Positions 1 to 64,000 of a stretch of DNA of 64,000 bases are shown here, one piece after another. Below the pieces are notes generated by a model that saw only the letters and a program-made list of their open reading frames with translations, was not told the DNA's origin and did no database searches. The stretch lies in the NCBI GenBank assembly GCA_029891345.1, contig CM056999.1, positions 30,500,418-30,564,417 of the forward strand. The letters are read 5' to 3'. Made by a program: the position numbers and the translations under genes. Positions within the stretch are counted from its first letter, which is position 1; each line of letters opens with the position of its first letter. Source of the DNA: Dryococelus australis (Eukaryota > Arthropoda > Insecta > Phasmatodea > Phasmatidae).

Positions 1-391
1 AAAAAATTCTATGTGCAAAATACAATTTTGCTCTGCTACGCATAAATATTTGCATATGAACGTTTTCCATACTTAAAACCTTTGACTTGTGTATCGCGTA
101 AATTTTAGTAACTCGAATTATATGTGTTTTGAAAATGACGTTCATTGAAAAAAACATAAATAATTATTTAGTGAAAATATCTCTTGAACGAAATTATACT
201 TAGTTGTAGTTTCCTGGATTACTTTCCTAAAATTAAAATGCTTTGGGATTTTCAATTTATTTAAAGTTATTGGATTAAATTTTTAATATGTTCTTAAAAA
301 CATCTTATATTTTCTTTGAATTTAATGTATTAAAGACATTTGGAATGTAATTCTTACTGGTGGTGAAATTATTTTTTTCCAGGGGGACTTG
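1..391. other. AT-rich non-coding stretch
   Basis: No open frame, repeat or signal that I can support. The sequence is strongly AT-rich with many short stops in all frames. Confidence 0.6.
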
Positions 392-870
392 TCAAATTTT
401 ATTTAGTTGGAAGCAAATATTCAAACAAGCTATTGTCTGGGGTTGAAGATATGGCAAAACGTTTTCTGGCCAGGTGTTCGCTCTGGGAGAGTTAAAAATA
501 CCTGGCCTGAGGGAGGGAGGTAGACAGGGGTCCGAGCTGGACGAACGAACAATTCTTGGGTAGGGGTGAGAGGGATAGGGCTCATAGTGGTGTAATGGGA
601 TCTTTCCAACCACAGAACTGCTTCCAACCACTGTCCATAATCGCAATCTTAGTTTCTCGTCAGTCAACGGGCTGTGTACATGGTTACCTGACTCTGCTCT
701 AAGAACTACCAATTCAACACAATGTGTTTGGCAAGCTGCCGGCCTCTCATCCGACGATGGAGGGTATCCGGACTTTGCAGTCGGCCAACCTACTGTACGC
801 CTGACTGCTAGTCGCAATTCTCATAAGCCCTTTTTTCAATTATCTGGCCACGATTCAAACCTCACTCCTA
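392..870 (-). other. GC-richer patch, possible old repeat copy
   Basis: A GC-richer block embedded in AT-rich DNA. Its minus strand is open for 141 codons (392-817), but the translation shows no domain and the start is not supported. On the minus strand near 848-870 the bases GGTTTGAATCGTGG resemble a tRNA-type B box, which would fit a degraded tRNA-derived SINE. No A box was found at the expected distance, so this remains a guess. Confidence 0.25.
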
Positions 871-1190
871 ATATTGGTAAAATACAGTGAAAAATATTTA
901 AACATCACTAAAATTTTCTTTTTTAATAATCGTCGATTAATGTGTGAATTCCTCTATGAGTGTTAACTACGGGATTCGTTAAACTTTTATTAGGATAAGT
1001 TTTCAATGAGAGTTATGTTAAAATTATTCGAACCTAAAAACTTTGTTTCCATTAAGACATTTTACGTGGTTATTTTTCATGTGAAACATTTCTTTGTAGG
1101 TATAATTCACAGCATGTATGAATAGTGTGCAAATTGTTTCCTTCATTTGGAAGTTTGCTCATCTTGTCATTGGAAAATGTCATGGAAAAT
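871..1190. other. AT-rich non-coding stretch
   Basis: Nothing recognisable between the two GC-richer patches. Confidence 0.55.
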
Positions 1191-2110
1191 CTATGCAACA
1201 GTCGCAGAGGATAAAATAATTCCTTTTAACTGGATTAGGGCTGGAAAGAGTAGGGTATTTGTTAGTTCGGGAAGAAAGACTTCTGTTGAGTTGATGCAGG
1301 GTAAAATGAAATGAGATAGCAGCTGATGTGTATTGCATGGGACAGAACAGCCCCTGCACCAATGCCAGTCATCGTGTGGGTGCAGTCGCCCTTGAAGTTG
1401 AGATACTGTCAATACTACCATGTAGGTGAACCAACACTCCAGTATCAACAGTAACTGAGGATGCAGAGTCCTTCTGCTTCTTGTCGAGTGTGTCAGAAAA
1501 CAGGACAGCTCAGTCATGACACCAACTCCATCTTTGCCCTTCCGCACCAATGCCAGGATCTCCAATCCATGGATGAAGGTGGGGAGAGATCTATCAGGGA
1601 ACAACCCCCTCTCCTCACCAACAAAATAGCCTGTCAGTCTGGGAAACGCAAGACATCCGGGGCCTACCAGTGGTAGTGGCGGCGATTCCGCTGGCCCAGG
1701 AGTGAAGGCTGACATTGGGGTGCTTCCAAGGTTCGATGCATTCCAACCCATTCATCGTGCACCCACAGTCGGCAGCCCGCAGATTCCAGCAGTGAGGATC
1801 ACTAAACTTCGCATTTTTCAGCATCTCGAGATCCCCCTCCCCATCTTGTCCAGCAGATGCGCATCACCATCTGGTACTGAGATACCGATGTTCCCGATCT
1901 CCAGCCAGTCAGTTGGTTCACGTGCTGCTATATGATTATTAGCAGTCACACCAGAGCCTGGGAATCCCCTATCCACAACCTAGGGATATAACAAGTTGCA
2001 GATAGTCGCCGCACTCAGGCTGCCATGGTCCCATCGTACTCGCAGATGCACCTCACTTTTGCTGATCCTCAAGTTGCACTCCATTCCCAACAAGCGAGCA
2101 GCAATGAGCA
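1191..2110 (-). other. GC-rich patch with unassigned 186-codon ORF
   Basis: GC-rich block of about 900 bases. The minus strand is open for 186 codons (1191-1751) and the opposite strand is open for shorter stretches, as expected for GC-rich DNA. The translation has no domain, signal peptide or repeat that I recognise. The sharp composition change on both sides suggests an inserted repeat such as a retroelement fragment rather than a host exon. Function unknown. Confidence 0.25.
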
Positions 2111-3718
2111 CAATATTCATCCCATAACAGTTTAGCTTGATATTTAAAAAAAATTATAGATGGACAGTATATATATATAAATAAAAAGGTGGGATGTTTT
2201 TGTAAACAACAACAAACATTAAACGAATTATTGTAATGGTATCTAATCTGTTTATAAGTAAAAAAATATATTTTAAATTATTTAATATTTTGTACTTAAA
2301 AACCTAGTGCTATCTCTTGGTGAACAGTTAGTTGTAATATTGATAACATTTATTCTATTTTTCTACTTAAGAAGCATTTTCTAATAAGCAAACTTTTTTT
2401 AACTTGATTAGAATGGACTAATTTACTCTTCATTATATAATATGTTTTGTAAAAAATGTACTATTTTTTAAAGATATTTTAATAATCTCATAACGTCGTT
2501 GACAAATGACTATAATTTAACTACGCATTTATGAAGGAAATTATAATTATTATGCAAAATGTCACGTGGGGCCCACTTGTTAGCATTATTTGGTTTTGTC
2601 AAAGACTTATATTTACCAACGAGTTGACAAATTTACACCCATTTCTGGTAATCACATGACAGGCACTTTTTCCAGTTTTCTGCTCGAACCAGGGGGTGGG
2701 GGGTTATTCTAAGTTATATGTTTTGTTTCTTCTCGGCTAGATTATTTGTTATTACTCGAATTTTCGTTTACTAATGAAAGGAGCTATGCTAAGCACATTC
2801 TAGTGTTTGTTTGACATCACTATGTTTGCTAAGAATCTCGAAATGAAAACGAAGGCCTTCTGGGCCTTCATTACTTAGTTTTATTATAAAAATTTGACTG
2901 GTGTGTTTTTTTTTTGGGACAGTGTGCCTTCAGGCATTACACAAACACAAATACGTATTTTAGATAACTGTTTTAAAAGCACCAATTAAACTTTCTGATT
3001 TAATTTGTAATCTAAGCAGCACTGTAGGCTGGCTAATGTGCGGAATCTATTAGATTATTACAGTTGTTGATATTGAAATAAGATATCTTTATAATGAAAT
3101 AAGATATCATAAAGAATGATTTATTTAAAAAATTTGCTTTGAATAATGTAGTTCGTAAATCACAAGATAGGAAGCGCTAAAATGTAAATAATTCTTGGTG
3201 GTTTACATTCAAAATACTTTCTCTTGAAAATAATTGAGTAAAATTCATATTTTGATATAAATACAATCCACAAGAAACAACACAGTGTATAGTTTATTGT
3301 TCATCACTTATTTTATAATATGTTTATTATAAATAATAGAGGAAAATGCTTGTTTGAAAATAGATTGCAGAAAAAAAAAAGTAAAATGTTTATTCAAAAA
3401 GATCTTTAGGTATGTAACAAACAAATTTATGTGTGCTATTTCTTATCGGCGTACATGCAAATTTATTTAATTTAGTGCAAATGAAATAATCACATATTTA
3501 TGTTTAACACAGCATATGTTCAACCAAGTTATAAAATTAAATAATACAATTTGATACACTTTATGATGCAAACCTTCCATATTTTAATTTAGGGTTTTAT
3601 ATACAAAAAAAAGCGAAATACATTAAAAGTTATATTTATTTTTGTAACATTTGCATATACAATACAATACAGTACAATTTATAATAACATTACTTTTCAC
3701 AATTATATATATACTTTT
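2111..3718. other. AT-rich stretch with small hairpins, no gene
   Basis: No coding region. Two short hairpins lie close together: GAAGGCC-ttctg-GGCCTTC at about 2851-2870 and a GCC-ttca-GGC stem flanked by GTGT/ACAC near 2920-2942. The 14-mer tgaaataagatatc occurs twice near 3072 and 3093. None of these has an obvious role. Confidence 0.5.
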
Positions 3719-4552
3719 TTACATTGGTATTCCTCCACTATACATGTTTATGAGAATCTTATTTCCTTCTGTCGAATTGGTTCGAAACTTTTCCACAGAA
3801 TAGCGAATATTGGGAATAAGATTGATGTGATGCCCGTGGTCAAAAAACTTTTCTGGTAAGGAGCAGAAAATGTATGGCAAAAGAAATACATTTTTGTCGT
3901 CCATTAAAAATAACTGCTTTTGGAAATCTCCCATTTGCAATATCCAAATGCACTTTGTGTTCTGTTAGATAAAATTCATAACTTTCAAACGATTTTTTTT
4001 TAACAATTCATTGACTGTTTTTGTATATGTTTTTACGGATGTCTGAGGCATGATTGCATTCAAAATTACATGCATGACTTTTGCGTAATTATGTAGATAT
4101 TTACCATAATGAATCTGATAAATTTCGGGCCGTGGCACATTCTTTATTTTTTATCTCGGTGGTAATTTGAAATACTTTTCCAAAGTCAAGTATTGGTCTG
4201 CCTGACAGTCTTCAGGATCATACAAGAGCACTGTTTTCTTATGGCATCTTGGCATCTTGGCGAATGAAATATATCAACTGCATGAGCTCCTCTTCCATCA
4301 AGTTGTTTACTGTTTCTTTGTGATCGCGAATTGTGTGCAGTAGATACAGCATGGGTGTAACTCGACATAAATGTATGAGAAGTTGGTGTGCAAACAACAT
4401 CGTGCCTATGGCTATGGGAATGGGAATGCTGACAAACTTGAAATATTGAGTTCCAAAAAGCCTGTAGATCGAGTTGACCGTAATTATAAGCGAAAATTGC
4501 TTCGCATCCAACACCAAGTACGTTAGATTCATGTCTTAAATCCTCTCTTCAG

Positions 4553-4608
<56 letters not shown>

Positions 4609-6711
4609 ATTTCAGACTTTAGAAATTTCATTTGTTTCTCTACAGTTTTCGTACGGTCGAGTAAAGACTATAAAGTTTGTGGTGAATGGAGTTTTCGCAT
4701 GTGAGAGTAAAATAATCAGAATGGGAGTATCGCCAGTCAACAACTTCCTGATAGGCTGGCCGGAATGCATCAGGTTCATGTATTCCGAATAATTTTGGGT
4801 TTTGTCTTCCATCATGTACATCATTCCTCAGCATTTCATCGAACATGTCGCGGGATATCAGAGCATTTTCAAACACTAGATTCAATACTTTGTCGCAGCA
4901 ATAACCGACAGTCGATCTGGAAAGTTGTTTGTTGATGATGATGTCTGGGTAGAAACTATTGACGTCATATTTAATAACATTCCAAAAAGACAGTGGTTTG
5001 CAAACACCACTGCTCTGGAATATTCTTTTTTCATGTACTTGAACTTTGATTTGGAGTAGATTGGTCTAATGTCCATCGCAGACATTCTTTAGGTGAATGA
5101 CAAACATTTCAGATCGGGCATGGCCAGCAAAACGGACTCATTGCTCTGGTATCCTGGTAACATACCAAAAGACAGCATATTCGCGATCTGGTGAGAAATG
5201 GCACTAATCGAACTGTCTTCAAGATTGCAGTTAAAGAGATTGGCCAATTGGTTGGTGAAAATTGCCAAATTAAGCTTGCTGTAAAGTCCGACTACGGCCA
5301 TGCAATCCCTCTTGCTGTAAATTAAAGCCTGCTCCATGTGGTAGAAAACAATAGAGTCTGTGTTCGTTTCACCTGTAAGTTTACTGCAAGCGCTGCCACC
5401 AATGTACTTAGTGTGGCGCACTTGTATGTTTGTGTATTAAGAGTTCACTGCATCAAACTTTCCTTTGTTGTATGGCTCGATGTGAATGATATTTCTCAGA
5501 CACTCGTGATGAAAGTCATCGTCTGTGATGGTGTCATCTAGAATATAATAAATTTGCATAAGCATAGAGTTCAAATCGATTTTACTAAACTTTTGGCTCA
5601 GATAGTTTTTAGACAGGTTCCCGAGCGACAAATTCCCACTGGCCAATGCATTTTTTTTTTCAAGATTGTCAATGTAATGAATATGATACAGTCGCGGTGA
5701 AAACGAATTAATGGAGCTATGGATAATTTTCCAAGGCTTACAAATGGTTTTATTTCGCATTGCATATTGATAACCCACAAGCGAGTCAATAGGAATTTCA
5801 AATCGTATTCTATAATGTTGTGGTCGACGAAGTAATGTGGGTAATTTTGGTATCCCATTAGCACTTTCAGGAAGTATCCCTGACTATACCAAAAGAGAAA
5901 GTTGGTAATGAGATCCTCTTTGTGTGAGAAACTTTGGCTCCAGATGCATTTCACGGGCAGTCTTTCGTATTTCTTCCGCATTTCCACGTCAAAACCATCG
6001 GGCATGCCTAGACATTTTAGGTACGAAATTATACTCCCTTCGACATCCAGATACTCGCAATAGAGTACAAATATGAGCAGTTTTTCTGGACCAAAACCCC
6101 TCAGGGGCAAGTCTTCCAAATTATCCACACCAGTCTCGATGTCGAAGCCCACGACAGGAATGTACTCGTACAGATGAGTGTAGTCGAAAGATGTGTCCAG
6201 GAACAGATGCTTAGATTGCACAAAATATATTTTCCACCATGAGATTACCGACTCCATGTTTCAATCTGCGAAACTTTAGTTTTGCAAGTTGATTCAGTTT
6301 GACAGATGGATTTTGCAAATATCTGTTCTGAAGTATCGATGTACAACTCCATTTGCAACATGAAATGCGCATCAGTCGACTGGATGGTAAAGTAGTATTT
6401 TTTTTTCGCAATTATTTTCACGAGAAGTTTGTAGATTGTGTTCAAGTTACTCGTTGTGAGAAATTCAATTTTTACCAAATTATATGAAACGTACAATGTG
6501 CTTGCCGAATTTTGAGTTAGAATTTCCGACAATTTGAATTAGTTTCCAGAGAGATTGTCGTGTCGATGATTGAATCGATATACGGTTCATATAACTCAAT
6601 CAGTAGTTGACGCATTTTGTATTTCATGTTTTCAGCAACTATAAAGTATATTGAGAGGGGAAATGTCATTATTTGTTCATGCCTAGTCATCGTTTTGAAA
6701 TCGATGCCCAT
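3719..6711 (-). pseudogene. Virus-type family B DNA polymerase, degraded
   Basis: Relic of a replicative DNA polymerase with 3'-5' exonuclease, about 1000 codons long when followed through several frames. Seen in order on the minus strand: an unassigned N-terminal part (6711-6245); exonuclease motif I, FDIETG, at about 6129-6146; exonuclease motif II, NIIEYD, at 5802-5819; an exo III-like YSKRD near 5300; polymerase motif A, DVNSFYP, at 4946-4966; and motif B, KQFSLIITVNSIYRLFG, at about 4450-4505. In motif B the usual Gly after Tyr is Arg. I did not find a motif C (YxDTDS). The C-terminal part ends at 3719. Breaks: stops and frame changes near 6530, 6240, 5600, 5430, 5090 and 4240, plus a 51-base poly-T between motifs A and B. 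The family is secure. The source (nudivirus-like virus, another large insect DNA virus, or Polinton/adintovirus) is not settled. Confidence 0.85.
4556..4606. repeat. Poly-T tract of 51 bases inside the polymerase relic
   Basis: Uninterrupted run of T (poly-A on the polymerase's coding strand). It lies between polymerase motifs A and B, where the protein would otherwise continue. TTCAGA occurs just before it (near 4548) and again just after it (near 4610), which could be a short target duplication of an A-tail insertion or could be chance. Confidence 0.9.
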
Positions 6712-6859
6712 TACATATATCTGATTGTTGTAGATGAAAGACCTGAATATAAATATTTTATTTTGTAGATTTAAAGAACGTGGAGGGCTAAAAAAATTTT
6801 GTTATTTAAGAACCTTTAGTCATAGCTAACAAACTAAGTTGTACAATAACCAGAGCATG

Positions 6860-8224
6860 GCAAATATTCAAAAATATATACAACGACCCAGAACTGAAAA
6901 CTTTGGACAAATTAAAATGGTTTTACATGTATTTTGGCAACTGTCTCTTGGAATGAATTTACACTCGCGAAAATGGTGATGGCAAAGACTCTGACGAAGA
7001 TTTCGAAGAGGAATTTGATGGCGATCTTAATAACAATACTTACATTCCGTTATAATATAAAGATTTTCGGGCCAAGTTCCCAAACACCTCATTCAAAGGC
7101 TATATATACGCCAAACAACTGTTGTCCTCTGGCACTTTTGATATTAACTCAAAAGATCAACTAGTCTTGCTACAACATCTGCTACTTTCACAATAAGACC
7201 ATCGAGGGAACAACGACTTTTTATATACCTAGTGGTAAACTAAAAGAAATAACGAATTGTTTCTCCTTTGCAGAAAAAAAAAAAAAAAAACTTTACGAGC
7301 ACAAAACTGGTATTCATGAGTCATCACACAGCTGCTCCCTGATTTATTATTCCAATCAAACCACGATAGAACGCACATATCATTCGATGGGAATGACTAA
7401 GGAACAAAGACGACACTCCCCTATTCACGAAATTAAAATTACACAATGTGTTTGTATACGAATGTAATCGCAACTCTATTCGGGGATCGGTCAAAATCCC
7501 AATACCTCCTAATGCCCTATCTTTAAACGAATACTTGACTTCACCATTGAGATTCGTCCATTTAGTTGATAGCCTATTCCAATCGGGAGACTACATATAC
7601 AACCAGTTTAAATAGTACATTAGCGCAAAAAATTTAGCTGATGTATACTTCGTACCAAAATTGGAAAACTTTGACACACTTTGACACAGACCTACTTTTT
7701 TCACTTTTGCTGTAGAAGAATATGCAGCTAGCTGGAGAAGTGTATTCTTTCACTTGCTCGATATTTATGTGGGAAATATGAAAACTGAGTTTACAATTTC
7801 TATAAAAACAAAAACTGCTACATCGTGCGGCATTAGACATTTTGTCAAACGACCAGCTCATAATTTGGCATGTTCAATCAAGAGTAATCATGCACACACT
7901 TTACCAAATGCAAGTTACTTTCAATGTGTTCACGTGACCACAAATTCAGATACAACAGGACAAATAATCACTTCTCCAAAATCACTAATCATGAATGCCA
8001 TTTGCAATCGTGTTTTACAAGCTCAAATTGAAAAGATTGAAAAAAAAGGATATGGCCAAATTATACGAACATTCTTGTTATTTCGAACCTCATTTGATAC
8101 GAGCTTTATACAGTCTGTTTGGCTGTTCCAACAAAATGCACACTTTACTTTGCTCGGAAAACATTTTCTTAAATTCTGTTTGAATGAGTTTAAAGGTAAT
8201 GTAAAAAAACTGTTTTTTAAATAA
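6860..8224 (+). pseudogene. Unassigned ORF relic of the virus-like block
   Basis: Plus-strand coding remnant divergent from the polymerase. The best part is an open frame from about 7430 to 8224, interrupted only by an in-frame TAG near 7613 and a TGA near 7683. The last 156 codons (7754-8224) are uninterrupted and end in a lysine/phenylalanine-rich tail. Upstream, between 6860 and 7200, an acidic stretch (DGKDSDEDFEEEFDGDL) is readable in another frame. A run of 18 A at about 7274-7291 probably marks another frameshift. I recognise no domain. Head-to-head arrangement with the polymerase and similar AT-rich composition suggest the same origin. Virus structural protein is possible but unproven. 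Confidence 0.4.
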
Positions 8225-8470
8225 ATAAAACTTATTTTAAAAATAATATAATTATAAAAACGATGCATACATAAAACATATTTCTTTTAAATCTGTATAA
8301 AATTAATTAATATTTACCCAAGGGCACACATTTACCATGGGAATTAGGATCTCTCGGGTTAGGATATATAATTTTTTAATTTTAAAAAGTTATCCATACT
8401 TTTGGAAATTATGCAGTTGAAACACTTCTCTCTCTCCCCACTATACACCCCCTACACAGATCGAATTTAG

Positions 8471-8964
8471 CTAAGAGATGTGATTGAGGTTGTGGTAGGA
8501 ACTGGTTAGGGGGGGGGGTACAGAGGGAACTGCTTCTGCTGCTGGGTCTGCAGTTGGGCGGGGGACAGCCGCTGGATCTGCTGCTGCCGGGTGAGAGGCT
8601 CTTGCAGCTGGGCGAGGGACAGCTGCTGGAGCTTCTGCTGCCAGGTGAGAGGTTCCTGGGGCTGGACGAGGGACAACCGGTGGAGCTGCTGCTGACGGGT
8701 GAGAGGCTCCTGCGGCTGGATGGGGGACAGCCACTGTAGCTACTGCTGCCGGGTAAGAGGCTCCTGTGGCTGGGCGGGGGACAGTCGCTAGAGCTGCTGC
8801 TAAATGACGGACAGCCACTGGAGCTGCTGCTGCCGGATGAGAGACTCCTGCAGCTGGCCGAGGGACAGCCGCTGTATTTATAATATGAGCCACTGTATTG
8901 TTGGGATCTTCGCCCGCCGGCTCCTCTCCCTTGCCCTTTCTCGCAGCATTGGCTTGTGGACAGC
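8471..8964 (-). CDS. Putative terminal exon encoding an Ala/Pro/Ser-rich repeat protein
   Basis: Open in two minus frames. One (stop at 8471) reads as an Ala/Pro/Val/His-rich 18-residue repeat, with units such as PAAGASHPAAAAPVAV. The other (stop at 8409) reads as a Ser/Cys/Pro-rich 18-residue repeat, such as GCPSSSPRNLSPGS. The repeat unit is 54 bp, so both frames stay open and I cannot say which is used. The exon start is placed at 8964 because the minus strand reads TTTTTCACAG immediately before it, a good 3' splice acceptor. Extending the first frame through this site gives a signal-peptide-like stretch that has no ATG, so it is probably intron sequence. A minus-strand TATA box at 9557-9564 and an ATG at 9437-9439 could provide the first exon. 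No homolog recognised. Confidence 0.4.
8520..8878 (-). repeat. 54-bp coding minisatellite, about 6 copies
   Basis: The phrase GGACAGCC or a close variant recurs at 8563, 8617, 8671, 8725, 8779, 8809 and 8863. The spacing is 54 bp except for one 30-bp step, a shortened unit with an internal deletion of 24 bp. All steps are multiples of three, so reading frames are preserved. Confidence 0.9.
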
Positions 8965-9346
8965 CTGTGAAAAATAAGCATAATACAATTAGTTTCACTT
9001 TAAAATCAAACAAAATATAACACTCTAAAAATAATATAATAACCTTAAGATTTTTTTCTCTTTGCTTCCAAAGAAAGCAAACCCATCTTTTTTTTTTTTT
9101 TGCAAAACTTACACATCTGTGTACTGTAGCATTGACAATGTTTAGTCCTTAACTTGCAGAATTTTTTAACATCCTGTTTTCGCTTTTTTTTTTTTTTAAT
9201 TCATTCCACTTTCTTCGTAAATTGTCTATCTTATTTTATCAATTCCGTCACCTTTTCATTTTGAATTTCCAACAGTTTCTCCAGTTATTCTTTTGCCACT
9301 GCACATTTTTCTATGAGTATGTTAATCTCCATTATCGTAGTATGGC

Positions 9347-9439
9347 GACTCAAAAACTTTTATAAATTTCTACAAAATTTGATTGCATTCCCTCAAACAG
9401 CCTGTCTAACACTTCCTTTTCTTCGCCAACCTTGTCCAT
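9347..9439 (-). CDS. Possible short first exon or small ORF upstream of the 54-bp repeat gene
   Basis: An ATG at 9437-9439 opens a 30-codon frame beginning MDKVGEEKEVLDRLFEG that looks like amphipathic coiled coil. It lies about 120 bases downstream of a minus-strand TATA box and upstream of the Ala/Pro-rich exon. The frame closes at a stop, and further coiled-coil-like stretches continue in other frames down to about 9200, so this could be a decayed exon. No homolog recognised. Confidence 0.3.
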
Positions 9440-9556
9440 TTCTGCCAAACTTGACTAACGGTCACTACTACAAATAGTGCTAAATATCACACTGCTTCCA
9501 AACAGTGTTATATCTGCAATACCTAGCACACAGACACTAGACCAAAGTGTGTGGTG

Positions 9557-9564
9557 TTTATATA
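9557..9564 (-). promoter_or_regulatory. TATA box (minus strand)
   Basis: Minus strand reads TATATAAA. A small ORF and the Ala/Pro-rich repeat exon lie downstream in the same orientation. It points away from the plus-strand TATA box at 9979, making a divergent arrangement about 415 bases apart. Confidence 0.45.
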
Positions 9565-9883
9565 TGCACCAAGTAAATTTTTACTTAGTATTTTGTGGTG
9601 GTAGGTAGGGATTACTTTATAAGCGAATTTTTTTCTTTTTTACTTCACGCACTCGTATGTTTGTGTTTCTTTTTTCCCTCATCAGTGTATCTGATATGCG
9701 CTCGCTCAAAGTCATAACTAGGGTTCGTACATGGGGCAGTGAGGTGACTGGCATACATTACTCAACTTGGCCTCATTATTATGCGATAATTGTCTCAGGG
9801 CAGAAATAATTTTTTTACAATGCAAAAAGGAGGTTCCCCTCATGTTCCCCCCCTCCCACCAGACTAACTTTTATTTTTTCTTC

Positions 9884-9978
9884 TAGTGTTCTGGGTAGGA
9901 GCCAGATTACATTTTTCTCCTAATGTCCTGGTAAGTGTCAGAGTATTTTTTCTCCAAGTGTTCCAGTCAAAGCCAGAT
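9884..9978 (+). repeat. Degenerate ~35-bp tandem repeat, 3 copies, before a TATA box
   Basis: Three diverged units, each containing a version of AGTGTTCTGG then GCCAGATTA and a T-rich end, run directly into the TATA box at 9979. Their position suggests upstream promoter elements, but that is inference. Confidence 0.5.
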
Positions 9979-9986
9979 TATATAAG
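9979..9986 (+). promoter_or_regulatory. TATA box of the octapeptide-repeat gene
   Basis: TATATAAG, 86 bases upstream of the ATG at 10072. It fits as the promoter of the octapeptide-repeat ORF. Confidence 0.5.
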
Positions 9987-10071
9987 CAGTGAACTTTGCG
10001 ACAAATAATATCAACCATCAGCCAATGGCAAACCTACAGTGCATTGTGTGTAGTGGTTCCCAGTGGTCAAG

Positions 10072-10720
10072 ATGCCAATCTTTGATGCCAATGATGTCGC
10101 TGTCTACGTCGAAGAGGCCATCAACATCAGTGACAAAGAGGCAGTGGCGGGGGCCAATACCTTCGACATTGAAGAGACAAACACCTTCAACATTAAAGAA
10201 TTTGGCATATTCAACTTCGAACACCTCATCGCCCTTGATGCCGAAGATGCCATTTTCTTCTGTGCCGAGGATGTCATGCTCTTCGACGCCGAAGAGGTAA
10301 TTCCCTTCAATGCCGATGATGTCATGCTCTTTGACACCAAAGAGGTCATCTTTCACACCCAAAAAAGAGGTCATCTTTCATGCCGAAGATCTCATCACCT
10401 TCGGTGTCAAGGATGCAGTCTCCTTCGATACTAAGGATGTCATCTCCTTCAACATCAACGATACCATCTACTTCTCAAGGAGGATGAGGCCCATTAAAGG
10501 AAGGAATCCACCTTCAGCACCATTGGCACCACCACCCTCTGCTGATGCGCATGTAATGGGAATGGCACCTCTCGCACCCAATATGATGCTCCCTGAAGGG
10601 TTTATGCAGATACCATTACAGGTACCTTTGCCACCTCCAGGCATTTCATTTTGTTTTAAGACTGTTTATTTCAATAATAGGACTGTTATTACAGTAACAA
10701 TTACTAATAAAAATAAATAA
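10072..10720 (+). CDS. Octapeptide-repeat protein, frameshifted
   Basis: Begins at ATG 10072 (MPIFDANDVAVYVEEAINI). The middle is built of degenerate 8-residue units of the type F-D-x-x-D/E-x-x-x, such as FDAEEVIP, FNADDVML, FDTKEVIF and FDTKDVIS, one unit per 24 bp, for roughly 15-17 units between about 10072 and 10480. The first frame runs to 10434 and the second from about 10360 to 10720. They join near an A-rich run (CACCCAAAAAAGAGG), where a partial duplication of AAGAGGTCATCTTT is also visible. The second frame ends in a Pro-rich segment (SAPLAPPPSADAHVMGM) and a Lys/Asn tail. It has its own TATA box and an AATAAA. No homolog recognised. Regular F/D periodicity suggests a beta-solenoid-like or scaffold repeat, but this is only inference. 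Confidence 0.5.
10706..10711 (+). terminator. AATAAA polyadenylation signal
   Basis: AATAAA overlaps the last codons of the octapeptide-repeat ORF, whose TAA stop is at 10718-10720. A second AATAAT follows directly. Confidence 0.45.
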
Positions 10721-10953
10721 TAATTTTTTCAATTGTGTTTCATTTCTATATTACATAATAAGATGTATTTATATTTCTTTTACAGCAAATATTATTGATT
10801 ATTATAGTTGTGTTGTTGGTTTTAATAACTGAGAAGTTGCACTCAAAGATGAACATTTTGTACAACCTCTAGAGATATTTAATAATCCCCACCACAATTT
10901 TTACCTCCATCACTTCAGTCGTCTCCGACAACCGAATATAATTCCAGACATTA

Positions 10954-11656
10954 AATAACAATTAATTTTGGTTTCAGAAATAACTTTGTAACCCATCACT
11001 CTGTCAATTTTTGTTTCGATTATAATGCAAAGTCTGTTGACAAATTTAAATGGAAAGAACTTTCGCGAAACTTGTATGTCAATTTTAATTTTACCAGTAC
11101 GAAACACGACATGCTGTCTTTTGCATTTGATGATATTTCGGTAAAGCCATTCAATATATACAAAAATGACTACATTATATATTTTGCCCTACTAAACATC
11201 GTCAACGAGTTGAAATGGACTTTGAATTCTGCTTTTACGATTGTTCAACATATTGCCAAACAACATGTGATGGCTGTGGTTCGAGACACTATGATTCCTC
11301 TCTTCAAGAACGCCGCGTTTTTCGTAATGGAAAATCAAAACAATATGGATCCTTTGATGGAAATTTTATGAGTGAATAACGTGTTTACACATTTCGACTA
11401 TAAGAAATACGATAGCCTGGTGTGGCTACACTCGACTTTTGGCCATTTTAATGATTCCGTCAATGAGAATGGTGTGTTATTTCAGTTTTACGGTGGTGGC
11501 CGAGTTTTGCTGGAAACGGTAATTATAAAAACTTTGGCTCCTCCCTACGACATAAGTGATGAGAGTAGCGATGTGGAGGATGGTGCCCTTATTTTATTCG
11601 ATAATGATTCCGATATTGGCATACAAGACAAAAAAAAACAATTTAATTATTTATAA
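10954..11656 (+). pseudogene. Unassigned virus-like ORF with one internal stop
   Basis: A single frame about 234 codons long, interrupted only by TGA at 11369-11371. The C-terminal part has an acidic tail (DISDESSDVEDGALILFD) ending in a Lys/Gln/Asn-rich stretch at 11656. No ATG is obvious at the beginning, so the start is uncertain. It lies just upstream of and parallel to the 11719 ORF. I recognise no domain. One nonsense change in an otherwise open frame suggests recent decay or a sequencing error. Confidence 0.5.
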
Positions 11657-11718
11657 GAAACAAAAACCCTCTGGAAAAAAATCTTTAATTTATAACTAAG
11701 GTAAAAAAACAAATATGT

Positions 11719-12375
11719 ATGGATAAAATAAAAATGGACAGTGTCGAAAAACTCGCAAAGATGGTAGGCTACGGTCGAAAGAATTATATTTCGTCGATTT
11801 TTTTGGAATTTGAATATTACAAACAGTTGATGAAAATACTGGACGGTATAGATTTCGCCTTAAAAAAATTGTATTCTCACGAATTTATGAAAAAATATTT
11901 AATTAAAGATGAGTTTACAGATTTGGAAATTGATACTTTTCTAAATCAAGTCCAGCAAAACAAACAAACACTGCACAAACTCGTCAAACTAAAAACAAAA
12001 GTGGAAAACAAATCATTTCAGCTGGCATTTCTTCAAAAATTGTACGAATTGGCTCAAATAGATGCAAGCATTAATTCCGAAGAGTTTTACTCAAAATTAT
12101 TAAACATTATTCACGGAAACAATATACACACTGGCATTTCGTCAGAAGTCATACTCCATAAAATTTTTGCGATTATTCCCAATATATCTACTTATATGTT
12201 GGCAGACTTTATGCCAGTTGTCAATGGCATTGCACTTAATGGTCGAAACAGTCCACTACTGTGGAAAAAAAGATGGTTATATATAATAATACTTATCAAC
12301 AAAAACTACAATATGACGATGAACAATAATAACGAAATTCAGTTCGAGGTATTGATAAAGTATTTTGAATTTTAA
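11719..12375 (+). CDS. Unassigned 218-aa ORF of the virus-like block
   Basis: Intact from ATG 11719 to TAA 12375. Lys- and Asn-rich protein with long helical stretches; no signal peptide or obvious membrane segment. No domain recognised. Its C-terminal part (around ADFMPVVNGIALNGRNSP) has two relic copies downstream, at about 13590-13700 and 14235-14310, both broken. It sits 60 bases after the interrupted 10954-11656 ORF and just before the BRO-family relic, all on the plus strand. A coding frame this long in such AT-rich DNA is unlikely by chance, so it may be young or under constraint. Confidence 0.55.
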   Translation: MDKIKMDSVEKLAKMVGYGRKNYISSIFLEFEYYKQLMKILDGIDFALKKLYSHEFMKKYLIKDEFTDLEIDTFLNQVQQNKQTLHKLVKLKTKVENKSFQLAFLQKLYELAQIDASINSEEFYSKLLNIIHGNNIHTGISSEVILHKIFAIIPNISTYMLADFMPVVNGIALNGRNSPLLWKKRWLYIIILINKNYNMTMNNNNEIQFEVLIKYFEF

Positions 12376-12394
12376 GGTAAAATTTTAACCACTT

Positions 12395-13052
12395 GTAATA
12401 TAGTACGAGCTGAAATCAAACCGGGTAAATATGTGATTTGGTTTCGAGCAAAAAAAAGTGCTCAATTTTTATAAAATGGCGATTCTAGAAAGGCTATTCA
12501 AAAAATTTACGAAAAGATGATCAAATATGTTGAAACATTATAACAAAAAATATATACTTGTACTAAAAAAATACATGCATTGCACAAGGGAGCGACTGCC
12601 AGTCCCCCCAGAAAGTACTTTAGCTCCACCCCCCCCCCCCCTTGATAAATACCATATATGTGTTTATTGGCAGACTCATATGTTATTCATAAATGAACCA
12701 GGGTTGTATGTTTTGTTGATGCGCTCTAAAAAAAGCTAAAACATTTACGAAATGGGTTTATGAGGAGATTTTGCCAATGCTCCGGCAAGTGGTTATAGCA
12801 TTCGACAGCACCAAAAACCTTCCTCAGAAACCACTGATAATTGTAAAAAATAACGAACTCACTCAGCATCTCATATTAGCAAATGAAAAATTAATTCAAG
12901 CATGTGATGAAGCAGTTAAAGCGAGAAAAGAAATGACCATGATGGCTACTAGGTTTGCAGATATTGTTCAAGATGTGGCGGTGAAACACGATCAACCCCA
13001 ACTTCGAGATGATCTGGTCATGTGCCAGTACCAATCTGATGATAATGAATAA
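12395..13052 (+). pseudogene. bro: BRO-family protein (Bro-N domain), frameshifted
   Basis: BRO proteins are DNA-binding proteins typical of baculoviruses, entomopoxviruses and other large DNA viruses, and also occur in mobile elements. Seen here: the start of a Bro-N domain (VIWFRAKK, near 12437), then in other frames LFINEPGLYVLLMRSKK (about 12685-12735) and KTFTKWVYEEILPMLRQ (about 12739-12790), which together follow the Bro-N order. A C-terminal segment resembling the region before the BRO C-terminus (MATRFADIVQDVAVKHDQPQL) ends at 13052. At least two frameshifts (near 12500 and 12737) and a CCCCCCCCCC run at about 12631-12640 break it. Confidence 0.75.
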
Positions 13053-13400
13053 TCTAATACAAATTAAAGCAAACGAAAAATAACATTGACTTTTATACAT
13101 ACTCAAAACCAATCTCTGAATTGTGCGGTTAAAAAATAATATAAAAAGAATCCAAAAATTCAGGAAATTATGCGCTCCAACTATGTACCAAACAGCACCC
13201 ACATGATCAATTGTCTAAAAAAACTAATTGAGATGATGCAACATTGAATATGTACTCAAATACAATTTCATCAAATTACTGAATTCTGATTACAAAGACT
13301 TAGTAAATGAAATAGTAAAAAATCTTGTAGAAAAGACAATAAACTCTCATTATGTAAGACGTAAAAAACATACATTGTATAAGGGAGGATTGAAGCACCT
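13053..13400 (+). other. AT-rich spacer with decayed coding fragments
   Basis: Short open fragments, for example DYKDLVNEIVKNLVEKTI at about 13290-13345, suggest old coding sequence of the same virus-like block. Nothing can be named. Confidence 0.35.
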
Positions 13401-14155
13401 TCCAAATTGACCGAATTTTTTTATGGGGATTGGAAGACCCCCCTTAAAAAATTCGGTTTATTTAGAAGGTGATTCAGTTCCCCTTCTTATAAATAGACTT
13501 GGTTTTATGGCATCACATATATAATACATTATATAGTAAAGGGTTAAATTAAAATGTAGACTTATTTTTCCCCATCTTGCACGATTACAAAAAATATTTT
13601 TTATAACTATTCCTACTGATACACTTGCAGACATTATGTGAATCATCAACAGCTTTGCACTGAAAGATTGAAACAGACCAACTAAACTCGTGTTCACAGA
13701 CCACTATATGAATATCGATCATTAGAAACAAAAATTAAAAAAAAAGACAGGTATTTGTACTGAAAAAACATACATTTATTATTTCAAAAGGTGATTCAGT
13801 CCCCCTTTTTTAATGTGAACAATATAGAAAAAAGGAGGGGGGGATTTTCGGTCCCTGCAAAAAAGTTCGATCTTTTTGGAAGGTGATTCAGTCCCCTTGT
13901 TGATATAAACAATGTACAAGGGGGGATTTCCAGTCCCCCAAAAAATGTGGTCTATTTGGAAGGTGATTCAGTACCGTTTTGATATAAAGTGTATAAGGGG
14001 GGATTTCTGATCCCCTAAAGAAATTTATATTTGGAAGGAGATTTTGTAACCCTTTGATATAAATAATGTACATGGGGGACTGGAAGTCCCCACTTTAAAG
14101 ATTCTGTTTATTTGGAAGATGATTCAGTCCAAGGGGAGGATTTCCAGTCCCCTAA
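13400..14155. repeat. hr-like array of imperfect palindromes, 6 units
   Basis: The phrase TTTGGAAGGTGATTCAGT or a variant recurs at about 13460, 13785, 13873, 13954, 14030 and 14110; the last four are about 79 bp apart. Each unit also carries a G-run/C-run imperfect palindrome, such as GGGGACTGGAAGTCCCC at 14075-14091, or GGGGGATTTCCAGTCCCCC at 13921-13939. Tandem short palindromes in AT-rich DNA are what baculovirus and related virus homologous repeats look like (replication origins/enhancers). Their place beside BRO and polymerase relics supports that reading, but homology to a known hr was not tested. Confidence 0.6.
13590..13700 (+). pseudogene. Relic copy of the C-terminus of the 11719 ORF
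   Basis: The bases around 13610-13690 align with 12180-12260 of the 11719-12375 ORF (shared words include TTGCAGACATTATG against TTGGCAGACTTTATG, followed by TTGCACT...GA). Stops interrupt it. It lies within the palindrome-array region. Confidence 0.5.
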
Positions 14156-14234
14156 AAAAAATTATATTTTTTCCCCCCTAAAAACACAATATAAAAAATG
14201 TAAATTAAAAATAAAATGTACTGCATCCAACAGT

Positions 14235-14310
14235 TACAAAATTTTTTTTTGCTATGATTCCTGTATATTAAATGCCAGACATTATGTGAAACATCAGTAA
14301 TGTGTCATTA
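14235..14310 (+). pseudogene. Second relic copy of the same ORF segment
   Basis: Bases 14245-14300 resemble both 12170-12230 and 13605-13660 (GCCAGACATTATGTGAAACATCAG against GCAGACATTATGTGAATCATCA). Broken by stops. Confidence 0.4.
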
Positions 14311-14381
14311 TGACGAAGCCCACAACTTGATCAGTATTTCAACAAAACCGTTGGATCGAAACATTGTAATGTTGCATAAAC

Positions 14382-14979
14382 TTGTACTATACTCATGAGC
14401 CGGAGAATCATGTACAACACTGCATCGGGTCTGAACACTTTACATTTTGCAAACATCCTGCAATGATGCATCTTCAGTGTTTTAGCATTCCCTGCAACAC
14501 CAAATGCGAAATGTATTTGAAAACTGTTAAATTGGAAGAATTTCATTATTATGATTTTGACTGCCAAACTATCGAAACCATGTACATTAAAATTAACTGA
14601 AAGGAAGAATTGCCATGCGGTTATACATATATGGATTGTGCGAGTCCTCAGAATTCGGACAATTGCACTCTAGTAATTGAAACCATGGAAAGATACGAAA
14701 GAGGAAAGAGAAGAGCACATTACATAACATGATCAAGTTAGGCACATTATGGTATGTAAGGATCCAGTACATCCTGCCAGATGTTTGTGGTATGAACATG
14801 CAAATGGCCAACACAAATTCAAACAACAATGTGCATTATTGAGTAATAAACACGAGATGATGAAAATTATAAAATGTCGCCAATTTAAATTAAACAGTGT
14901 GTATCTTTTTACCAAAATAAATTGCTACATTGTTATGAGTATTTTTCTCATTTATCCAATTCTCATTCGGTTTTTTTAG
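14382..14979 (+). other. Two small unassigned Cys/His-containing ORFs
   Basis: A 72-codon frame (14382-14600) has several Cys and His residues (HCIGSEHFTFCKH and CFSIPCNTKC). A 76-codon frame (14749-14979) contains CKDPVHPARCLWYEHANG and KQQC. No known zinc-finger spacing fits. They may be remnants of the virus-like block. Neither has a supported start. Confidence 0.3.
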
Positions 14980-15135
14980 TTTTGGCAACTATTTACCAGA
15001 GTGCTTCATGATCGACATGACATCGCCCCCCTTCCCCACCACCAATTGATTCAACAACCAATCAGAGTACACCATTACATTCCCAAAAATTTTTAGTTGC
15101 CAAATTAAATGGTTTGTTGGAAAAAAAAGGGGGGG
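14972..15135 (+). repeat. Third, direct copy related to the large inverted repeat
   Basis: TTTTAGTTTTGGC then GATCGACAT and TTCAACAACCAATCAGAGTA align in the same order with 15275-15390 (ATTTAGTTTTGTG, GATCGACAT, TTCAACAACCAACC). This is a diverged direct repeat of the left part of the inverted-repeat arm. Confidence 0.55.
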
Positions 15136-15255
15136 GGGGGATGGCAATAGCATTTTTGCAAAATCTTGCAAAACTAAACAAAAATATCAGCTGGTCGCCA
15201 TACAAGTAATTTGTATTCAAAGTTTGTCTTGAAAAATAAATTTTGAATGTTAGTA

Positions 15256-15264
15256 AGGTATATA
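15256..15264 (+). promoter_or_regulatory. TATA-like site just before the inverted repeat
   Basis: TATATAAGG at about 15258-15266, some 55 bases before the left arm. It could drive transcription of a long hairpin RNA. Based on position only. Confidence 0.25.
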
Positions 15265-15317
15265 AGGTCTGGAGAAAAAAAAACAGTTATTTAGTTTTGT
15301 GTGATTTCGTCAGATTG

Positions 15318-15797
15318 CGCCACGATCGACATTCCTTCCACCCCACTTGCTTTCAACAACCAACCAATATTGTTGCAGTACTTCATTTCTCCTCACTTCC
15401 CCTCCTTTAAGTTTGGCCTATATGGAAGAGAAATCTGGAAAAAGACATCAGTCGATGGCGAGAGCTGAATGTGGAAACATCACCCTTCCTCCTAGAGCAG
15501 AAGAAAAGGAGTAAGTATAAAAATAATAAATATACCATATATATACATACCTTATAAAATATTTATATTTTATTAGGTATATTTATTTTAGTATTATTCT
15601 TATTCCACTCCTTCTCTTGGAGCAGAGATGTTTCTCTATCCAGCTCTCGTCCTTGACTGACATATTTTTTCCAGATTTATCCACCATATAGGTCAAACTG
15701 AAAAGATTGGCAGGGAGGGGAAATGAAATGCTGTAACATGATTGGTTGCTGAAAGTAAGATTAGGAGGGGGAGGAGAGGAAAGCCGATCATAACACA
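15318..15797. repeat. Large imperfect inverted repeat, arms about 230 bp
   Basis: The left arm (about 15318-15550) and the reverse complement of the right arm (about 15565-15797) align along their length. Shared words in order: ATGATCG/ACGATCG, TTTCAACAACCAA against TTTCAGCAACCAA, CATTTC-CTC, CCTATATGG, AAATCTGGAAAAA, CAGTC, CGAGAGCTG, GAAACATC, and AATAAATATACC near the centre. The arms are diverged, so this is not a recent duplication. Transcription through it would give a long hairpin RNA. Confidence 0.75.
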
Positions 15798-15799
15798 TT

Positions 15800-16499
15800 C
15801 TGGTGGATATTGGTATTGAAATTCAAACCCAAATTGCCAAAAAATATACAAAAGTTTGTCACTCTCCAAAAAAAAAATTAAAATTTCTTATTATATACAT
15901 TATGTTTTAAGTTAGACTGTTATGATACCGAGCAACACATTTTTAGACTTTAAATTATGTCCATAAACTGTTTGTTTCCCTTTAGTTGTTCTATTATTAC
16001 CTCCACTATAGAGTCGTGCTCGCTAATTTTTGTAAAAAAATCTTGCATAAATGAATAACTCGGTAAATTAACTTAGAGAATATGTTCAAACACCGATCTT
16101 GTTAGATATGTGCACTCTGATGCTTTAATTTTTTTGCACTCATTGTTCGAAGACCAAAGGTGAGGAAATAACCATACACGATTGCCAGCTTCTGGCACCA
16201 GTTGTTTCTCCCACAGAAAATGAATGGGAACATTCATTGATTAAAATTGTCAAATGGTAGTTTTTTGTTGACGGCTTCGATTAGGAGCGGTAAATAATTT
16301 TTGCTTCTATCAAAAAGATTTGTGCACAAGCCATGTACTTGGTCTGCTGAAATTGACTCTTTGGCCCAAGGTCAGAATAGTTTCTGGTAAATGCCATTGC
16401 AGGGTTGGTAAAAGAATTTGTGTAAGTTTGGTGTGGATGCTTCACTGTTGTCGTGTCCGAGCAGAGGTGGAATGTAATGCTCAAAGACTGTATCATGTG
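15800..16499. other. No supported gene
   Basis: Mixed AT-rich sequence; short frames on both strands (16281-16529) overlap one another and show no domain. Confidence 0.5.
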
Positions 16500-16538
16500 A
16501 TTTGTTGTTCAAGTTTTTCAAAAACTTGAACAACAAAT
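16500..16538. repeat. Perfect 19-bp inverted repeat with 1-base centre
   Basis: ATTTGTTGTTCAAGTTTTT, then C, then its exact reverse complement. A 39-base near-perfect cruciform, with no mismatch. Confidence 0.95.
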
Positions 16539-18700
16539 TGCTCAAAACATCGTCCGATCCTGGTGTATTTTGTGCTTAGGGACTCCCAGGTAAATCGATT
16601 TGCTTTTGCACCTTTACAAATGAATGATCGGCAAGCGCGAATGCTAGGCAGAAAACCATTACTGGTACAATCAATATATGCAATAGCGAGATTACCTGAT
16701 CAAATTCAGTCATGTAGAATCAGAAAATTATTTTGACTAGGGAAACCATGTTTACTTGATTGGGTCTTTCCACCAGCCTGAATGTTTTGGGTATCTGTAT
16801 CACTAGTGCCTGGATTGTAGATGGCTGCGCAGGTTGTCGGGCTAGTCGGTGGTGGAGTTGTGTTGGTACTACTGCAATGAAGTGAACAGAGGTCTAGGTT
16901 ATGTTTTCCGATAATTAATTTGACAGGTTCCTCCCTTAAGTTAAATTTCAGGCGTTTACAATACTTTTTTTTTTTTTTGCATTTTAAAGTCGTTTGGCCC
17001 ATATTTTGATTCCTAAAGTAAATATTGGTCTTGTCCTTTAAAGCTCAGTTAATTATCCTGGCCAATCCATCTATAAAAAAAATAGTTCTATACGTGCACA
17101 TAATTACAGTAACTTTACATTGTCTTTGGTGGGAATTGCGTTTAAGCCGTAGGGGGGCTACTGGCGGAGCACTATCGATATAGCTAATTTAAGATAGTGT
17201 ATTTACATATATTTCGATGCACTGATCCAAAATAATTTTGGTTAAGGTATATTCATTTTGAGTAGGGCTTCCTGTTAGCCCTACAGCCAATTCTTTTATT
17301 TCTTGAAAGGGGCATCTTACCCCAAATCCATATGAGAGTAACCTTGTTATACTTTTTTTTTCTGAATGTTTATTAAATTGGGGTAAAAAGCTTAATTTGA
17401 AGTAACCCAACTTTTCTATTTTTCAATATTTATATGTTTGATGAAAAATAGCTATCCTAAAAGTTAAATATCTATGTCTTATACTATTTTTATTAGTGTT
17501 ATCTTCTATTTATATACATTTTTGTTAATTTAAATAAAACCCATTTATTTTATTTTTTTTATATTGTTTTTGGTTTCTTGCTAGTTGATAAAGACCCCGC
17601 TATTTTTTTCTGTGGTAAATCTCGACATCTCTCTCTCTGTAATTATTTTTATGTACAGGGTTATAGGTTTAAGGTAATCTACTTTATTGGCATTTTCTTC
17701 GTTGCATTATTTCTGTGTCAGAGTCAGACCCATGAAGCAGTCACAGAATCCTGTTGCTTGCTGAGCAAGTAACCCCCCCCTCCCCTTTCCCTACTCCTTG
17801 TTTACTTTTGTTTAAATGAGCCTTTTCTGGTTTTAAAGTAGGTATTTAGGGTACAGGGTATCGTGCTGGCCCTGCTGAGTAAAAGTTACAGCAGGTGGTG
17901 GAGGCTTCGCAGGCTTCCCTACCTCCTCCTCCTCCCCAACTTCCCCGTAACAATATATTATATATATTTTTCTGGTTTTTACTTTAACACTGCAAATACA
18001 GTTAATTAAAATCTATATTTTAATATGGTTTTAATATACTATATTTTGACAGTTTAATTTTAATAATGCAAGGATTGTTAATAAAAAAAATTTACACGAA
18101 TGTTACGCAAATTTTTTTGCAAATGTACTTTTGTTATGAAACTGGCCTTTCAAAATAATGTTCATCTCCAACATTATGTCGTTATGTCAAATGACACAAT
18201 TAAAATTCTGCAACGTTCAAAAACTTAGAAAGATAATTTTTTTTTATTCCACATCATTAATTCTTAAAGCTTGCTTTCCCTAAATGTAGCCCACATGTCA
18301 ATAAAAATATTATTTTAAGCATGCCTTTCAATTTATAAAATGTTTATTTCTGAGTTGAGACCAACTGATAACAAATACAAAGAAAATTATACATGTATTT
18401 TATGTGGAAAAGCAAAAGACCGAGCAAATGTTTTGAACATTGCATCGACTTGCTGACTTAGTGTTAACCCACTTTTGTGGTGGCAGCGGTGGTATGTTAG
18501 TGTGGTGTAACATCTTCCAGCAATTCATAATGTTCAGTTGATAGTGTTAAAATGGCACATGTACAAAAGAAAATCTAGCAGAGCAAACAAATACAAGCAT
18601 GTGCATCACCAAATTCTTTCCCAACGGGAGACAGGAACAGAATAAATTTACTTCAAAGGATCTTTACAACCGAGTTTTACACAAAATAAATGCAACAAAC
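16539..18700. other. No supported gene
   Basis: A 98-codon minus frame (16706-17002), starting in a lysine run encoded by poly-A, has no recognisable domain. Simple C and GGTGG-rich stretches occur at 17767-17785 and 17890-17950. The rest is AT-rich without signal. Confidence 0.5.
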
Positions 18701-19099
18701 ATATGTGACGTGTTTCCTGAATAAATTTGTTTGTCTTTAACAATATAATATTAAATACACAAGCACAAACAATTATCAAGCTAAAATTATGGAAAAACAG
18801 GAATAATTTCGCTGGTATTACTCCCAGCCTGGACTTACATTTTGGAGTTACGTCACAAATAAATAATTTATTTGTTGTAAAAAATTGTTACTTCACACAG
18901 TTACAGGAGTAATTACGAATGCTAATCATTTATAAAGAACTATAAATGATCTCACATTTCACAGGAAAAAATCCCATTTCAAGGGGAGGGTATCCCCCCC
19001 CCCTCCTACACTTTTCACCATCCTGCTGACACCTATGACAAGGAGATTTTTAATGAATGTCTGAAAAAGTTTTAGATGGAAGAGTAAGCACAAATACAG

Positions 19100-19990
19100 C
19101 AAGTCAACAAAATTCCTAAAAAAAAATGTTTAGAGATAGGATTCACTGTTGCCGCAGTAAAAGTTATTACAGTCAAATTGCTACTATGCAAAAGGCGAAA
19201 ATTCTTTAGTGATGGGACTTGCAGACAGTGCAGAATGGAGTTTCCTCACTTTCCCAAATGGATCTTCAGTACCCTACCTATCAGAGGCATTCCTTGACAG
19301 GAAAGGCTTGAATCACTTGAATTTTAAGAATAATTTTATAGGTCTTGACTCGGACACAGAGAAAATGCGGATTCGACAAGGGAACAATTCAAAGAGGCCT
19401 AGAGCTTGTAGATCACTCTACTTTGTCCAATTTCCATGGCAAACTTACAAAAAACTGTTGATGGAGTAAATCCAGAGACTATTTTTGATTATACCAAATA
19501 TCTTAGTGATAACCTTAGGGAACGAAAGCTTATTTTCAACACATGTGTAAAATATCCTAACAAAGTAGTAAATTATTCCAAAAGCTCAGCAATGTTTGTA
19601 ATGTGCATTTCAGCAACAGTCTAAGCACTGCCATCTTTTGTTGTATACAAGGCTACCACCATGTGGGATTGGAGTATCAAAAGAGCCCCTTTGCAAAGCT
19701 ACTCTAGTGTTATGTGCATTAGGTGCAATCACGGCTGGTTTGACTCTTCAAAATTCTATTATTGATTTGAGAACATATTCATTCTTCCTGTAAATTTAAC
19801 AGAGGAATGAAAAGTCTCAATTGGAGACATTTTGCCCTTCCACCTACCTGATGAAGTTTCAAAATTGTGCAGAAAAAAGTAATGTGTCTCTCTCTACCAA
19901 TCAATGCCACCACATCTCTGCCTGCCTATATCTAAATATTCAGGTTGTGTTCAAACTGGCACTTTTAGTTCACTAAAAGGTTACATGAGC
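19100..19990 (+). pseudogene. Tigger/pogo-type DDE_1 transposase relic
   Basis: Coding remains of an IS630-Tc1-mariner superfamily (pogo/Tigger, CENP-B-like) transposase. In order: a KRPRACRSLYF segment preceding the catalytic domain (about 19395), FDYTKYLSDN where families have a N-Y-D-E-T core (about 19470-19500; the Glu is not preserved), KYPNKVVNYSKSS (about 19550), FVVYKATTMWDW (about 19640), a NHGWFDSSKF segment (about 19730), and IGDILPFHL near 19825, the place of the second catalytic Asp. These are in several frames with multiple stops. No TIRs located. It is not the same copy as the minus-strand element at 41 kb. Confidence 0.7.
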
Positions 19991-20279
19991 CAAATTAGTA
20001 GACTTAAATAATTATGTATTTGGTATTATAGTATATAACAAAACTTACTAAAATACCAAATTACCAAACTGTAACCATCTTTGAACAAGTGACTAATGAC
20101 TGCATCCAAACTGAATGCTATTAAATACTAATATACTAAATGGTAAGTTTGAACATGGTCTCATTCTTTGCACCACTCAATAAATGCTGGAAAGAAATTC
20201 TTACAAAAAAAAAAAAACCCTTTATGCATGATGTCTTCTACATTATTAATAAATGACTACTACTCATCAGTGCACTGCC

Positions 20280-22130
20280 TCCCTAGCAGTTTGTCTACAG
20301 AGTTGAGATACCGCTGCTGCCTGCATGGCCGGGACAGACGTCCCAATAATAATTTATTATTTTGTCCGATGAGCTACTGAGACCATGCAAGAGGTGCGGG
20401 GTGAGTACAGCAGTGTGCCACGGGATGCTGCCACACGCAAGATGCCTAGATCCTACCACTCTCCACTACGCCGCACACATCAAGGATATAGGCGCTGGGC
20501 TTGCACCTACTAACCCCCACTCCCGATGCCCTATGCCAGTGAAGGAAGGGATGGCCAGGAGTATAAAAGGAGATGCGTCCTGGCCTCTGGATCGACAGTT
20601 CTGCTTCAGTTCTCGATCTCCTCTCATGAGCTCTCATCGCTCCAGCTATTGGTGCAGAGACTCTCACCTTTCCAACTACACTGCTCACCTTGTGGGGCCA
20701 AAGATCCTCTCCTACATTACCTAGGAAGAACCAACGGCATCAGCAGCTTCACACTGAGACACGTTCTGTCCCTTACGGACACTCAAAAGAGTAGAGCTCG
20801 CCCCGAGGATTAACTGTACGCAACACACACTTGCTACTGCCTCTCCTATAGTTTTGCACAGGGCGCCAAGCCCGTATGTATTTAGGAGATAGTACTTCTA
20901 CCATTTGTGTTAATTTTCTTAGGGTCAATAAACACTGATCGTACCAGATCTTTTGACTTTCACTCACAGTTCCTTCCTTGTGTCATTGTCGGAGCTGGAG
21001 GAATCAGCAGGTAACTGGGTTTGAACGTACCAAACTTACATGTACAACACAACATAACATCCTTGAAAGACCACTCATTCTCTGCCCCGCAGTGAACGGT
21101 AGAGCCACAACACTAGGACACTGTCCCTTGGAAATTGGCTTGCCAGCTTGACGTCGCCCCCCGCCTCACTGCTCATTTCGTGGTGCCAAGGAGGGGAACT
21201 TCTTGGAGTTCGGGGAAGACCAGTGACCACTGGAACTCACCTCACCTGTATTGGAAGGCCACCTGTTCTTTGCACTAGGTGGGAGGAACAGTAGAGCCAC
21301 TAAACTAGGTAGGCTTCTGGAGGCATCTGCTTGCCGGTTTGAGTGCTCAACTCTCACCGCCTACTTTGTGGTGCCAACAGGGGTGCGCTCTGATGCAGGG
21401 AAACCTACCCCAACGAGACAACACCATGCAGTTCCCACAACCAACACTCTGCAGCTGGAACCTTCTCCACCCGATGGAGAAGTCAAAAGTGAGGCGGTGT
21501 TGGCAGCAGTAATTGGCACCCACACTTGGACACACACGTCAGCTGCCTACCTCCTGCAGCCCTGACTTTTGTGCCTAATGCACAAAGATGAGAGATGATC
21601 CAAGAAGGCGAGGGCTATCTCTAAAAATCCATAGGGGCTACGTATCCTTCCTAGTAGGTTCGGACTGCTTAATCCACGTGAACAGGCTGCCATGCTGAGA
21701 CGACTCACCATACCTGAACCAACGTCACACCAGTGAATTTGTTCGAACCACCTACCAAAGTTGCGGAAGGGTGTATCACCCCATAGTGCAAGAGGCACTG
21801 TTTGGCAAGAGGTCCGCCAGTACACGAGAATCACAACCTAGTACCTCACCCGCACACACCACCCCCCAGTTGAGTGCCACTCAGGTAGGAGGTGCCACCC
21901 AGGGACAGTACAGCCACCTAACAAACAGTCACGCCGCCTAACTGCACCACAACCTAAACTCACTCCACGCCGGGTGAAACTTGCTGAACCAGACTTCCTA
22001 CCAAGTCTACGGCCAACCAGACCAGTGCTGTACACCGGGCGGGCCCCAGTGCCCAGAGATGAATAGCTACCTTGAGACACAACTCGCCTAGCGTGGAGTA
22101 AGTCACTCATGACAGGGACAGTCAACCAGC
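20280..22130 (+). mobile_element. LTR retrotransposon remnant (LTR plus leader)
   Basis: GC-rich block with sharp AT-rich edges. A promoter-like TATAAAA at 20562-20568 is followed 360 bases later by AATAAA at 20927-20932, the usual U3-R-U5 order of an LTR. Downstream are stretches such as GTGGTGCCAACAGGGG (about 21367) that look like a tRNA primer-binding region, then GC-rich sequence without a recognisable gag or pol. LTR ends (TG...CA) could not be fixed. Frames on both strands are short and overlapping. Confidence 0.5.
21062..21440 (+). repeat. Diverged ~190-bp tandem duplication in the LTR leader
   Basis: Unit 1 (from about 21062) and unit 2 (from about 21252) share AAGaCCACtc.TTCT, GTAGAGCCAC.A.ACTAGG, a GCTTGCC block, CTCAC.GC, and TGGTGCCAA.AGGGG in the same order. 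A third partial version ends in CTTGTGGGGCCAAAG at about 20691-20705. Confidence 0.6.
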
Positions 22131-23170
22131 CATAGGACTGTCACGCATCAACCTTTTGCACTGTAGAAAAGGAATTGTTTCTGTGAATACTGAAAAAACT
22201 ATGCGTTGTTTCAAGAGAGGTCACGACGAGATTAAATGTCATAAAAGGATTTTCTGCTTGTGGTATCTGCCCACTTAATAAACAGCATAACAAGTCACTA
22301 AAGATGTTAACAATAATGCCAATGTCTGGGCAGAAGATGAGGTATGCTGAAATATGATAGATGGACAGCACATCAGCAAAATCGAGAAAGTTGAATGTTG
22401 TTCCAGGAAGATATGTTACTCCTCAGTTGTGCAGAAAATAACACGAAACTTGCATTAAAAAGACTCTATGAGTCTTTTGGGTAGTAAATAATTATGTGAA
22501 ACTGAAAAGATAAAGAATTAGGTAAGAGACATTCATGGTATAGTATGGTATTCTATTGTTATCATTTATTCCAATCAACCACAATTCTCTTTAATCCGTA
22601 GTCTTAGCTTCAATCCAGCACAGCTTGATGTCATGTTCCTCCATAAAGTGAGACTCATTTTGTATAGCAAGTGAATGAAGATAATAGACACTGCCAAAGT
22701 TTGAGATGTAAAAAAGATACTAAACCACAAATTTGGATGAAGGGAAGAATTTCTCTTTGATATAGATTTATCTGAATTCAGTGTCCAATAGAATAATACT
22801 GTAGATTGTAATTTAGTTCAATTAATTGTTATTAAGGAAAAGTCTTTGAACACACATTGAAATCTGTTAATTTTTTTAATTCCTTTCTTTCTTTTTACTT
22901 TATATTAAATTTCTATTCATGTAATAATATTTTTCTATCTCTTAGAAGTAGTTTTCTATTGGCCACACATGCCTCAAGTAGATTTTAAACCTGAATTTAA
23001 TGTTAACTGGTCAAGTTGCCCCAAGGTGGGGTTAACTTAACTTTTTCTTTGCCTGTAATACACGAGATAATATGTTCAATAAACAAATCTTGTTCTAACA
23101 AATTCTTCAAAAGTCACGTGGATTCTCATTTTGCTTGCATCTAAAATAAATGTTGCAGAGTTTTGAAATA
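22131..23170. other. No supported gene
   Basis: AT-rich sequence with no long frames, repeats or signals that I can defend. Confidence 0.55.
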
Positions 23171-24287
23171 ACAGGCTGTTCACAGTAAAGTGAGCACTTT
23201 TGAAAGTTCTGCCAAGTTTCTACTGCTAGTCATTAGTTTCATATCTTTTCAAATACCTATCAAAATAAATAAACACTACCATGTGCCTTTCAGCTGGATC
23301 AGATGGCTCATTTATTTACTGCATACTCACTGAATGAACAACAAACAGTAATAAATGTTTTAATCAGCACTATAAACATGTACATGTTAATTCCAGGTAC
23401 ACAATATTGGTTGGTGAATATTGATTGATGTTCACGATTCTTTTTCTGTTTAAACATAAATTAATGCCTTTAACTGTTGTCAACTTTTCTCAGGTCATAA
23501 GAAAATATGTTTACTTCAGAATGTCAACAGAATAGCAGAAGAATTAAACAAGATTATTTTCTCCTTTATAAAACAAGGCCGAGATGTTTCAAATGATTAA
23601 AACATCTGAACAGATGAAACGCTCCCTCATTAAAGTCACACTTTTAGATAATATGGTGTAATCATTAAATGACAAGATTTATGTTTAACAACATGGTTGT
23701 GTACAATTATATTGCATAAATACCTCACAAATCAATATTTTAATAAAGTCTATGCACAAGCAAATAGTGGGCATTGTTATTACAATATGGTTAATGAAAA
23801 CAATAGTCATGAAATTCAATGGTGGGAAAGAATCAATCCAAATTTTTACAGCATACATTCAGAGTAATATTTGTCACTCGATACAAGTTTTGTGAAAATT
23901 TTCCCAGCTACATAGATTTTAAAGCACATAACACAACCTGATGTGTTCCATGCAGCCAGAGGAGGCCGCATTGAAAATTTCTGATCATTCCAGCGGAAAC
24001 TTGATATAACTACAATTATGTTGCATTTTTCACTAATGTGTAATTGTTGTTGTTAAGTCACTACCACTTTGAAACAAGATGTTATGTGTATGTATGTACG
24101 TACTTAGTTACACCCTCTTTTAAACTGTAGATGTTTCATCCACATACAAGTAGAAGTTTCCATGCTATAGCACTTGGAATCGGACAAAGATTTTATAGAC
24201 ATCCTGTATTCCATAAAACTACATCCACACATTTAATGCAAAATATAATTTTCCTCCAAATTCCCCACCTTGAAGGTGAGTATAATA

Positions 24288-25742
24288 CAGTAAACTCCCA
24301 ATTTTCCAGAGTTAATGACTAGCTAAGTGTTCACGGATAACCAATATTTATGGTTAAAGCAATTGGTAAAAGGGGGGGGGGGGGATGTTTACTTTAGGCC
24401 TACAAACTGTACATGTAGGTTATGTAAACAAATAATACAGTCATATAAGAATTCAATCTTTTGACAGCCAGTGTATGGCAACGTCATAAATGATATTAAC
24501 ATCACATACACAAAATCCTGTATCAGCTGATTCGTGAACAATTGCAAGAAAATTTCAAGTTTTCTATTTTGACAGCCTACATTTTCACAACAGACATCAG
24601 AGAAATATACAGGCAGGAAGGGGATTGTAGACAAAATGTCTATGTATTTTATTTTATATTGTTACAAAACAGCTGTTATTAGTGCAACAAATTAAACTCC
24701 CTTCTAGAATAATGTGTAGGTGTTTAAAAGAAATGGAACACCGTATGTGATAGTTTAGCTTTGTTTGTCTCTTCATAGGCCACAGCCAGTGATTGCTGCT
24801 TACATTGACACGTGCATAGTTCATATTAATCAAAGAGGCAGAACATCTATTGCACAGTATTTTTCAAATATTTCTACATTAATTTTATGTAATATATTTC
24901 AAACCCAAGTTGTTTTAAAACTGCACAAGATGAAAATTTACTTTTAAAAAATGTGATATATATATACTTTTGTGACACAGCAGCAAAATAGGCAACCGTG
25001 CTGCCATCTGTTGGCCAGTGCATGCAGCTCGCTTAGGAAACCATGCCCCTATGAAATTACTCGCTTTTCATGTGTAAAATGCAAATATGTGAATTCTAAG
25101 AGTTTTAAATTTTCCACAGGCTCTATAAATATTTTAACGTAACATATTTCCGTGTGTGAAGCGATTCTGCTTGCTAATAATTTGGATTTGGCCTGTAATT
25201 GCCAAGCCTTTCCGAGGTCGGCTTGCCATTTTTTTTTGTCAAGACTCCCCTTCCACTTCAGCAACAAAGCAAAAATAAATGTTGTTTGCGATGGAATCAT
25301 TTTTGCGGCAAATAATATTTATTTTAATGAGATATTTTTTTCATCCAGGCACACTCAGTGCCACAGTTAATTTATAAATAGCATCTGCTTGTACAAACTA
25401 TTGTAAATTACAATATCTCACCTTTTTGACAAGCAGATGCCAGATTTAATTTAGAAATACTTATTTATTATGAATGATAATATGCTGTATGACGATTTCC
25501 CCGCATTCCAAGTTTCACATACAATACCCAAACACTTTTAATATTATAATTAATCAGTACTGCATCACTTGTCTGCAGCAAGGTAATTAATAGTATGTGC
25601 ATTGGTTATTAAGAGCAGTGGTGTGCAACTGGCGGCAGCTGTTCAATATTTGACGACTTTGAAATGGTAGCTTTACAGTTAAGTTTTCCACAGTTAAGCT
25701 GCAACCTAATTAAGCCACGCCTGGTAAATTGGGAGTTTATTG
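24288..25742. mobile_element. Non-autonomous Tigger-like element, 1455 bp
   Basis: Starts CAGTAAACTCCCAATTTTCC at 24288 and ends with the matching reverse complement (GGTAAATTGGGAGTTTATTG, ending 25742). TA flanks both ends (24286-24287 and 25743-25744), the normal target site of pogo/Tigger elements. The interior has no transposase; it includes a G-run at 24374-24384 and a nested hairpin at 25381-25440. Confidence 0.8.
25381..25440. repeat. Nested hairpins: 12-bp outer and 8-bp inner inverted repeat
   Basis: GCATCTGCTTGT at 25381-25392 pairs exactly with ACAAGCAGATGC at 25429-25440. In the loop, TATTGTAA-A-TTACAATA forms a second perfect stem. It sits inside the 24288-25742 element. Confidence 0.85.
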
Positions 25743-26697
25743 TACTTATTGCTTGACATAACAACTCATACAAACTAAAACATTTGGACAGATATTATAA
25801 AACTGTTTTAATGTGTTCTAACACTCTAGGAATGTTTCACATGCAATATAAAACATTTTCGTGACATTATTGTTCCAAAATGAGAAACATAGATGTCTTA
25901 GCTATCAATTTGTTAAATGGCAACTGTACAAACATTAAATAACACACACATTTGTTAAAGCTTTCAGAATTGCAACAAATATCACAGATAAAACAAAACA
26001 CACTCATCCGAAGTTTCTTCGCATTAACTCAAGGTTTAAAATTTATGCTATGTTGTACTTATTTTAATTACATGAAGCAGTACATTTTCCAGGTTGCCAT
26101 TTTATGTAAAATTTCAAGAATTTCTGCGACAAAAGACTACGTTCAAATATAGTAGAGAGCAACAACAAACAATGCCACTTCACTCTGAACATGTATAAAA
26201 AATACTTTATTTAGGACATTAATGAATACTTTAATTCAGGAGTTACAAATTGACATTCAAAATCACATTGGTTGTGAAACGCTGTTTTGTTGACATGAGC
26301 GCGGACCACAAAAAAAAAAATGAACCACCTAACTTGAATGTTGCATCAGCCAGGTGATTTTGTGAACGCATTAGAAACATTAATGTGTTACAGTCCCACC
26401 AAATTTTATTCTTATTTGCATACAACAAAAATAATGTGAACTGCAGGCGACAAAAAGTTTAACTTTATGAGTAAGATGTTAAAACATGGAACAACTTCTT
26501 GTAGTTTACTGCCAACTTAACTGTGTGCATTGCGGTGTCATTGCAGTTATGGGCATTCTTTTTTTTTTACAGTTTGATTTTAAGAGTGCTCACTTTATCA
26601 TGAACCACATTTATATTAGTTGTACTGATTTAGTGGTTTTTTATATCATTTTAAAAACGTCAATCCTAAAACTGTAACACAGAACATTATTAATATA

Positions 26698-28362
26698 TAG
26701 TAAAACCCCTCCATTACGGCCCCATTTATTATGACCATCTCTCTATTATGACCCAAACCCGAGGAACTGTGAAAAGTTTGGGTCGAAAAAGTTAAATATG
26801 AGGCACGTATAAAAATAGATACAGTAATCCCTCACCAACCGCAGTATCTTCAAACGCGGTTTCAGTTATGCATGGAATTGTTTTCGTAAACCTATTCTTC
26901 AACTGTGGTACAAGTTTCTATTATCCAGTTTTCAACTTATGGAAAACTGGGGCTTACTGATGTTAGCGGTCACTCATTTCTCAAAACTCTGACAATTGTT
27001 GTTCCAAGCAGCATGAAGCAATAAATTACTTCAAGTCAGAAGGGGACAATGGTATTTGTAGGGGGGGGGGGGGGGGGGGGAGCTTGCAGACCGGGTTGAG
27101 AATGCTTTGTCTAGTCATGTGCTGTACCCCTCCCACTCATTATTTTCTTCTGTCAACCCTCCGCCCATACCTACGTAAGGTGATAATTTTTGATAGTGAG
27201 CAATTTATTTTGGCAAGTTAGGCCGTGTGCGTGTATATGCCACATCAGAATTTTTTCATAAAGAATTCGTGTTAATTAATATTTCAAGTACGTCGCACTA
27301 AATTTTTGTATTCCTGTAAACATTGCTGGGTCTCATTGTACCAGTACAGAGGCCAATACGCCACCTAAATTTCGTAAAAGTTCAACACATTGACATGTAT
27401 AGCATCTATCAGCATGTTTTCCCAACATCAGCAGTAACGACAGTGGCGCTGTCTAGCCGCCGCCCACGAGTAATCTTGTAGCGATCGAACGACAGCTGTG
27501 CAAGGCAGTCGGCCCCGGTATGAGCAACAGCTTAGCGGCATTCAGGCGGCCTGCCCGAGCGTGATGCTAGTGCCAGCGCCACCTACTTCACAGCCCAGCC
27601 AGAGGATCTAGGCCTGAGCGACAGCAGTAAGCTGATGTGCCCAGCCACACTGCAGAGGATCTAGCCGCTCACCCAGCTACGTACACACGACAATGTATTC
27701 GTTGCTAGCCGCAGCACACGAGTGATTTAATCTAAATAATGTATCTTCATATCTATTATCAATAAATAAAGTGCAGTGTTTTACTTCAAACATAAGGCAT
27801 CTCCAACAGTGCTTTTAGTTACTGCTTTGTGCGTAATACGTCCAATTTTCTAGCAATGAAACTGCCAGACCAAAACGAGAGCACGGTGCGCACACACGTA
27901 TTGCACAACGCCACCTAAACTTTTTGATCGCTACGTGCCTCATAGCAATGTATGACCCACGAGACCTGCGTAACAGATCTTTAATAATAACTTTATATTT
28001 TAATAATACATAGTCTAATGTTTTCACACACTTTCAATGGCCATGCCACACTGTGTTTAGGCCTTCTCTTTTACGACAAGGGGTGGTCCAATATGCCTTT
28101 CTTGGGTATCAAATTAATCAGGAGACGTTCAGCTATTAAAATATATATTTATTTTTATATTATATTTAAAAAGTGGTTTTTTATGCGCTAGTGCGATTGA
28201 ACATGAACTTCATACAAAAATGGCAAGTTTGGGGGCATAGGGGTTAGGGGTGAGTCAAAATTGGCCCAAAATTTACCAAATTTTTTGTTAACCCCCCCCC
28301 CCCCCCTAATTTCGACCCTATTCTCAGGAACCATGAGGGGTTGTAATAGAGAGGTTCTACTG
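26698..28362. mobile_element. Second Tigger-like element, about 1665 bp
   Basis: The left terminus TAGTAAAACCCCTCCATTAC and the reverse-complemented right terminus CAGTAGAACCTCTCTATTAC (ending 28362) match each other and the pogo/Tigger terminal consensus. TA dinucleotides flank both ends (26696-26697, 28363-28364). No transposase inside. A second Tigger-like start, CAGTAATCCCTCACC at 26822 preceded by TA, lies just inside and may be another truncated copy. The interior contains a 20-base G-run (27061-27080) and a GC-rich block at 27430-27720. Confidence 0.7.
27340..27790 (+). other. GC-rich block with AATAAA, possible solo LTR
   Basis: GC-rich sequence rich in CAGC/GCCG words ends in AATAAATAAAG at about 27762. 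Composition and the late poly-A signal would fit an LTR, but no TG...CA ends or target duplication were found. Confidence 0.25.
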
Positions 28363-28364
28363 TA

Positions 28365-29113
28365 GTCACTGGAATACACTTGCTTTCTATAGTATCTCTC
28401 ATATACTGCAGTAAAGAGTACATGGCATATACTGTTGCCCCATGGCTACTGATAATCAACACTCAAGAAGTTACGCTGTGTTCAAATAACAAGTACATAC
28501 TGAAATAAATAACAAAAATTGTCACATTTTACAGCAGTGTATAAATATAAATTATTTTTAAATTAGCATCCCACTGCAATCTAAGAGTGAGAAGCGCTAT
28601 AGATGCTTGCTCACAAGTTGAAAGATGAACATAAAATTGGAACGTGTGCGTTAATAAACTATACTACTTTTGAGAGCCCCTAGCAGTTACCACATGCTGA
28701 GAGATTTGGAATGTTGTGAATAGGTCTTTAGCACCCATGTCAGTGAAATGAGATTGAAATGAAGCAGTAACAGTTGTTAAGGACAAAGACAAAGCAATAG
28801 GAGTGCCTTGAGGAATATCACTAGCCAATGATGATGCCCACAATGTTTCCCACATGCTAAAATATGGCGTGACCCCCCTGTGGACTCAAACCTGTAATAT
28901 TTTGGAAGCCAGTTCACTAGGCACTCACCACAGCCCTGCAGTTAACATATGCTGCCCACTGAAACTCATGTACTCCTACAATATGCAATCAACACTTTAA
29001 AGTATGTTCCCTTCCAATTTCCTTGGGATATTTTAACATTAAATACATCTAACAAATTATGAAATAAAAAACTTCAACATTTTAATGTAATTCTGAAAGT
29101 TTCAGTCCAAATT
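28365..29113. other. 3' flank of the syntaxin-18 gene
   Basis: No other gene. On the minus strand ATTAAA occurs about 30 bases after the syntaxin stop (29079-29084), a possible weak poly-A signal. There is no T-run here that would indicate a retrocopy's A-tail. Confidence 0.45.
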
Positions 29114-30109
29114 TCAATCATTATACCAATCTAAAAACAACAACGTAAATGACATAACAAGGAGAAAGAATAAGACCCAAGCACGTAATCCTGCATTTCG
29201 CTGGATTGCTTGCCGGAGCTGTTCATTTGCATCCTTAACATTTTCTGTGGATCCAATGACAGTCATTGAAATTCTGTCTACGTCAACCTCCTGCTCTAAA
29301 ACTTTCTCTGTGAAAATTTCCTGTAATTCAGCAATACGGACAACTTTACTTTCAATCTGCTTCACTTCATCGGAGAGACTATTAAGCTCATTGTAAAGGT
29401 GTGCATTTTCTGACTCAAACATCTGCATCTCTTCTGCTGATAACTGCTCATCCTCTGATAGGTAATGGGAGAAATTAGAATCAACATTACTTTCATTTAA
29501 TTTTTTAGAGTCTTCTTTTGTGACATTTCCTTCTGGATCTTCATTTTCCTTGTTTTCATTAGATGTTCTGCGAAGTCTTGCTGATGAAGCAATTCCTTTT
29601 TCCGTTCTCCTGTCACTTATTTCCAACTTTGAAAGTTTTTGCAATTCCACAGCACGTTTAACCCTAATGGCTCTTTGCTCAGAGTAAATTTTACATACAG
29701 CCTTCAAGTAACATTCCACTAAATCAATTACAGCTTTATGATGTCCCTTCAACTGTGGTGGTTCGACCAACTTGTCTCTTTCTTTCTTGAATTCTTTAAT
29801 CAGATGGGAACAAGTGTTCATAATTCGCTGAGCTCCTGAGTCTATTTTGTCCCGTTCCACATCCGACATCTGAGGCACATCAGATAAATGACTTGCAAAG
29901 TTCAAATATGCTTTCCTGTGTTCAAATATGAAATCCCTTAACCGTGTTATCTGTCCTAAAACATCCTTTGCCTTTAACATAAAATCAGTTCTTTTTGTAG
30001 TATGTATTTTAAACAGTCTTGTCTTCTCACCTTCACCATTCAAACCAAAAGCTTTATTTCTTGTCCGTATTGTTTTAACACATGCTCTAAACAATGTCGT
30101 AATATCCAT
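29114..30109 (-). CDS. STX18: Syntaxin-18, ER Qa-SNARE
   Basis: Intact 331-residue protein (human STX18 is of nearly the same length). Syntaxin-18 sits on the ER membrane and acts with SEC22, USE1 and SEC20/BNIP1 in fusion of Golgi-derived COPI vesicles. Seen here: the conserved N-terminus (MDITTLFRACVKTIRTRNKA, residues 1-20) and N-terminal helical domain to about residue 155, including KIYSEQRAIRVKRAVE (140-155). A charged linker (about 160-220) follows, then the SNARE helix (about 225-300) with the likely zero-layer Gln at 273 in LEQEVDVDRI. A C-terminal anchor spans residues 309-328 (AWVLFFLLVMSFTLLFLDW), followed by YND. The ATG is chosen from family alignment. The whole CDS is in one exon, and a splice acceptor lies 22 bases upstream of the ATG, so the 5' UTR is probably spliced. 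Confidence 0.95.
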   Translation of the reverse strand: MDITTLFRACVKTIRTRNKAFGLNGEGEKTRLFKIHTTKRTDFMLKAKDVLGQITRLRDFIFEHRKAYLNFASHLSDVPQMSDVERDKIDSGAQRIMNTCSHLIKEFKKERDKLVEPPQLKGHHKAVIDLVECYLKAVCKIYSEQRAIRVKRAVELQKLSKLEISDRRTEKGIASSARLRRTSNENKENEDPEGNVTKEDSKKLNESNVDSNFSHYLSEDEQLSAEEMQMFESENAHLYNELNSLSDEVKQIESKVVRIAELQEIFTEKVLEQEVDVDRISMTVIGSTENVKDANEQLRQAIQRNAGLRAWVLFFLLVMSFTLLFLDWYND

Positions 30110-30130
30110 GTTTTATGTTGTTCTTATTTA

Positions 30131-30146
30131 CCTGGAAAAAAAGAGG
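30131..30146 (-). promoter_or_regulatory. 3' splice acceptor in the syntaxin-18 5' UTR
   Basis: Minus strand reads CCTCTTTTTTTCCAG followed by GTAAATAAG, then the ATG 22 bases into the exon. A strong polypyrimidine tract plus CAG argues for an upstream non-coding exon beyond 30147. Confidence 0.6.
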
Positions 30147-30246
30147 ATTCTTATTATTATTCATATAACAAACAAGTCACACAACTATCTGTAAAATAAT
30201 ATTTGCATGCACAAAAATTAAATTAGAAATTTCCCCAATTAAAGAC

Positions 30247-30354
30247 ATTATAGATATCACTACAAACTAGGATATTATAGATATCACTACAAACTAGGAT
30301 ATTATAGATATCACTACAAACTAGGATATTATAGATATCACTACAAACTAGGAT
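30247..30354. repeat. 27-bp tandem repeat, 4 identical copies
   Basis: ATTATAGATATCACTACAAA plus CTAGGAT repeats at 30247, 30274, 30301 and 30328 without a mismatch. Too homogeneous to be old. It lies about 140 bases upstream of the syntaxin-18 coding exon, within the inferred intron. Confidence 0.95.
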
Positions 30355-30390
30355 ATTCATTACAACTATAGTTGCCAACATCATGGTGTA

Positions 30391-30627
30391 GGCTGTTCAT
30401 GATAAAGTGAGCACTTTTGAAAGCCTTCTCATTTAGATTAATAGTCAATAAACATGTTTTATTTTTTTTTTTAGATGTCAACTTCCAAGTGCGGTGGAAT
30501 ACATACACTGTGTTTATTACTTACACTTCAATATTTATTTAAATAAGTGAACAAAGGATTAAATATGGCTGAAAGTAAAAATTAACTAGAGCCTCAAAAG
30601 TGGTCACTTTATAGTGAGGAAAGCGCC
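30391..30627. mobile_element. Small TIR MITE, 237 bp, mariner-like family
   Basis: Left end GGCTGTTCATGATAAAGTGA (continuing GCACTTTTGAAAG), right end in reverse complement GGCGCTTTCCTCACTATAAAGTGACCACTTTTGAG; the core ATAAAGTGAsCACTTTTGA is shared by both. TA precedes the left end (30389-30390). Same terminal sequence as the element at 23174-26606. Confidence 0.65.
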
Positions 30628-30639
30628 ACAACTGTTGCA

Positions 30640-31555
30640 GGTTTTTTAATACCAGACAGCATATTCCATAGAAATGGGGAGTATTTTCAATACCTGTTAT
30701 CAGCAACAGGTATTGGGCGAGAACAGTCGATACCTGTTCCTAGTTTCTGGTAATACCTGTTGCCATCCATGAATGTTACTGAAGCAAGAACAATCACATG
30801 TACTGGCTTGTTACTCGACACTCGTACAATATCATTTCGTCGTACCTGTTTCTATCGCCTACTGTATCCCAATAGTATTTATGGGCGAGAAAATATTATT
30901 ATATTAAAAAATTCTTACTAATTTTATTTTGAAGTTATTTAATAACGCCATTCGCACAGTGCCCATTTTGCATGTGATTTTGTTTTTACAATTTTTGGAC
31001 AACAAAAAAATTGTTAAAAGTTTTGTTTTAAGTTATAATTAATTTCTCCTCTTCAGTATGTTTCTAGCTGTTCTTTTATGCCCCCCCCCCCCAAATTGTG
31101 GCAGTAACAGCCGCTCGGAAATTGCTATTGTCACTGTCCTACCATGAGAACATGAGACGCGAGGAGGTATACTTCTCCTGATACCTAACCACCTCGCATG
31201 TCATGTTTCCCTGGTATGATGATCATAATGCCAGGCGTTTATTTACTTGCTCTGCAAGGAATCCCGCACACCTTTGAACACTGGAGTCGGATTTTCATAT
31301 ATTATATGATTTTTTTTAAAAATACTAACGACTTTAAAAAATTGTTTATATATTTTCATAAGGTAGTATTTGACTAGTAACAGGTATTCGAGAACAAGGT
31401 GAGATAGTGGAACGCAGCCTAGCCGACTCTTCTAAAATCTTTGAGTCTAGTGCACTGATTACCCATAACAGGTATTTTCAATAACAGGTATCGATTGGGA
31501 ACAGGAACAGGTATGGGATGTTCCTGAGAAATACTGGTTTAGCTCATCTCTAGTA
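30640..31555. mobile_element. hAT-like non-autonomous unit with subterminal repeats
   Basis: The octamer ACAGGTAT (or reverse ATACCTGT, with near variants) occurs about nine times, clustered at the left (30699-30850) and right (31376-31510) of a roughly 900-bp stretch. Clusters of short subterminal motifs in both orientations at both ends are typical of hAT elements. No coding region and no clear TIR or 8-bp duplication was found, so the boundaries are approximate. Confidence 0.4.
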
Positions 31556-32284
31556 CTCTAAGTTATTCATTAATTTTTCAATTTGTTAGGTTTTGAATGC
31601 TCTGAAAATAAATAAAATCTTTGAGTAAGGCATATTCTTATTCTGTCATATTTCTTTACAGCCCTCGGAGCCTTCGTTAATGTTCTGAATTTCAGTAGCC
31701 TCCTCCTTCCTGTATACTACCCCCTCCACATGAATACAAGATGGCAACACTATACTCACATGAACTTTAACTGAAATATGGGAGTTTTTTTTTTATTAAA
31801 TTGTGAATACATTGGCTTGAAACATCAACACACCAAAGCAGTAAAGCTCTTAAGGGCTAGGTCTATTATTTGACAGGCAGTTATTAGCATATTTGTTTGA
31901 TGATAGGTCACCCATTTACAAAGTATTAAGAATTTTATATATTTCTACAAAAAAATTTTTTTTAGTTTATTTACACAATTACATTTTTTAAAAATATTTT
32001 TTTAAATAATTTTTTAAAAATTTTAATTTTGACATTTTAAAATATTTGCGCACACATTTGATTACATCGATCCACCGCACAACAATTGGGTGATGTAGTT
32101 TATGTGTGTCTTATCCAAATATTTTTATGATTAAACATTACAATTATATGCTGGAAGTCATCCTGTCATTGAAAAAAAAAAGTTTTTTAATTAATTTTTT
32201 TATATTTGTTGTATGATTTTTATGCTCACAAAATGTTAAGTCTGTATCAGACTTGTTACTCTGAGTTCACCCTTCAACTTTACC
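31556..32284. other. AT-rich, no gene
   Basis: Very AT-rich with A and T runs. Nothing supported. Confidence 0.6.
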
Positions 32285-32489
32285 TTAAAAAGTTTTACCA
32301 GCAAAGGTCTCAAAATAATGCATGAAATACTCAAGAAAAGAAGTGTAAAGGTGGAAGTCTAGTTGATAACCACACTGACAGAGTGCATCCAGTAGTTTGT
32401 CAGCAGCCAGCTTGATCTGCAGACGAGCTACATACACGGCAAGCAGGCTGTGTTCCTGTAGGAGTGGAAGTGTAGCTACACAAATGTCA
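32285..32489 (-). CDS. Possible terminal exon of an unidentified gene
   Basis: About 66 codons beginning DICVATLPLLQEHSLLAVYV and ending ...FETFAGKTF then TAA at 32285. The minus strand reads ATTATTACATGTGCAG just before it, a plausible splice acceptor. The residue pattern looks like amphipathic helices of an ordinary globular protein, not a transposon. I cannot name it, and no upstream exon could be linked. Confidence 0.3.
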
Positions 32490-32589
32490 CTGCACATGTA
32501 ATAATTGGTAGAAGAAAAATAAAGGGATGTGTGCTTAATAAGTATTAGGTATAAGTAGAAGCAAATGCTTGATTCTATATGCATAACCT

Positions 32590-34390
32590 TTTACTTTTAC
32601 AGTGGACTCTTGAGGCACTGAAAAGGCATGTACCAATAAACCATATCCACAGTTAATTTTCAGTGGTCCCATAAAATTCCCATATAAATTCAAGTTCAAG
32701 GCCCTATCTGCTACCTTTCCACCACCAATGTGGCAGCACAGCCCACAGTAAAAATTCAAGAACAAAGACATTGACAGTTTTCTAACCGAGTCGGCTGTCT
32801 CTCTTTTTAAACATCTACCTTAAAAGTTCTACCAGACCAAATAGGGTTTCAACCCAATCCAAATTCACACTGCCAGAAGATCGGAAGACATAAGTAGATG
32901 CCCCGGCCCAAAACTCAGAATTAAAATATTAAAATTTCCAACCTAAAACTACAGAAACCTCTTTTTTTTTTATCAGAGGAGGGAGATGTTGAAATGGCAT
33001 AGATGGGCATTAGTTTGGCAGCCTGCATGAACATGCCATCACTCACAAGATTGTAACCAGGCCAGTTGTGGGTAGCAGATTGCAGCAATTGAACTCTATA
33101 ACCCAAAACTCTGTTTTGAAAAACCAGCAAGAATCTCCTGTGCCAGACCGAGAACTAGGCCACAAGTGTGTGATGTCCCAATGACATAGGGCACCGCAAC
33201 ACCTTGCATAGGGTCTCTTCTCGCATGACATCAGCCAAGAAAGATGGACCACTTAGCCACCAAGAAGCCTGATGTGCTGACCATATATCCTCCTCCTATA
33301 ACGTCATCAGTCTTCTGCATCAAATTTAAGTTGAGACTCTCTGCAACCAGCACACACACTTTTAAAAGAAACATGTGGCTCATCTATAAATATTGGCATA
33401 GTATTAACATATAACTATTATATAACATAAGACTTCTTTGAATAAATCAATAGGTAGCTCCTCTGTAATTGTTACATATTTCTAACTGAAATACCTAATT
33501 AAATTTTCCTTATAATACTCTATCTTTTATTTTAAATTAACCTGAGTCATTCATGCCATCAACTCACCCTCAATTAATTGAACACACAAGCACGCACATT
33601 TTATAAATATCCATATAACTACACATTTATAATACACACACCTATATAAAGTAAATTAGAACAATTTGTTACAATGTTTTTCATGAAATTTTTAGGTGTG
33701 TACATATTAAAACTGAACTAAAATTATTGAAAACTATGCCTACAATTCAATTACAGAATGACAGCATAATACAGGATTATTCAGCTAAGATGTTCACCCA
33801 TATATCTTCTGAACAGCTGAAGGTATCAAAATTTTGATGTCTAATTCGTAAATGACACTATGGGGCTCATAAGACACTATATATGTCTGTTCCGAGATGT
33901 AATCAATTACTGAGATAATATCACCTTTGGTTTTCAAGTGGGAATACATAGCCCCATTTCTCCCAATAGCATTACATGTTATTAAGCTGCAAGTTCAGTG
34001 ACATGATTATTTTGAAAATCTTACGAGTGCTATTTGAAATATAAGGGGACTTTCATAGGTGTATGCATTTGGCTGCAGCTGTGGCAGGGAAGGTTGCATC
34101 ATCTGCTTGGATGTCCAGTGGAGTGTTTCTACACAGATGATACACTAGTGATACAGTAATACAGGTATCGAATGCACGTGGAAGGTTGTTTGTACAAGTG
34201 TACATATTGCTCACCGAAATTTGCAGCAAGTTTGAGGTACTTGTTTTATCCATAACCAACAAAAAGTTTTGTATGGGTCAGTTATGACCCTAGCTAGATT
34301 AAATGTAACTTTAATTGATCTTTCCAATTATCGACTACCAATCTATTTCCTTGAGATTTTAGTAAACGTGAGCTGGTGATACTGAGCTCC
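32590..34390. other. No supported gene
   Basis: Several 60-80 codon frames on the minus strand (32535-33252) overlap one another with no recognisable domain. GGGTCAgttaTGACCC at about 34275-34290 is a palindrome of the type found near piggyBac-like ends and lies about 230 bases before the transposase relic. Confidence 0.45.
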
Positions 34391-34513
34391 GTTGTTCTTG
34401 GAAGCGAACTTTGATATTCAACTTTTATTGTTAGCTAACCTTCCTGTTTTATGTTGTGTGCATATTGTGTTTCACTGCAATTCTATTATAAATGATATAA
34501 CTTTTGCTCCTGG

Positions 34514-35553
34514 CTACAGTGTAGAACAAGCTGTGAAAGACTTATTTCATAACAGCAGTGATTCAGATGGTAGTAATGCTGCTGATGATGATGGAACAGA
34601 AAGACAGATTAAACAAAATGATGAAATTTGTCTGAATGAACTTGAACTGCAAGAAAATATTTTGGAGGAAAATGAGGATGATGAAAAAAAAAAAAGACGA
34701 AGAGAAAAAACTGGTAAGCAAATGTAGAAATATTGGGTGCAGTACTAAAGAACCAACAGTTTGTAAGTTACCATCTTGCAACATACAACAATTTGTATCA
34801 GGTATTCTTAATACAGTTGTAGTTAACTCGGCTACTGATTACTTCAAACATTTGATTACTGATGAAATGTTAGATATTATAGTTCGGTACACAAATCAAC
34901 GAGGAAATGAACTGAAAATATGTGGAAAACTACTTGAAAGGAGTGATATAGACAGGCGTGAGCTAATTTCATTTTTAGGTTTGCTGATAATGTATGGTGT
35001 ACAAAAGGGTCCTGGAAAACATTTCGAAGGATTTTGGTGGTCTGAATATGGCATTCCTCTTTTCTGTGGTACTATGTCACAGGTACGATTTCAGGGATTT
35101 TTGCGTTCCCTTCTTTTTGATAATTGCAACACAAGACTTGTAAGATAAGAAAGGACTGGAAATAAGGCTGAAGCTATACAAGAAATATTTTTTTTGTTTG
35201 TTGTACAGCGTAAAACAATTTATACCTTCCAGCAACATTACTGTATATGAACATCTTTGTTTATACAGAAGTCATATAGTTTCAAGATCTACATTCCTTC
35301 CAAGCCAGGCAAGTATGGCATCAAAATTTGGTGTGCAATAGACTGTGAACATGGTTATCTAGTAAAGCTTCAGATTTACACTCGGAAAAGAGGTGATGCG
35401 AGGGAAGTGAATCAAGGCAAGAGAATGGTCCTAAATTTAGTGCAGCATCTGGCTCAGAGTAGAAAGAAAATTACAACTGACAACTTTTTCACGAGCCTTT
35501 ATCTAAGTCAAGAACTGTTGAAAATGAACAGAACTCTCGCAGGCACTGTGTGA
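34514..35553 (+). pseudogene. piggyBac transposase (DDE_Tnp_1_7) relic
   Basis: The acidic N-terminus (VEQAVKDLFHNSSDSDG) is followed by a frameshift in a 12-A run at about 34685. Next come DYFKHLITDEMLDIIVRYTN (about 34840) and LISFLGLLIMYGVQKG (about 34965), then stops near 35145. The core resumes with IPSKPGKYGIKIWCAIDCEH (about 35292) and KITTDNFFTSLYLSQELL (about 35470), ending at a stop at 35553. The first catalytic Asp site reads TVYE instead of TVDE; the second Asp (TTDNF) is kept; the third is lost because the frame ends early. The C-terminal Cys-rich finger is absent. Flanking TTAA was not assigned. Confidence 0.9.
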
Positions 35554-35653
35554 GTGTGTGTGTTTCATAATCTCAACCCGTTTTGATAAACCAAATTTTC
35601 TTTTGATTAATCCTTGGACTGAATTTAGAAAGTTAGTTTAACTTGTTAAGCCT

Positions 35654-35671
35654 ATCAGTACCGGTACTGAT
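35654..35671. repeat. Perfect 18-bp palindrome
   Basis: ATCAGTACCGGTACTGAT, about 100 bases after the piggyBac relic. It may be a remnant of that element's right end, since internal palindromes are common there. Confidence 0.85.
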
Positions 35672-37719
35672 TTAGTTCATTTATGTACTACAAGTTGAAT
35701 TCCAGTTTCACAAAAAAAAATTCAGGGCTTCCTGAATTGTGGTGCCGCTACAACCTCATTCCACAGCCATCAAAAAAAGTTGAAAACAGCTACATTCTGG
35801 CCGCAAGAGCTAGCCAACCTTCGGGGTGAAGCTACAACATGGCTGGAATGTGGAGTGCCTTGTACAGGCACGTTCACTGCTCTGAAGGACAATATTCAAA
35901 CAAATAAGAAACGTAAGCTAACCAAAACTCACTTTAAAACGTTGCCTGATAAATAAAGAATAAAAAGAAAACTTACCTAGGGCAATAATAGAAGATTATC
36001 ACATAATTTTAAAAGCTAATTTCACCAGCAAGAGAAAAATGCAAGTCACATATTAATTGTGATGAGAGCAGAGGAAGGAGACAGCATCAGTACCACTTAA
36101 CAACATACATTCTTCTGTAATTACCCATTAGTGTAATTAACAGAAAATAGTAGGACCTTATGCTTTTGCATGTTAAAGGAAATTAACTAACAATAGTTAC
36201 AAAGCATTAATGGAAAAGATGAGTATTCCTAGGAGCTAGACATTTGACTAAGAGAAAATAAACTGTCCATGACTCATCACGTAACATTTAAATTGCGCCG
36301 TAAGAATTTCAGATGACTACTCCAACCAAATAAAATAAAACATACTAGCCTGTACGGCAGAGACCTTCATTACTAATCAACTCCTAAATCAGCCTGATTA
36401 TGACTGATAAATGTTTAGAATCTGTACCTATCAGTACAACAGTATATATTAAATTAATTAAACGCACAAATCAAATCAGCTAGTTATGATGTAGAATATT
36501 ATAAGGCATACTAATTAGTACAATAGAACAACAAGACAGTTGCAAAAAATTATTTTTTATTAAATGAGGAAATGGACGATCATTGATATTTCTCATACAA
36601 CACTGAGAGATAACGGAACATTTAACAACTTTACCTTCTGCTGTCATATGTTGCTGATAAAAATTCCATAATATCATTCTAAAATCATTAAAATTGACCT
36701 CTGATACTCATGCCACAAAACACAAATTCATGAGCAAATGTATCTTGATAAAACAATTTATAAATCATATTGCTTGAAATTATAATATTATTTTAATGCC
36801 TGTAGCTAATTCTGTTCATGAGCACACATTGTCGTAATCCTGGTACGACTGGTAATAGTCCGAGTAAGGAAATATGTTTGTATTAAATGTTAATATTGTA
36901 ACACACATTGTTTTGCAACATCCCATGTAAAATATTTTATCAATTGTAAAATAAAATATAGCAGACTAGTTCAAGATCCAACTCACAAAGTTAATTTTAC
37001 TTAAATTGCAGCAAAAAGTCATCAGATTAACGAAGGATGATAAGAAATTCGCATCACACATTTGTTCGACCTTATTTGGATCTGAAGCGGGGCTGGCTGC
37101 GACATCTTCCAGTCCTCGTAGGAATAATAATTTCCACAGTTTTTACCAAAATAACTCTGTACATGTCGTCCTTGAACTGGGGTACGTCTCTGCAGACATC
37201 TCAAACCTGGCCAGCTGCATTGACCTCTGCGAAAATCGCCATGGGTTAGCAGCACAAAATCCTGGTGCGACCATCTTAAATGACTCTGGGATACGAATCC
37301 TTTACAGGCGGCTTCGAATAGTACGCCCTCGTCTTACAAAGAAAATGAAATCATTGTCATGTCCCGTGACGTCAATTGCTTAGATAAAACTGGATAAACT
37401 CACTTCTTCTTTTGCTAGCAAAAACATATTCATACAAAGGAAGTTAAGAGTAAATTTAAGGCATATTCCAAAACTGGGTGGTTATTAAAGATTATGATCC
37501 AGCGCTCAATTTCAATAGGAAATAAGATCATAAATATGTAATGAAATTTTAAAACGCATATTACATAAATTAATACATTTCATTATGATGTACACAACAG
37601 ACAAAATAATAAGCAAACATAAATATTACTTTTCTGGAGGGGCTCCAAATTAATGAAAACATAAATAGTGTAATGTAAATAAACAACAGTCTGTGCTTTA
37701 CCACAGCACTGATCACTGA
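35672..37719. other. No supported gene
   Basis: A short block at 35730-35880 has two related phrases (GGTGCCGCTACAAC and GGTGAAGCTACAAC). A 125-codon plus frame (37006-37383) has no domain and is overlapped by two other frames of similar length. No gene called. Confidence 0.5.
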
Positions 37720-38290
37720 AACATCACTTTCAACTTTCTTAAAACATCTTTTATCTGCATCACTTTTGAGTTCCATAACTTCAAATTCATTCCCCATTAT
37801 ATAAGGACCGTCACTGCATGCTGAAATGATGTGCCATTCCATTTTTCCCCTTTAAAAGAAGCTAAGAGAAGGTCTCCTACCTTGATATCTTGAGGACAGA
37901 CATGTTCTAGCTCAATTAAATCTTCAGCCTGAGGTTCAAGTACACCCACATCTTGCATGGAATCGTCATCCTGTAGACAGCGATGAGCTTCCAGATCCGA
38001 TTCTTCACTATCAGTTTCTTGCACTGAAGAAATCTTACACCCACCCTTCTTCCTTGCTCTCATAACCCCAGCAACAAACTAGTCCGACGTATCCTCCTTT
38101 GCTCCAGAATCTAGATGCTTGTGTGATTTTGTTTCACTTTCTGTTCTCTTCATTTTTCTCAGTAGCAATTCTTCAAAAGAAATAGATGGAGATAATTCCT
38201 GTGGACTTCTTTTCAAGGTTATTGAAACTGTTGGAGAGTTATGTCGAAACAGGTCTTGATGCAGAAATAGGCCTAGGTGTTGAGCAACAT
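37720..38290 (-). pseudogene. C-terminal part of a Tigger-type transposase
   Basis: Minus-strand fragments in family order: SPTVSITLKRSPQELSPSIS (about 38225-38170), an acidic stretch (QETDSEESDLEAHRC, about 38010), VGDLLLASFKGEKW (about 37880) and NEFEVMELKSDADKRCF (about 37780). The pattern 'VGDfVLV.F..kk' followed by 'yeV..L' is the C-terminal tail of insect CENP-B/Tigger (DDE_1) transposases. The catalytic domain is missing here but occurs, in the same orientation, at 41030-42200. Confidence 0.55.
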
Positions 38291-40464
38291 GTAGAGGTTG
38301 TAGTGAAGGAAATTATTCATTTATTTATAATATTTAAATAGAACATTTGGTTAATTCCATTTTTCTTTTGCAAGTGAGTGTAATATTTTATTTTTCTTTG
38401 GTGCCACATGGAATAGGAATATCTTATATGTTTTTGAAGTTGTGGCAGTGTTCAAACGTTTATTTTTAGTGCATTTGATTTTTTTGAAGTCGCAGTGAGC
38501 TTTCGTTAGCTTTGTAGATAAAAGTTTTTACTGCATTCATAAGCATATTTTGTTCCAGGAGGTTGATAAGGTTAGCTGCAACGCAGTTTGATATGGCCAA
38601 TGGAAGGATTTTGTTACATGTATACCGATATTTGGCATGTGGCGTGAGGAGGCACGTGTCAATGTGAGCATCGAGTGCCAGCTACCCGCTAGCAAACGAC
38701 TACAAGAAAGTGAAGAAGACTCACTGAGCGGAACAAATTTAACCCACAGCAGCAAGCACCCGTGACCTCAACTTCTTTGTATTTTAACTTCCAAGTACTT
38801 TCGGCAGACAAACTTTTTCTACAAAATTACTTCCGCTGGTGCGGGAGGTCATGAAGGTGTAAGGAGGGATATATTTTTTCCTTCATGCCATTGTAAATTT
38901 ATCTCTCAATGCGAGTTTTCAAGTGGCATCACTAATTAAATGACTACTGCAGCGCAGTTCTGTTTCGTTTTGTCTCATGAACTAACTGTTCATGACTCTG
39001 GATTTTGAAGATTGTGAACCTGTGATTGGAAATTTTAAATAAAAAGGAAGTAATGCAAGACTTGAAATTTTTTTTTCTACTTTCAATATGGTGCCTTTGA
39101 AGTATCATGTCTAGACTGACTGAACCTGAATTGTGATGTCCAGTCATTTTAACAGCTACCACGTAACAAGGTTGAGGGTTCTTGATCTGGTTCAGTTTGC
39201 TGACACAGGCCTACCTTTGTAAGCCAAACATGTTTGTGTGTTTACAGGGTCACATGTTGGGAACTGCTACAGCTTGCAATGGATGCAGAGGATTCTTGCA
39301 ATTGTTCATTATAGCGGTTTGCTAAAGCAAACTCATTATTTTTATTTAGAGTATATTAACCTGCAATATTTGTTTTGAACACTATTCTTTTTGGTAATTT
39401 ACATTTTAATGTAATAGTAATTTCAGCCCCTACAGTTTATTTTCAGTAATTTTCTATTAGTCACTAAATATTTATATTGTAAACCACCCACCCATCCATT
39501 GTATTTTATTTTTACTTATGACTATGGTATTATGTATTTTAACCTAGAAATCTTAAATAGTGAATTCATATATCATTTTCATTTTTCTAAATTAATTTTA
39601 TTTGTAAAGAGTAATTAACTGTTTTTACTTTTGTTTTAATTGTATTTTATTTTTTAGTTATTTTCTTTTTCGCTTCACCGGAAGTAGGTTTTACTTTTTT
39701 TGCCTAGGATAGAGATATTTGCTGGAAGTACATAGTTTGTTTCTGGGAGGGACCTTCAAATTTACGGCAGAAATATTTTTGACGGGATTTTTATCTACTC
39801 AACCTCCCCGGTGCCATCCTAAGATAGATAATATTTCTTGGTCCCAGAAGTTACAGTTTAGGTGTGAGAACCCGGTCACACAAGAAGAGGGCAGAGGTTC
39901 GTAAGCCTAAGGATTACTTTTGTAGTTGTTCCAGTCAGCTTGTAACACTGCGCCGCTTAGCACCAGGTGCTATTTTGTGCGTAAGAATACGCATCTCCAG
40001 CCAGGTGACGCTAACTCTTTATTTGAGCTGAAGGGGCTCAGCCATGTCATTTGGGGCATTATTTTGTTAAACAACAATAGTAACTTTTTAAATAATAAGG
40101 TTTTTTTTTAGAATATTTGGATTTTGATTTTATATGTAGTTATAACAAACAAGAGATCTGCCGCTCTAAGGATTGAGCTAGTGCTGGGGCAGAATATTAA
40201 ATGGACCCTGAGGAATTATTTATATTGAGAATGAATGAGAAGAGAGAGTGGGAGATTTTTAGTAGGAGAAAACCTAACATTTTGTGAATATTAAACATTT
40301 GAAAAATTAAAATTTAATTTGTCTTTTGGGAGCAAGTTTAACTATATGAGGCAAAATTTAATTAAAGTATTCTGATGTAACTTTTCAGTAAGTACTAATT
40401 AAAGTGAAGCAACATTAATCTAGCATTTTAAATATTTTCTTTTATCTTAAATTACGTTTATTAT
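38291..40464. other. Inserted stretch, no gene recognised
   Basis: Lies between the two halves of a Tigger-type transposase, so probably inserted. No frames with domains. It includes GC-richer pieces at 38580-38760 and 39720-40030 and otherwise AT-rich sequence. Confidence 0.4.
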
Positions 40465-40762
40465 TGTAAGGATGGTGGTGACGAAGTAATTATACTCCAG
40501 TTTACAATGATTTTAATTTTCTTTTCCACACACACTACTAACTTATTCTTTTCAGTCAACACATAAGTTTTGATTTTTCCAGTCAGAACTAAGTTATTTA
40601 CGTAAGAAGTAAAGAGAAATAACTACGGATATTGAAATAAATTGTTGCAGCAACACACATTGATTTTGTATTCTTTTCAGTATTTAATATATTTTCTACC
40701 ATCTTACTTACAATTGGGATTTCATTTTCTACAAAATAAAGTATTTATTTTCCATCCTTACA
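40465..40762. mobile_element. LTR of 298 bp (solo or 5' LTR)
   Basis: Begins TGTAAGGATGG and ends CCATCCTTACA, perfect 11-bp terminal inverted repeats with the canonical TG...CA. An AATAAA occurs at about 40735, near the 3' end as expected for R. Immediately after comes TGGTTGGTACCAGTG, which would serve as a primer-binding site if this were the 5' LTR. No matching second LTR or flanking target duplication was seen. Confidence 0.7.
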
Positions 40763-41029
40763 ATGGTTGGTACCAGTGAAGATAGCATGTACGTTTTGTT
40801 AAGCACAGCTAGCCAAGGATACAGCTACACTGCTTCGCACACCAAATGCTAAGAATAAAGGTTGTAATCTCCACAACAAATAAAGTGAAATAAAGCATTT
40901 CTCCCTACACCTCCTCACACAACATACACAAAACACACAAAAAATCTTTTTCTCTCACAACAAATCAACACATTATTAATTTGTTGTTCTACCCCCGGTC
41001 ATTGCACTGTTTCTTACCTTTTGCAGCCA

Positions 41030-42200
41030 GGTAGTCTATCTTCCATTGATTATGCTGTTGAGTCTAGAAACTGGATAAACATATCTGTTCACTGGAAAGA
41101 TCCCAGTAGATGCAAACCCAGATTTTATGTTTTCAGCAGTAAAAATTCATTCTTGCTCATTGCTCGCTTATTTTCTCTGTACCACGTTACCAGTGTCTCA
41201 TCCCATTTACACTTCAGACTATGAAAGCATGATTTGTCTAGGGGCAGCAGTATATCACTTGTGTGAGCTGGTGGCTTCAAGATAGTGACATTGTTTTTCT
41301 TTGCATGTTCAATTGTTCCAATATCTATGTGTGCCAGATGTCCATCTAATATCAATAACGGTGGTCAGTGAGGAATGATTTCACAGAATTTTATTAAAAA
41401 AATCCTGAAATATGTGTGCCGTCATCCAACCAGTTCCACTACAACTGTAAAATGTGCCTTGCAGGTCGTGTTTCCTTTTCCAAGTGGACCAGAAATTAGC
41501 GGCCTTGAAAACGGTTAGTGGAAGCAATGAACTGCCATTAACAGGAACACATGCTACGACTGCTGTGTTTTCACTAACATTACCTTCAGCAATTCTGAGG
41601 CCCTTCATTCCAACTGCAGTTCCATGCTTCACCAATGATGGATCCCAGGCAAAACATGTTTTGTCTAAATTATATATATATATATATATATGATCTGGCT
41701 TTTCATGTAGTCTTAAGTTCATTTACGATTTCTTCAAGTATATCATAGAATTCATATATTGTAAATGAATCACCGGTGGCTTGTTTCCTACTTTTTGAGG
41801 GTTAGCTTGTGATGGTTTCTGAAGTTCACAAACCACTGATCTCCTGGCCGACCATTTGTAAAGGGAACATCAAGATTGTTCTGGTAAATATACTCTTGCA
41901 CAATGTTCAACACCTCTTCTTTTCCCAATGCAAAGCCCCATTTTGCGAGCGATATTACGCCATTTGCTAGAACTTGCTCATTTTCAAAAGCAAAAACAGG
42001 TGGGAACCCAGGATTTATACAAATGGCCCATTCACATTTCTTAGAAATCTGTATAGGCGCATCTTCTCTATGTTTAATTCTCTTGCTACTCTCAAAATCA
42101 ATTTCCCTTCTGCTATTAAATCTTTAAGATTTGTCAAGAGTTTCTTTATTGTAGGTTTTGCGTGTCCCATTACTCTTGTAATTACACGCTATTTTAAGCG
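41030..42200 (-). pseudogene. Tigger/pogo-type transposase: HTH and DDE catalytic part
   Basis: Read from high to low coordinates. First is a Psq-type HTH region (KPTIKKLLTNLKDLIAEGK, about 42165). Next is the segment before the catalytic domain (GRPGDQWFVNF, about 41855). The catalytic core begins with NLDKTCFAWDPS (about 41660, in the position of the usual N-x-D-E-T; Glu replaced by Lys), then LLPLTVFKAANFWSTW (about 41510). A MILDGHLAH box follows (about 41350, second Asp), then ILKPPAHTSDILLPLDKSCF (about 41255, third Asp in PLD). Stops and frame changes occur near 42010, 41780 and 41360. A (TA)n microsatellite at about 41669-41692 lies just upstream of the catalytic core. Confidence 0.8.
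41669..41692. repeat. (TA)n microsatellite inside the transposase relic
   Basis: About 12 TA units. It encodes an artificial IYIYIY stretch in both directions. Confidence 0.9.
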
Positions 42201-42239
42201 CACACACACACAATATATGCACTTCCCTTTTCCTTAACA

Positions 42240-43160
42240 ATTGTGTTAATAACTAATGAAATAAAGTTACCAGACTGTTGATATCAGTCATGTCTGAAAC
42301 CTGTAACAAACACCAGCAAATATGTTACCAGCTTAGGAAAGCAAAATCAAGAAACTTATCATTCATCATAATTGCCAAAACACATTTTCAATAAAACAGG
42401 CTGCCAATCCATCTAAAAGAGGTACAAAAGAAATCTCTTTAGGAAATAACCATCTCCAAACCAACACATTTCAATCTATGTAGCATGTTATACATTATGC
42501 TAGCTTCTTTATCTTTGTTTCACAGCTCACAATAATCCCACACATGTGCCATAACTGCCTCCACACATGAAACGTAACCCCAAAACTTTTGGATGCTATA
42601 ACAACATATTTTTTTAACACTTTCAACATTTATTGCAGTGAAAACGTAGCCTAGCCTCTCAGAAATATGCTATTCTTTTCATAATTTCGATACCACCAAC
42701 CAGTTGTGTGCCCTACAAAGAAATATAGGTACCTGACAAGGAAAAAACTTCTTGTGTCCAAACCAACAGCGTTTCATACTTCCATTAACAATTCCCCCCT
42801 CCCCTCCCAAACAAAAACCTGACTACACTGCAGAGTTTTGCTACATAATGCACTAGCCTGCCTGAGTGCAGTCTAACTCATGGCAAGCACACGTTGAATA
42901 TTATGAGAAATTAGAGGATGTGGATGTAGTTTCGAATGATTAAATATTCTAGGAAATAATCTATTTTAACTGCAGTACTTAATTTGCCTCTGTCTCAACT
43001 ATAGGTAAGAAACTACTTTTTTGAATATAATATTTCTATCACTTCAAAAGGCAGACAATGGCCAAATAAAATTACAGTTTTGGGGATAGAATCTCCAAAT
43101 TCATGCAGTCATTCAGCTTGAGGGGATAAACTTCAGCTATCTTCTGGGTGAACTTAGAAC
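42240..43160. other. No supported gene
   Basis: AT-rich; no frame, repeat or signal that I can defend. Confidence 0.6.
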
Positions 43161-43169
43161 AATCAAACA

Positions 43170-43720
43170 CAAACTTGTTTCTTACACATGGCTGGCGAGG
43201 TGGGACGGGGTTGCCTAGCGACCAGCATGGTGTCCTCACGACGTCCCTCTCGTGGTTGACCAGTTGGAGTCTGTGTAGCGGTGGTTCGGGGAAGAGAGAA
43301 AGTATGTGTGATGGCTAGGACAATTTCTGCAATAAAGCAAGTTTCGCTCCTGCACACAGTATTGAGTTACTGTAACTTTGCAATCCTTCCCTACTTTGTT
43401 ACCTCTGCTGAGGTGCCACCAACACTACGAAGATTCTGCTGCAATAACAGTGGCAGGCAGCGTGTCCACAATACCACTGACCAACAAGGTGGTCCAGCTC
43501 AACAACAGCGTGAAAGGAGAGTAACAACAGCTCTCACGGGTAAAGAAGCTGATGGTACATCTGAGGGCGCAAACCAGTTCCTTCCCCTCATTGCCTCTGG
43601 GAGAGAACTTCATTCACTTGGGGCTGGTGTCATTCTACCCCGGGGCTGCTCCCTCACACCACCTCCGTCTGGACCTAGTCACCCCCCTTGAGCGCGAGTT
43701 GGCCTACTCAATTGTCTCGG
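43170..43720 (+). other. GC-rich block, possible LTR end plus leader
   Basis: GC-rich with AATAAA at 43331-43336 and TGAGGTGCCACCAACA at about 43408, similar in form to the primer-site-like words at 21.37 kb. A 136-codon plus frame (43281-43691), Gln/Arg- and Pro-rich, has no domain. It could be an LTR-retroelement remnant, and it leads straight into the 76-bp repeat. Confidence 0.3.
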
Positions 43721-43724
43721 GAAG

Positions 43725-44180
43725 CACACTTCCACAGGCAAGTACAAACACTGTACCAGGAAAACACAACGAAACTGTTGACGGACCAGGTTTGAACAAG
43801 CACACTTCCACAGGCAAGTACAAACACTGTACCAGGAAAACACAACGAAACTGTTGACGGACCAGGCTTGAACAAGCACACTTCCACAGGCAAGTACAAA
43901 CACTGTACCAGGAAAACACAACGAAACTGTTGACGGACCAGGTTTGAACAAGCACACTTCCACAGCAAGTACAAACACTGTACCAGGAAAACACAACGAA
44001 ACTGTTGACGGACCAGGTTTGAACAAACACACTTCCACAGGCAAGTACAAACACTGTACCAGGAAAACACAACGAAACTGTTGACGGACCAGGTTTGAAC
44101 AAGCACACTTCCACAGGCAAGTACAAACACTGTACCAGGAAAACACAACGAAAACTGTTGACGGACCAGGCTTGAACAAG
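43725..44180. repeat. 76-bp minisatellite, 6 copies
   Basis: Units start (CACACTTCC) at 43725, 43801, 43877, 43953, 44028 and 44104. Each carries ACCAGGAAAACACAACGAAA and CTGTTGACGGACCAGG. Copies differ by only a few bases (one single-base deletion in unit 4, one insertion in unit 6). The minus strand is open in all three frames through the array; because 76 is not a multiple of three, each frame cycles through the same three peptides. Confidence 0.95.
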
Positions 44181-44185
44181 GACAC

Positions 44186-44420
44186 TTTTTTTTTTACTTT
44201 AATTTGGTGCAAAAGCACCTGGCATTAGGAACTAAGCCTGTACAGTTACAGTAGACCTCTCGGTCATTGTATGTTCTATTTTGTCGCAGCACTCTTAGCC
44301 CGAAAGCCTTATCGTGCTTCAGCCTCCCAATAAGCAGGGAAGAGGAATCACGTCCTCTCATCGCAAGGCGACTAGGATTAATGCGACCGTTGGCCAGACC
44401 CTAAGCCTGTACAGCCAGAA
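44186..44420 (-). mobile_element. Retroposed 3' tail (SINE or LINE end) joining the minisatellite
   Basis: On the minus strand a GC-balanced sequence (GGCCAACGGTCGCATTAATC ... CTTTTGCACCAAATTAAAG) ends in an A-run at about 44187-44196, directly against the last minisatellite unit. The word TAAGCCTGTACAG occurs at both ends of this block (about 44234 and 44402). An A-tail and abrupt junction indicate retroposition. Family not recognised. Confidence 0.45.
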
Positions 44421-44470
44421 ATACAATAAATGACGAAAAAACTAGAACATCTCCAAAATATGTAACATCC

Positions 44471-44496
44471 AAAAAAAAAAAAAAAAAAAAAAAAAA
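44471..44496. repeat. Poly-A tract, 26 bases
   Basis: Uninterrupted A-run, possibly the tail of another retroposed sequence in plus orientation. Confidence 0.85.
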
Positions 44497-47400
44497 GACA
44501 CAATGACACAGCGCTGGCAAAACCTTACACACAACTGGCCACTAAGGACATGGGGCACAAATATCAAGACACATTCAGATGAAACGAGTAAACACATTTA
44601 ACTCCTCCATATGAAGCAAGTAGATGCATTTACCTGTTTCATATAAAGTATGATTTTGTATAATCGTGCAGTCCTCAATACTTACTTCACTCATGCTTCA
44701 ATTTTTCCACACACACTAAAGTAAATGATTATTTTGTGTACAGCTGAAAATCATAAAATGGAAATATTTCAATGTAAACTTTTTTTTTACCCTGGTAAAT
44801 GATTAAAAATCCTATAAAATGAAAATGCTAGTTCTACAATCACGAGTGCTTTGAAAGGCAGTTAACTAGGCAAGACATTTGTATAACCCACACATCCTTT
44901 TCCGTTCTTACAATGTGTGCCACCTAAGTTGGCGGGTGACTAGCGGAGAATGCCGAAGGGAAGACCAGCTACCTGCCCGCAAGTAGCTGGAGGTGGACTA
45001 TCCAACCAAAAATCATGGCGCACAAATAAAATGTGCACGACGCGAAGGTGGCATACGACTATTGAAGTTGTTTCCGCATCACAGCAACGAGCGTGTGACA
45101 TGCCACCTGTGCAATTGAAGCTCAAGGGAAAAGGCTGTGTACTGCACATCCAAGCACGGGAGGTTGTTTTATAACGTATTGTTTTATGAAAAATGACACA
45201 GCTGATAATGCGCAGTCAAAAACGTGGGCATGGTGCGTAGAACAGTGTACAAATTGTAAGCTAGCAATATATGTTATACTGTTATAAGATTTGTAAATTC
45301 ATAAACGACATACGTCTTACTTTTCTGACTATTGTGGTTGTATATAAGTACTATTTTTGTGTTCTGCATGGTGTACACGCATGCATGCTCGCAACCAATA
45401 CTATGCCATTTGAGGCAGCTGATATTTCATGTACATGCTATCGTACTTGCATATAGTTCGCGTGGTTTGCTATTCTGCTACTTCAGTGCTATTTCTGTCT
45501 GTTACCATTGATGTTACCGGAAGCACTTTTTTGTACGCTGTTCGGTTGGCGGTAGGAGTTGCTATTTGTGCTATACAAAGCAGCTATTTCTGCTCTTGCT
45601 CACCAAGGTACAGCAGAAATATCAAAACAAGCAAGGTGAAAAAAATGGCCACCAAAATAAAATTACAACTGTCGAAGAGTCTTGACAATGACAATTGCGC
45701 ATAATAATTTGCTTCTACGCAGATTGATGAAGAGAAGATGTTTGGGTATCTGTATGTAGTGCAGAGGTACATAAAAATAGCCGACACATTTATCCTCGAA
45801 AGTAAGTTATCTAGAGCAGTTAAAATTTTTAATACACATAAATTACTATGCACAGGCAGTAAGTAATCATCAACATTCTTTAAAAAAAAAAAAGTTATTT
45901 ATTTTTAAAGTGCAGGTTTTCTGCTGTTCGTCGCTCGTTTCATCCTTCTGAGAGCAACTACTGTTTTTCATACTTTGCGGCTCATGGACAATATCACTTG
46001 CTCTCAGATAGTAGACAAAGCATATTACGTGAACAAAACTAATATTACTACTGTGTCCTATTCGCATGCCTAATGTACTGGGTAGCCGATGTTTTCATTC
46101 CTGGTTATACTAGGAGTTTGTGCCGTGGCCTGCTGCTTGACTCTCCTCGTAGCAACTGCCACCTTAGGGGCGCGCGATGTACCCAATAACCCCATTTTTC
46201 GACACGTTGCACTGGTGAATAAATTAAGCTGCGCCAACTAACGAGCAAGTAAAAATTACAAATCGATATGTTCTAGTGATTATTCCGTAAGTATCGTTAG
46301 CTCTATTAAACATTAAAAACTGTACCATGGATCTATTGAAGTTTCCACGTAAAGTTCTAAGTAATTAACTGTGTAACAGTAACTTTTTGTACCACTCGAA
46401 AATCACATACAAATAGTCTTCAATGACTGAAGCCGATACTTTACGCTACAAGCCACCTAAAAACAAAAAGTAATCATAGTATTGTTTTGATTTTCTAACC
46501 AAAGAGCACACAAGACAGAGACGTCACACAACGCGCGCTCAATGCCAAACAGCGGAACACTTTTTTTTTTTGCCCGGTGCAAATGTGCCAATGTCAAAAC
46601 TACAAAATAGTGTTTTGGGTTGTCACTATTAATTTTTTGGCCTTTAACTTAATTTGACAATAAATTTGTAGAAAAATAGGACCATCGAATTTTTTCATCC
46701 AACAAATGTAATCAAATAATCGATAATATTAAAGAAATTGGGCCCAGTGACCATTTTTTTTTCCTGGGAGATTCTAATTTGAATTAACATTTAAATATTA
46801 TTTATATAGTAAGATATTGCTGTTGTATTTCCATGCAGTCAGTTTCAGGTATAAATATAAAAAATGTTGCAATTTATTTTCACTTCTTTACTAAATTCGA
46901 ACTTTATTTAACAGGAATGTTTCCTCCACAATGAAATTAAATACCTCCAAGTTCGTAATATTATGTGAAATATTCACATATAATAAAATTCATGCTCACA
47001 CAGTTTCTAGATAAATTATTATCTTCTTTACCTATTTTATTTAGTTCCGGGCTTGCCCTTCTCTTGGCAAATATCCAGGTAGCTATCCAGAACATAGGCT
47101 ACCCGGATCTTTTACCTAACAATAGTGACTTACAAATGATTATATTCCTCTGTCTAACTACCTGGAACTTGCTTTCTATTTGTGTTAAGTTGGGAGTTCT
47201 GGGTGAATTATGATTGGTCCTTAACTATTTAGATTCGTTTAACGGTTTTGACAGAGTACCGATGGCCATTTTAATATTAAATTATATTTGCAAAGCTGTT
47301 GAAGTCGACTGAGTCTGGTTGCTTTTATTATATTTATTTTGAAATTTGTTTACATTAAATAGCCTTGCGAATGCTGTATGAAGTCACTATTGCGTTTCTG
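44497..47400. other. No supported gene
   Basis: Short frames on both strands (44940-45174, 45271-45853) overlap and show no domain. GC-richer patches at 44920-45170 and 46110-46250 may be old repeats. Confidence 0.5.
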
Positions 47401-47402
47401 AA

Positions 47403-48425
47403 ATGTACATACATACATACACACACTCGCAATTAGACTACCACCCAGTGACGAGCTCTCTTACCTCTCCTTCACCCAACCAACTCCTTTTCCACTCCCT
47501 TCCTGAACTTACCAACCCCTCTCACAGATACCAATTCCTCCCTCAACACATTCCACTCCCTCACAGACCTCGCAAGCATGGACTCCCTACCACGCTCAAT
47601 TCTCAACACCATCTGAAGCTTCTCACTGTTGTTTCTTCTTCCTCTAAACACCCCCTTACTTAGTTTGCAGTGTAGCCTACCCCATCCTCCCTCTTCATTC
47701 ACCACCCTGTACATCCTGACTAGCCGTTCAACTTTCCTCCTGTCCTTCAATGAGCTCCACACTATTTATTTCATCACTGATGGCATATAGTTCCCTTCTT
47801 CCTCATCATCCTGCCCCTGCCTTCTCCATCTACCCTTCAGCAATCTTGCTGCCCTTCTCTGCACAATTTCCAGTTCTCGCACACCCACCTCCACATATGG
47901 GTCCCATACTGCTGCAGCATATTTTAACATTGGCCGTACCACTGTGCCATATGCCTTCTCCTTCACTTCACAGCTGACTCCCTTCAGCACCCTTCCCAGA
48001 ATACCCATAGCCCTTCTCCCCTTTGCAATCACCCTCTCTACCTGTTTTTTTCCTCCAGAGGTCTCCCTGCACCACAATCCCTAGATACTTATATTCTGCT
48101 GCTCCTTCTATCTCATGTCCCTCCCATCTGTACGTGTCCCTGCTTATCATCTTCTTCCTTGTGAACCTCACTAACTTAGATTTTCTTACATTTATTATCA
48201 TTTCATTTTTCCTGGTCCATAACCATATCTTATCAATGTCCGCCTGCAAATTTCTGCCCTCCTCTCCCACTTCAGCATATGCAACACAGTCATCTGAAAA
48301 CAATCTCATTTTTCCCCTAATCACCAAACCCATGTCCTTTACCATTATTGTAAATAACAAAGTACCCAGCACACTTCCCTGTGGTACCCCTGATGTAACC
48401 TCCTCTGCCTCCGATATTTGGAATG
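47403..48425 (-). mobile_element. 5'-truncated non-LTR retrotransposon (LINE), RT 3' half
   Basis: Reverse transcriptase of a jockey/CR1/I-like LINE. It begins inside the RT domain with SGVPQGSVLGTLLFTIMVKD (about 48400), then RLFSDDCVAYAE (the catalytic F-x-D-D box, about 48300) and RKNEMIINVRKSKLVRF (about 48200). YKYLGIVV follows at about 48090, then, in another frame, VVRPMLKYAAAVWDPY (about 47930), and further on VREWNVLREELV (about 47535), the usual LINE C-terminal 'WN.L' box. Two frame changes. The 5' end stops abruptly near 48425, typical truncation on insertion. The 3' end runs into a GTATGTATGTAT microsatellite (47403-47430), which some LINE clades use instead of poly-A. Confidence 0.85.
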
Positions 48426-49470
48426 TAAACATGCGAAGCCAGACGTGCACATTCCCGAAAGTATCAGTGTTTAGTGTATTTGTATATACTGTGGATGCAT
48501 ACATGAAAGATAAATATTGCACAATTATGGCGTGTATAGTGATACGTCATCTGCGTAAGTTTGTAAATGAACAATTGCCATGTGTACAATTTTTGCAAGT
48601 ATGGTTGTGAATACTAATCTGCCGTGCATGTAATGTCTAACCTGTAAGTTGCGGACTCGTTAAAAGTATAGATAAGTATTTTTCTAACTTCATATTTGCT
48701 ATTTCAGTGTAGGAGTTCATGGAATTCATTTATTAGTATCTAAGGCTGTGAAAGTTTGTAGAGCGAAGGTAAACAAAAAAGCGAACAACTGATCCAGGCT
48801 GTTTCAAACATTAGGCTTTCCTCGTAATAAATTTGCTGTTTACCGGGCATTAATGGCAAATCACCTCGTAAATCAATGCAAGGCCACGCCTTTTTAAAAA
48901 AAGTCACATTTACAACTTTTTCCCCAATCCAGGAGAATTGCAGTGACAAACAAGAAATCATCTGTTTATCAACACATGATTATACAACCAAATCAGTCCT
49001 AATATTTTTAGAGTTAATGACTAGCGTTCTTTATTTGAATTTTCCACAGTTTCTTGACCTTACTCCAGACAATTTCTGGGGTGACATTAATAAAGGTAAT
49101 GTATTCCCTTCATTGTGTTTTTGATGTACCCTTATCTAACGAACCTGCGGTTGACAAAATGTTAAGTTAAAGAAATGAAGTTTACTCGTGTGTTTAGATG
49201 GTGATGTATTTAGGTAGGCTGTAATCAATACAGTAAATGACAAATCTTTACATTTTATCATTTTCCAAAGGTAGTTAAAATAAAGACAACTAAGATAAAG
49301 CCAATTTTTCCTGTAACTACGCCATCTGCAAAACTGAAAAAGTCACATGATTTTCTTTAAATGCTATTTAACCCCTCTTAAGGATTTGTGAAATTTTAAT
49401 TTTGAGGACAACTAGGTAATTGGACATTAAGCTTATTTTAATGTTGATGATGAATCATTGGTACATATTT
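48426..49470. other. No supported gene
   Basis: AT-rich sequence without domains or repeats. Confidence 0.55.
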
Positions 49471-49535
49471 AGAATGAAGTCTACTTCATGGAACAGCGAG
49501 TACTCTAGCCACTACGCCACCGTTGCCCCCAATAG
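49470..49535 (-). mobile_element. tRNA-derived SINE head
   Basis: The minus strand carries GGTGGCGTAGTGGCTAGAGT followed by ACTCGCTGTTCC, a good polymerase III A box (TGGCnnAGTGG) in the form common to arthropod tRNA-derived SINEs. No B box follows, so only the 5' part is present. Confidence 0.5.
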
Positions 49536-49539
49536 CCTA

Positions 49540-49810
49540 GGAAGGGAGGAGCCGAGAGGTATAGGTGGTTTGTAACATACGAGGTGTTGGAGAGCCAATT
49601 AAAGCACAATGTGGTGTAGATGGAGCAGCGCAGAAATGCAAGGGCAGGGAAAACACGAAAACCCTCGAGAAAACATGCCAGCAGCAGAGCTATACGGCAA
49701 AATTCCTACATGTGAAAACATGTGTGTAACCTCACAGAAAAACAAACATGAATCACTTTGGTGGAAAGCAAGCACCCTACCAATGCACCCACCGCAGCCC
49801 CCCCCCCCAC
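49540..49810 (-). mobile_element. Second tRNA-derived SINE, same orientation
   Basis: The minus strand starts GCTGCGGTGGGTGCATTGGT then AGGGTGCTTGCTTTCCACC (A-box-like). It later has CGAGGGTTTTCGTGTTTTCC followed by CTGCCC, resembling the 'GGTTTTC...GGTTTCCCC' body shared by several arthropod SINEs. It is followed immediately by the SINE head at 49470-49535. Confidence 0.45.
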
Positions 49811-50395
49811 TAAACATTTGTCTGGGGAAGTGAGGAGAGGAACCTTATTTCTTCAATTATGTTTGGGCAAAGTTAATTACAAAATTGAATTTAAGGAAAA
49901 ATGATTCTAACAATTAATCTAAATCTTTACCAGCTTATCATAGATCTGGTTTCTGAATGGGAGGGACAGTATTTTGCACATCTGCATTTTATTTTTTATA
50001 ATTAAACTTACTTGTTTCTTAGGTACCATTACATACTGGAAGTTGTCACATGTATACATACAGCATTAAGAGATGGGATTAACACACAAAAATACAGAAA
50101 AGAACATTAAACAACACAAATTATAGAGAAGTAATGTATTCATGGAAGTGGCATTTGAATACTTTGGCAGTAGAACAAGGTTCTCAATTGTAAAACATTG
50201 GTAAGTATTTTGACATCCTGATGATAGTGTTTACAATAGTGACATCACCACCCACAGTTTCGACTTATCAACCAAGCTTGCAGTAGTGACGTCACAAGCC
50301 ATGTGTGCTTCTTTTTTGTTTGTTTACTTTCTGTCGAGTTGAAAATGGCGGTAAACTAATCATATAATGTCTCATACTAATTGTTTATATTCATG

Positions 50396-50651
50396 ATGCC
50401 GAGAAGGGACAAATGTTGTGTACCTCATTGTAAATACATACCTGTGACTGTCTGGAATACTTTTCCTGTGTATGAGAAAGAGGAGTTTAACATATGGCTA
50501 CAAAGGATTGCTAATCCCAAATTCGATGGATTAGATGATATTGAAGATTATAAAAATGTTCTTGTATGTGAGGAGCATTTTAGTGTCCACTGCAAGAGTG
50601 CTGGTACTAAAAAATTGAAAAATATTTCTCTTCCAACTCTGTATTTACCAG
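50396..50651 (+). CDS. THAP-domain exon of a P-element-like transposase
   Basis: Starts MPRRDKCCVPHCKYIPVTVW and contains the C2CH zinc-coordinating THAP module: the CVPHC pair, a WLQRI segment, then CEEHF about 35 residues on, ending in LPTLYLP. THAP modules bind the transposon ends in P-element transposases. The frame stops naturally at a consensus donor, CCAG|GTAAGTGA, after base 50651. The next exon's acceptor is probably ATTTTCAG before 50784. It has no stop or frameshift, unlike the downstream part. Confidence 0.85.
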
Positions 50652-50783
50652 GTAAGTGAAATTGTGATATGAAGAGTAACTTTTACCATGTTTGTTTTGA
50701 AGTGCGAATATGAATGTAGAACTTTGCCACACCAAGGATTTTGGGCAAAAGTGTTGAAGCTGTTATGATCCATGAATTTTCAG

Positions 50784-51660
50784 AGTCCCAAAACAAAGAG
50801 CAGGTCAGTGCTGCCAAACATCAAACACTGGATCACAACAGTCCAAGGTTTGAGAAATTTGCCAGAAATGCTTTTGGATGATGGTTTTCGGTTCGTTTCA
50901 CTTCGCAACTTCAATCAAGACCACCTAGAGAACTTTTCTGGAAATGTAAGAATCCATGGTATGCACAATGTTAACCCAACATAAGTGGGTTTCATTTCTG
51001 CATTCAAGTCATTGATTGTATCAAACTTTATGTATTCCGACTCAGTCAGTTCAAACTGTGAAGATGAGATAGTAGGGCTCTGAACACACTAAGGGATTTT
51101 GTACAGGCAGAGGTAATTCCCCAAGATGAAGAGCATGTAAGTCATATGTGTAATGTGTAATAGATGATCCACAAATGGGAATTGCTATTAGGACATCTAC
51201 TTATATAGGTGGCTTCGTTGTAAAGAAAGTATTTGGACTGACAAAAAAATTGTTTAGCAAAAAAAACCTCATGACATGCAAGGAAATGCCACAGCATGAA
51301 TTCATCATTGTTAGGCAATACTCTCCAGAAGCTTTCTGCCTCCCACATACAAACTTTGTGTCCATGTGCAACACAATTAGTGCTACTGTTCTCAACATGC
51401 TTCCTGAAGTTTCTTGAAAGCCAGGTGTTTAAGAATCCTGGTTGATATTGTTGGTGAATTTGATTTTCCCTCTTTGAGCTGCAGTGCCCATGATGTGAAA
51501 TCACTTACCATTAAAGTTGTTATTAAGTTGATGATTCATGTATGGGTTACCAACGTGAATCGAGTGTTGAAAGGGAAAATGTCAGTTCAAGGCACTTGTT
51601 CAGATCCGATAAAGTAGCAGGCTCAAAGATTACATAGCAAAAGTTCTGGATGGAAGAAGA
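50784..51660 (+). pseudogene. P-element-like transposase C-terminal part, catalytic core missing
   Basis: In family order: HWITTVQGLRNLPEMLLDDG (about 50828), GFRFVSLRNFNQDHLENF (about 50885) and GMHNVNPT (50960); then TYIGGFVVKKVFGL (about 51193), HEFIIVRQYS (about 51297), and FDFPSLSCSAHDVKS (about 51462) ending WVTNVNRVLKGK (about 51545). These match the GTP-binding/C-terminal region of P-element and THAP9 transposases. Stops at 50982 and about 51415 break it. The several hundred residues of RNase H-like DDE core that should lie between the THAP exon and this part are absent; only 130 bases separate them. Confidence 0.85.
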
Positions 51661-52720
51661 AATAGATTTGTTTTTGCAATACTTTCATAACACTTAAAAT
51701 AGATTGCTAGATTTTGATTGGGCTTACAGAGGTTAAATTCGTTTGTGATTTATGCACTGATTGCATGAATTATATGCTTGTGGTAAGATTTAATGTGGTA
51801 ACCTGCCAAAGCATTTTGACGTCGCCTTCACTCTGCTCGCTCATGGGCAGACCGATACGGCTCGCTGCACATCAGCCGCACCTGGTGCATGGGCGCACTT
51901 GATGTGTGAACTGTTGTTTGTGCGCGAACGAGTCTGGTGACCCGTTTACGACCGTTAAAGACACGTCCACCAAGAGTAAACTCAGTTCTGTGTGTTTACC
52001 TGTGCCAAGTGATACGTGCCCCAAAAAGCAGAGCCTAAATTGCATGCTGGGAAATGTTATCTCCCCTTGATTTCCCGTAGGTGCTGTGTTTTTGCATAAA
52101 GAGTTCTCGCCCACGTGGCATACGTGTGATCATGTAACAATCAACTGAGATGCTCATAATGCTTTAAATATTTTTCAAAGTATAGTGTCATATCTGTTTT
52201 GTTTCTTGAAGGGTATTTTATGTTTCTTGTTAATTAAAATCACTAAATGATCATGGCGTTTCCGGCTGTTGTTTTGCCAATTGAGCTGCACTAAATTTAA
52301 AACATCTTGCTCATTACTTTTTACTAAATTAATTTGTTTTTTTAAACAGTTGTGAGGTATGTCTTGTAAGTGTAATATTTTTACTTGTGTTTTTATGTCA
52401 TGCACCCCTGAATAAACATGCACTTAAAATTGAACTATACGAGAAGCGCTTAGCAACAGACGCTATAGACGTTTCCGAAGAGCAGATTTAATTCAGTATA
52501 TTTTCTTTTTAATAATTTGTTGTGTTTTGTCGAGTTTGTTGGATTCTGTATATGTGATTTTCAACTAATTCCCTTTCAATGCTGTTGGGAAGATGACCAT
52601 TGCTAACGGTATCTCAGCACCACCATTTTTAATCAGGAATATTATCGGTGTACCTTTTGATAATACAAAGTTTTGTTTCCCTGACTAGTCTTCTATATGT
52701 ATTTAATCAACATAACTTCC
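51661..52720. other. No supported gene
   Basis: Includes a GC-richer piece (51800-52090) and AT-rich sequence. The 5' end of the Helitron is probably somewhere here or just to the right, but I cannot place it. Confidence 0.45.
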
Positions 52721-53099
52721 ACCCCGGGATCTGGCCCACTCCAGTAAGTGTAACCATGTGGTCAGCAACTACTTTAATGAACTGTGTCAAATGCTCGACT
52801 AAGACTTTCATTTTGAGGCATTGTGCTTCGAGGGGATATAGCCACTGGCTCTCGACCCGCAACAACCCTGAGATCTCAAGAACCTCGTGCTTATCCGAGC
52901 GTAGATGAACTGGCACCCTTGCAGACATTGTAATTTCATCCAAAGTCAACCTCATCTCAGAGGACTTTGTACGCATATCTTGCATATCCTACCCCTTGTT
53001 AAGTGACCGAACACATCAATTTTATCATATTATGTACATAATTGTAATGAATCAGGGTGACCACTCAACCTTAAAATCTTGGAATTAGCCAGGCTAATT

Positions 53100-53941
53100 G
53101 CTCTGGAACACAACCAGTGAAAGTCGCCTAGGAACAACACTGTCAATGAAATCAACAATCTCATTATACAAAGAGTTCCCGGCCAAGTCAAAACTTATAA
53201 GTCGATTAACACAGTCACCAATGTTGACGATGTCGTCCACTTTCCTCAAGATTTTCTAAATTCGCTTAATCCATCTGGCTTGCCACCTCACGAACTATCA
53301 TTAAAAGTGGTGCTTCTATCGTGCTTTTAAGGAATATAAGACCTCCTAACATGTGTAATGGCACAAGATTGCTCATTAAATACTTGAAAGAAAATTTGAT
53401 TGTCGCGACCATCCTCACCGGTCCAGCAGCCGGCCAGCTAGCAAACATCCCGAGGATTCCCATGATTCCCACGGATTTGCCAATATCTTTCAAACGGTTG
53501 CAATTTCCCATAAAAACATCATTCATGATTACTATTAATAAGTCCCAGGGTCAAACTTTCTCTTTGGTTGGAATCGACCTACGAAAAGAGTGTTTTTCCC
53601 ATGGCCAACTATATGTTGTATTATCAAGAGTTGGAAGTCCCGAGAAACAGTACATTTTGCTACCAAACAATAACAGGACGTCAAACATTGTCTACAGAGA
53701 ATGTCTTAACCAATAACATATTAAATACTTCTATCTCAGATAAATTGCATTGTAATATAATGTATATTAATATCAAATAAAAATAGCAAAAAACTTTAAA
53801 TTATAAATTATTTAATTAATTATTAAATTATAATGTGCTTTTTTAAAATGCTTTAAGAGAGTTTACCCAACCTAATTAATGCCGGGTTAAGCAGTTTTTT
53901 TATCTTAATTGCACCCGTGCGAAGCCGGGGCAGGTCACTAG
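53100..53941 (+). mobile_element. Helitron: 3' helicase segment and 3' terminus
   Basis: Coding remains of the PIF1-like helicase C-terminus of a RepHel protein: RNNTVNEINNLIIQRVPGQV (about 53130), FPQDFLNSLNPSGLPPHEL (about 53245), LLRNIRPPNMCNGTRLLIKY (53322), IPMIPTDLPISFKRLQFPIK (about 53455), INKSQGQTFSLVGIDLR (about 53535) and GQLYVVLSRVGSPE (about 53600), stopping at 53716. One frameshift near 53315. About 225 bases on is the 3' end: CACCCGTGCGAAGCCGGGGC (hairpin CCCG/CGGG), then AGGTCA and the terminal CTAG at 53938-53941, followed by T, the Helitron signature. The 5' end was not found. Confidence 0.85.
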
Positions 53942-56815
53942 TGAATAATAAATAAGAAAATTCAGGAAATGCTCGATGCCAGAATGATAGAGCCAACAAT
54001 TAGCCAATTTAATTCCGCAATTACACTAGCTCCAAAAAAAGATGGAACATAGCGATTCTGTGTGGACTTTCGGCCATTGGACTAAGTAACGTGCAGTGCA
54101 CTTCCACCATACATCAGCATAAAAGATGCATTCAACGCATTGGGACAGGCTAAAGTTTGGACATTCCTGGACCTGAAAATCTTCTATTGGCAGGTGCCGG
54201 TAAAATTCGAGGATAGGCCGAAAACTGCATTCACAGCCTCACATGGTCGACATTTTCAATTCTGTGCGATGCCCTTTGGCTTGAAATGTGCATGCGCGAT
54301 GTTCCAGGCAATGATGGTACATGTACTGGATTGCATTATTGGAGAATATATGCTGGCGTATCTCGATGAAATGAAAATTATCTGTTCAAACAGTTGGGAG
54401 GAACACATACATCATTTGGCACTAGTCCTGGAGATGCTCACAATCAATGGCCTCACGTGCTCAGTTGAAAAATTTGATGTGGAAAAATCAAGTAAAGATT
54501 TATTAGGCCATGTGATTAATCAGAAAGGAAGCCGGCTAAATCTGGAACAGCTAAGGCTTATTGATAGCTATCCACAACCTAAGACACGCAAGCAAGTACG
54601 GAAGTGTTTCGGTCTTATTAATTGGCTGTGAGAGCACATCCCAGGATTCGCAACAATTACCGCACACTTGACAGAATTGTTCTCATCGCATAAAAGGTTT
54701 CAGTGGGCAAGCTAGGCGGATAAATCCTTCTTACATATCAAGCATGAGTTCAGATCATGCCCGACATTAGCATGCTACGATGCGAGCAGATATTTGTACC
54801 TACAAACTGATGCGAGCCAGGTTAGCGACAGTGGGGAGAAACACATTATCGACTTTGCGAGTGCGAAGCTAGGGCAAGCCGAGAGGCATTATGACTTGAA
54901 TGAAAAAGAATGCCGAGCAGTTATTTGGGTGGTAAAAAAATTCTGCCCATACTTCGAATATCAAAGGTTTACAATAAGGACCGACAACTGGTGCCTAGTG
55001 TAGTTGCATAGTATGTGAGAAGGAAGGAGTAAATTGACGCGATGGGTGCTACACTTGCAAGCCTACGATTTTATAGTAGAACATGTACCCAGTAAGGAGA
55101 ACGAACTGGTGGACACATTGTTGTGTAATTCCAACAATTAAGTGATCATATGGGATGAAGCAGAATGGGAGGACACCTTATCGCCAAGTTCACAGTACCC
55201 AGTATCGGAAGTATATCTACAGCAGATAACAGCCAGCAACAATAAGGTCTTTACCTGTGATTTGCATAGGGAAGTAGTTGAGACTCAGAAAGGTTCCAAA
55301 TTTAAGCAGTAAAAATCCAGACATTATGCACAGCAGGAAGTAGAGGGATGGCGCATTATAGATGGCAAGCTGGAGAGCTGTTCTGCTCAACAGCCGGGGA
55401 AGTGGAGTGTGTATCTCCCCCACATGTGTGAGGGATCACTTTTTTGCCTATTCGCACTGTGACAGCATGGCTGGGTACCCAGTAAATGAGCAGATACTCC
55501 AGATCATGCACAATCATTTTTTTGGCCATGTCTTAGCAGGGATGCGAGGCGATTTGTGCAACAATGTCATAAGTGCAACATATACAAAACACGCCATGCA
55601 GACGGAAGGCAGCAGCAAAAGGCACGCATGCCGAGAAAACTGTTCGAAACAGTTTTCCTGGATCTGATGGGTCAGTATCTGAGGATGAGAGAAAGAAAGC
55701 GATTTCTGTTCATAGTAACCGACCATTTTTCATGCTGGACCGAGACATACTCTACCAGTGGGGTTAGAGCTGGAAATGTAGCAATAGTTTTGGAGGAGCA
55801 GGTTTTCCCAAGTTGGGGATTACCGTGGAACCTGTTGACAGATAATGGTATGCAGTTCCCCGGCAGGAAATAGAGGGAACCTTGTACAAAATGGGATGTT
55901 AATCACGTCATGATGGCCATGTATCATCGAGAGCCAACACAACAGAGCATAGAAATCAAGAAATAAAAGCTCAACTCAGACCCCATGTGGGTGAACAGCA
56001 CACCATCTGGGTAGATCACATTCCCGCCATCCGTAATCTATGCCTACCAGGGGAAGCGAAATGCCAGCAACATGAAGACAGCAGCGAATTGTGTAGCACA
56101 GATACACAGAAACAAAAGTTTCAGAGGTGCATCTGTGACATTAGACAACAGCGAGATCGCTATGCGGCAAGGTAGCTACCGGTCACGAACTTACCGCTGC
56201 CAAGACTGCATGAGGGGCAAACAGTGTATGTACAGATGCACCCTCAATAAACAGTAAAGAAGGATTTTTGTGTATGATTAGCAACACACTGTAGTGGGCT
56301 GCAGCACGTACACTATTTGCATGGGAAGGAAAGGGTACATTGGGACAACTTCCGGCTAACCCCGTGTGCTATCGACGACGAAGGATGTCCTGGTGTCCTG
56401 ACCCCATGACGGCGAAGGCCGCGAAGAGTTGGTAGAAGAGCAGTACGATCCACAAGGTGTGGCAGCACTTCAGGGGGGAGAGCCCATAGAGGACTCACCC
56501 ATGCATGCCAATGAAAGATTACCACCTGAGATGGTACAAGACAGAAACACTGTCGACGAGCTCCAGGAGGAGAGGGGCACACTGGAAGGTTTATCAGCAC
56601 TTCGGGAAGGTGCAAGAGGAGAGAAGGAGAACGCACAGGAGTTACCTGGCATCAGTGCGCCCCACAGGGAGCCTGTAGAACCTTGTATGCAAGTGCAAGC
56701 ACAAGGAAGGCAAGTGCCAGAGCAAGTAGAGCAAGCACAAGATCAATTAGAGCAAGGGGGGCAGGTGCAAGTGAATAAGCAGGAGGATCAGGTGCAAGGA
56801 CAATTGCAAGAGTAA
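53942..56815 (+). pseudogene. Ty3/gypsy retrotransposon pol, degraded
   Basis: Starts in the middle of the RT domain's N-terminal part right after the Helitron end: KKIQEMLDARMIEPTISQFN (about 53955), then TFLDLKIFYWQVPV (54160) and MPFGLKCACAMFQAMM. The catalytic box is YLDEMKII (about 54358), where YLDD is expected. RNase H follows, with LQTDASQVSDSG (about 54797) and AERHYDLNEKECRAVIW. Next is the integrase zinc module (HNHFFGH about 55510; CHKC about 55565), then the integrase core with VFLDLMGQ (about 55655) and LTDNGMQF (about 55835). A 128-codon Gln/Glu-rich frame (56429-56815) may be the polyprotein tail. Many stops. No gag or protease upstream; the Helitron occupies that side. Confidence 0.9.
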
Positions 56816-57265
56816 AGTATTAATGCAGGTAGAAGTGTGTTTACAGGGCTGTTCACCCAGGTCACACCCAGAAATGGCAAAATCAGCAGGACAGGAAGGT
56901 TAGGTGAAAAGTCTGAAAGTTCCATAAAATTCCGGGTATGGGTGCCAGTGCTAGAGAGAGCACAAGAGTTAATCTAAGGTCGTGATGGCCGAGGGCCCAT
57001 GTGTCCTTCCTGGTAGCCCCCCCCCCCTGACAGACGAAAAGGGCAACCAAGCAGTTACCATGCTCACCCTCCAAGTTGGTGAAGATCGGCATAGAGCTAA
57101 ATCCAACATTACCTTTTCTAGTGGGGGTTGTCTGCCTCCCCCATACACCATTACACACAAACTGAGTAGGCTGTTGTGGCCTCCCAATGCCATTAATAAA
57201 AAGACACTTTTAGGTTATACTCAACTTACGCGGTCGAGAAGCAGCCGAATCAAATAAAACATGTC
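56816..57265 (+). other. Probable 3' region/LTR of the gypsy element
   Basis: Follows the pol tail. Contains AATAAA at 57195-57200 and 57253-57258. No TG...CA inverted ends or second LTR copy could be matched, so LTR limits are unknown. Confidence 0.35.
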
Positions 57266-60200
57266 GAGTCATCCATCACGTGGTTTTATTCAATATTATT
57301 AATCCCAATGAACAGTTACATTAGTTATTTGCTGTTAGAGCAAGTCGAGCTCTGATACTGATAAAAAGGTGGGATGCCTACATGACTTGCACCGTATGCA
57401 ATACAAGTTGTCCTAGCTGTGTAAAATTCAGCTTGTATGTGAGGCGGCATTGGCTCTGGGCAGGCAAAGACAAGAGGTTTTAGTAAGCTACATTATACAA
57501 CAGAAATTATGGTGATTGGTATAAAAAGTGTGAAATTCCCGGAGATCCGCGACATGGCGACCACCTCATGTCGAACTGGGAACAAGACTGGCTTGGTGTG
57601 AGTACGAGGTCTTCTCATTGGTGGCAAACTGCCGCCAATATCTTACGTGACTTCTGCAGGATTAAAAGTAAATGAAAAATGAGTGAAAACAACGAGCCAT
57701 GTGGCTGATGAGATGAAAACACTAGAAAACCCTTATTCAATATGCAACAACTTAATTTTAGAATAATTCAGAAAATAAATCTCTGTTCAACTGGCTTATA
57801 CTCAAGGTACACTAACCTCACTTTTATAAGTCTGTTCGTAAGCAATTCCTGGCTGCAGTAGCTCTCTCTGCTCCTGTGACATTCAGTCGTGTAATTATGT
57901 GTTAGGAAATTCATAAATAATATCCCTGCTTGGAATATCAAATCTTTTATAATTTATGTGTGCCTTTCATAACCGTGTTTTTATAGGTGGTGCTATCGGC
58001 GCACCTGTCGTTATGATACATGATCTATGTCTAAATTAAAAACAAAACACATACAAGTACACTGACACAAAACCCTTCTAAATAAAAAAATAATTAAATA
58101 GAGACTATTTGACTTGTACTTAAATGTGTGTTGTATGGGAGACATGGGGGATTATTAAACTCATAATAAAAATAAAAATTAGACATGACATATGCATTGG
58201 ATGAAAACGTAAACAAACAAACCAAAACAAGCACACGTGCACGGTATCGCATGGGCATCATCATGGTACCCTTTTCACTTTAATAAAATTACATACACAT
58301 TAAAATACTCTTCAAAACAACATCATACTACAAATGCTGACTCTGAAGAAATATAATCACGCTGAGTGGCATGGGCGACAACATACCATGCACTTAACTG
58401 ACTCTAATATTTAACGCAATACAATTACCCTGAAGAAACAATAACATAACATTAAACACTGTACTATGTTGCATTGACTGCACCCACGCACACACACGGG
58501 ACTGTGGCTTCTGTTACATTGCCCCCCCCCCCCTCCTATGTGGTACAGAGTGGTCGTGACGACTCCTGGTAGGCATCGTGGTAAATGGGCTTAAAGGCCC
58601 AGGGACGCAGTCCACATCAATATCCTACCAAACTTCCAACCTTAAAGTTGACCTGTTTTGCTCCACTATTCTACCGTCAAATGGCTTGCCCGAACGTGTG
58701 GCACTTGACAGCTTTCTTAGCCTTTGACTACCATCAGTATTTGCGATATTGTGTTATAGTCCTGTACAAGTCATTGTAAGCCTCTTTTACTGTTTAAGTA
58801 TCAGTAAAGGAGCAATTTCTCCCCATGATTTTCTGTAATTATTTTGGCCTGGAGTGGAGATAGTCCCGTGTTTGTTTGTTCAGCCATTGTTTGTATGTGA
58901 AACTAAAGTGGTTGCTAAATATCCCCCGGCCAACCGTGTTATGCAGTTACAAGGAGAGTTTGAGGAAAATTTAATTTAAAAACTTTATTAAACTACATAC
59001 CTTTTACTGGCAATACACTGTTTTAGACTAGTCGAATTACGTTTGTTTTGGTGTTCCAATATTTTAAGCGAAATTTTTTTATGAGACTTAACAAATGCAT
59101 TTGTTATGGAATGTTAGACTCTATTCTTTGGGAAAATATGCAACTAAAATTCAAGTGACACAGTAGAGCTTGTGTTTAGCTTATTGATGTGTGTATCATT
59201 CTGTGACAGTTGCAGGTGCGATTTTTTGCTGCCTCATCAAATAATTCAAACATACTTAATGAATCACGTATTTGCTAAACTGCAAGTACAGTATACATTC
59301 AGTAACCAACATTTATCAAATCTTAGTATTATGTGTGTTGGCTAATGTAAATAAATTAATCACCCAATGTTTGAAAATACATTTTCAGCATAATCTGCAT
59401 AAAATCAGCTAATACTACTAAGAATTTATTAGTTTTATATTTTTATAACACTAAAATTATTAGTTATGAACACCCGTTTCCGTGGTATTATGATCGACAA
59501 ATCTCATTCAAAAAAGTAATGATACAAAGTGTCCAATAAATAAATCGAACTCTTCTTGTTACATGTTTAGAGTACTTTCATGCGTAACCACTAAACAGTA
59601 GTGATCAAGCTGCTAGAGTGCTCGGCTTCCACAAAGGCAATCAAACTTCCATCCCCATCGAAGCCACCTCCATAATTTTCGCGTACGGGAATCGTGCCTG
59701 AACAATGCTGTTAGTCGATGGTTTTCTCGAGAATCTCTCGTCCCCCCCCCCCCCCCCTTTTATGTTATTGATACTGCTCCAAATCAACCTCATTCCATCC
59801 CTCATCGATTCTCATGACCTTAGATGTTAGCCACCCAAACCTCTCAACTATACCCCTCCACAAACAATGTTTGTAAACAGTTAACTTTGCGTATGTATAT
59901 TTTCACATCAGCTACACACAAGCAACTTATTACAAAATATTGTAAATATGCATTTTTGTGTTTCTGTAAAGTACTGACATTTGAAATTTTATGGATCATT
60001 ATTTTTTCCTTATCTACTTGGCCATGTACAGAAAACTGAATCTTGTAATTTTTAGAATGTTTATTATTATTTTCTTATGTATTATAAAATATATTTTAAT
60101 ATACTTTTTTTCTTGTGTTTCACTGAAAAGTTCTTTACTATGTAAAAATGCACTCTGAAACAGCAATAAATACAATGGAATTCTGTATTAAAATTCCGAA

Positions 60201-61015
60201 ACATTTTGCAACTACCGCCATGTGACTCGCTCGTCTAAAATTATCAGAACGAAACATATGGTGAACCTATTACGAATCTTTGGTACTGTCAACAAGCAGC
60301 AGTGGCAGGGCAGGATTGACCTACCTTCTTAGACCTGGTTTATCAGCTAGCAGTTTACACTTGGCAACACGGTGGTTTCCAGGTAGTTGTATGGGAACAG
60401 TCTTTTGTTCGAGATCTTTATCGCACTTTGGGAAATCTTCACATTCCAAAGTGAGAGCTGTAACACAAGAGTGAGACAGAGATATGGGCGACAGTTTGCT
60501 ACCTGCACGGTACCCATGGCACATACAAGCAGAATTTCTCATAGGTCGAAGGTATCCTTTAAAGTTAATCAGTTGTCACTTAATCATGATGTAAGGTGTG
60601 AGGTGACCTGAACAACCTATCTGGAGCGAGTGTGCATTTGAGGGCAATCTACAGCCCCCACCTGACCAGGCAATATGGGATTTAATTCTACAACTTCATC
60701 AGCAGCATCTGGGACCACCTCCCAATGAAGGCGGATCATCTAAGGTACAGCCACGCGGGCCATCGGCCGCACTAACCATCATTGTCTTGTGTTCACTGAC
60801 TTTCTGAACTGGCGCCCTTACCGGAGTACATCAGCTACAGATCATTCTAATCCACATCACCTTTCTCCCCCCAATGATCCAGCCAAACACCATGCTGTCA
60901 AAATATAGGTAATTTTATAATAATGTTCAGTGTCATGCACAAACCAAATTTTTTATTATATCGTTGAAAAGATAATTATTTGTGAAACTGGTAAAAAAAA
61001 ACCATTCAGAGAATT

Positions 61016-61018
<3 letters not shown>
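57266..61018. other. Long stretch without a recognisable gene
   Basis: Mostly AT-rich. A tRNA-SINE-like phrase (GCTGCTAGAGTGCTCGGCTT) occurs at 59610-59629. Poly-C runs lie at about 58523-58534 and 59743-59758. A GC-richer block at 60280-60900 has overlapping frames of 64-78 codons in both directions without a domain. Confidence 0.5.

Positions 61019-61087
<69 letters not shown>
61019..61087. repeat. (TA)n microsatellite, 69 bases
   Basis: Uninterrupted TA repeat followed by GCATGCATGC. The frame through it (60930-61166) encodes only an IYIY string and is not a gene. Confidence 0.98.
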
Positions 61088-61090
<3 letters not shown>

Positions 61091-62345
61091 TGCATGCTGT
61101 CCACGGCTCGCAACAAGCCCTTCTATACTTGCATGCTATCTAGTAGGAGCGACAGGAACTACTTGATGCAGAGCGATGGCTGTCCCGTGCTTTACCAAAG
61201 GTCATTACCTACATTGAAGTGCAGGCGAAGCAGTGTAGTAACTTTTAATGCTACAAGGCGTAATTAGTTTTACACAGTGTTTTACACAATATCACATACC
61301 TTACAATTAGCCTCCTAATAAAGTAACAAACTGTATCTGGATGTCACGAAATACCCGGTGAAATCAATTTGCTATTCTAGTACAAAGTAGCAACCACGCG
61401 GACACTCAGATATTAGCTATCCACATATATTTTACGAACGTGTTTACAGTATCTTAAACATGTAATTAAAAGAGTTATCAGGCACACAGTGAGCCCTTTT
61501 GTAACAGTGCAATATTAAATTGCTTACATTTCTGAATTGGTGCATGCAATCTGACGCGAACTCTTCAAATTGCGCAACAAAAAATTTTCTTGAAATATTT
61601 TCCATAAAATTGAATACTCAATTGTAATTGTGCTATTTAAAGCGCTGTGTTTCGTTTTTATTCTATAAGTGTACTATGCATCTTTTGTCATTTCAGGAAA
61701 TAAAATGACATTTTGAATGAAATTAATATTCCCTATAAGATTTAACAGTCTGTAAATTTTATATGTGTGATGATTCATATTTAACAGGGAACAATATGAT
61801 ATGAAGTTGGATGTATGTTTTATCCTGTATTGTGTTGCATATCATTCACATAAACATTTTTGCAAGGGATTTTCTGTTATGGCGTGGCATCGATGCGAAG
61901 GCATCATTGATGCTATGCTACATCTTTAGTCTTGGTTTAACGGGTGTAAGGGCAGGGCGCGTACCTCGTGGCTAGGAGGTGCAACATTTCTTTGTGATGG
62001 TAAGTAACTACAATAGACTTTAATTTATCTGGAATGTTTTCATCAATTTTCTTGTACCTCCAAATATGCCTCCCAAACTGGAGCAGACTCTCTGCAGCTC
62101 CGGCATAATGACACTTTAATATTGTCTTTCACGATGCCTACGCCATTTTGTCGCTTCAGCCAATGTGGGGCTTCAAGCATCATGCCCATCAATTTCAAAT
62201 GTGTATCATGTCATTGGCAATACTGAATAATTACACGTTTATTGAAAGGTTTTTGTTATGTACAATTCATTTCTTCAGATACCTGTACACGTGTGCAATA
62301 ACATAATTTTTTGGAACAATTTAAGTGTAACTTATATTGGAAGTT
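61088..62345. other. No supported gene
   Basis: AT-rich with one GC-richer patch (61880-61990). Nothing assigned. Confidence 0.55.
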
Positions 62346-62470
62346 TCGCAGTGTAACAAAGACGTGTTGGGAAGCCACAATTGCCCAGCTCTAGGTATTT
62401 GTATAACTTATGAAAGTTAATTGCAGTATATAAATGGCATGTTGGGAAGCCACAATAGCCCAGCTAAGTG
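62346..62470. repeat. Direct repeat, 2 copies, ~75-bp period
   Basis: GTTGGGAAGCCACAATTGCC at 62366 recurs as GTTGGGAAGCCACAATAGCC at 62441, each preceded by a GCAGT..A..AA.G phrase and followed by CAGCT. Confidence 0.8.
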
Positions 62471-63159
62471 TTTATTTTTGTGATATAATGTCATTCTGCA
62501 ACAACTCACATAACCATAACCAGACGTCAGGGTAACACAGCAGTCCTTTATCCCAGGCATTTTGACCATAGCCCATCTTTGGAGAATACTTCTTTCCGAA
62601 CTGTGTCGTACATTTTTTAATTTTACTTATTCTTTTAAAATTCATAAAATAGTTTAGCATGTATGATACATGTCCGCCTTAAAAATCTTTAAAACATTAA
62701 AACTATCAACACACTTTTAAACATTTAACCACCAAAATTGTTATAGGAAAAAACCAAATTATTAAATTCATCACAAACCCATCACAATCATTATTCCACA
62801 AATTAGTCCAAAACACATTAATTCATTAAACATTTGCTCATTAAACTCATCAAGCTACAACCTTAGCATAATTGATTATTATAATTTCAACCATTAAACA
62901 TTTAAATCATAAAAAATTTTTATTAAAAAATTATAACAAAATCCATTAAATAAACAAAATGTCCATAGTCAACGTAAACTTTATAAAACAAGATTAAATT
63001 TAATAGGTACCAAAACACATTAAAATGAAATAATTTGTTCATTGTCAACCTAATTATTATAATACAAAAATTAAATTATTTATTTAGAATTCTTAGCATT
63101 CCACACCTGACACCTTAAACATTAGCCACAAGAGTGGTATTACTAACTCATCCTATGTA
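62471..63159. other. AT-rich 3' flank of the LINE, no gene
   Basis: Very AT-rich, with ATTAAAC/CATTAAA words recurring many times (62690-63110). Possibly the 3' UTR of the LINE at 63160-64000 (minus strand) or simple sequence. Confidence 0.4.
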
Positions 63160-64000
63160 TACTTCTTCGTTCCAGCTATTACTACCATTAGAATCACTAA
63201 ACTGAGCATATAGCTCAAGCGAGGCCATACATAACTTTCTAAATTCTTTTTTAGTTTCAGCATGTATGATACCCCTCACCGCCAAAATGATCGGTACTAT
63301 ATCCCTATATATTTCGTCATCAAAATTTCACCAATTCTGTAATCCAATATTTTATACTTATCCACTTTCTCTTGAGAAGTTTTCACTAAACTATCTTCTT
63401 TCTCATAACTAATTTTAACTTCAGACGATAAAATAACTCCTTCTCAGTAGTCAACACTAGGTCAGGTTTAAAATATTGCCCGGCCACTTCGCGGGTGGGT
63501 TCCTCTAACACTGTTGCATTCTCTTTCTGTTCTAACCGTTCTCGGGCACACCTGACTCACCTCATAATGTCTTTTAATTCTTTCCTCTTTGTTTCTGGGG
63601 CATGCTCTAAAATGTGCCCTGTAGTTGCTGGGCTAGTACCACAGTGATGACAAATAACATAAACCCCTCCCCCTCCCCTTGTTTCTGGCCGAGGTCACAT
63701 TATTGTTTATCTGGTTAGTGTGGAGCTTCAATGCCTTGGAAAATCTCGAGGCCCTCAGGGATTCTGGCTCATATACCCATCTACTAGACTCCGGATTGTC
63801 CCCGAGGAAACTACAGCAATCACCCTGCACCTTCTGATGCTCCCATTGAAGCCTCATTCTTTCTTTTAATTCCTTCTTATATTTCTCTACCATCTTATCT
63901 ATGTCTCGTATTTTCTGGTCCTCCTCTATCTCATGCAATCCTAAACTATTTGACTCTTTCTCAATAATCCTTCAAACCTTCATTCCTTCACAAACCCATT
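63160..64000 (-). pseudogene. R2/NeSL-like LINE ORF, C-terminal part
   Basis: Minus strand, running off the right edge. After a Lys/Glu-rich helical segment (EEDQKIRDIDKMVEKYKKEL) come WVYEPESLRASRFSKALKLH and the TNxxN segment (about 63700). In the next frame there is a C-x2-C...H zinc knuckle, CHHCGTSPATTGHILEHAPE (about 63650-63595), and then FKPDLVLTTEKELFYRLKL (about 63470-63410). The 'ALkLrTN', CCHH knuckle and 'KPDL' order is the thumb/endonuclease-side C-terminus of R2-clade LINEs, which use a restriction-like endonuclease. At least one frameshift near 63640 and a stop near 63540. The endonuclease active site itself was not verified. Confidence 0.6.

What the first reader, a model, noticed from the sequence alone, without database searches (positions are those of the whole stretch)
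3719..15800. Decayed large-DNA-virus-like insertion of about 12 kb in an arthropod genome
Within 12 kb lie a family B DNA polymerase relic with exonuclease I/II and polymerase A/B motifs, a BRO-family relic, several unassigned coding remnants (one intact), an hr-like palindrome array and duplicated ORF fragments. None of this is host-like. BRO genes and hr arrays point to a nuclear insect DNA virus; a polymerase alone would also fit a Polinton or adintovirus. If the latter, integrase, ATPase or capsid genes should be near; I saw none.
Basis: partly seen in the sequence, partly recalled or inferred. Interest (0 to 1): 0.9.

Follow-up and report, generated by a model that had tools for sequence, protein, structure and literature searches.

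The report
Fossil of an unplaced DNA virus
What looks like a dead, broken piece of a large DNA virus genome, with the remains of its DNA-copying enzyme and of a virus-type BRO gene, sits in what is probably an animal chromosome; the one close relative found is an unnamed protein from public sequence data.

Summary
The core observation holds. On the minus strand, window 6768-3909 is a decayed family B DNA polymerase. One piece found a single protein (P0001, 1183 aa, 75% identity, E 1e-67). P0001 aligns to the relic from residue 6 to 1178 (934 codons, 66% identity) with 4 stops, 9 frameshifts and a gap of about 210 residues that holds motif C, so the relic cannot polymerise DNA. P0001 and a distant second relative, P0002 (29%), match ordinary DNA-polymerase B, not the protein-primed type; a Polinton or adintovirus is disfavoured. 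A Bro-N remnant lies at 12653-12739 (E 1.2e-4, just under Pfam's cut-off), followed by an anti-repressor-type match in another frame. One ORF (11719-12375, 218 aa) is intact, with no relative found. The repeat array is real, but only its first part is clearly palindromic. Best reading: an integrated, decaying fragment of a BRO-carrying large dsDNA virus. Endogenous large DNA viruses are a known kind; this lineage may be undescribed.

The parts
3909..6768 (-). family B DNA polymerase relic; exonuclease and motif A and B regions present, motif C region missing; broken by stops and frameshifts, with a 51-nt poly-T tract (4556-4606) inside
   Evidence: tblastn of P0001: six aligned stretches in three frames; counts from a frame-tolerant alignment: 934 codons, 66.3% identity, 4 stops, 9 frameshifts, ten deletions, the largest 181 and 26 aa; poly-T
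6816..8230 (+). probable decayed coding remnant of unknown family; longest stop-free run 7685-8224 (179 aa)
   Evidence: 1 of 300 shuffles reaches it; no Pfam match better than E 0.019 for four pieces; no relative in viral contigs
8471..9148 (-). 225-aa stop-free run, Ala/Pro-rich, coded largely by a 54-nt tandem repeat (8548-8801); membership in the insertion uncertain
   Evidence: 0 of 300 shuffles
9980..10740 (+). 24-nt-repeat-coded ORF remnant; membership in the insertion uncertain
   Evidence: 7 of 300 shuffles; no Pfam match at E 0.05
10955..11656 (+). two stop-free runs (138 and 94 aa) in one frame separated by one stop; unknown family
   Evidence: 5 of 300 shuffles; no Pfam match; no relative in viral contigs for the first run
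11719..12375 (+). intact ORF, 218 aa from its ATG, unknown family
   Evidence: 0 of 500 and 0 of 300 shuffles; none of 94 candidate proteins at E up to 1; none in viral contigs; best Pfam E 0.039
12653..13052 (+). BRO gene remnant: end of Bro-N at 12653-12739, continued in another frame at 12720-13052
   Evidence: Bro-N E 3e-4 and 1.2e-4, under the curated cut-off; phrog_463 anti-repressor E 2.6e-4; DUF3627 E 0.01, below its cut-off
12542..12608 (+). stretch before the Bro-N remnant that resembles the repeat array
   Evidence: local alignment score 24, 0 of 300 shuffles reach it (maximum 20)
13368..14159 (.). repeat array; regular 77-nt period at 13875-14078, looser copies around it, CAGTCCCC core; long palindrome with arms 13375-13428 and 13439-13492
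13590..13648 (+). fragment resembling 14238-14296 (71% over 59 nt)
14238..14296 (+). second copy of 13590-13648
15346..15759 (.). long imperfect palindrome (83-nt arms 81% complementary; 73% over the whole); foldback, MITE-type or viral repeat not decided
   Evidence: 15300-15800 tested, 0 of 200 shuffles

Best explanation
A fragment of the genome of a BRO-carrying large double-stranded DNA virus was integrated into the germline of the host and has been decaying since as an endogenous viral element. Shown: the polymerase is a broken homologue of a full-length polymerase that exists in public sequence data, and it lacks the motif C region, so it cannot polymerise DNA; a broken BRO-type remnant lies about 6 kb away. 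Inferred: that P0001 is viral; that polymerase, BRO remnant, intact ORF and repeat array came in with one insertion; that entry was by chance repair of viral DNA in a germline nucleus; that the element is inert today, except perhaps as a source of small RNAs.
For: P0001 homology over residues 6-1178 with 4 stops and 9 frameshifts. P0001 has an unbroken 1183-aa sequence with exo, A, B and DTD motifs by eye and PF00136 E 4.1e-12, PF03104 E 6.5e-5, yet is far from cellular polymerases (best solved structure E 0.0033). Bro-N remnant and anti-repressor profiles. Stop-free runs and the BRO remnant lie close together on one strand from 10955 to 13052. The octamer CAGTCCCC occurs six times in the 64-kb window, all at 12600-14145. 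The window also holds transposase, reverse transcriptase and integrase relics and a syntaxin-18 gene.
Against: No virus family could be assigned. P0001 and P0002 carry no source name. P0002's best solved-structure matches are cellular polymerase alpha (E 5.7e-8; pol2 model E 1.5e-8), and P0001's best profile is a phage polymerase family (phrog_262, E 3.4e-29), so neither points to an insect virus family by itself. The Bro-N score is under the curated cut-off and only the end of the domain is seen. No pif, lef, capsid, ATPase or p33 family was seen in the 29 of 68 ORFs of the region scanned. About 2.7 kb between the two diagnostic genes (8230-10955) has no viral signal. Junctions with host DNA were not seen. 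The 218-aa ORF is intact, which at the polymerase relic's rate of damage is expected about 1 time in 20.
Confidence: 0.72

Rival explanations
1. The stretch is a composite: polymerase and BRO remnants came from two separate viral insertions, or BRO arrived with a different mobile element, and later sat side by side.
For: About 2.7 kb without viral signal (8230-10955) between them; palindromes and repeat-rich stretches suggest rearrangement.
Against: Coding remnants lie close together on one strand from 10955 to 13052, and the array repeat recurs beside BRO. Two rare insertions within about 9 kb is a costlier account.
Confidence: 0.13
2. A self-integrating giant mobile element, as endogenous nimaviruses are described in PMC10871703 (passages seen), of which this is a truncated copy.
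For: Large dsDNA viruses of crustaceans are reported as integrase-carrying giant elements.
Against: No integrase or recombinase family in the 29 of 68 ORFs of the region scanned, and the repeat scan of 1-20000 listed no terminal repeats that clearly bracket it. Copy number could not be tested: the genome search did not complete.
Confidence: 0.08
3. Polinton or adintovirus remnant.
For: Family B polymerase in a probable animal genome without other assigned replication or virion genes.
Against: The unbroken relative hits PF00136 and PF03104 and no protein-primed polymerase family at E up to 1 (P0002 likewise hits only PF00136). No Polinton integrase, ATPase or capsid family in the ORFs scanned.
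Confidence: 0.02
4. Part of the insertion is retained by the host: the intact 218-aa ORF is a domesticated viral gene.
For: At the polymerase relic's rate of stops and frameshifts (13 in 2860 nt) 3.0 are expected in 660 nt; chance of none 0.05, range 0.006 to 0.20.
Against: One ORF chosen after the fact; no homologue found, so no selection test; no expression data.
Confidence: 0.05

Closest known systems
P0001, unnamed 1183-aa polymerase on a 5566-bp contig (source tag lgn, which I take to be a public read assembly)
   Same: 75% identity over the exonuclease piece, 94% of it covered; 66.3% over 934 aligned codons
   Different: unbroken, all motifs present by eye; its organism is not stated
P0002, unnamed 1286-aa polymerase on a 5025-bp contig (source tag lgn)
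   Same: 29% to P0001 over 78% of residues 560-860, E 6.1e-12; both have a DTDG form of motif C
   Different: distant; its best solved-structure matches are cellular polymerase alpha (E 5.7e-8); context unknown
Naldaviricetes (baculo-, nudi-, hytrosa-, filamento-, nimaviruses, and unclassified bee and ant viruses)
   Same: the class encodes a DNA polymerase as a core gene, BRO genes are prevalent in it, and related remnants are reported in ant genomes (PMC12548425, PMC10271883, passages seen)
   Different: no pif or other signature gene seen in the ORFs scanned here; no reference polymerase of the class could be compared
Other BRO-carrying insect viruses (entomopox-, asco-, iridoviruses; recalled)
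   Same: BRO genes and family B polymerases (recalled)
   Different: not compared; no sequence of theirs was retrieved

Membership tests
Endogenous viral element of a large dsDNA virus | broken homologue of a viral replication gene | tested here: inconclusive
   homology and breakage shown; that the relative P0001 is viral is inferred, not shown
Endogenous viral element of a large dsDNA virus | embedded in host chromosome | tested here: inconclusive
   transposon relics and syntaxin-18 in the same window; junctions not seen, no long reads
BRO gene family | Bro-N domain | tested here: inconclusive
   end of the domain only, E 1.2e-4, 23.1 bits against a cut-off of 25.6; supported by anti-repressor profiles on the next frame; first half not detected
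Naldaviricetes | pif genes | tested here: inconclusive
   none among 29 of 68 ORFs of the region scanned with Pfam; a fragment need not hold them
Naldaviricetes | polymerase groups with the class in a tree | not testable with these tools
   no reference polymerase was reached; four of eight viral-contig scans used polymerase queries and gave no relative
Polinton / adintovirus | protein-primed family B polymerase | tested here: not met
   P0001 hits PF00136 and PF03104, P0002 PF00136; no protein-primed family at E up to 1
Polinton / adintovirus | retrovirus-like integrase, packaging ATPase, capsid nearby | tested here: not met
   none in 29 of 68 ORFs of the region scanned; the integrase match in the window is at 55490-55873, downstream of a reverse transcriptase
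Baculovirus-type hr (definition recalled) | tandem units each with an imperfect palindrome | tested here: inconclusive
   tandem units yes; strong palindrome at 13360-13500 only, four other stretches not
Cellular DNA polymerase | close match to alpha, delta, epsilon or zeta | tested here: not met
   best solved-structure match of P0001 E 0.0033; P0002 matches alpha at E 5.7e-8 over about 135 residues, still distant

The most novel reading that the evidence does not exclude
The relic, P0001 and P0002 mark an undescribed family-level lineage of BRO-carrying large dsDNA viruses of invertebrates, with a polymerase whose motif C reads DTDG, known only from a chromosomal fossil and unlabelled sequence contigs.
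Probability: 0.35. Interest if true: 0.65.

Novelty: new member of a known kind. Interest (0 to 1): 0.5.

Why it matters
Fossil polymerases widen the host record of large DNA viruses. Here one short piece led to an unbroken relative in public sequence data, so the source lineage can probably be found and placed. If it lies outside the described families it adds a branch to the viruses that animals have met. If it falls in a known family it is one more remnant of a common kind.

Tried and rejected
Tried without result. Pfam and PHROGs on single polymerase pieces gave only hints. PDB by sequence with three pieces gave 0, 0 and 1 match, the one being a LysR regulator at E 0.28. The intact ORF gave no relative in the protein collection or viral contigs. 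All eight scans of viral contigs gave no relative: four with window pieces outside the polymerase, four with P0001, P0002 or alignments of them. One scan of prokaryote genome contigs with P0001 gave none. P0001 against phages gives 10 records at 23-27% identity, best E 3e-5; P0002 gives none. NCBIfam gives P0001 an archaeal polymerase model at E 2e-11 and P0002 the pol2 model at E 1.5e-8, both far below the cut-offs ('archaeal' is recalled). A structure model of P0001 from two sequences failed (mean pLDDT 28), so no fold search was made. Rfam found nothing at gathering scores. In nine literature searches (two of them empty) I saw listings and no paper that I could tie to this polymerase; papers rarely print sequences, so this says little.

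Considered and rejected: a cellular polymerase (P0001 too distant); a Polinton or adintovirus; chance motif matches (E 1e-67). I do not claim the first half of Bro-N, a gene at 13060-13400, or one at 14280-15000.
Full report
What was checked. The finding names a 12-kb, virus-like, decayed stretch at 3719-15800. I tested each named item on both strands and looked at the rest of the 64-kb window. In the region there are 68 stop-to-stop ORFs of 60 aa or more; 29 of them were scanned with Pfam (count), and 21 more ORFs elsewhere in the window.

Polymerase. Single stop-free pieces gave only hints: DNA_pol_B_exo1 E 0.022 on the exonuclease piece and phage DNA polymerase profile phrog_1252 E 6.5e-4 on the motif A piece. 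One piece (158 aa, exo I to exo II), scored alone, had 77 candidates in a collection of 5.77 billion proteins and returned one protein, P0001: 1183 aa, 75% identity over 94% of the piece, E 1e-67, on a contig of 5566 bp with source tag lgn and no name. P0001 matches PF00136 (E 4.1e-12) and PF03104 (E 6.5e-5). By eye it has an FDIET exo I, a DVNSFYP motif A, an NSTYG motif B and a DTDG motif C (the motif names are recalled). tblastn of P0001 on the window gives six stretches on the minus strand, from 6768 down to 3909, in three frames. A frame-tolerant alignment covers residues 6-1178: 934 codons, 66.3% identity, 4 in-frame stops, 9 frameshifts, two insertions (2 and 13 codons) and ten deletions, the largest 181 and 26 aa. 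No stretch covers P0001 residues 859-1068; motif C is at residues 898-900. A 51-nt poly-T tract (4556-4606) also lies in the gene. The relic cannot be an active polymerase.

How far from known polymerases. P0001's best solved-structure match has E 0.0033 (43 sequences up to E 1). Its best profile is a phage polymerase family (phrog_262, E 3.4e-29), and phage records give 10 distant matches (best E 3e-5, 26% identity). A protein search with P0001 residues 560-860 had 3909 candidates and returned only P0001 itself and P0002 (1286 aa, 29%, E 6.1e-12, source tag lgn). P0002 matches PF00136 (E 1e-21), also has a DTDG motif C, and among solved structures matches cellular polymerase alpha best (E 5.7e-8); P0001's best alpha match is weaker (E 0.028). 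These protein searches reach only relatives that share short exact words with the query, and I could not confirm that reference insect-virus polymerases are in the collection. So 'no known family close' is a result of these searches, not a proof. No protein-primed polymerase family reached E 1 for P0001 or P0002.

BRO. Pfam Bro-N matches 12653-12739 (positions 58-80 of 96, E 1.2e-4, 23.1 bits; the curated cut-off is 25.6, E 3e-4). The following frame, 12720-13052, matches phage anti-repressor profiles (best phrog_463, E 2.6e-4; that anti-repressors and BRO proteins are akin is recalled) and DUF3627 weakly (E 0.01, below its cut-off). The two lie in different frames, so the gene is broken. An upstream stretch that I read by eye as the start of Bro-N gave no Pfam match. 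The stretch before the remnant, 12542-12608, resembles the repeat array (score 24; 0 of 300 shuffles reach it, maximum 20).

Other coding remnants. 11719-12375 is an intact ORF of 218 aa within a stop-free run that no shuffle reaches (0 of 500; 0 of 300). It has no relative in the protein collection (94 candidates, none at E up to 1) or in viral contigs; its best Pfam match has E 0.039. The runs at 7685-8224 and 10955-11371 are probably coding (1 and 5 of 300 shuffles). The 225-aa run at 8471-9148 is beyond all 300 shuffles but is largely a 54-nt tandem repeat; the run in 9980-10740 (7 of 300) is coded by 24-nt repeats. Stretches 13060-13400 and 14280-15000 are not clearly distinguishable from chance (133 and 17 of 300) (all). 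At the rate of stops and frameshifts in the polymerase relic, an ORF of 660 nt would escape with probability 0.05 (range 0.006-0.20), only a weak hint of retention.

Repeats. Tandem Repeats Finder sees 2.6 copies of a 77-nt unit at 13875-14078; looser copies extend over 13368-14159. The octamer CAGTCCCC occurs six times in the window, all at 12600-14145. The stretch 13360-13500 is a strong palindrome (score 52; 0 of 200 shuffles). Four other stretches tested singly are not (143, 22, 149 and 32 of 200 shuffles reach them), so 'hr-like' is a loose likeness only. It may be a foldback or MITE-type element of the host as well as viral.

Surroundings. The window also holds a single-exon syntaxin-18 ORF (29114-30112, E 9.3e-20), a DDE_Tnp_1_7 transposase relic (34636-35148; the name piggyBac is recalled), two reverse transcriptase pieces (47968-48546, 54086-54631) and a Pif1 helicase fragment (53270-53716), a DDE_1 transposase relic (41381-41722) and an integrase piece (55490-55873). 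These make a eukaryotic, most likely animal, chromosome. Nothing here names an arthropod. The genome-wide search for further copies did not complete, and its collection is one of prokaryotes, so this genome may not be held at all.

Reading. The most economical account is one integrated fragment of a large DNA virus that carried BRO, now a decaying endogenous element. Shown: polymerase homology and its death; a BRO-type remnant; an intact unknown ORF; repeats. Inferred: single insertion, viral identity of P0001 and P0002, chance integration, inertness. The weakest links are the unnamed relatives and the stretch 8230-10955, whose repeat-coded ORFs carry no viral or host family match.

Comparison with the known. 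Members of Naldaviricetes have a DNA polymerase as a core gene and BRO genes are prevalent in the class (PMC12548425, passages seen; PMC10271883, passages seen). Endogenous remnants or forms of such viruses are reported in ants (PMC12548425), hymenopterans (PMC10259472, passages seen) and crustaceans (PMC10871703, passages seen). pif genes, the signature of that class according to PMC10271883, were not seen in the ORFs scanned here. Other BRO-carrying insect viruses (recalled) remain possible. I therefore file this as a new member of a known kind (endogenous large DNA virus) from a lineage not placed, and keep the undescribed-lineage reading at 0.35.

Noticed in passing
window 15346-15759: 414-nt imperfect palindrome with 83-nt arms 81% complementary; a 35-nt stretch at about 15050-15085 resembles part of it (score 21, shuffle maximum 15 of 200 shuffles); foldback, MITE-type or viral repeat not decided
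   Followed up: partly
window 29114-30112, minus strand: unbroken single-exon syntaxin-18 ORF of 332 aa (Syntaxin-18_N E 9.3e-20); retrocopy or intronless gene not tested
   Followed up: no
window 8548-8801 and 10237-10331: ORFs coded by 54-nt and 24-nt tandem repeats inside the claimed insertion, without any convincing family match
   Followed up: partly
P0001 and P0002 (proteins, not loci): two unnamed polymerases with DTDG where motif C of family B usually reads DTDS (usual form recalled)
   Followed up: partly
window 43722-44187: 76-bp tandem repeat, 6.1 copies, 97% matches
   Followed up: no
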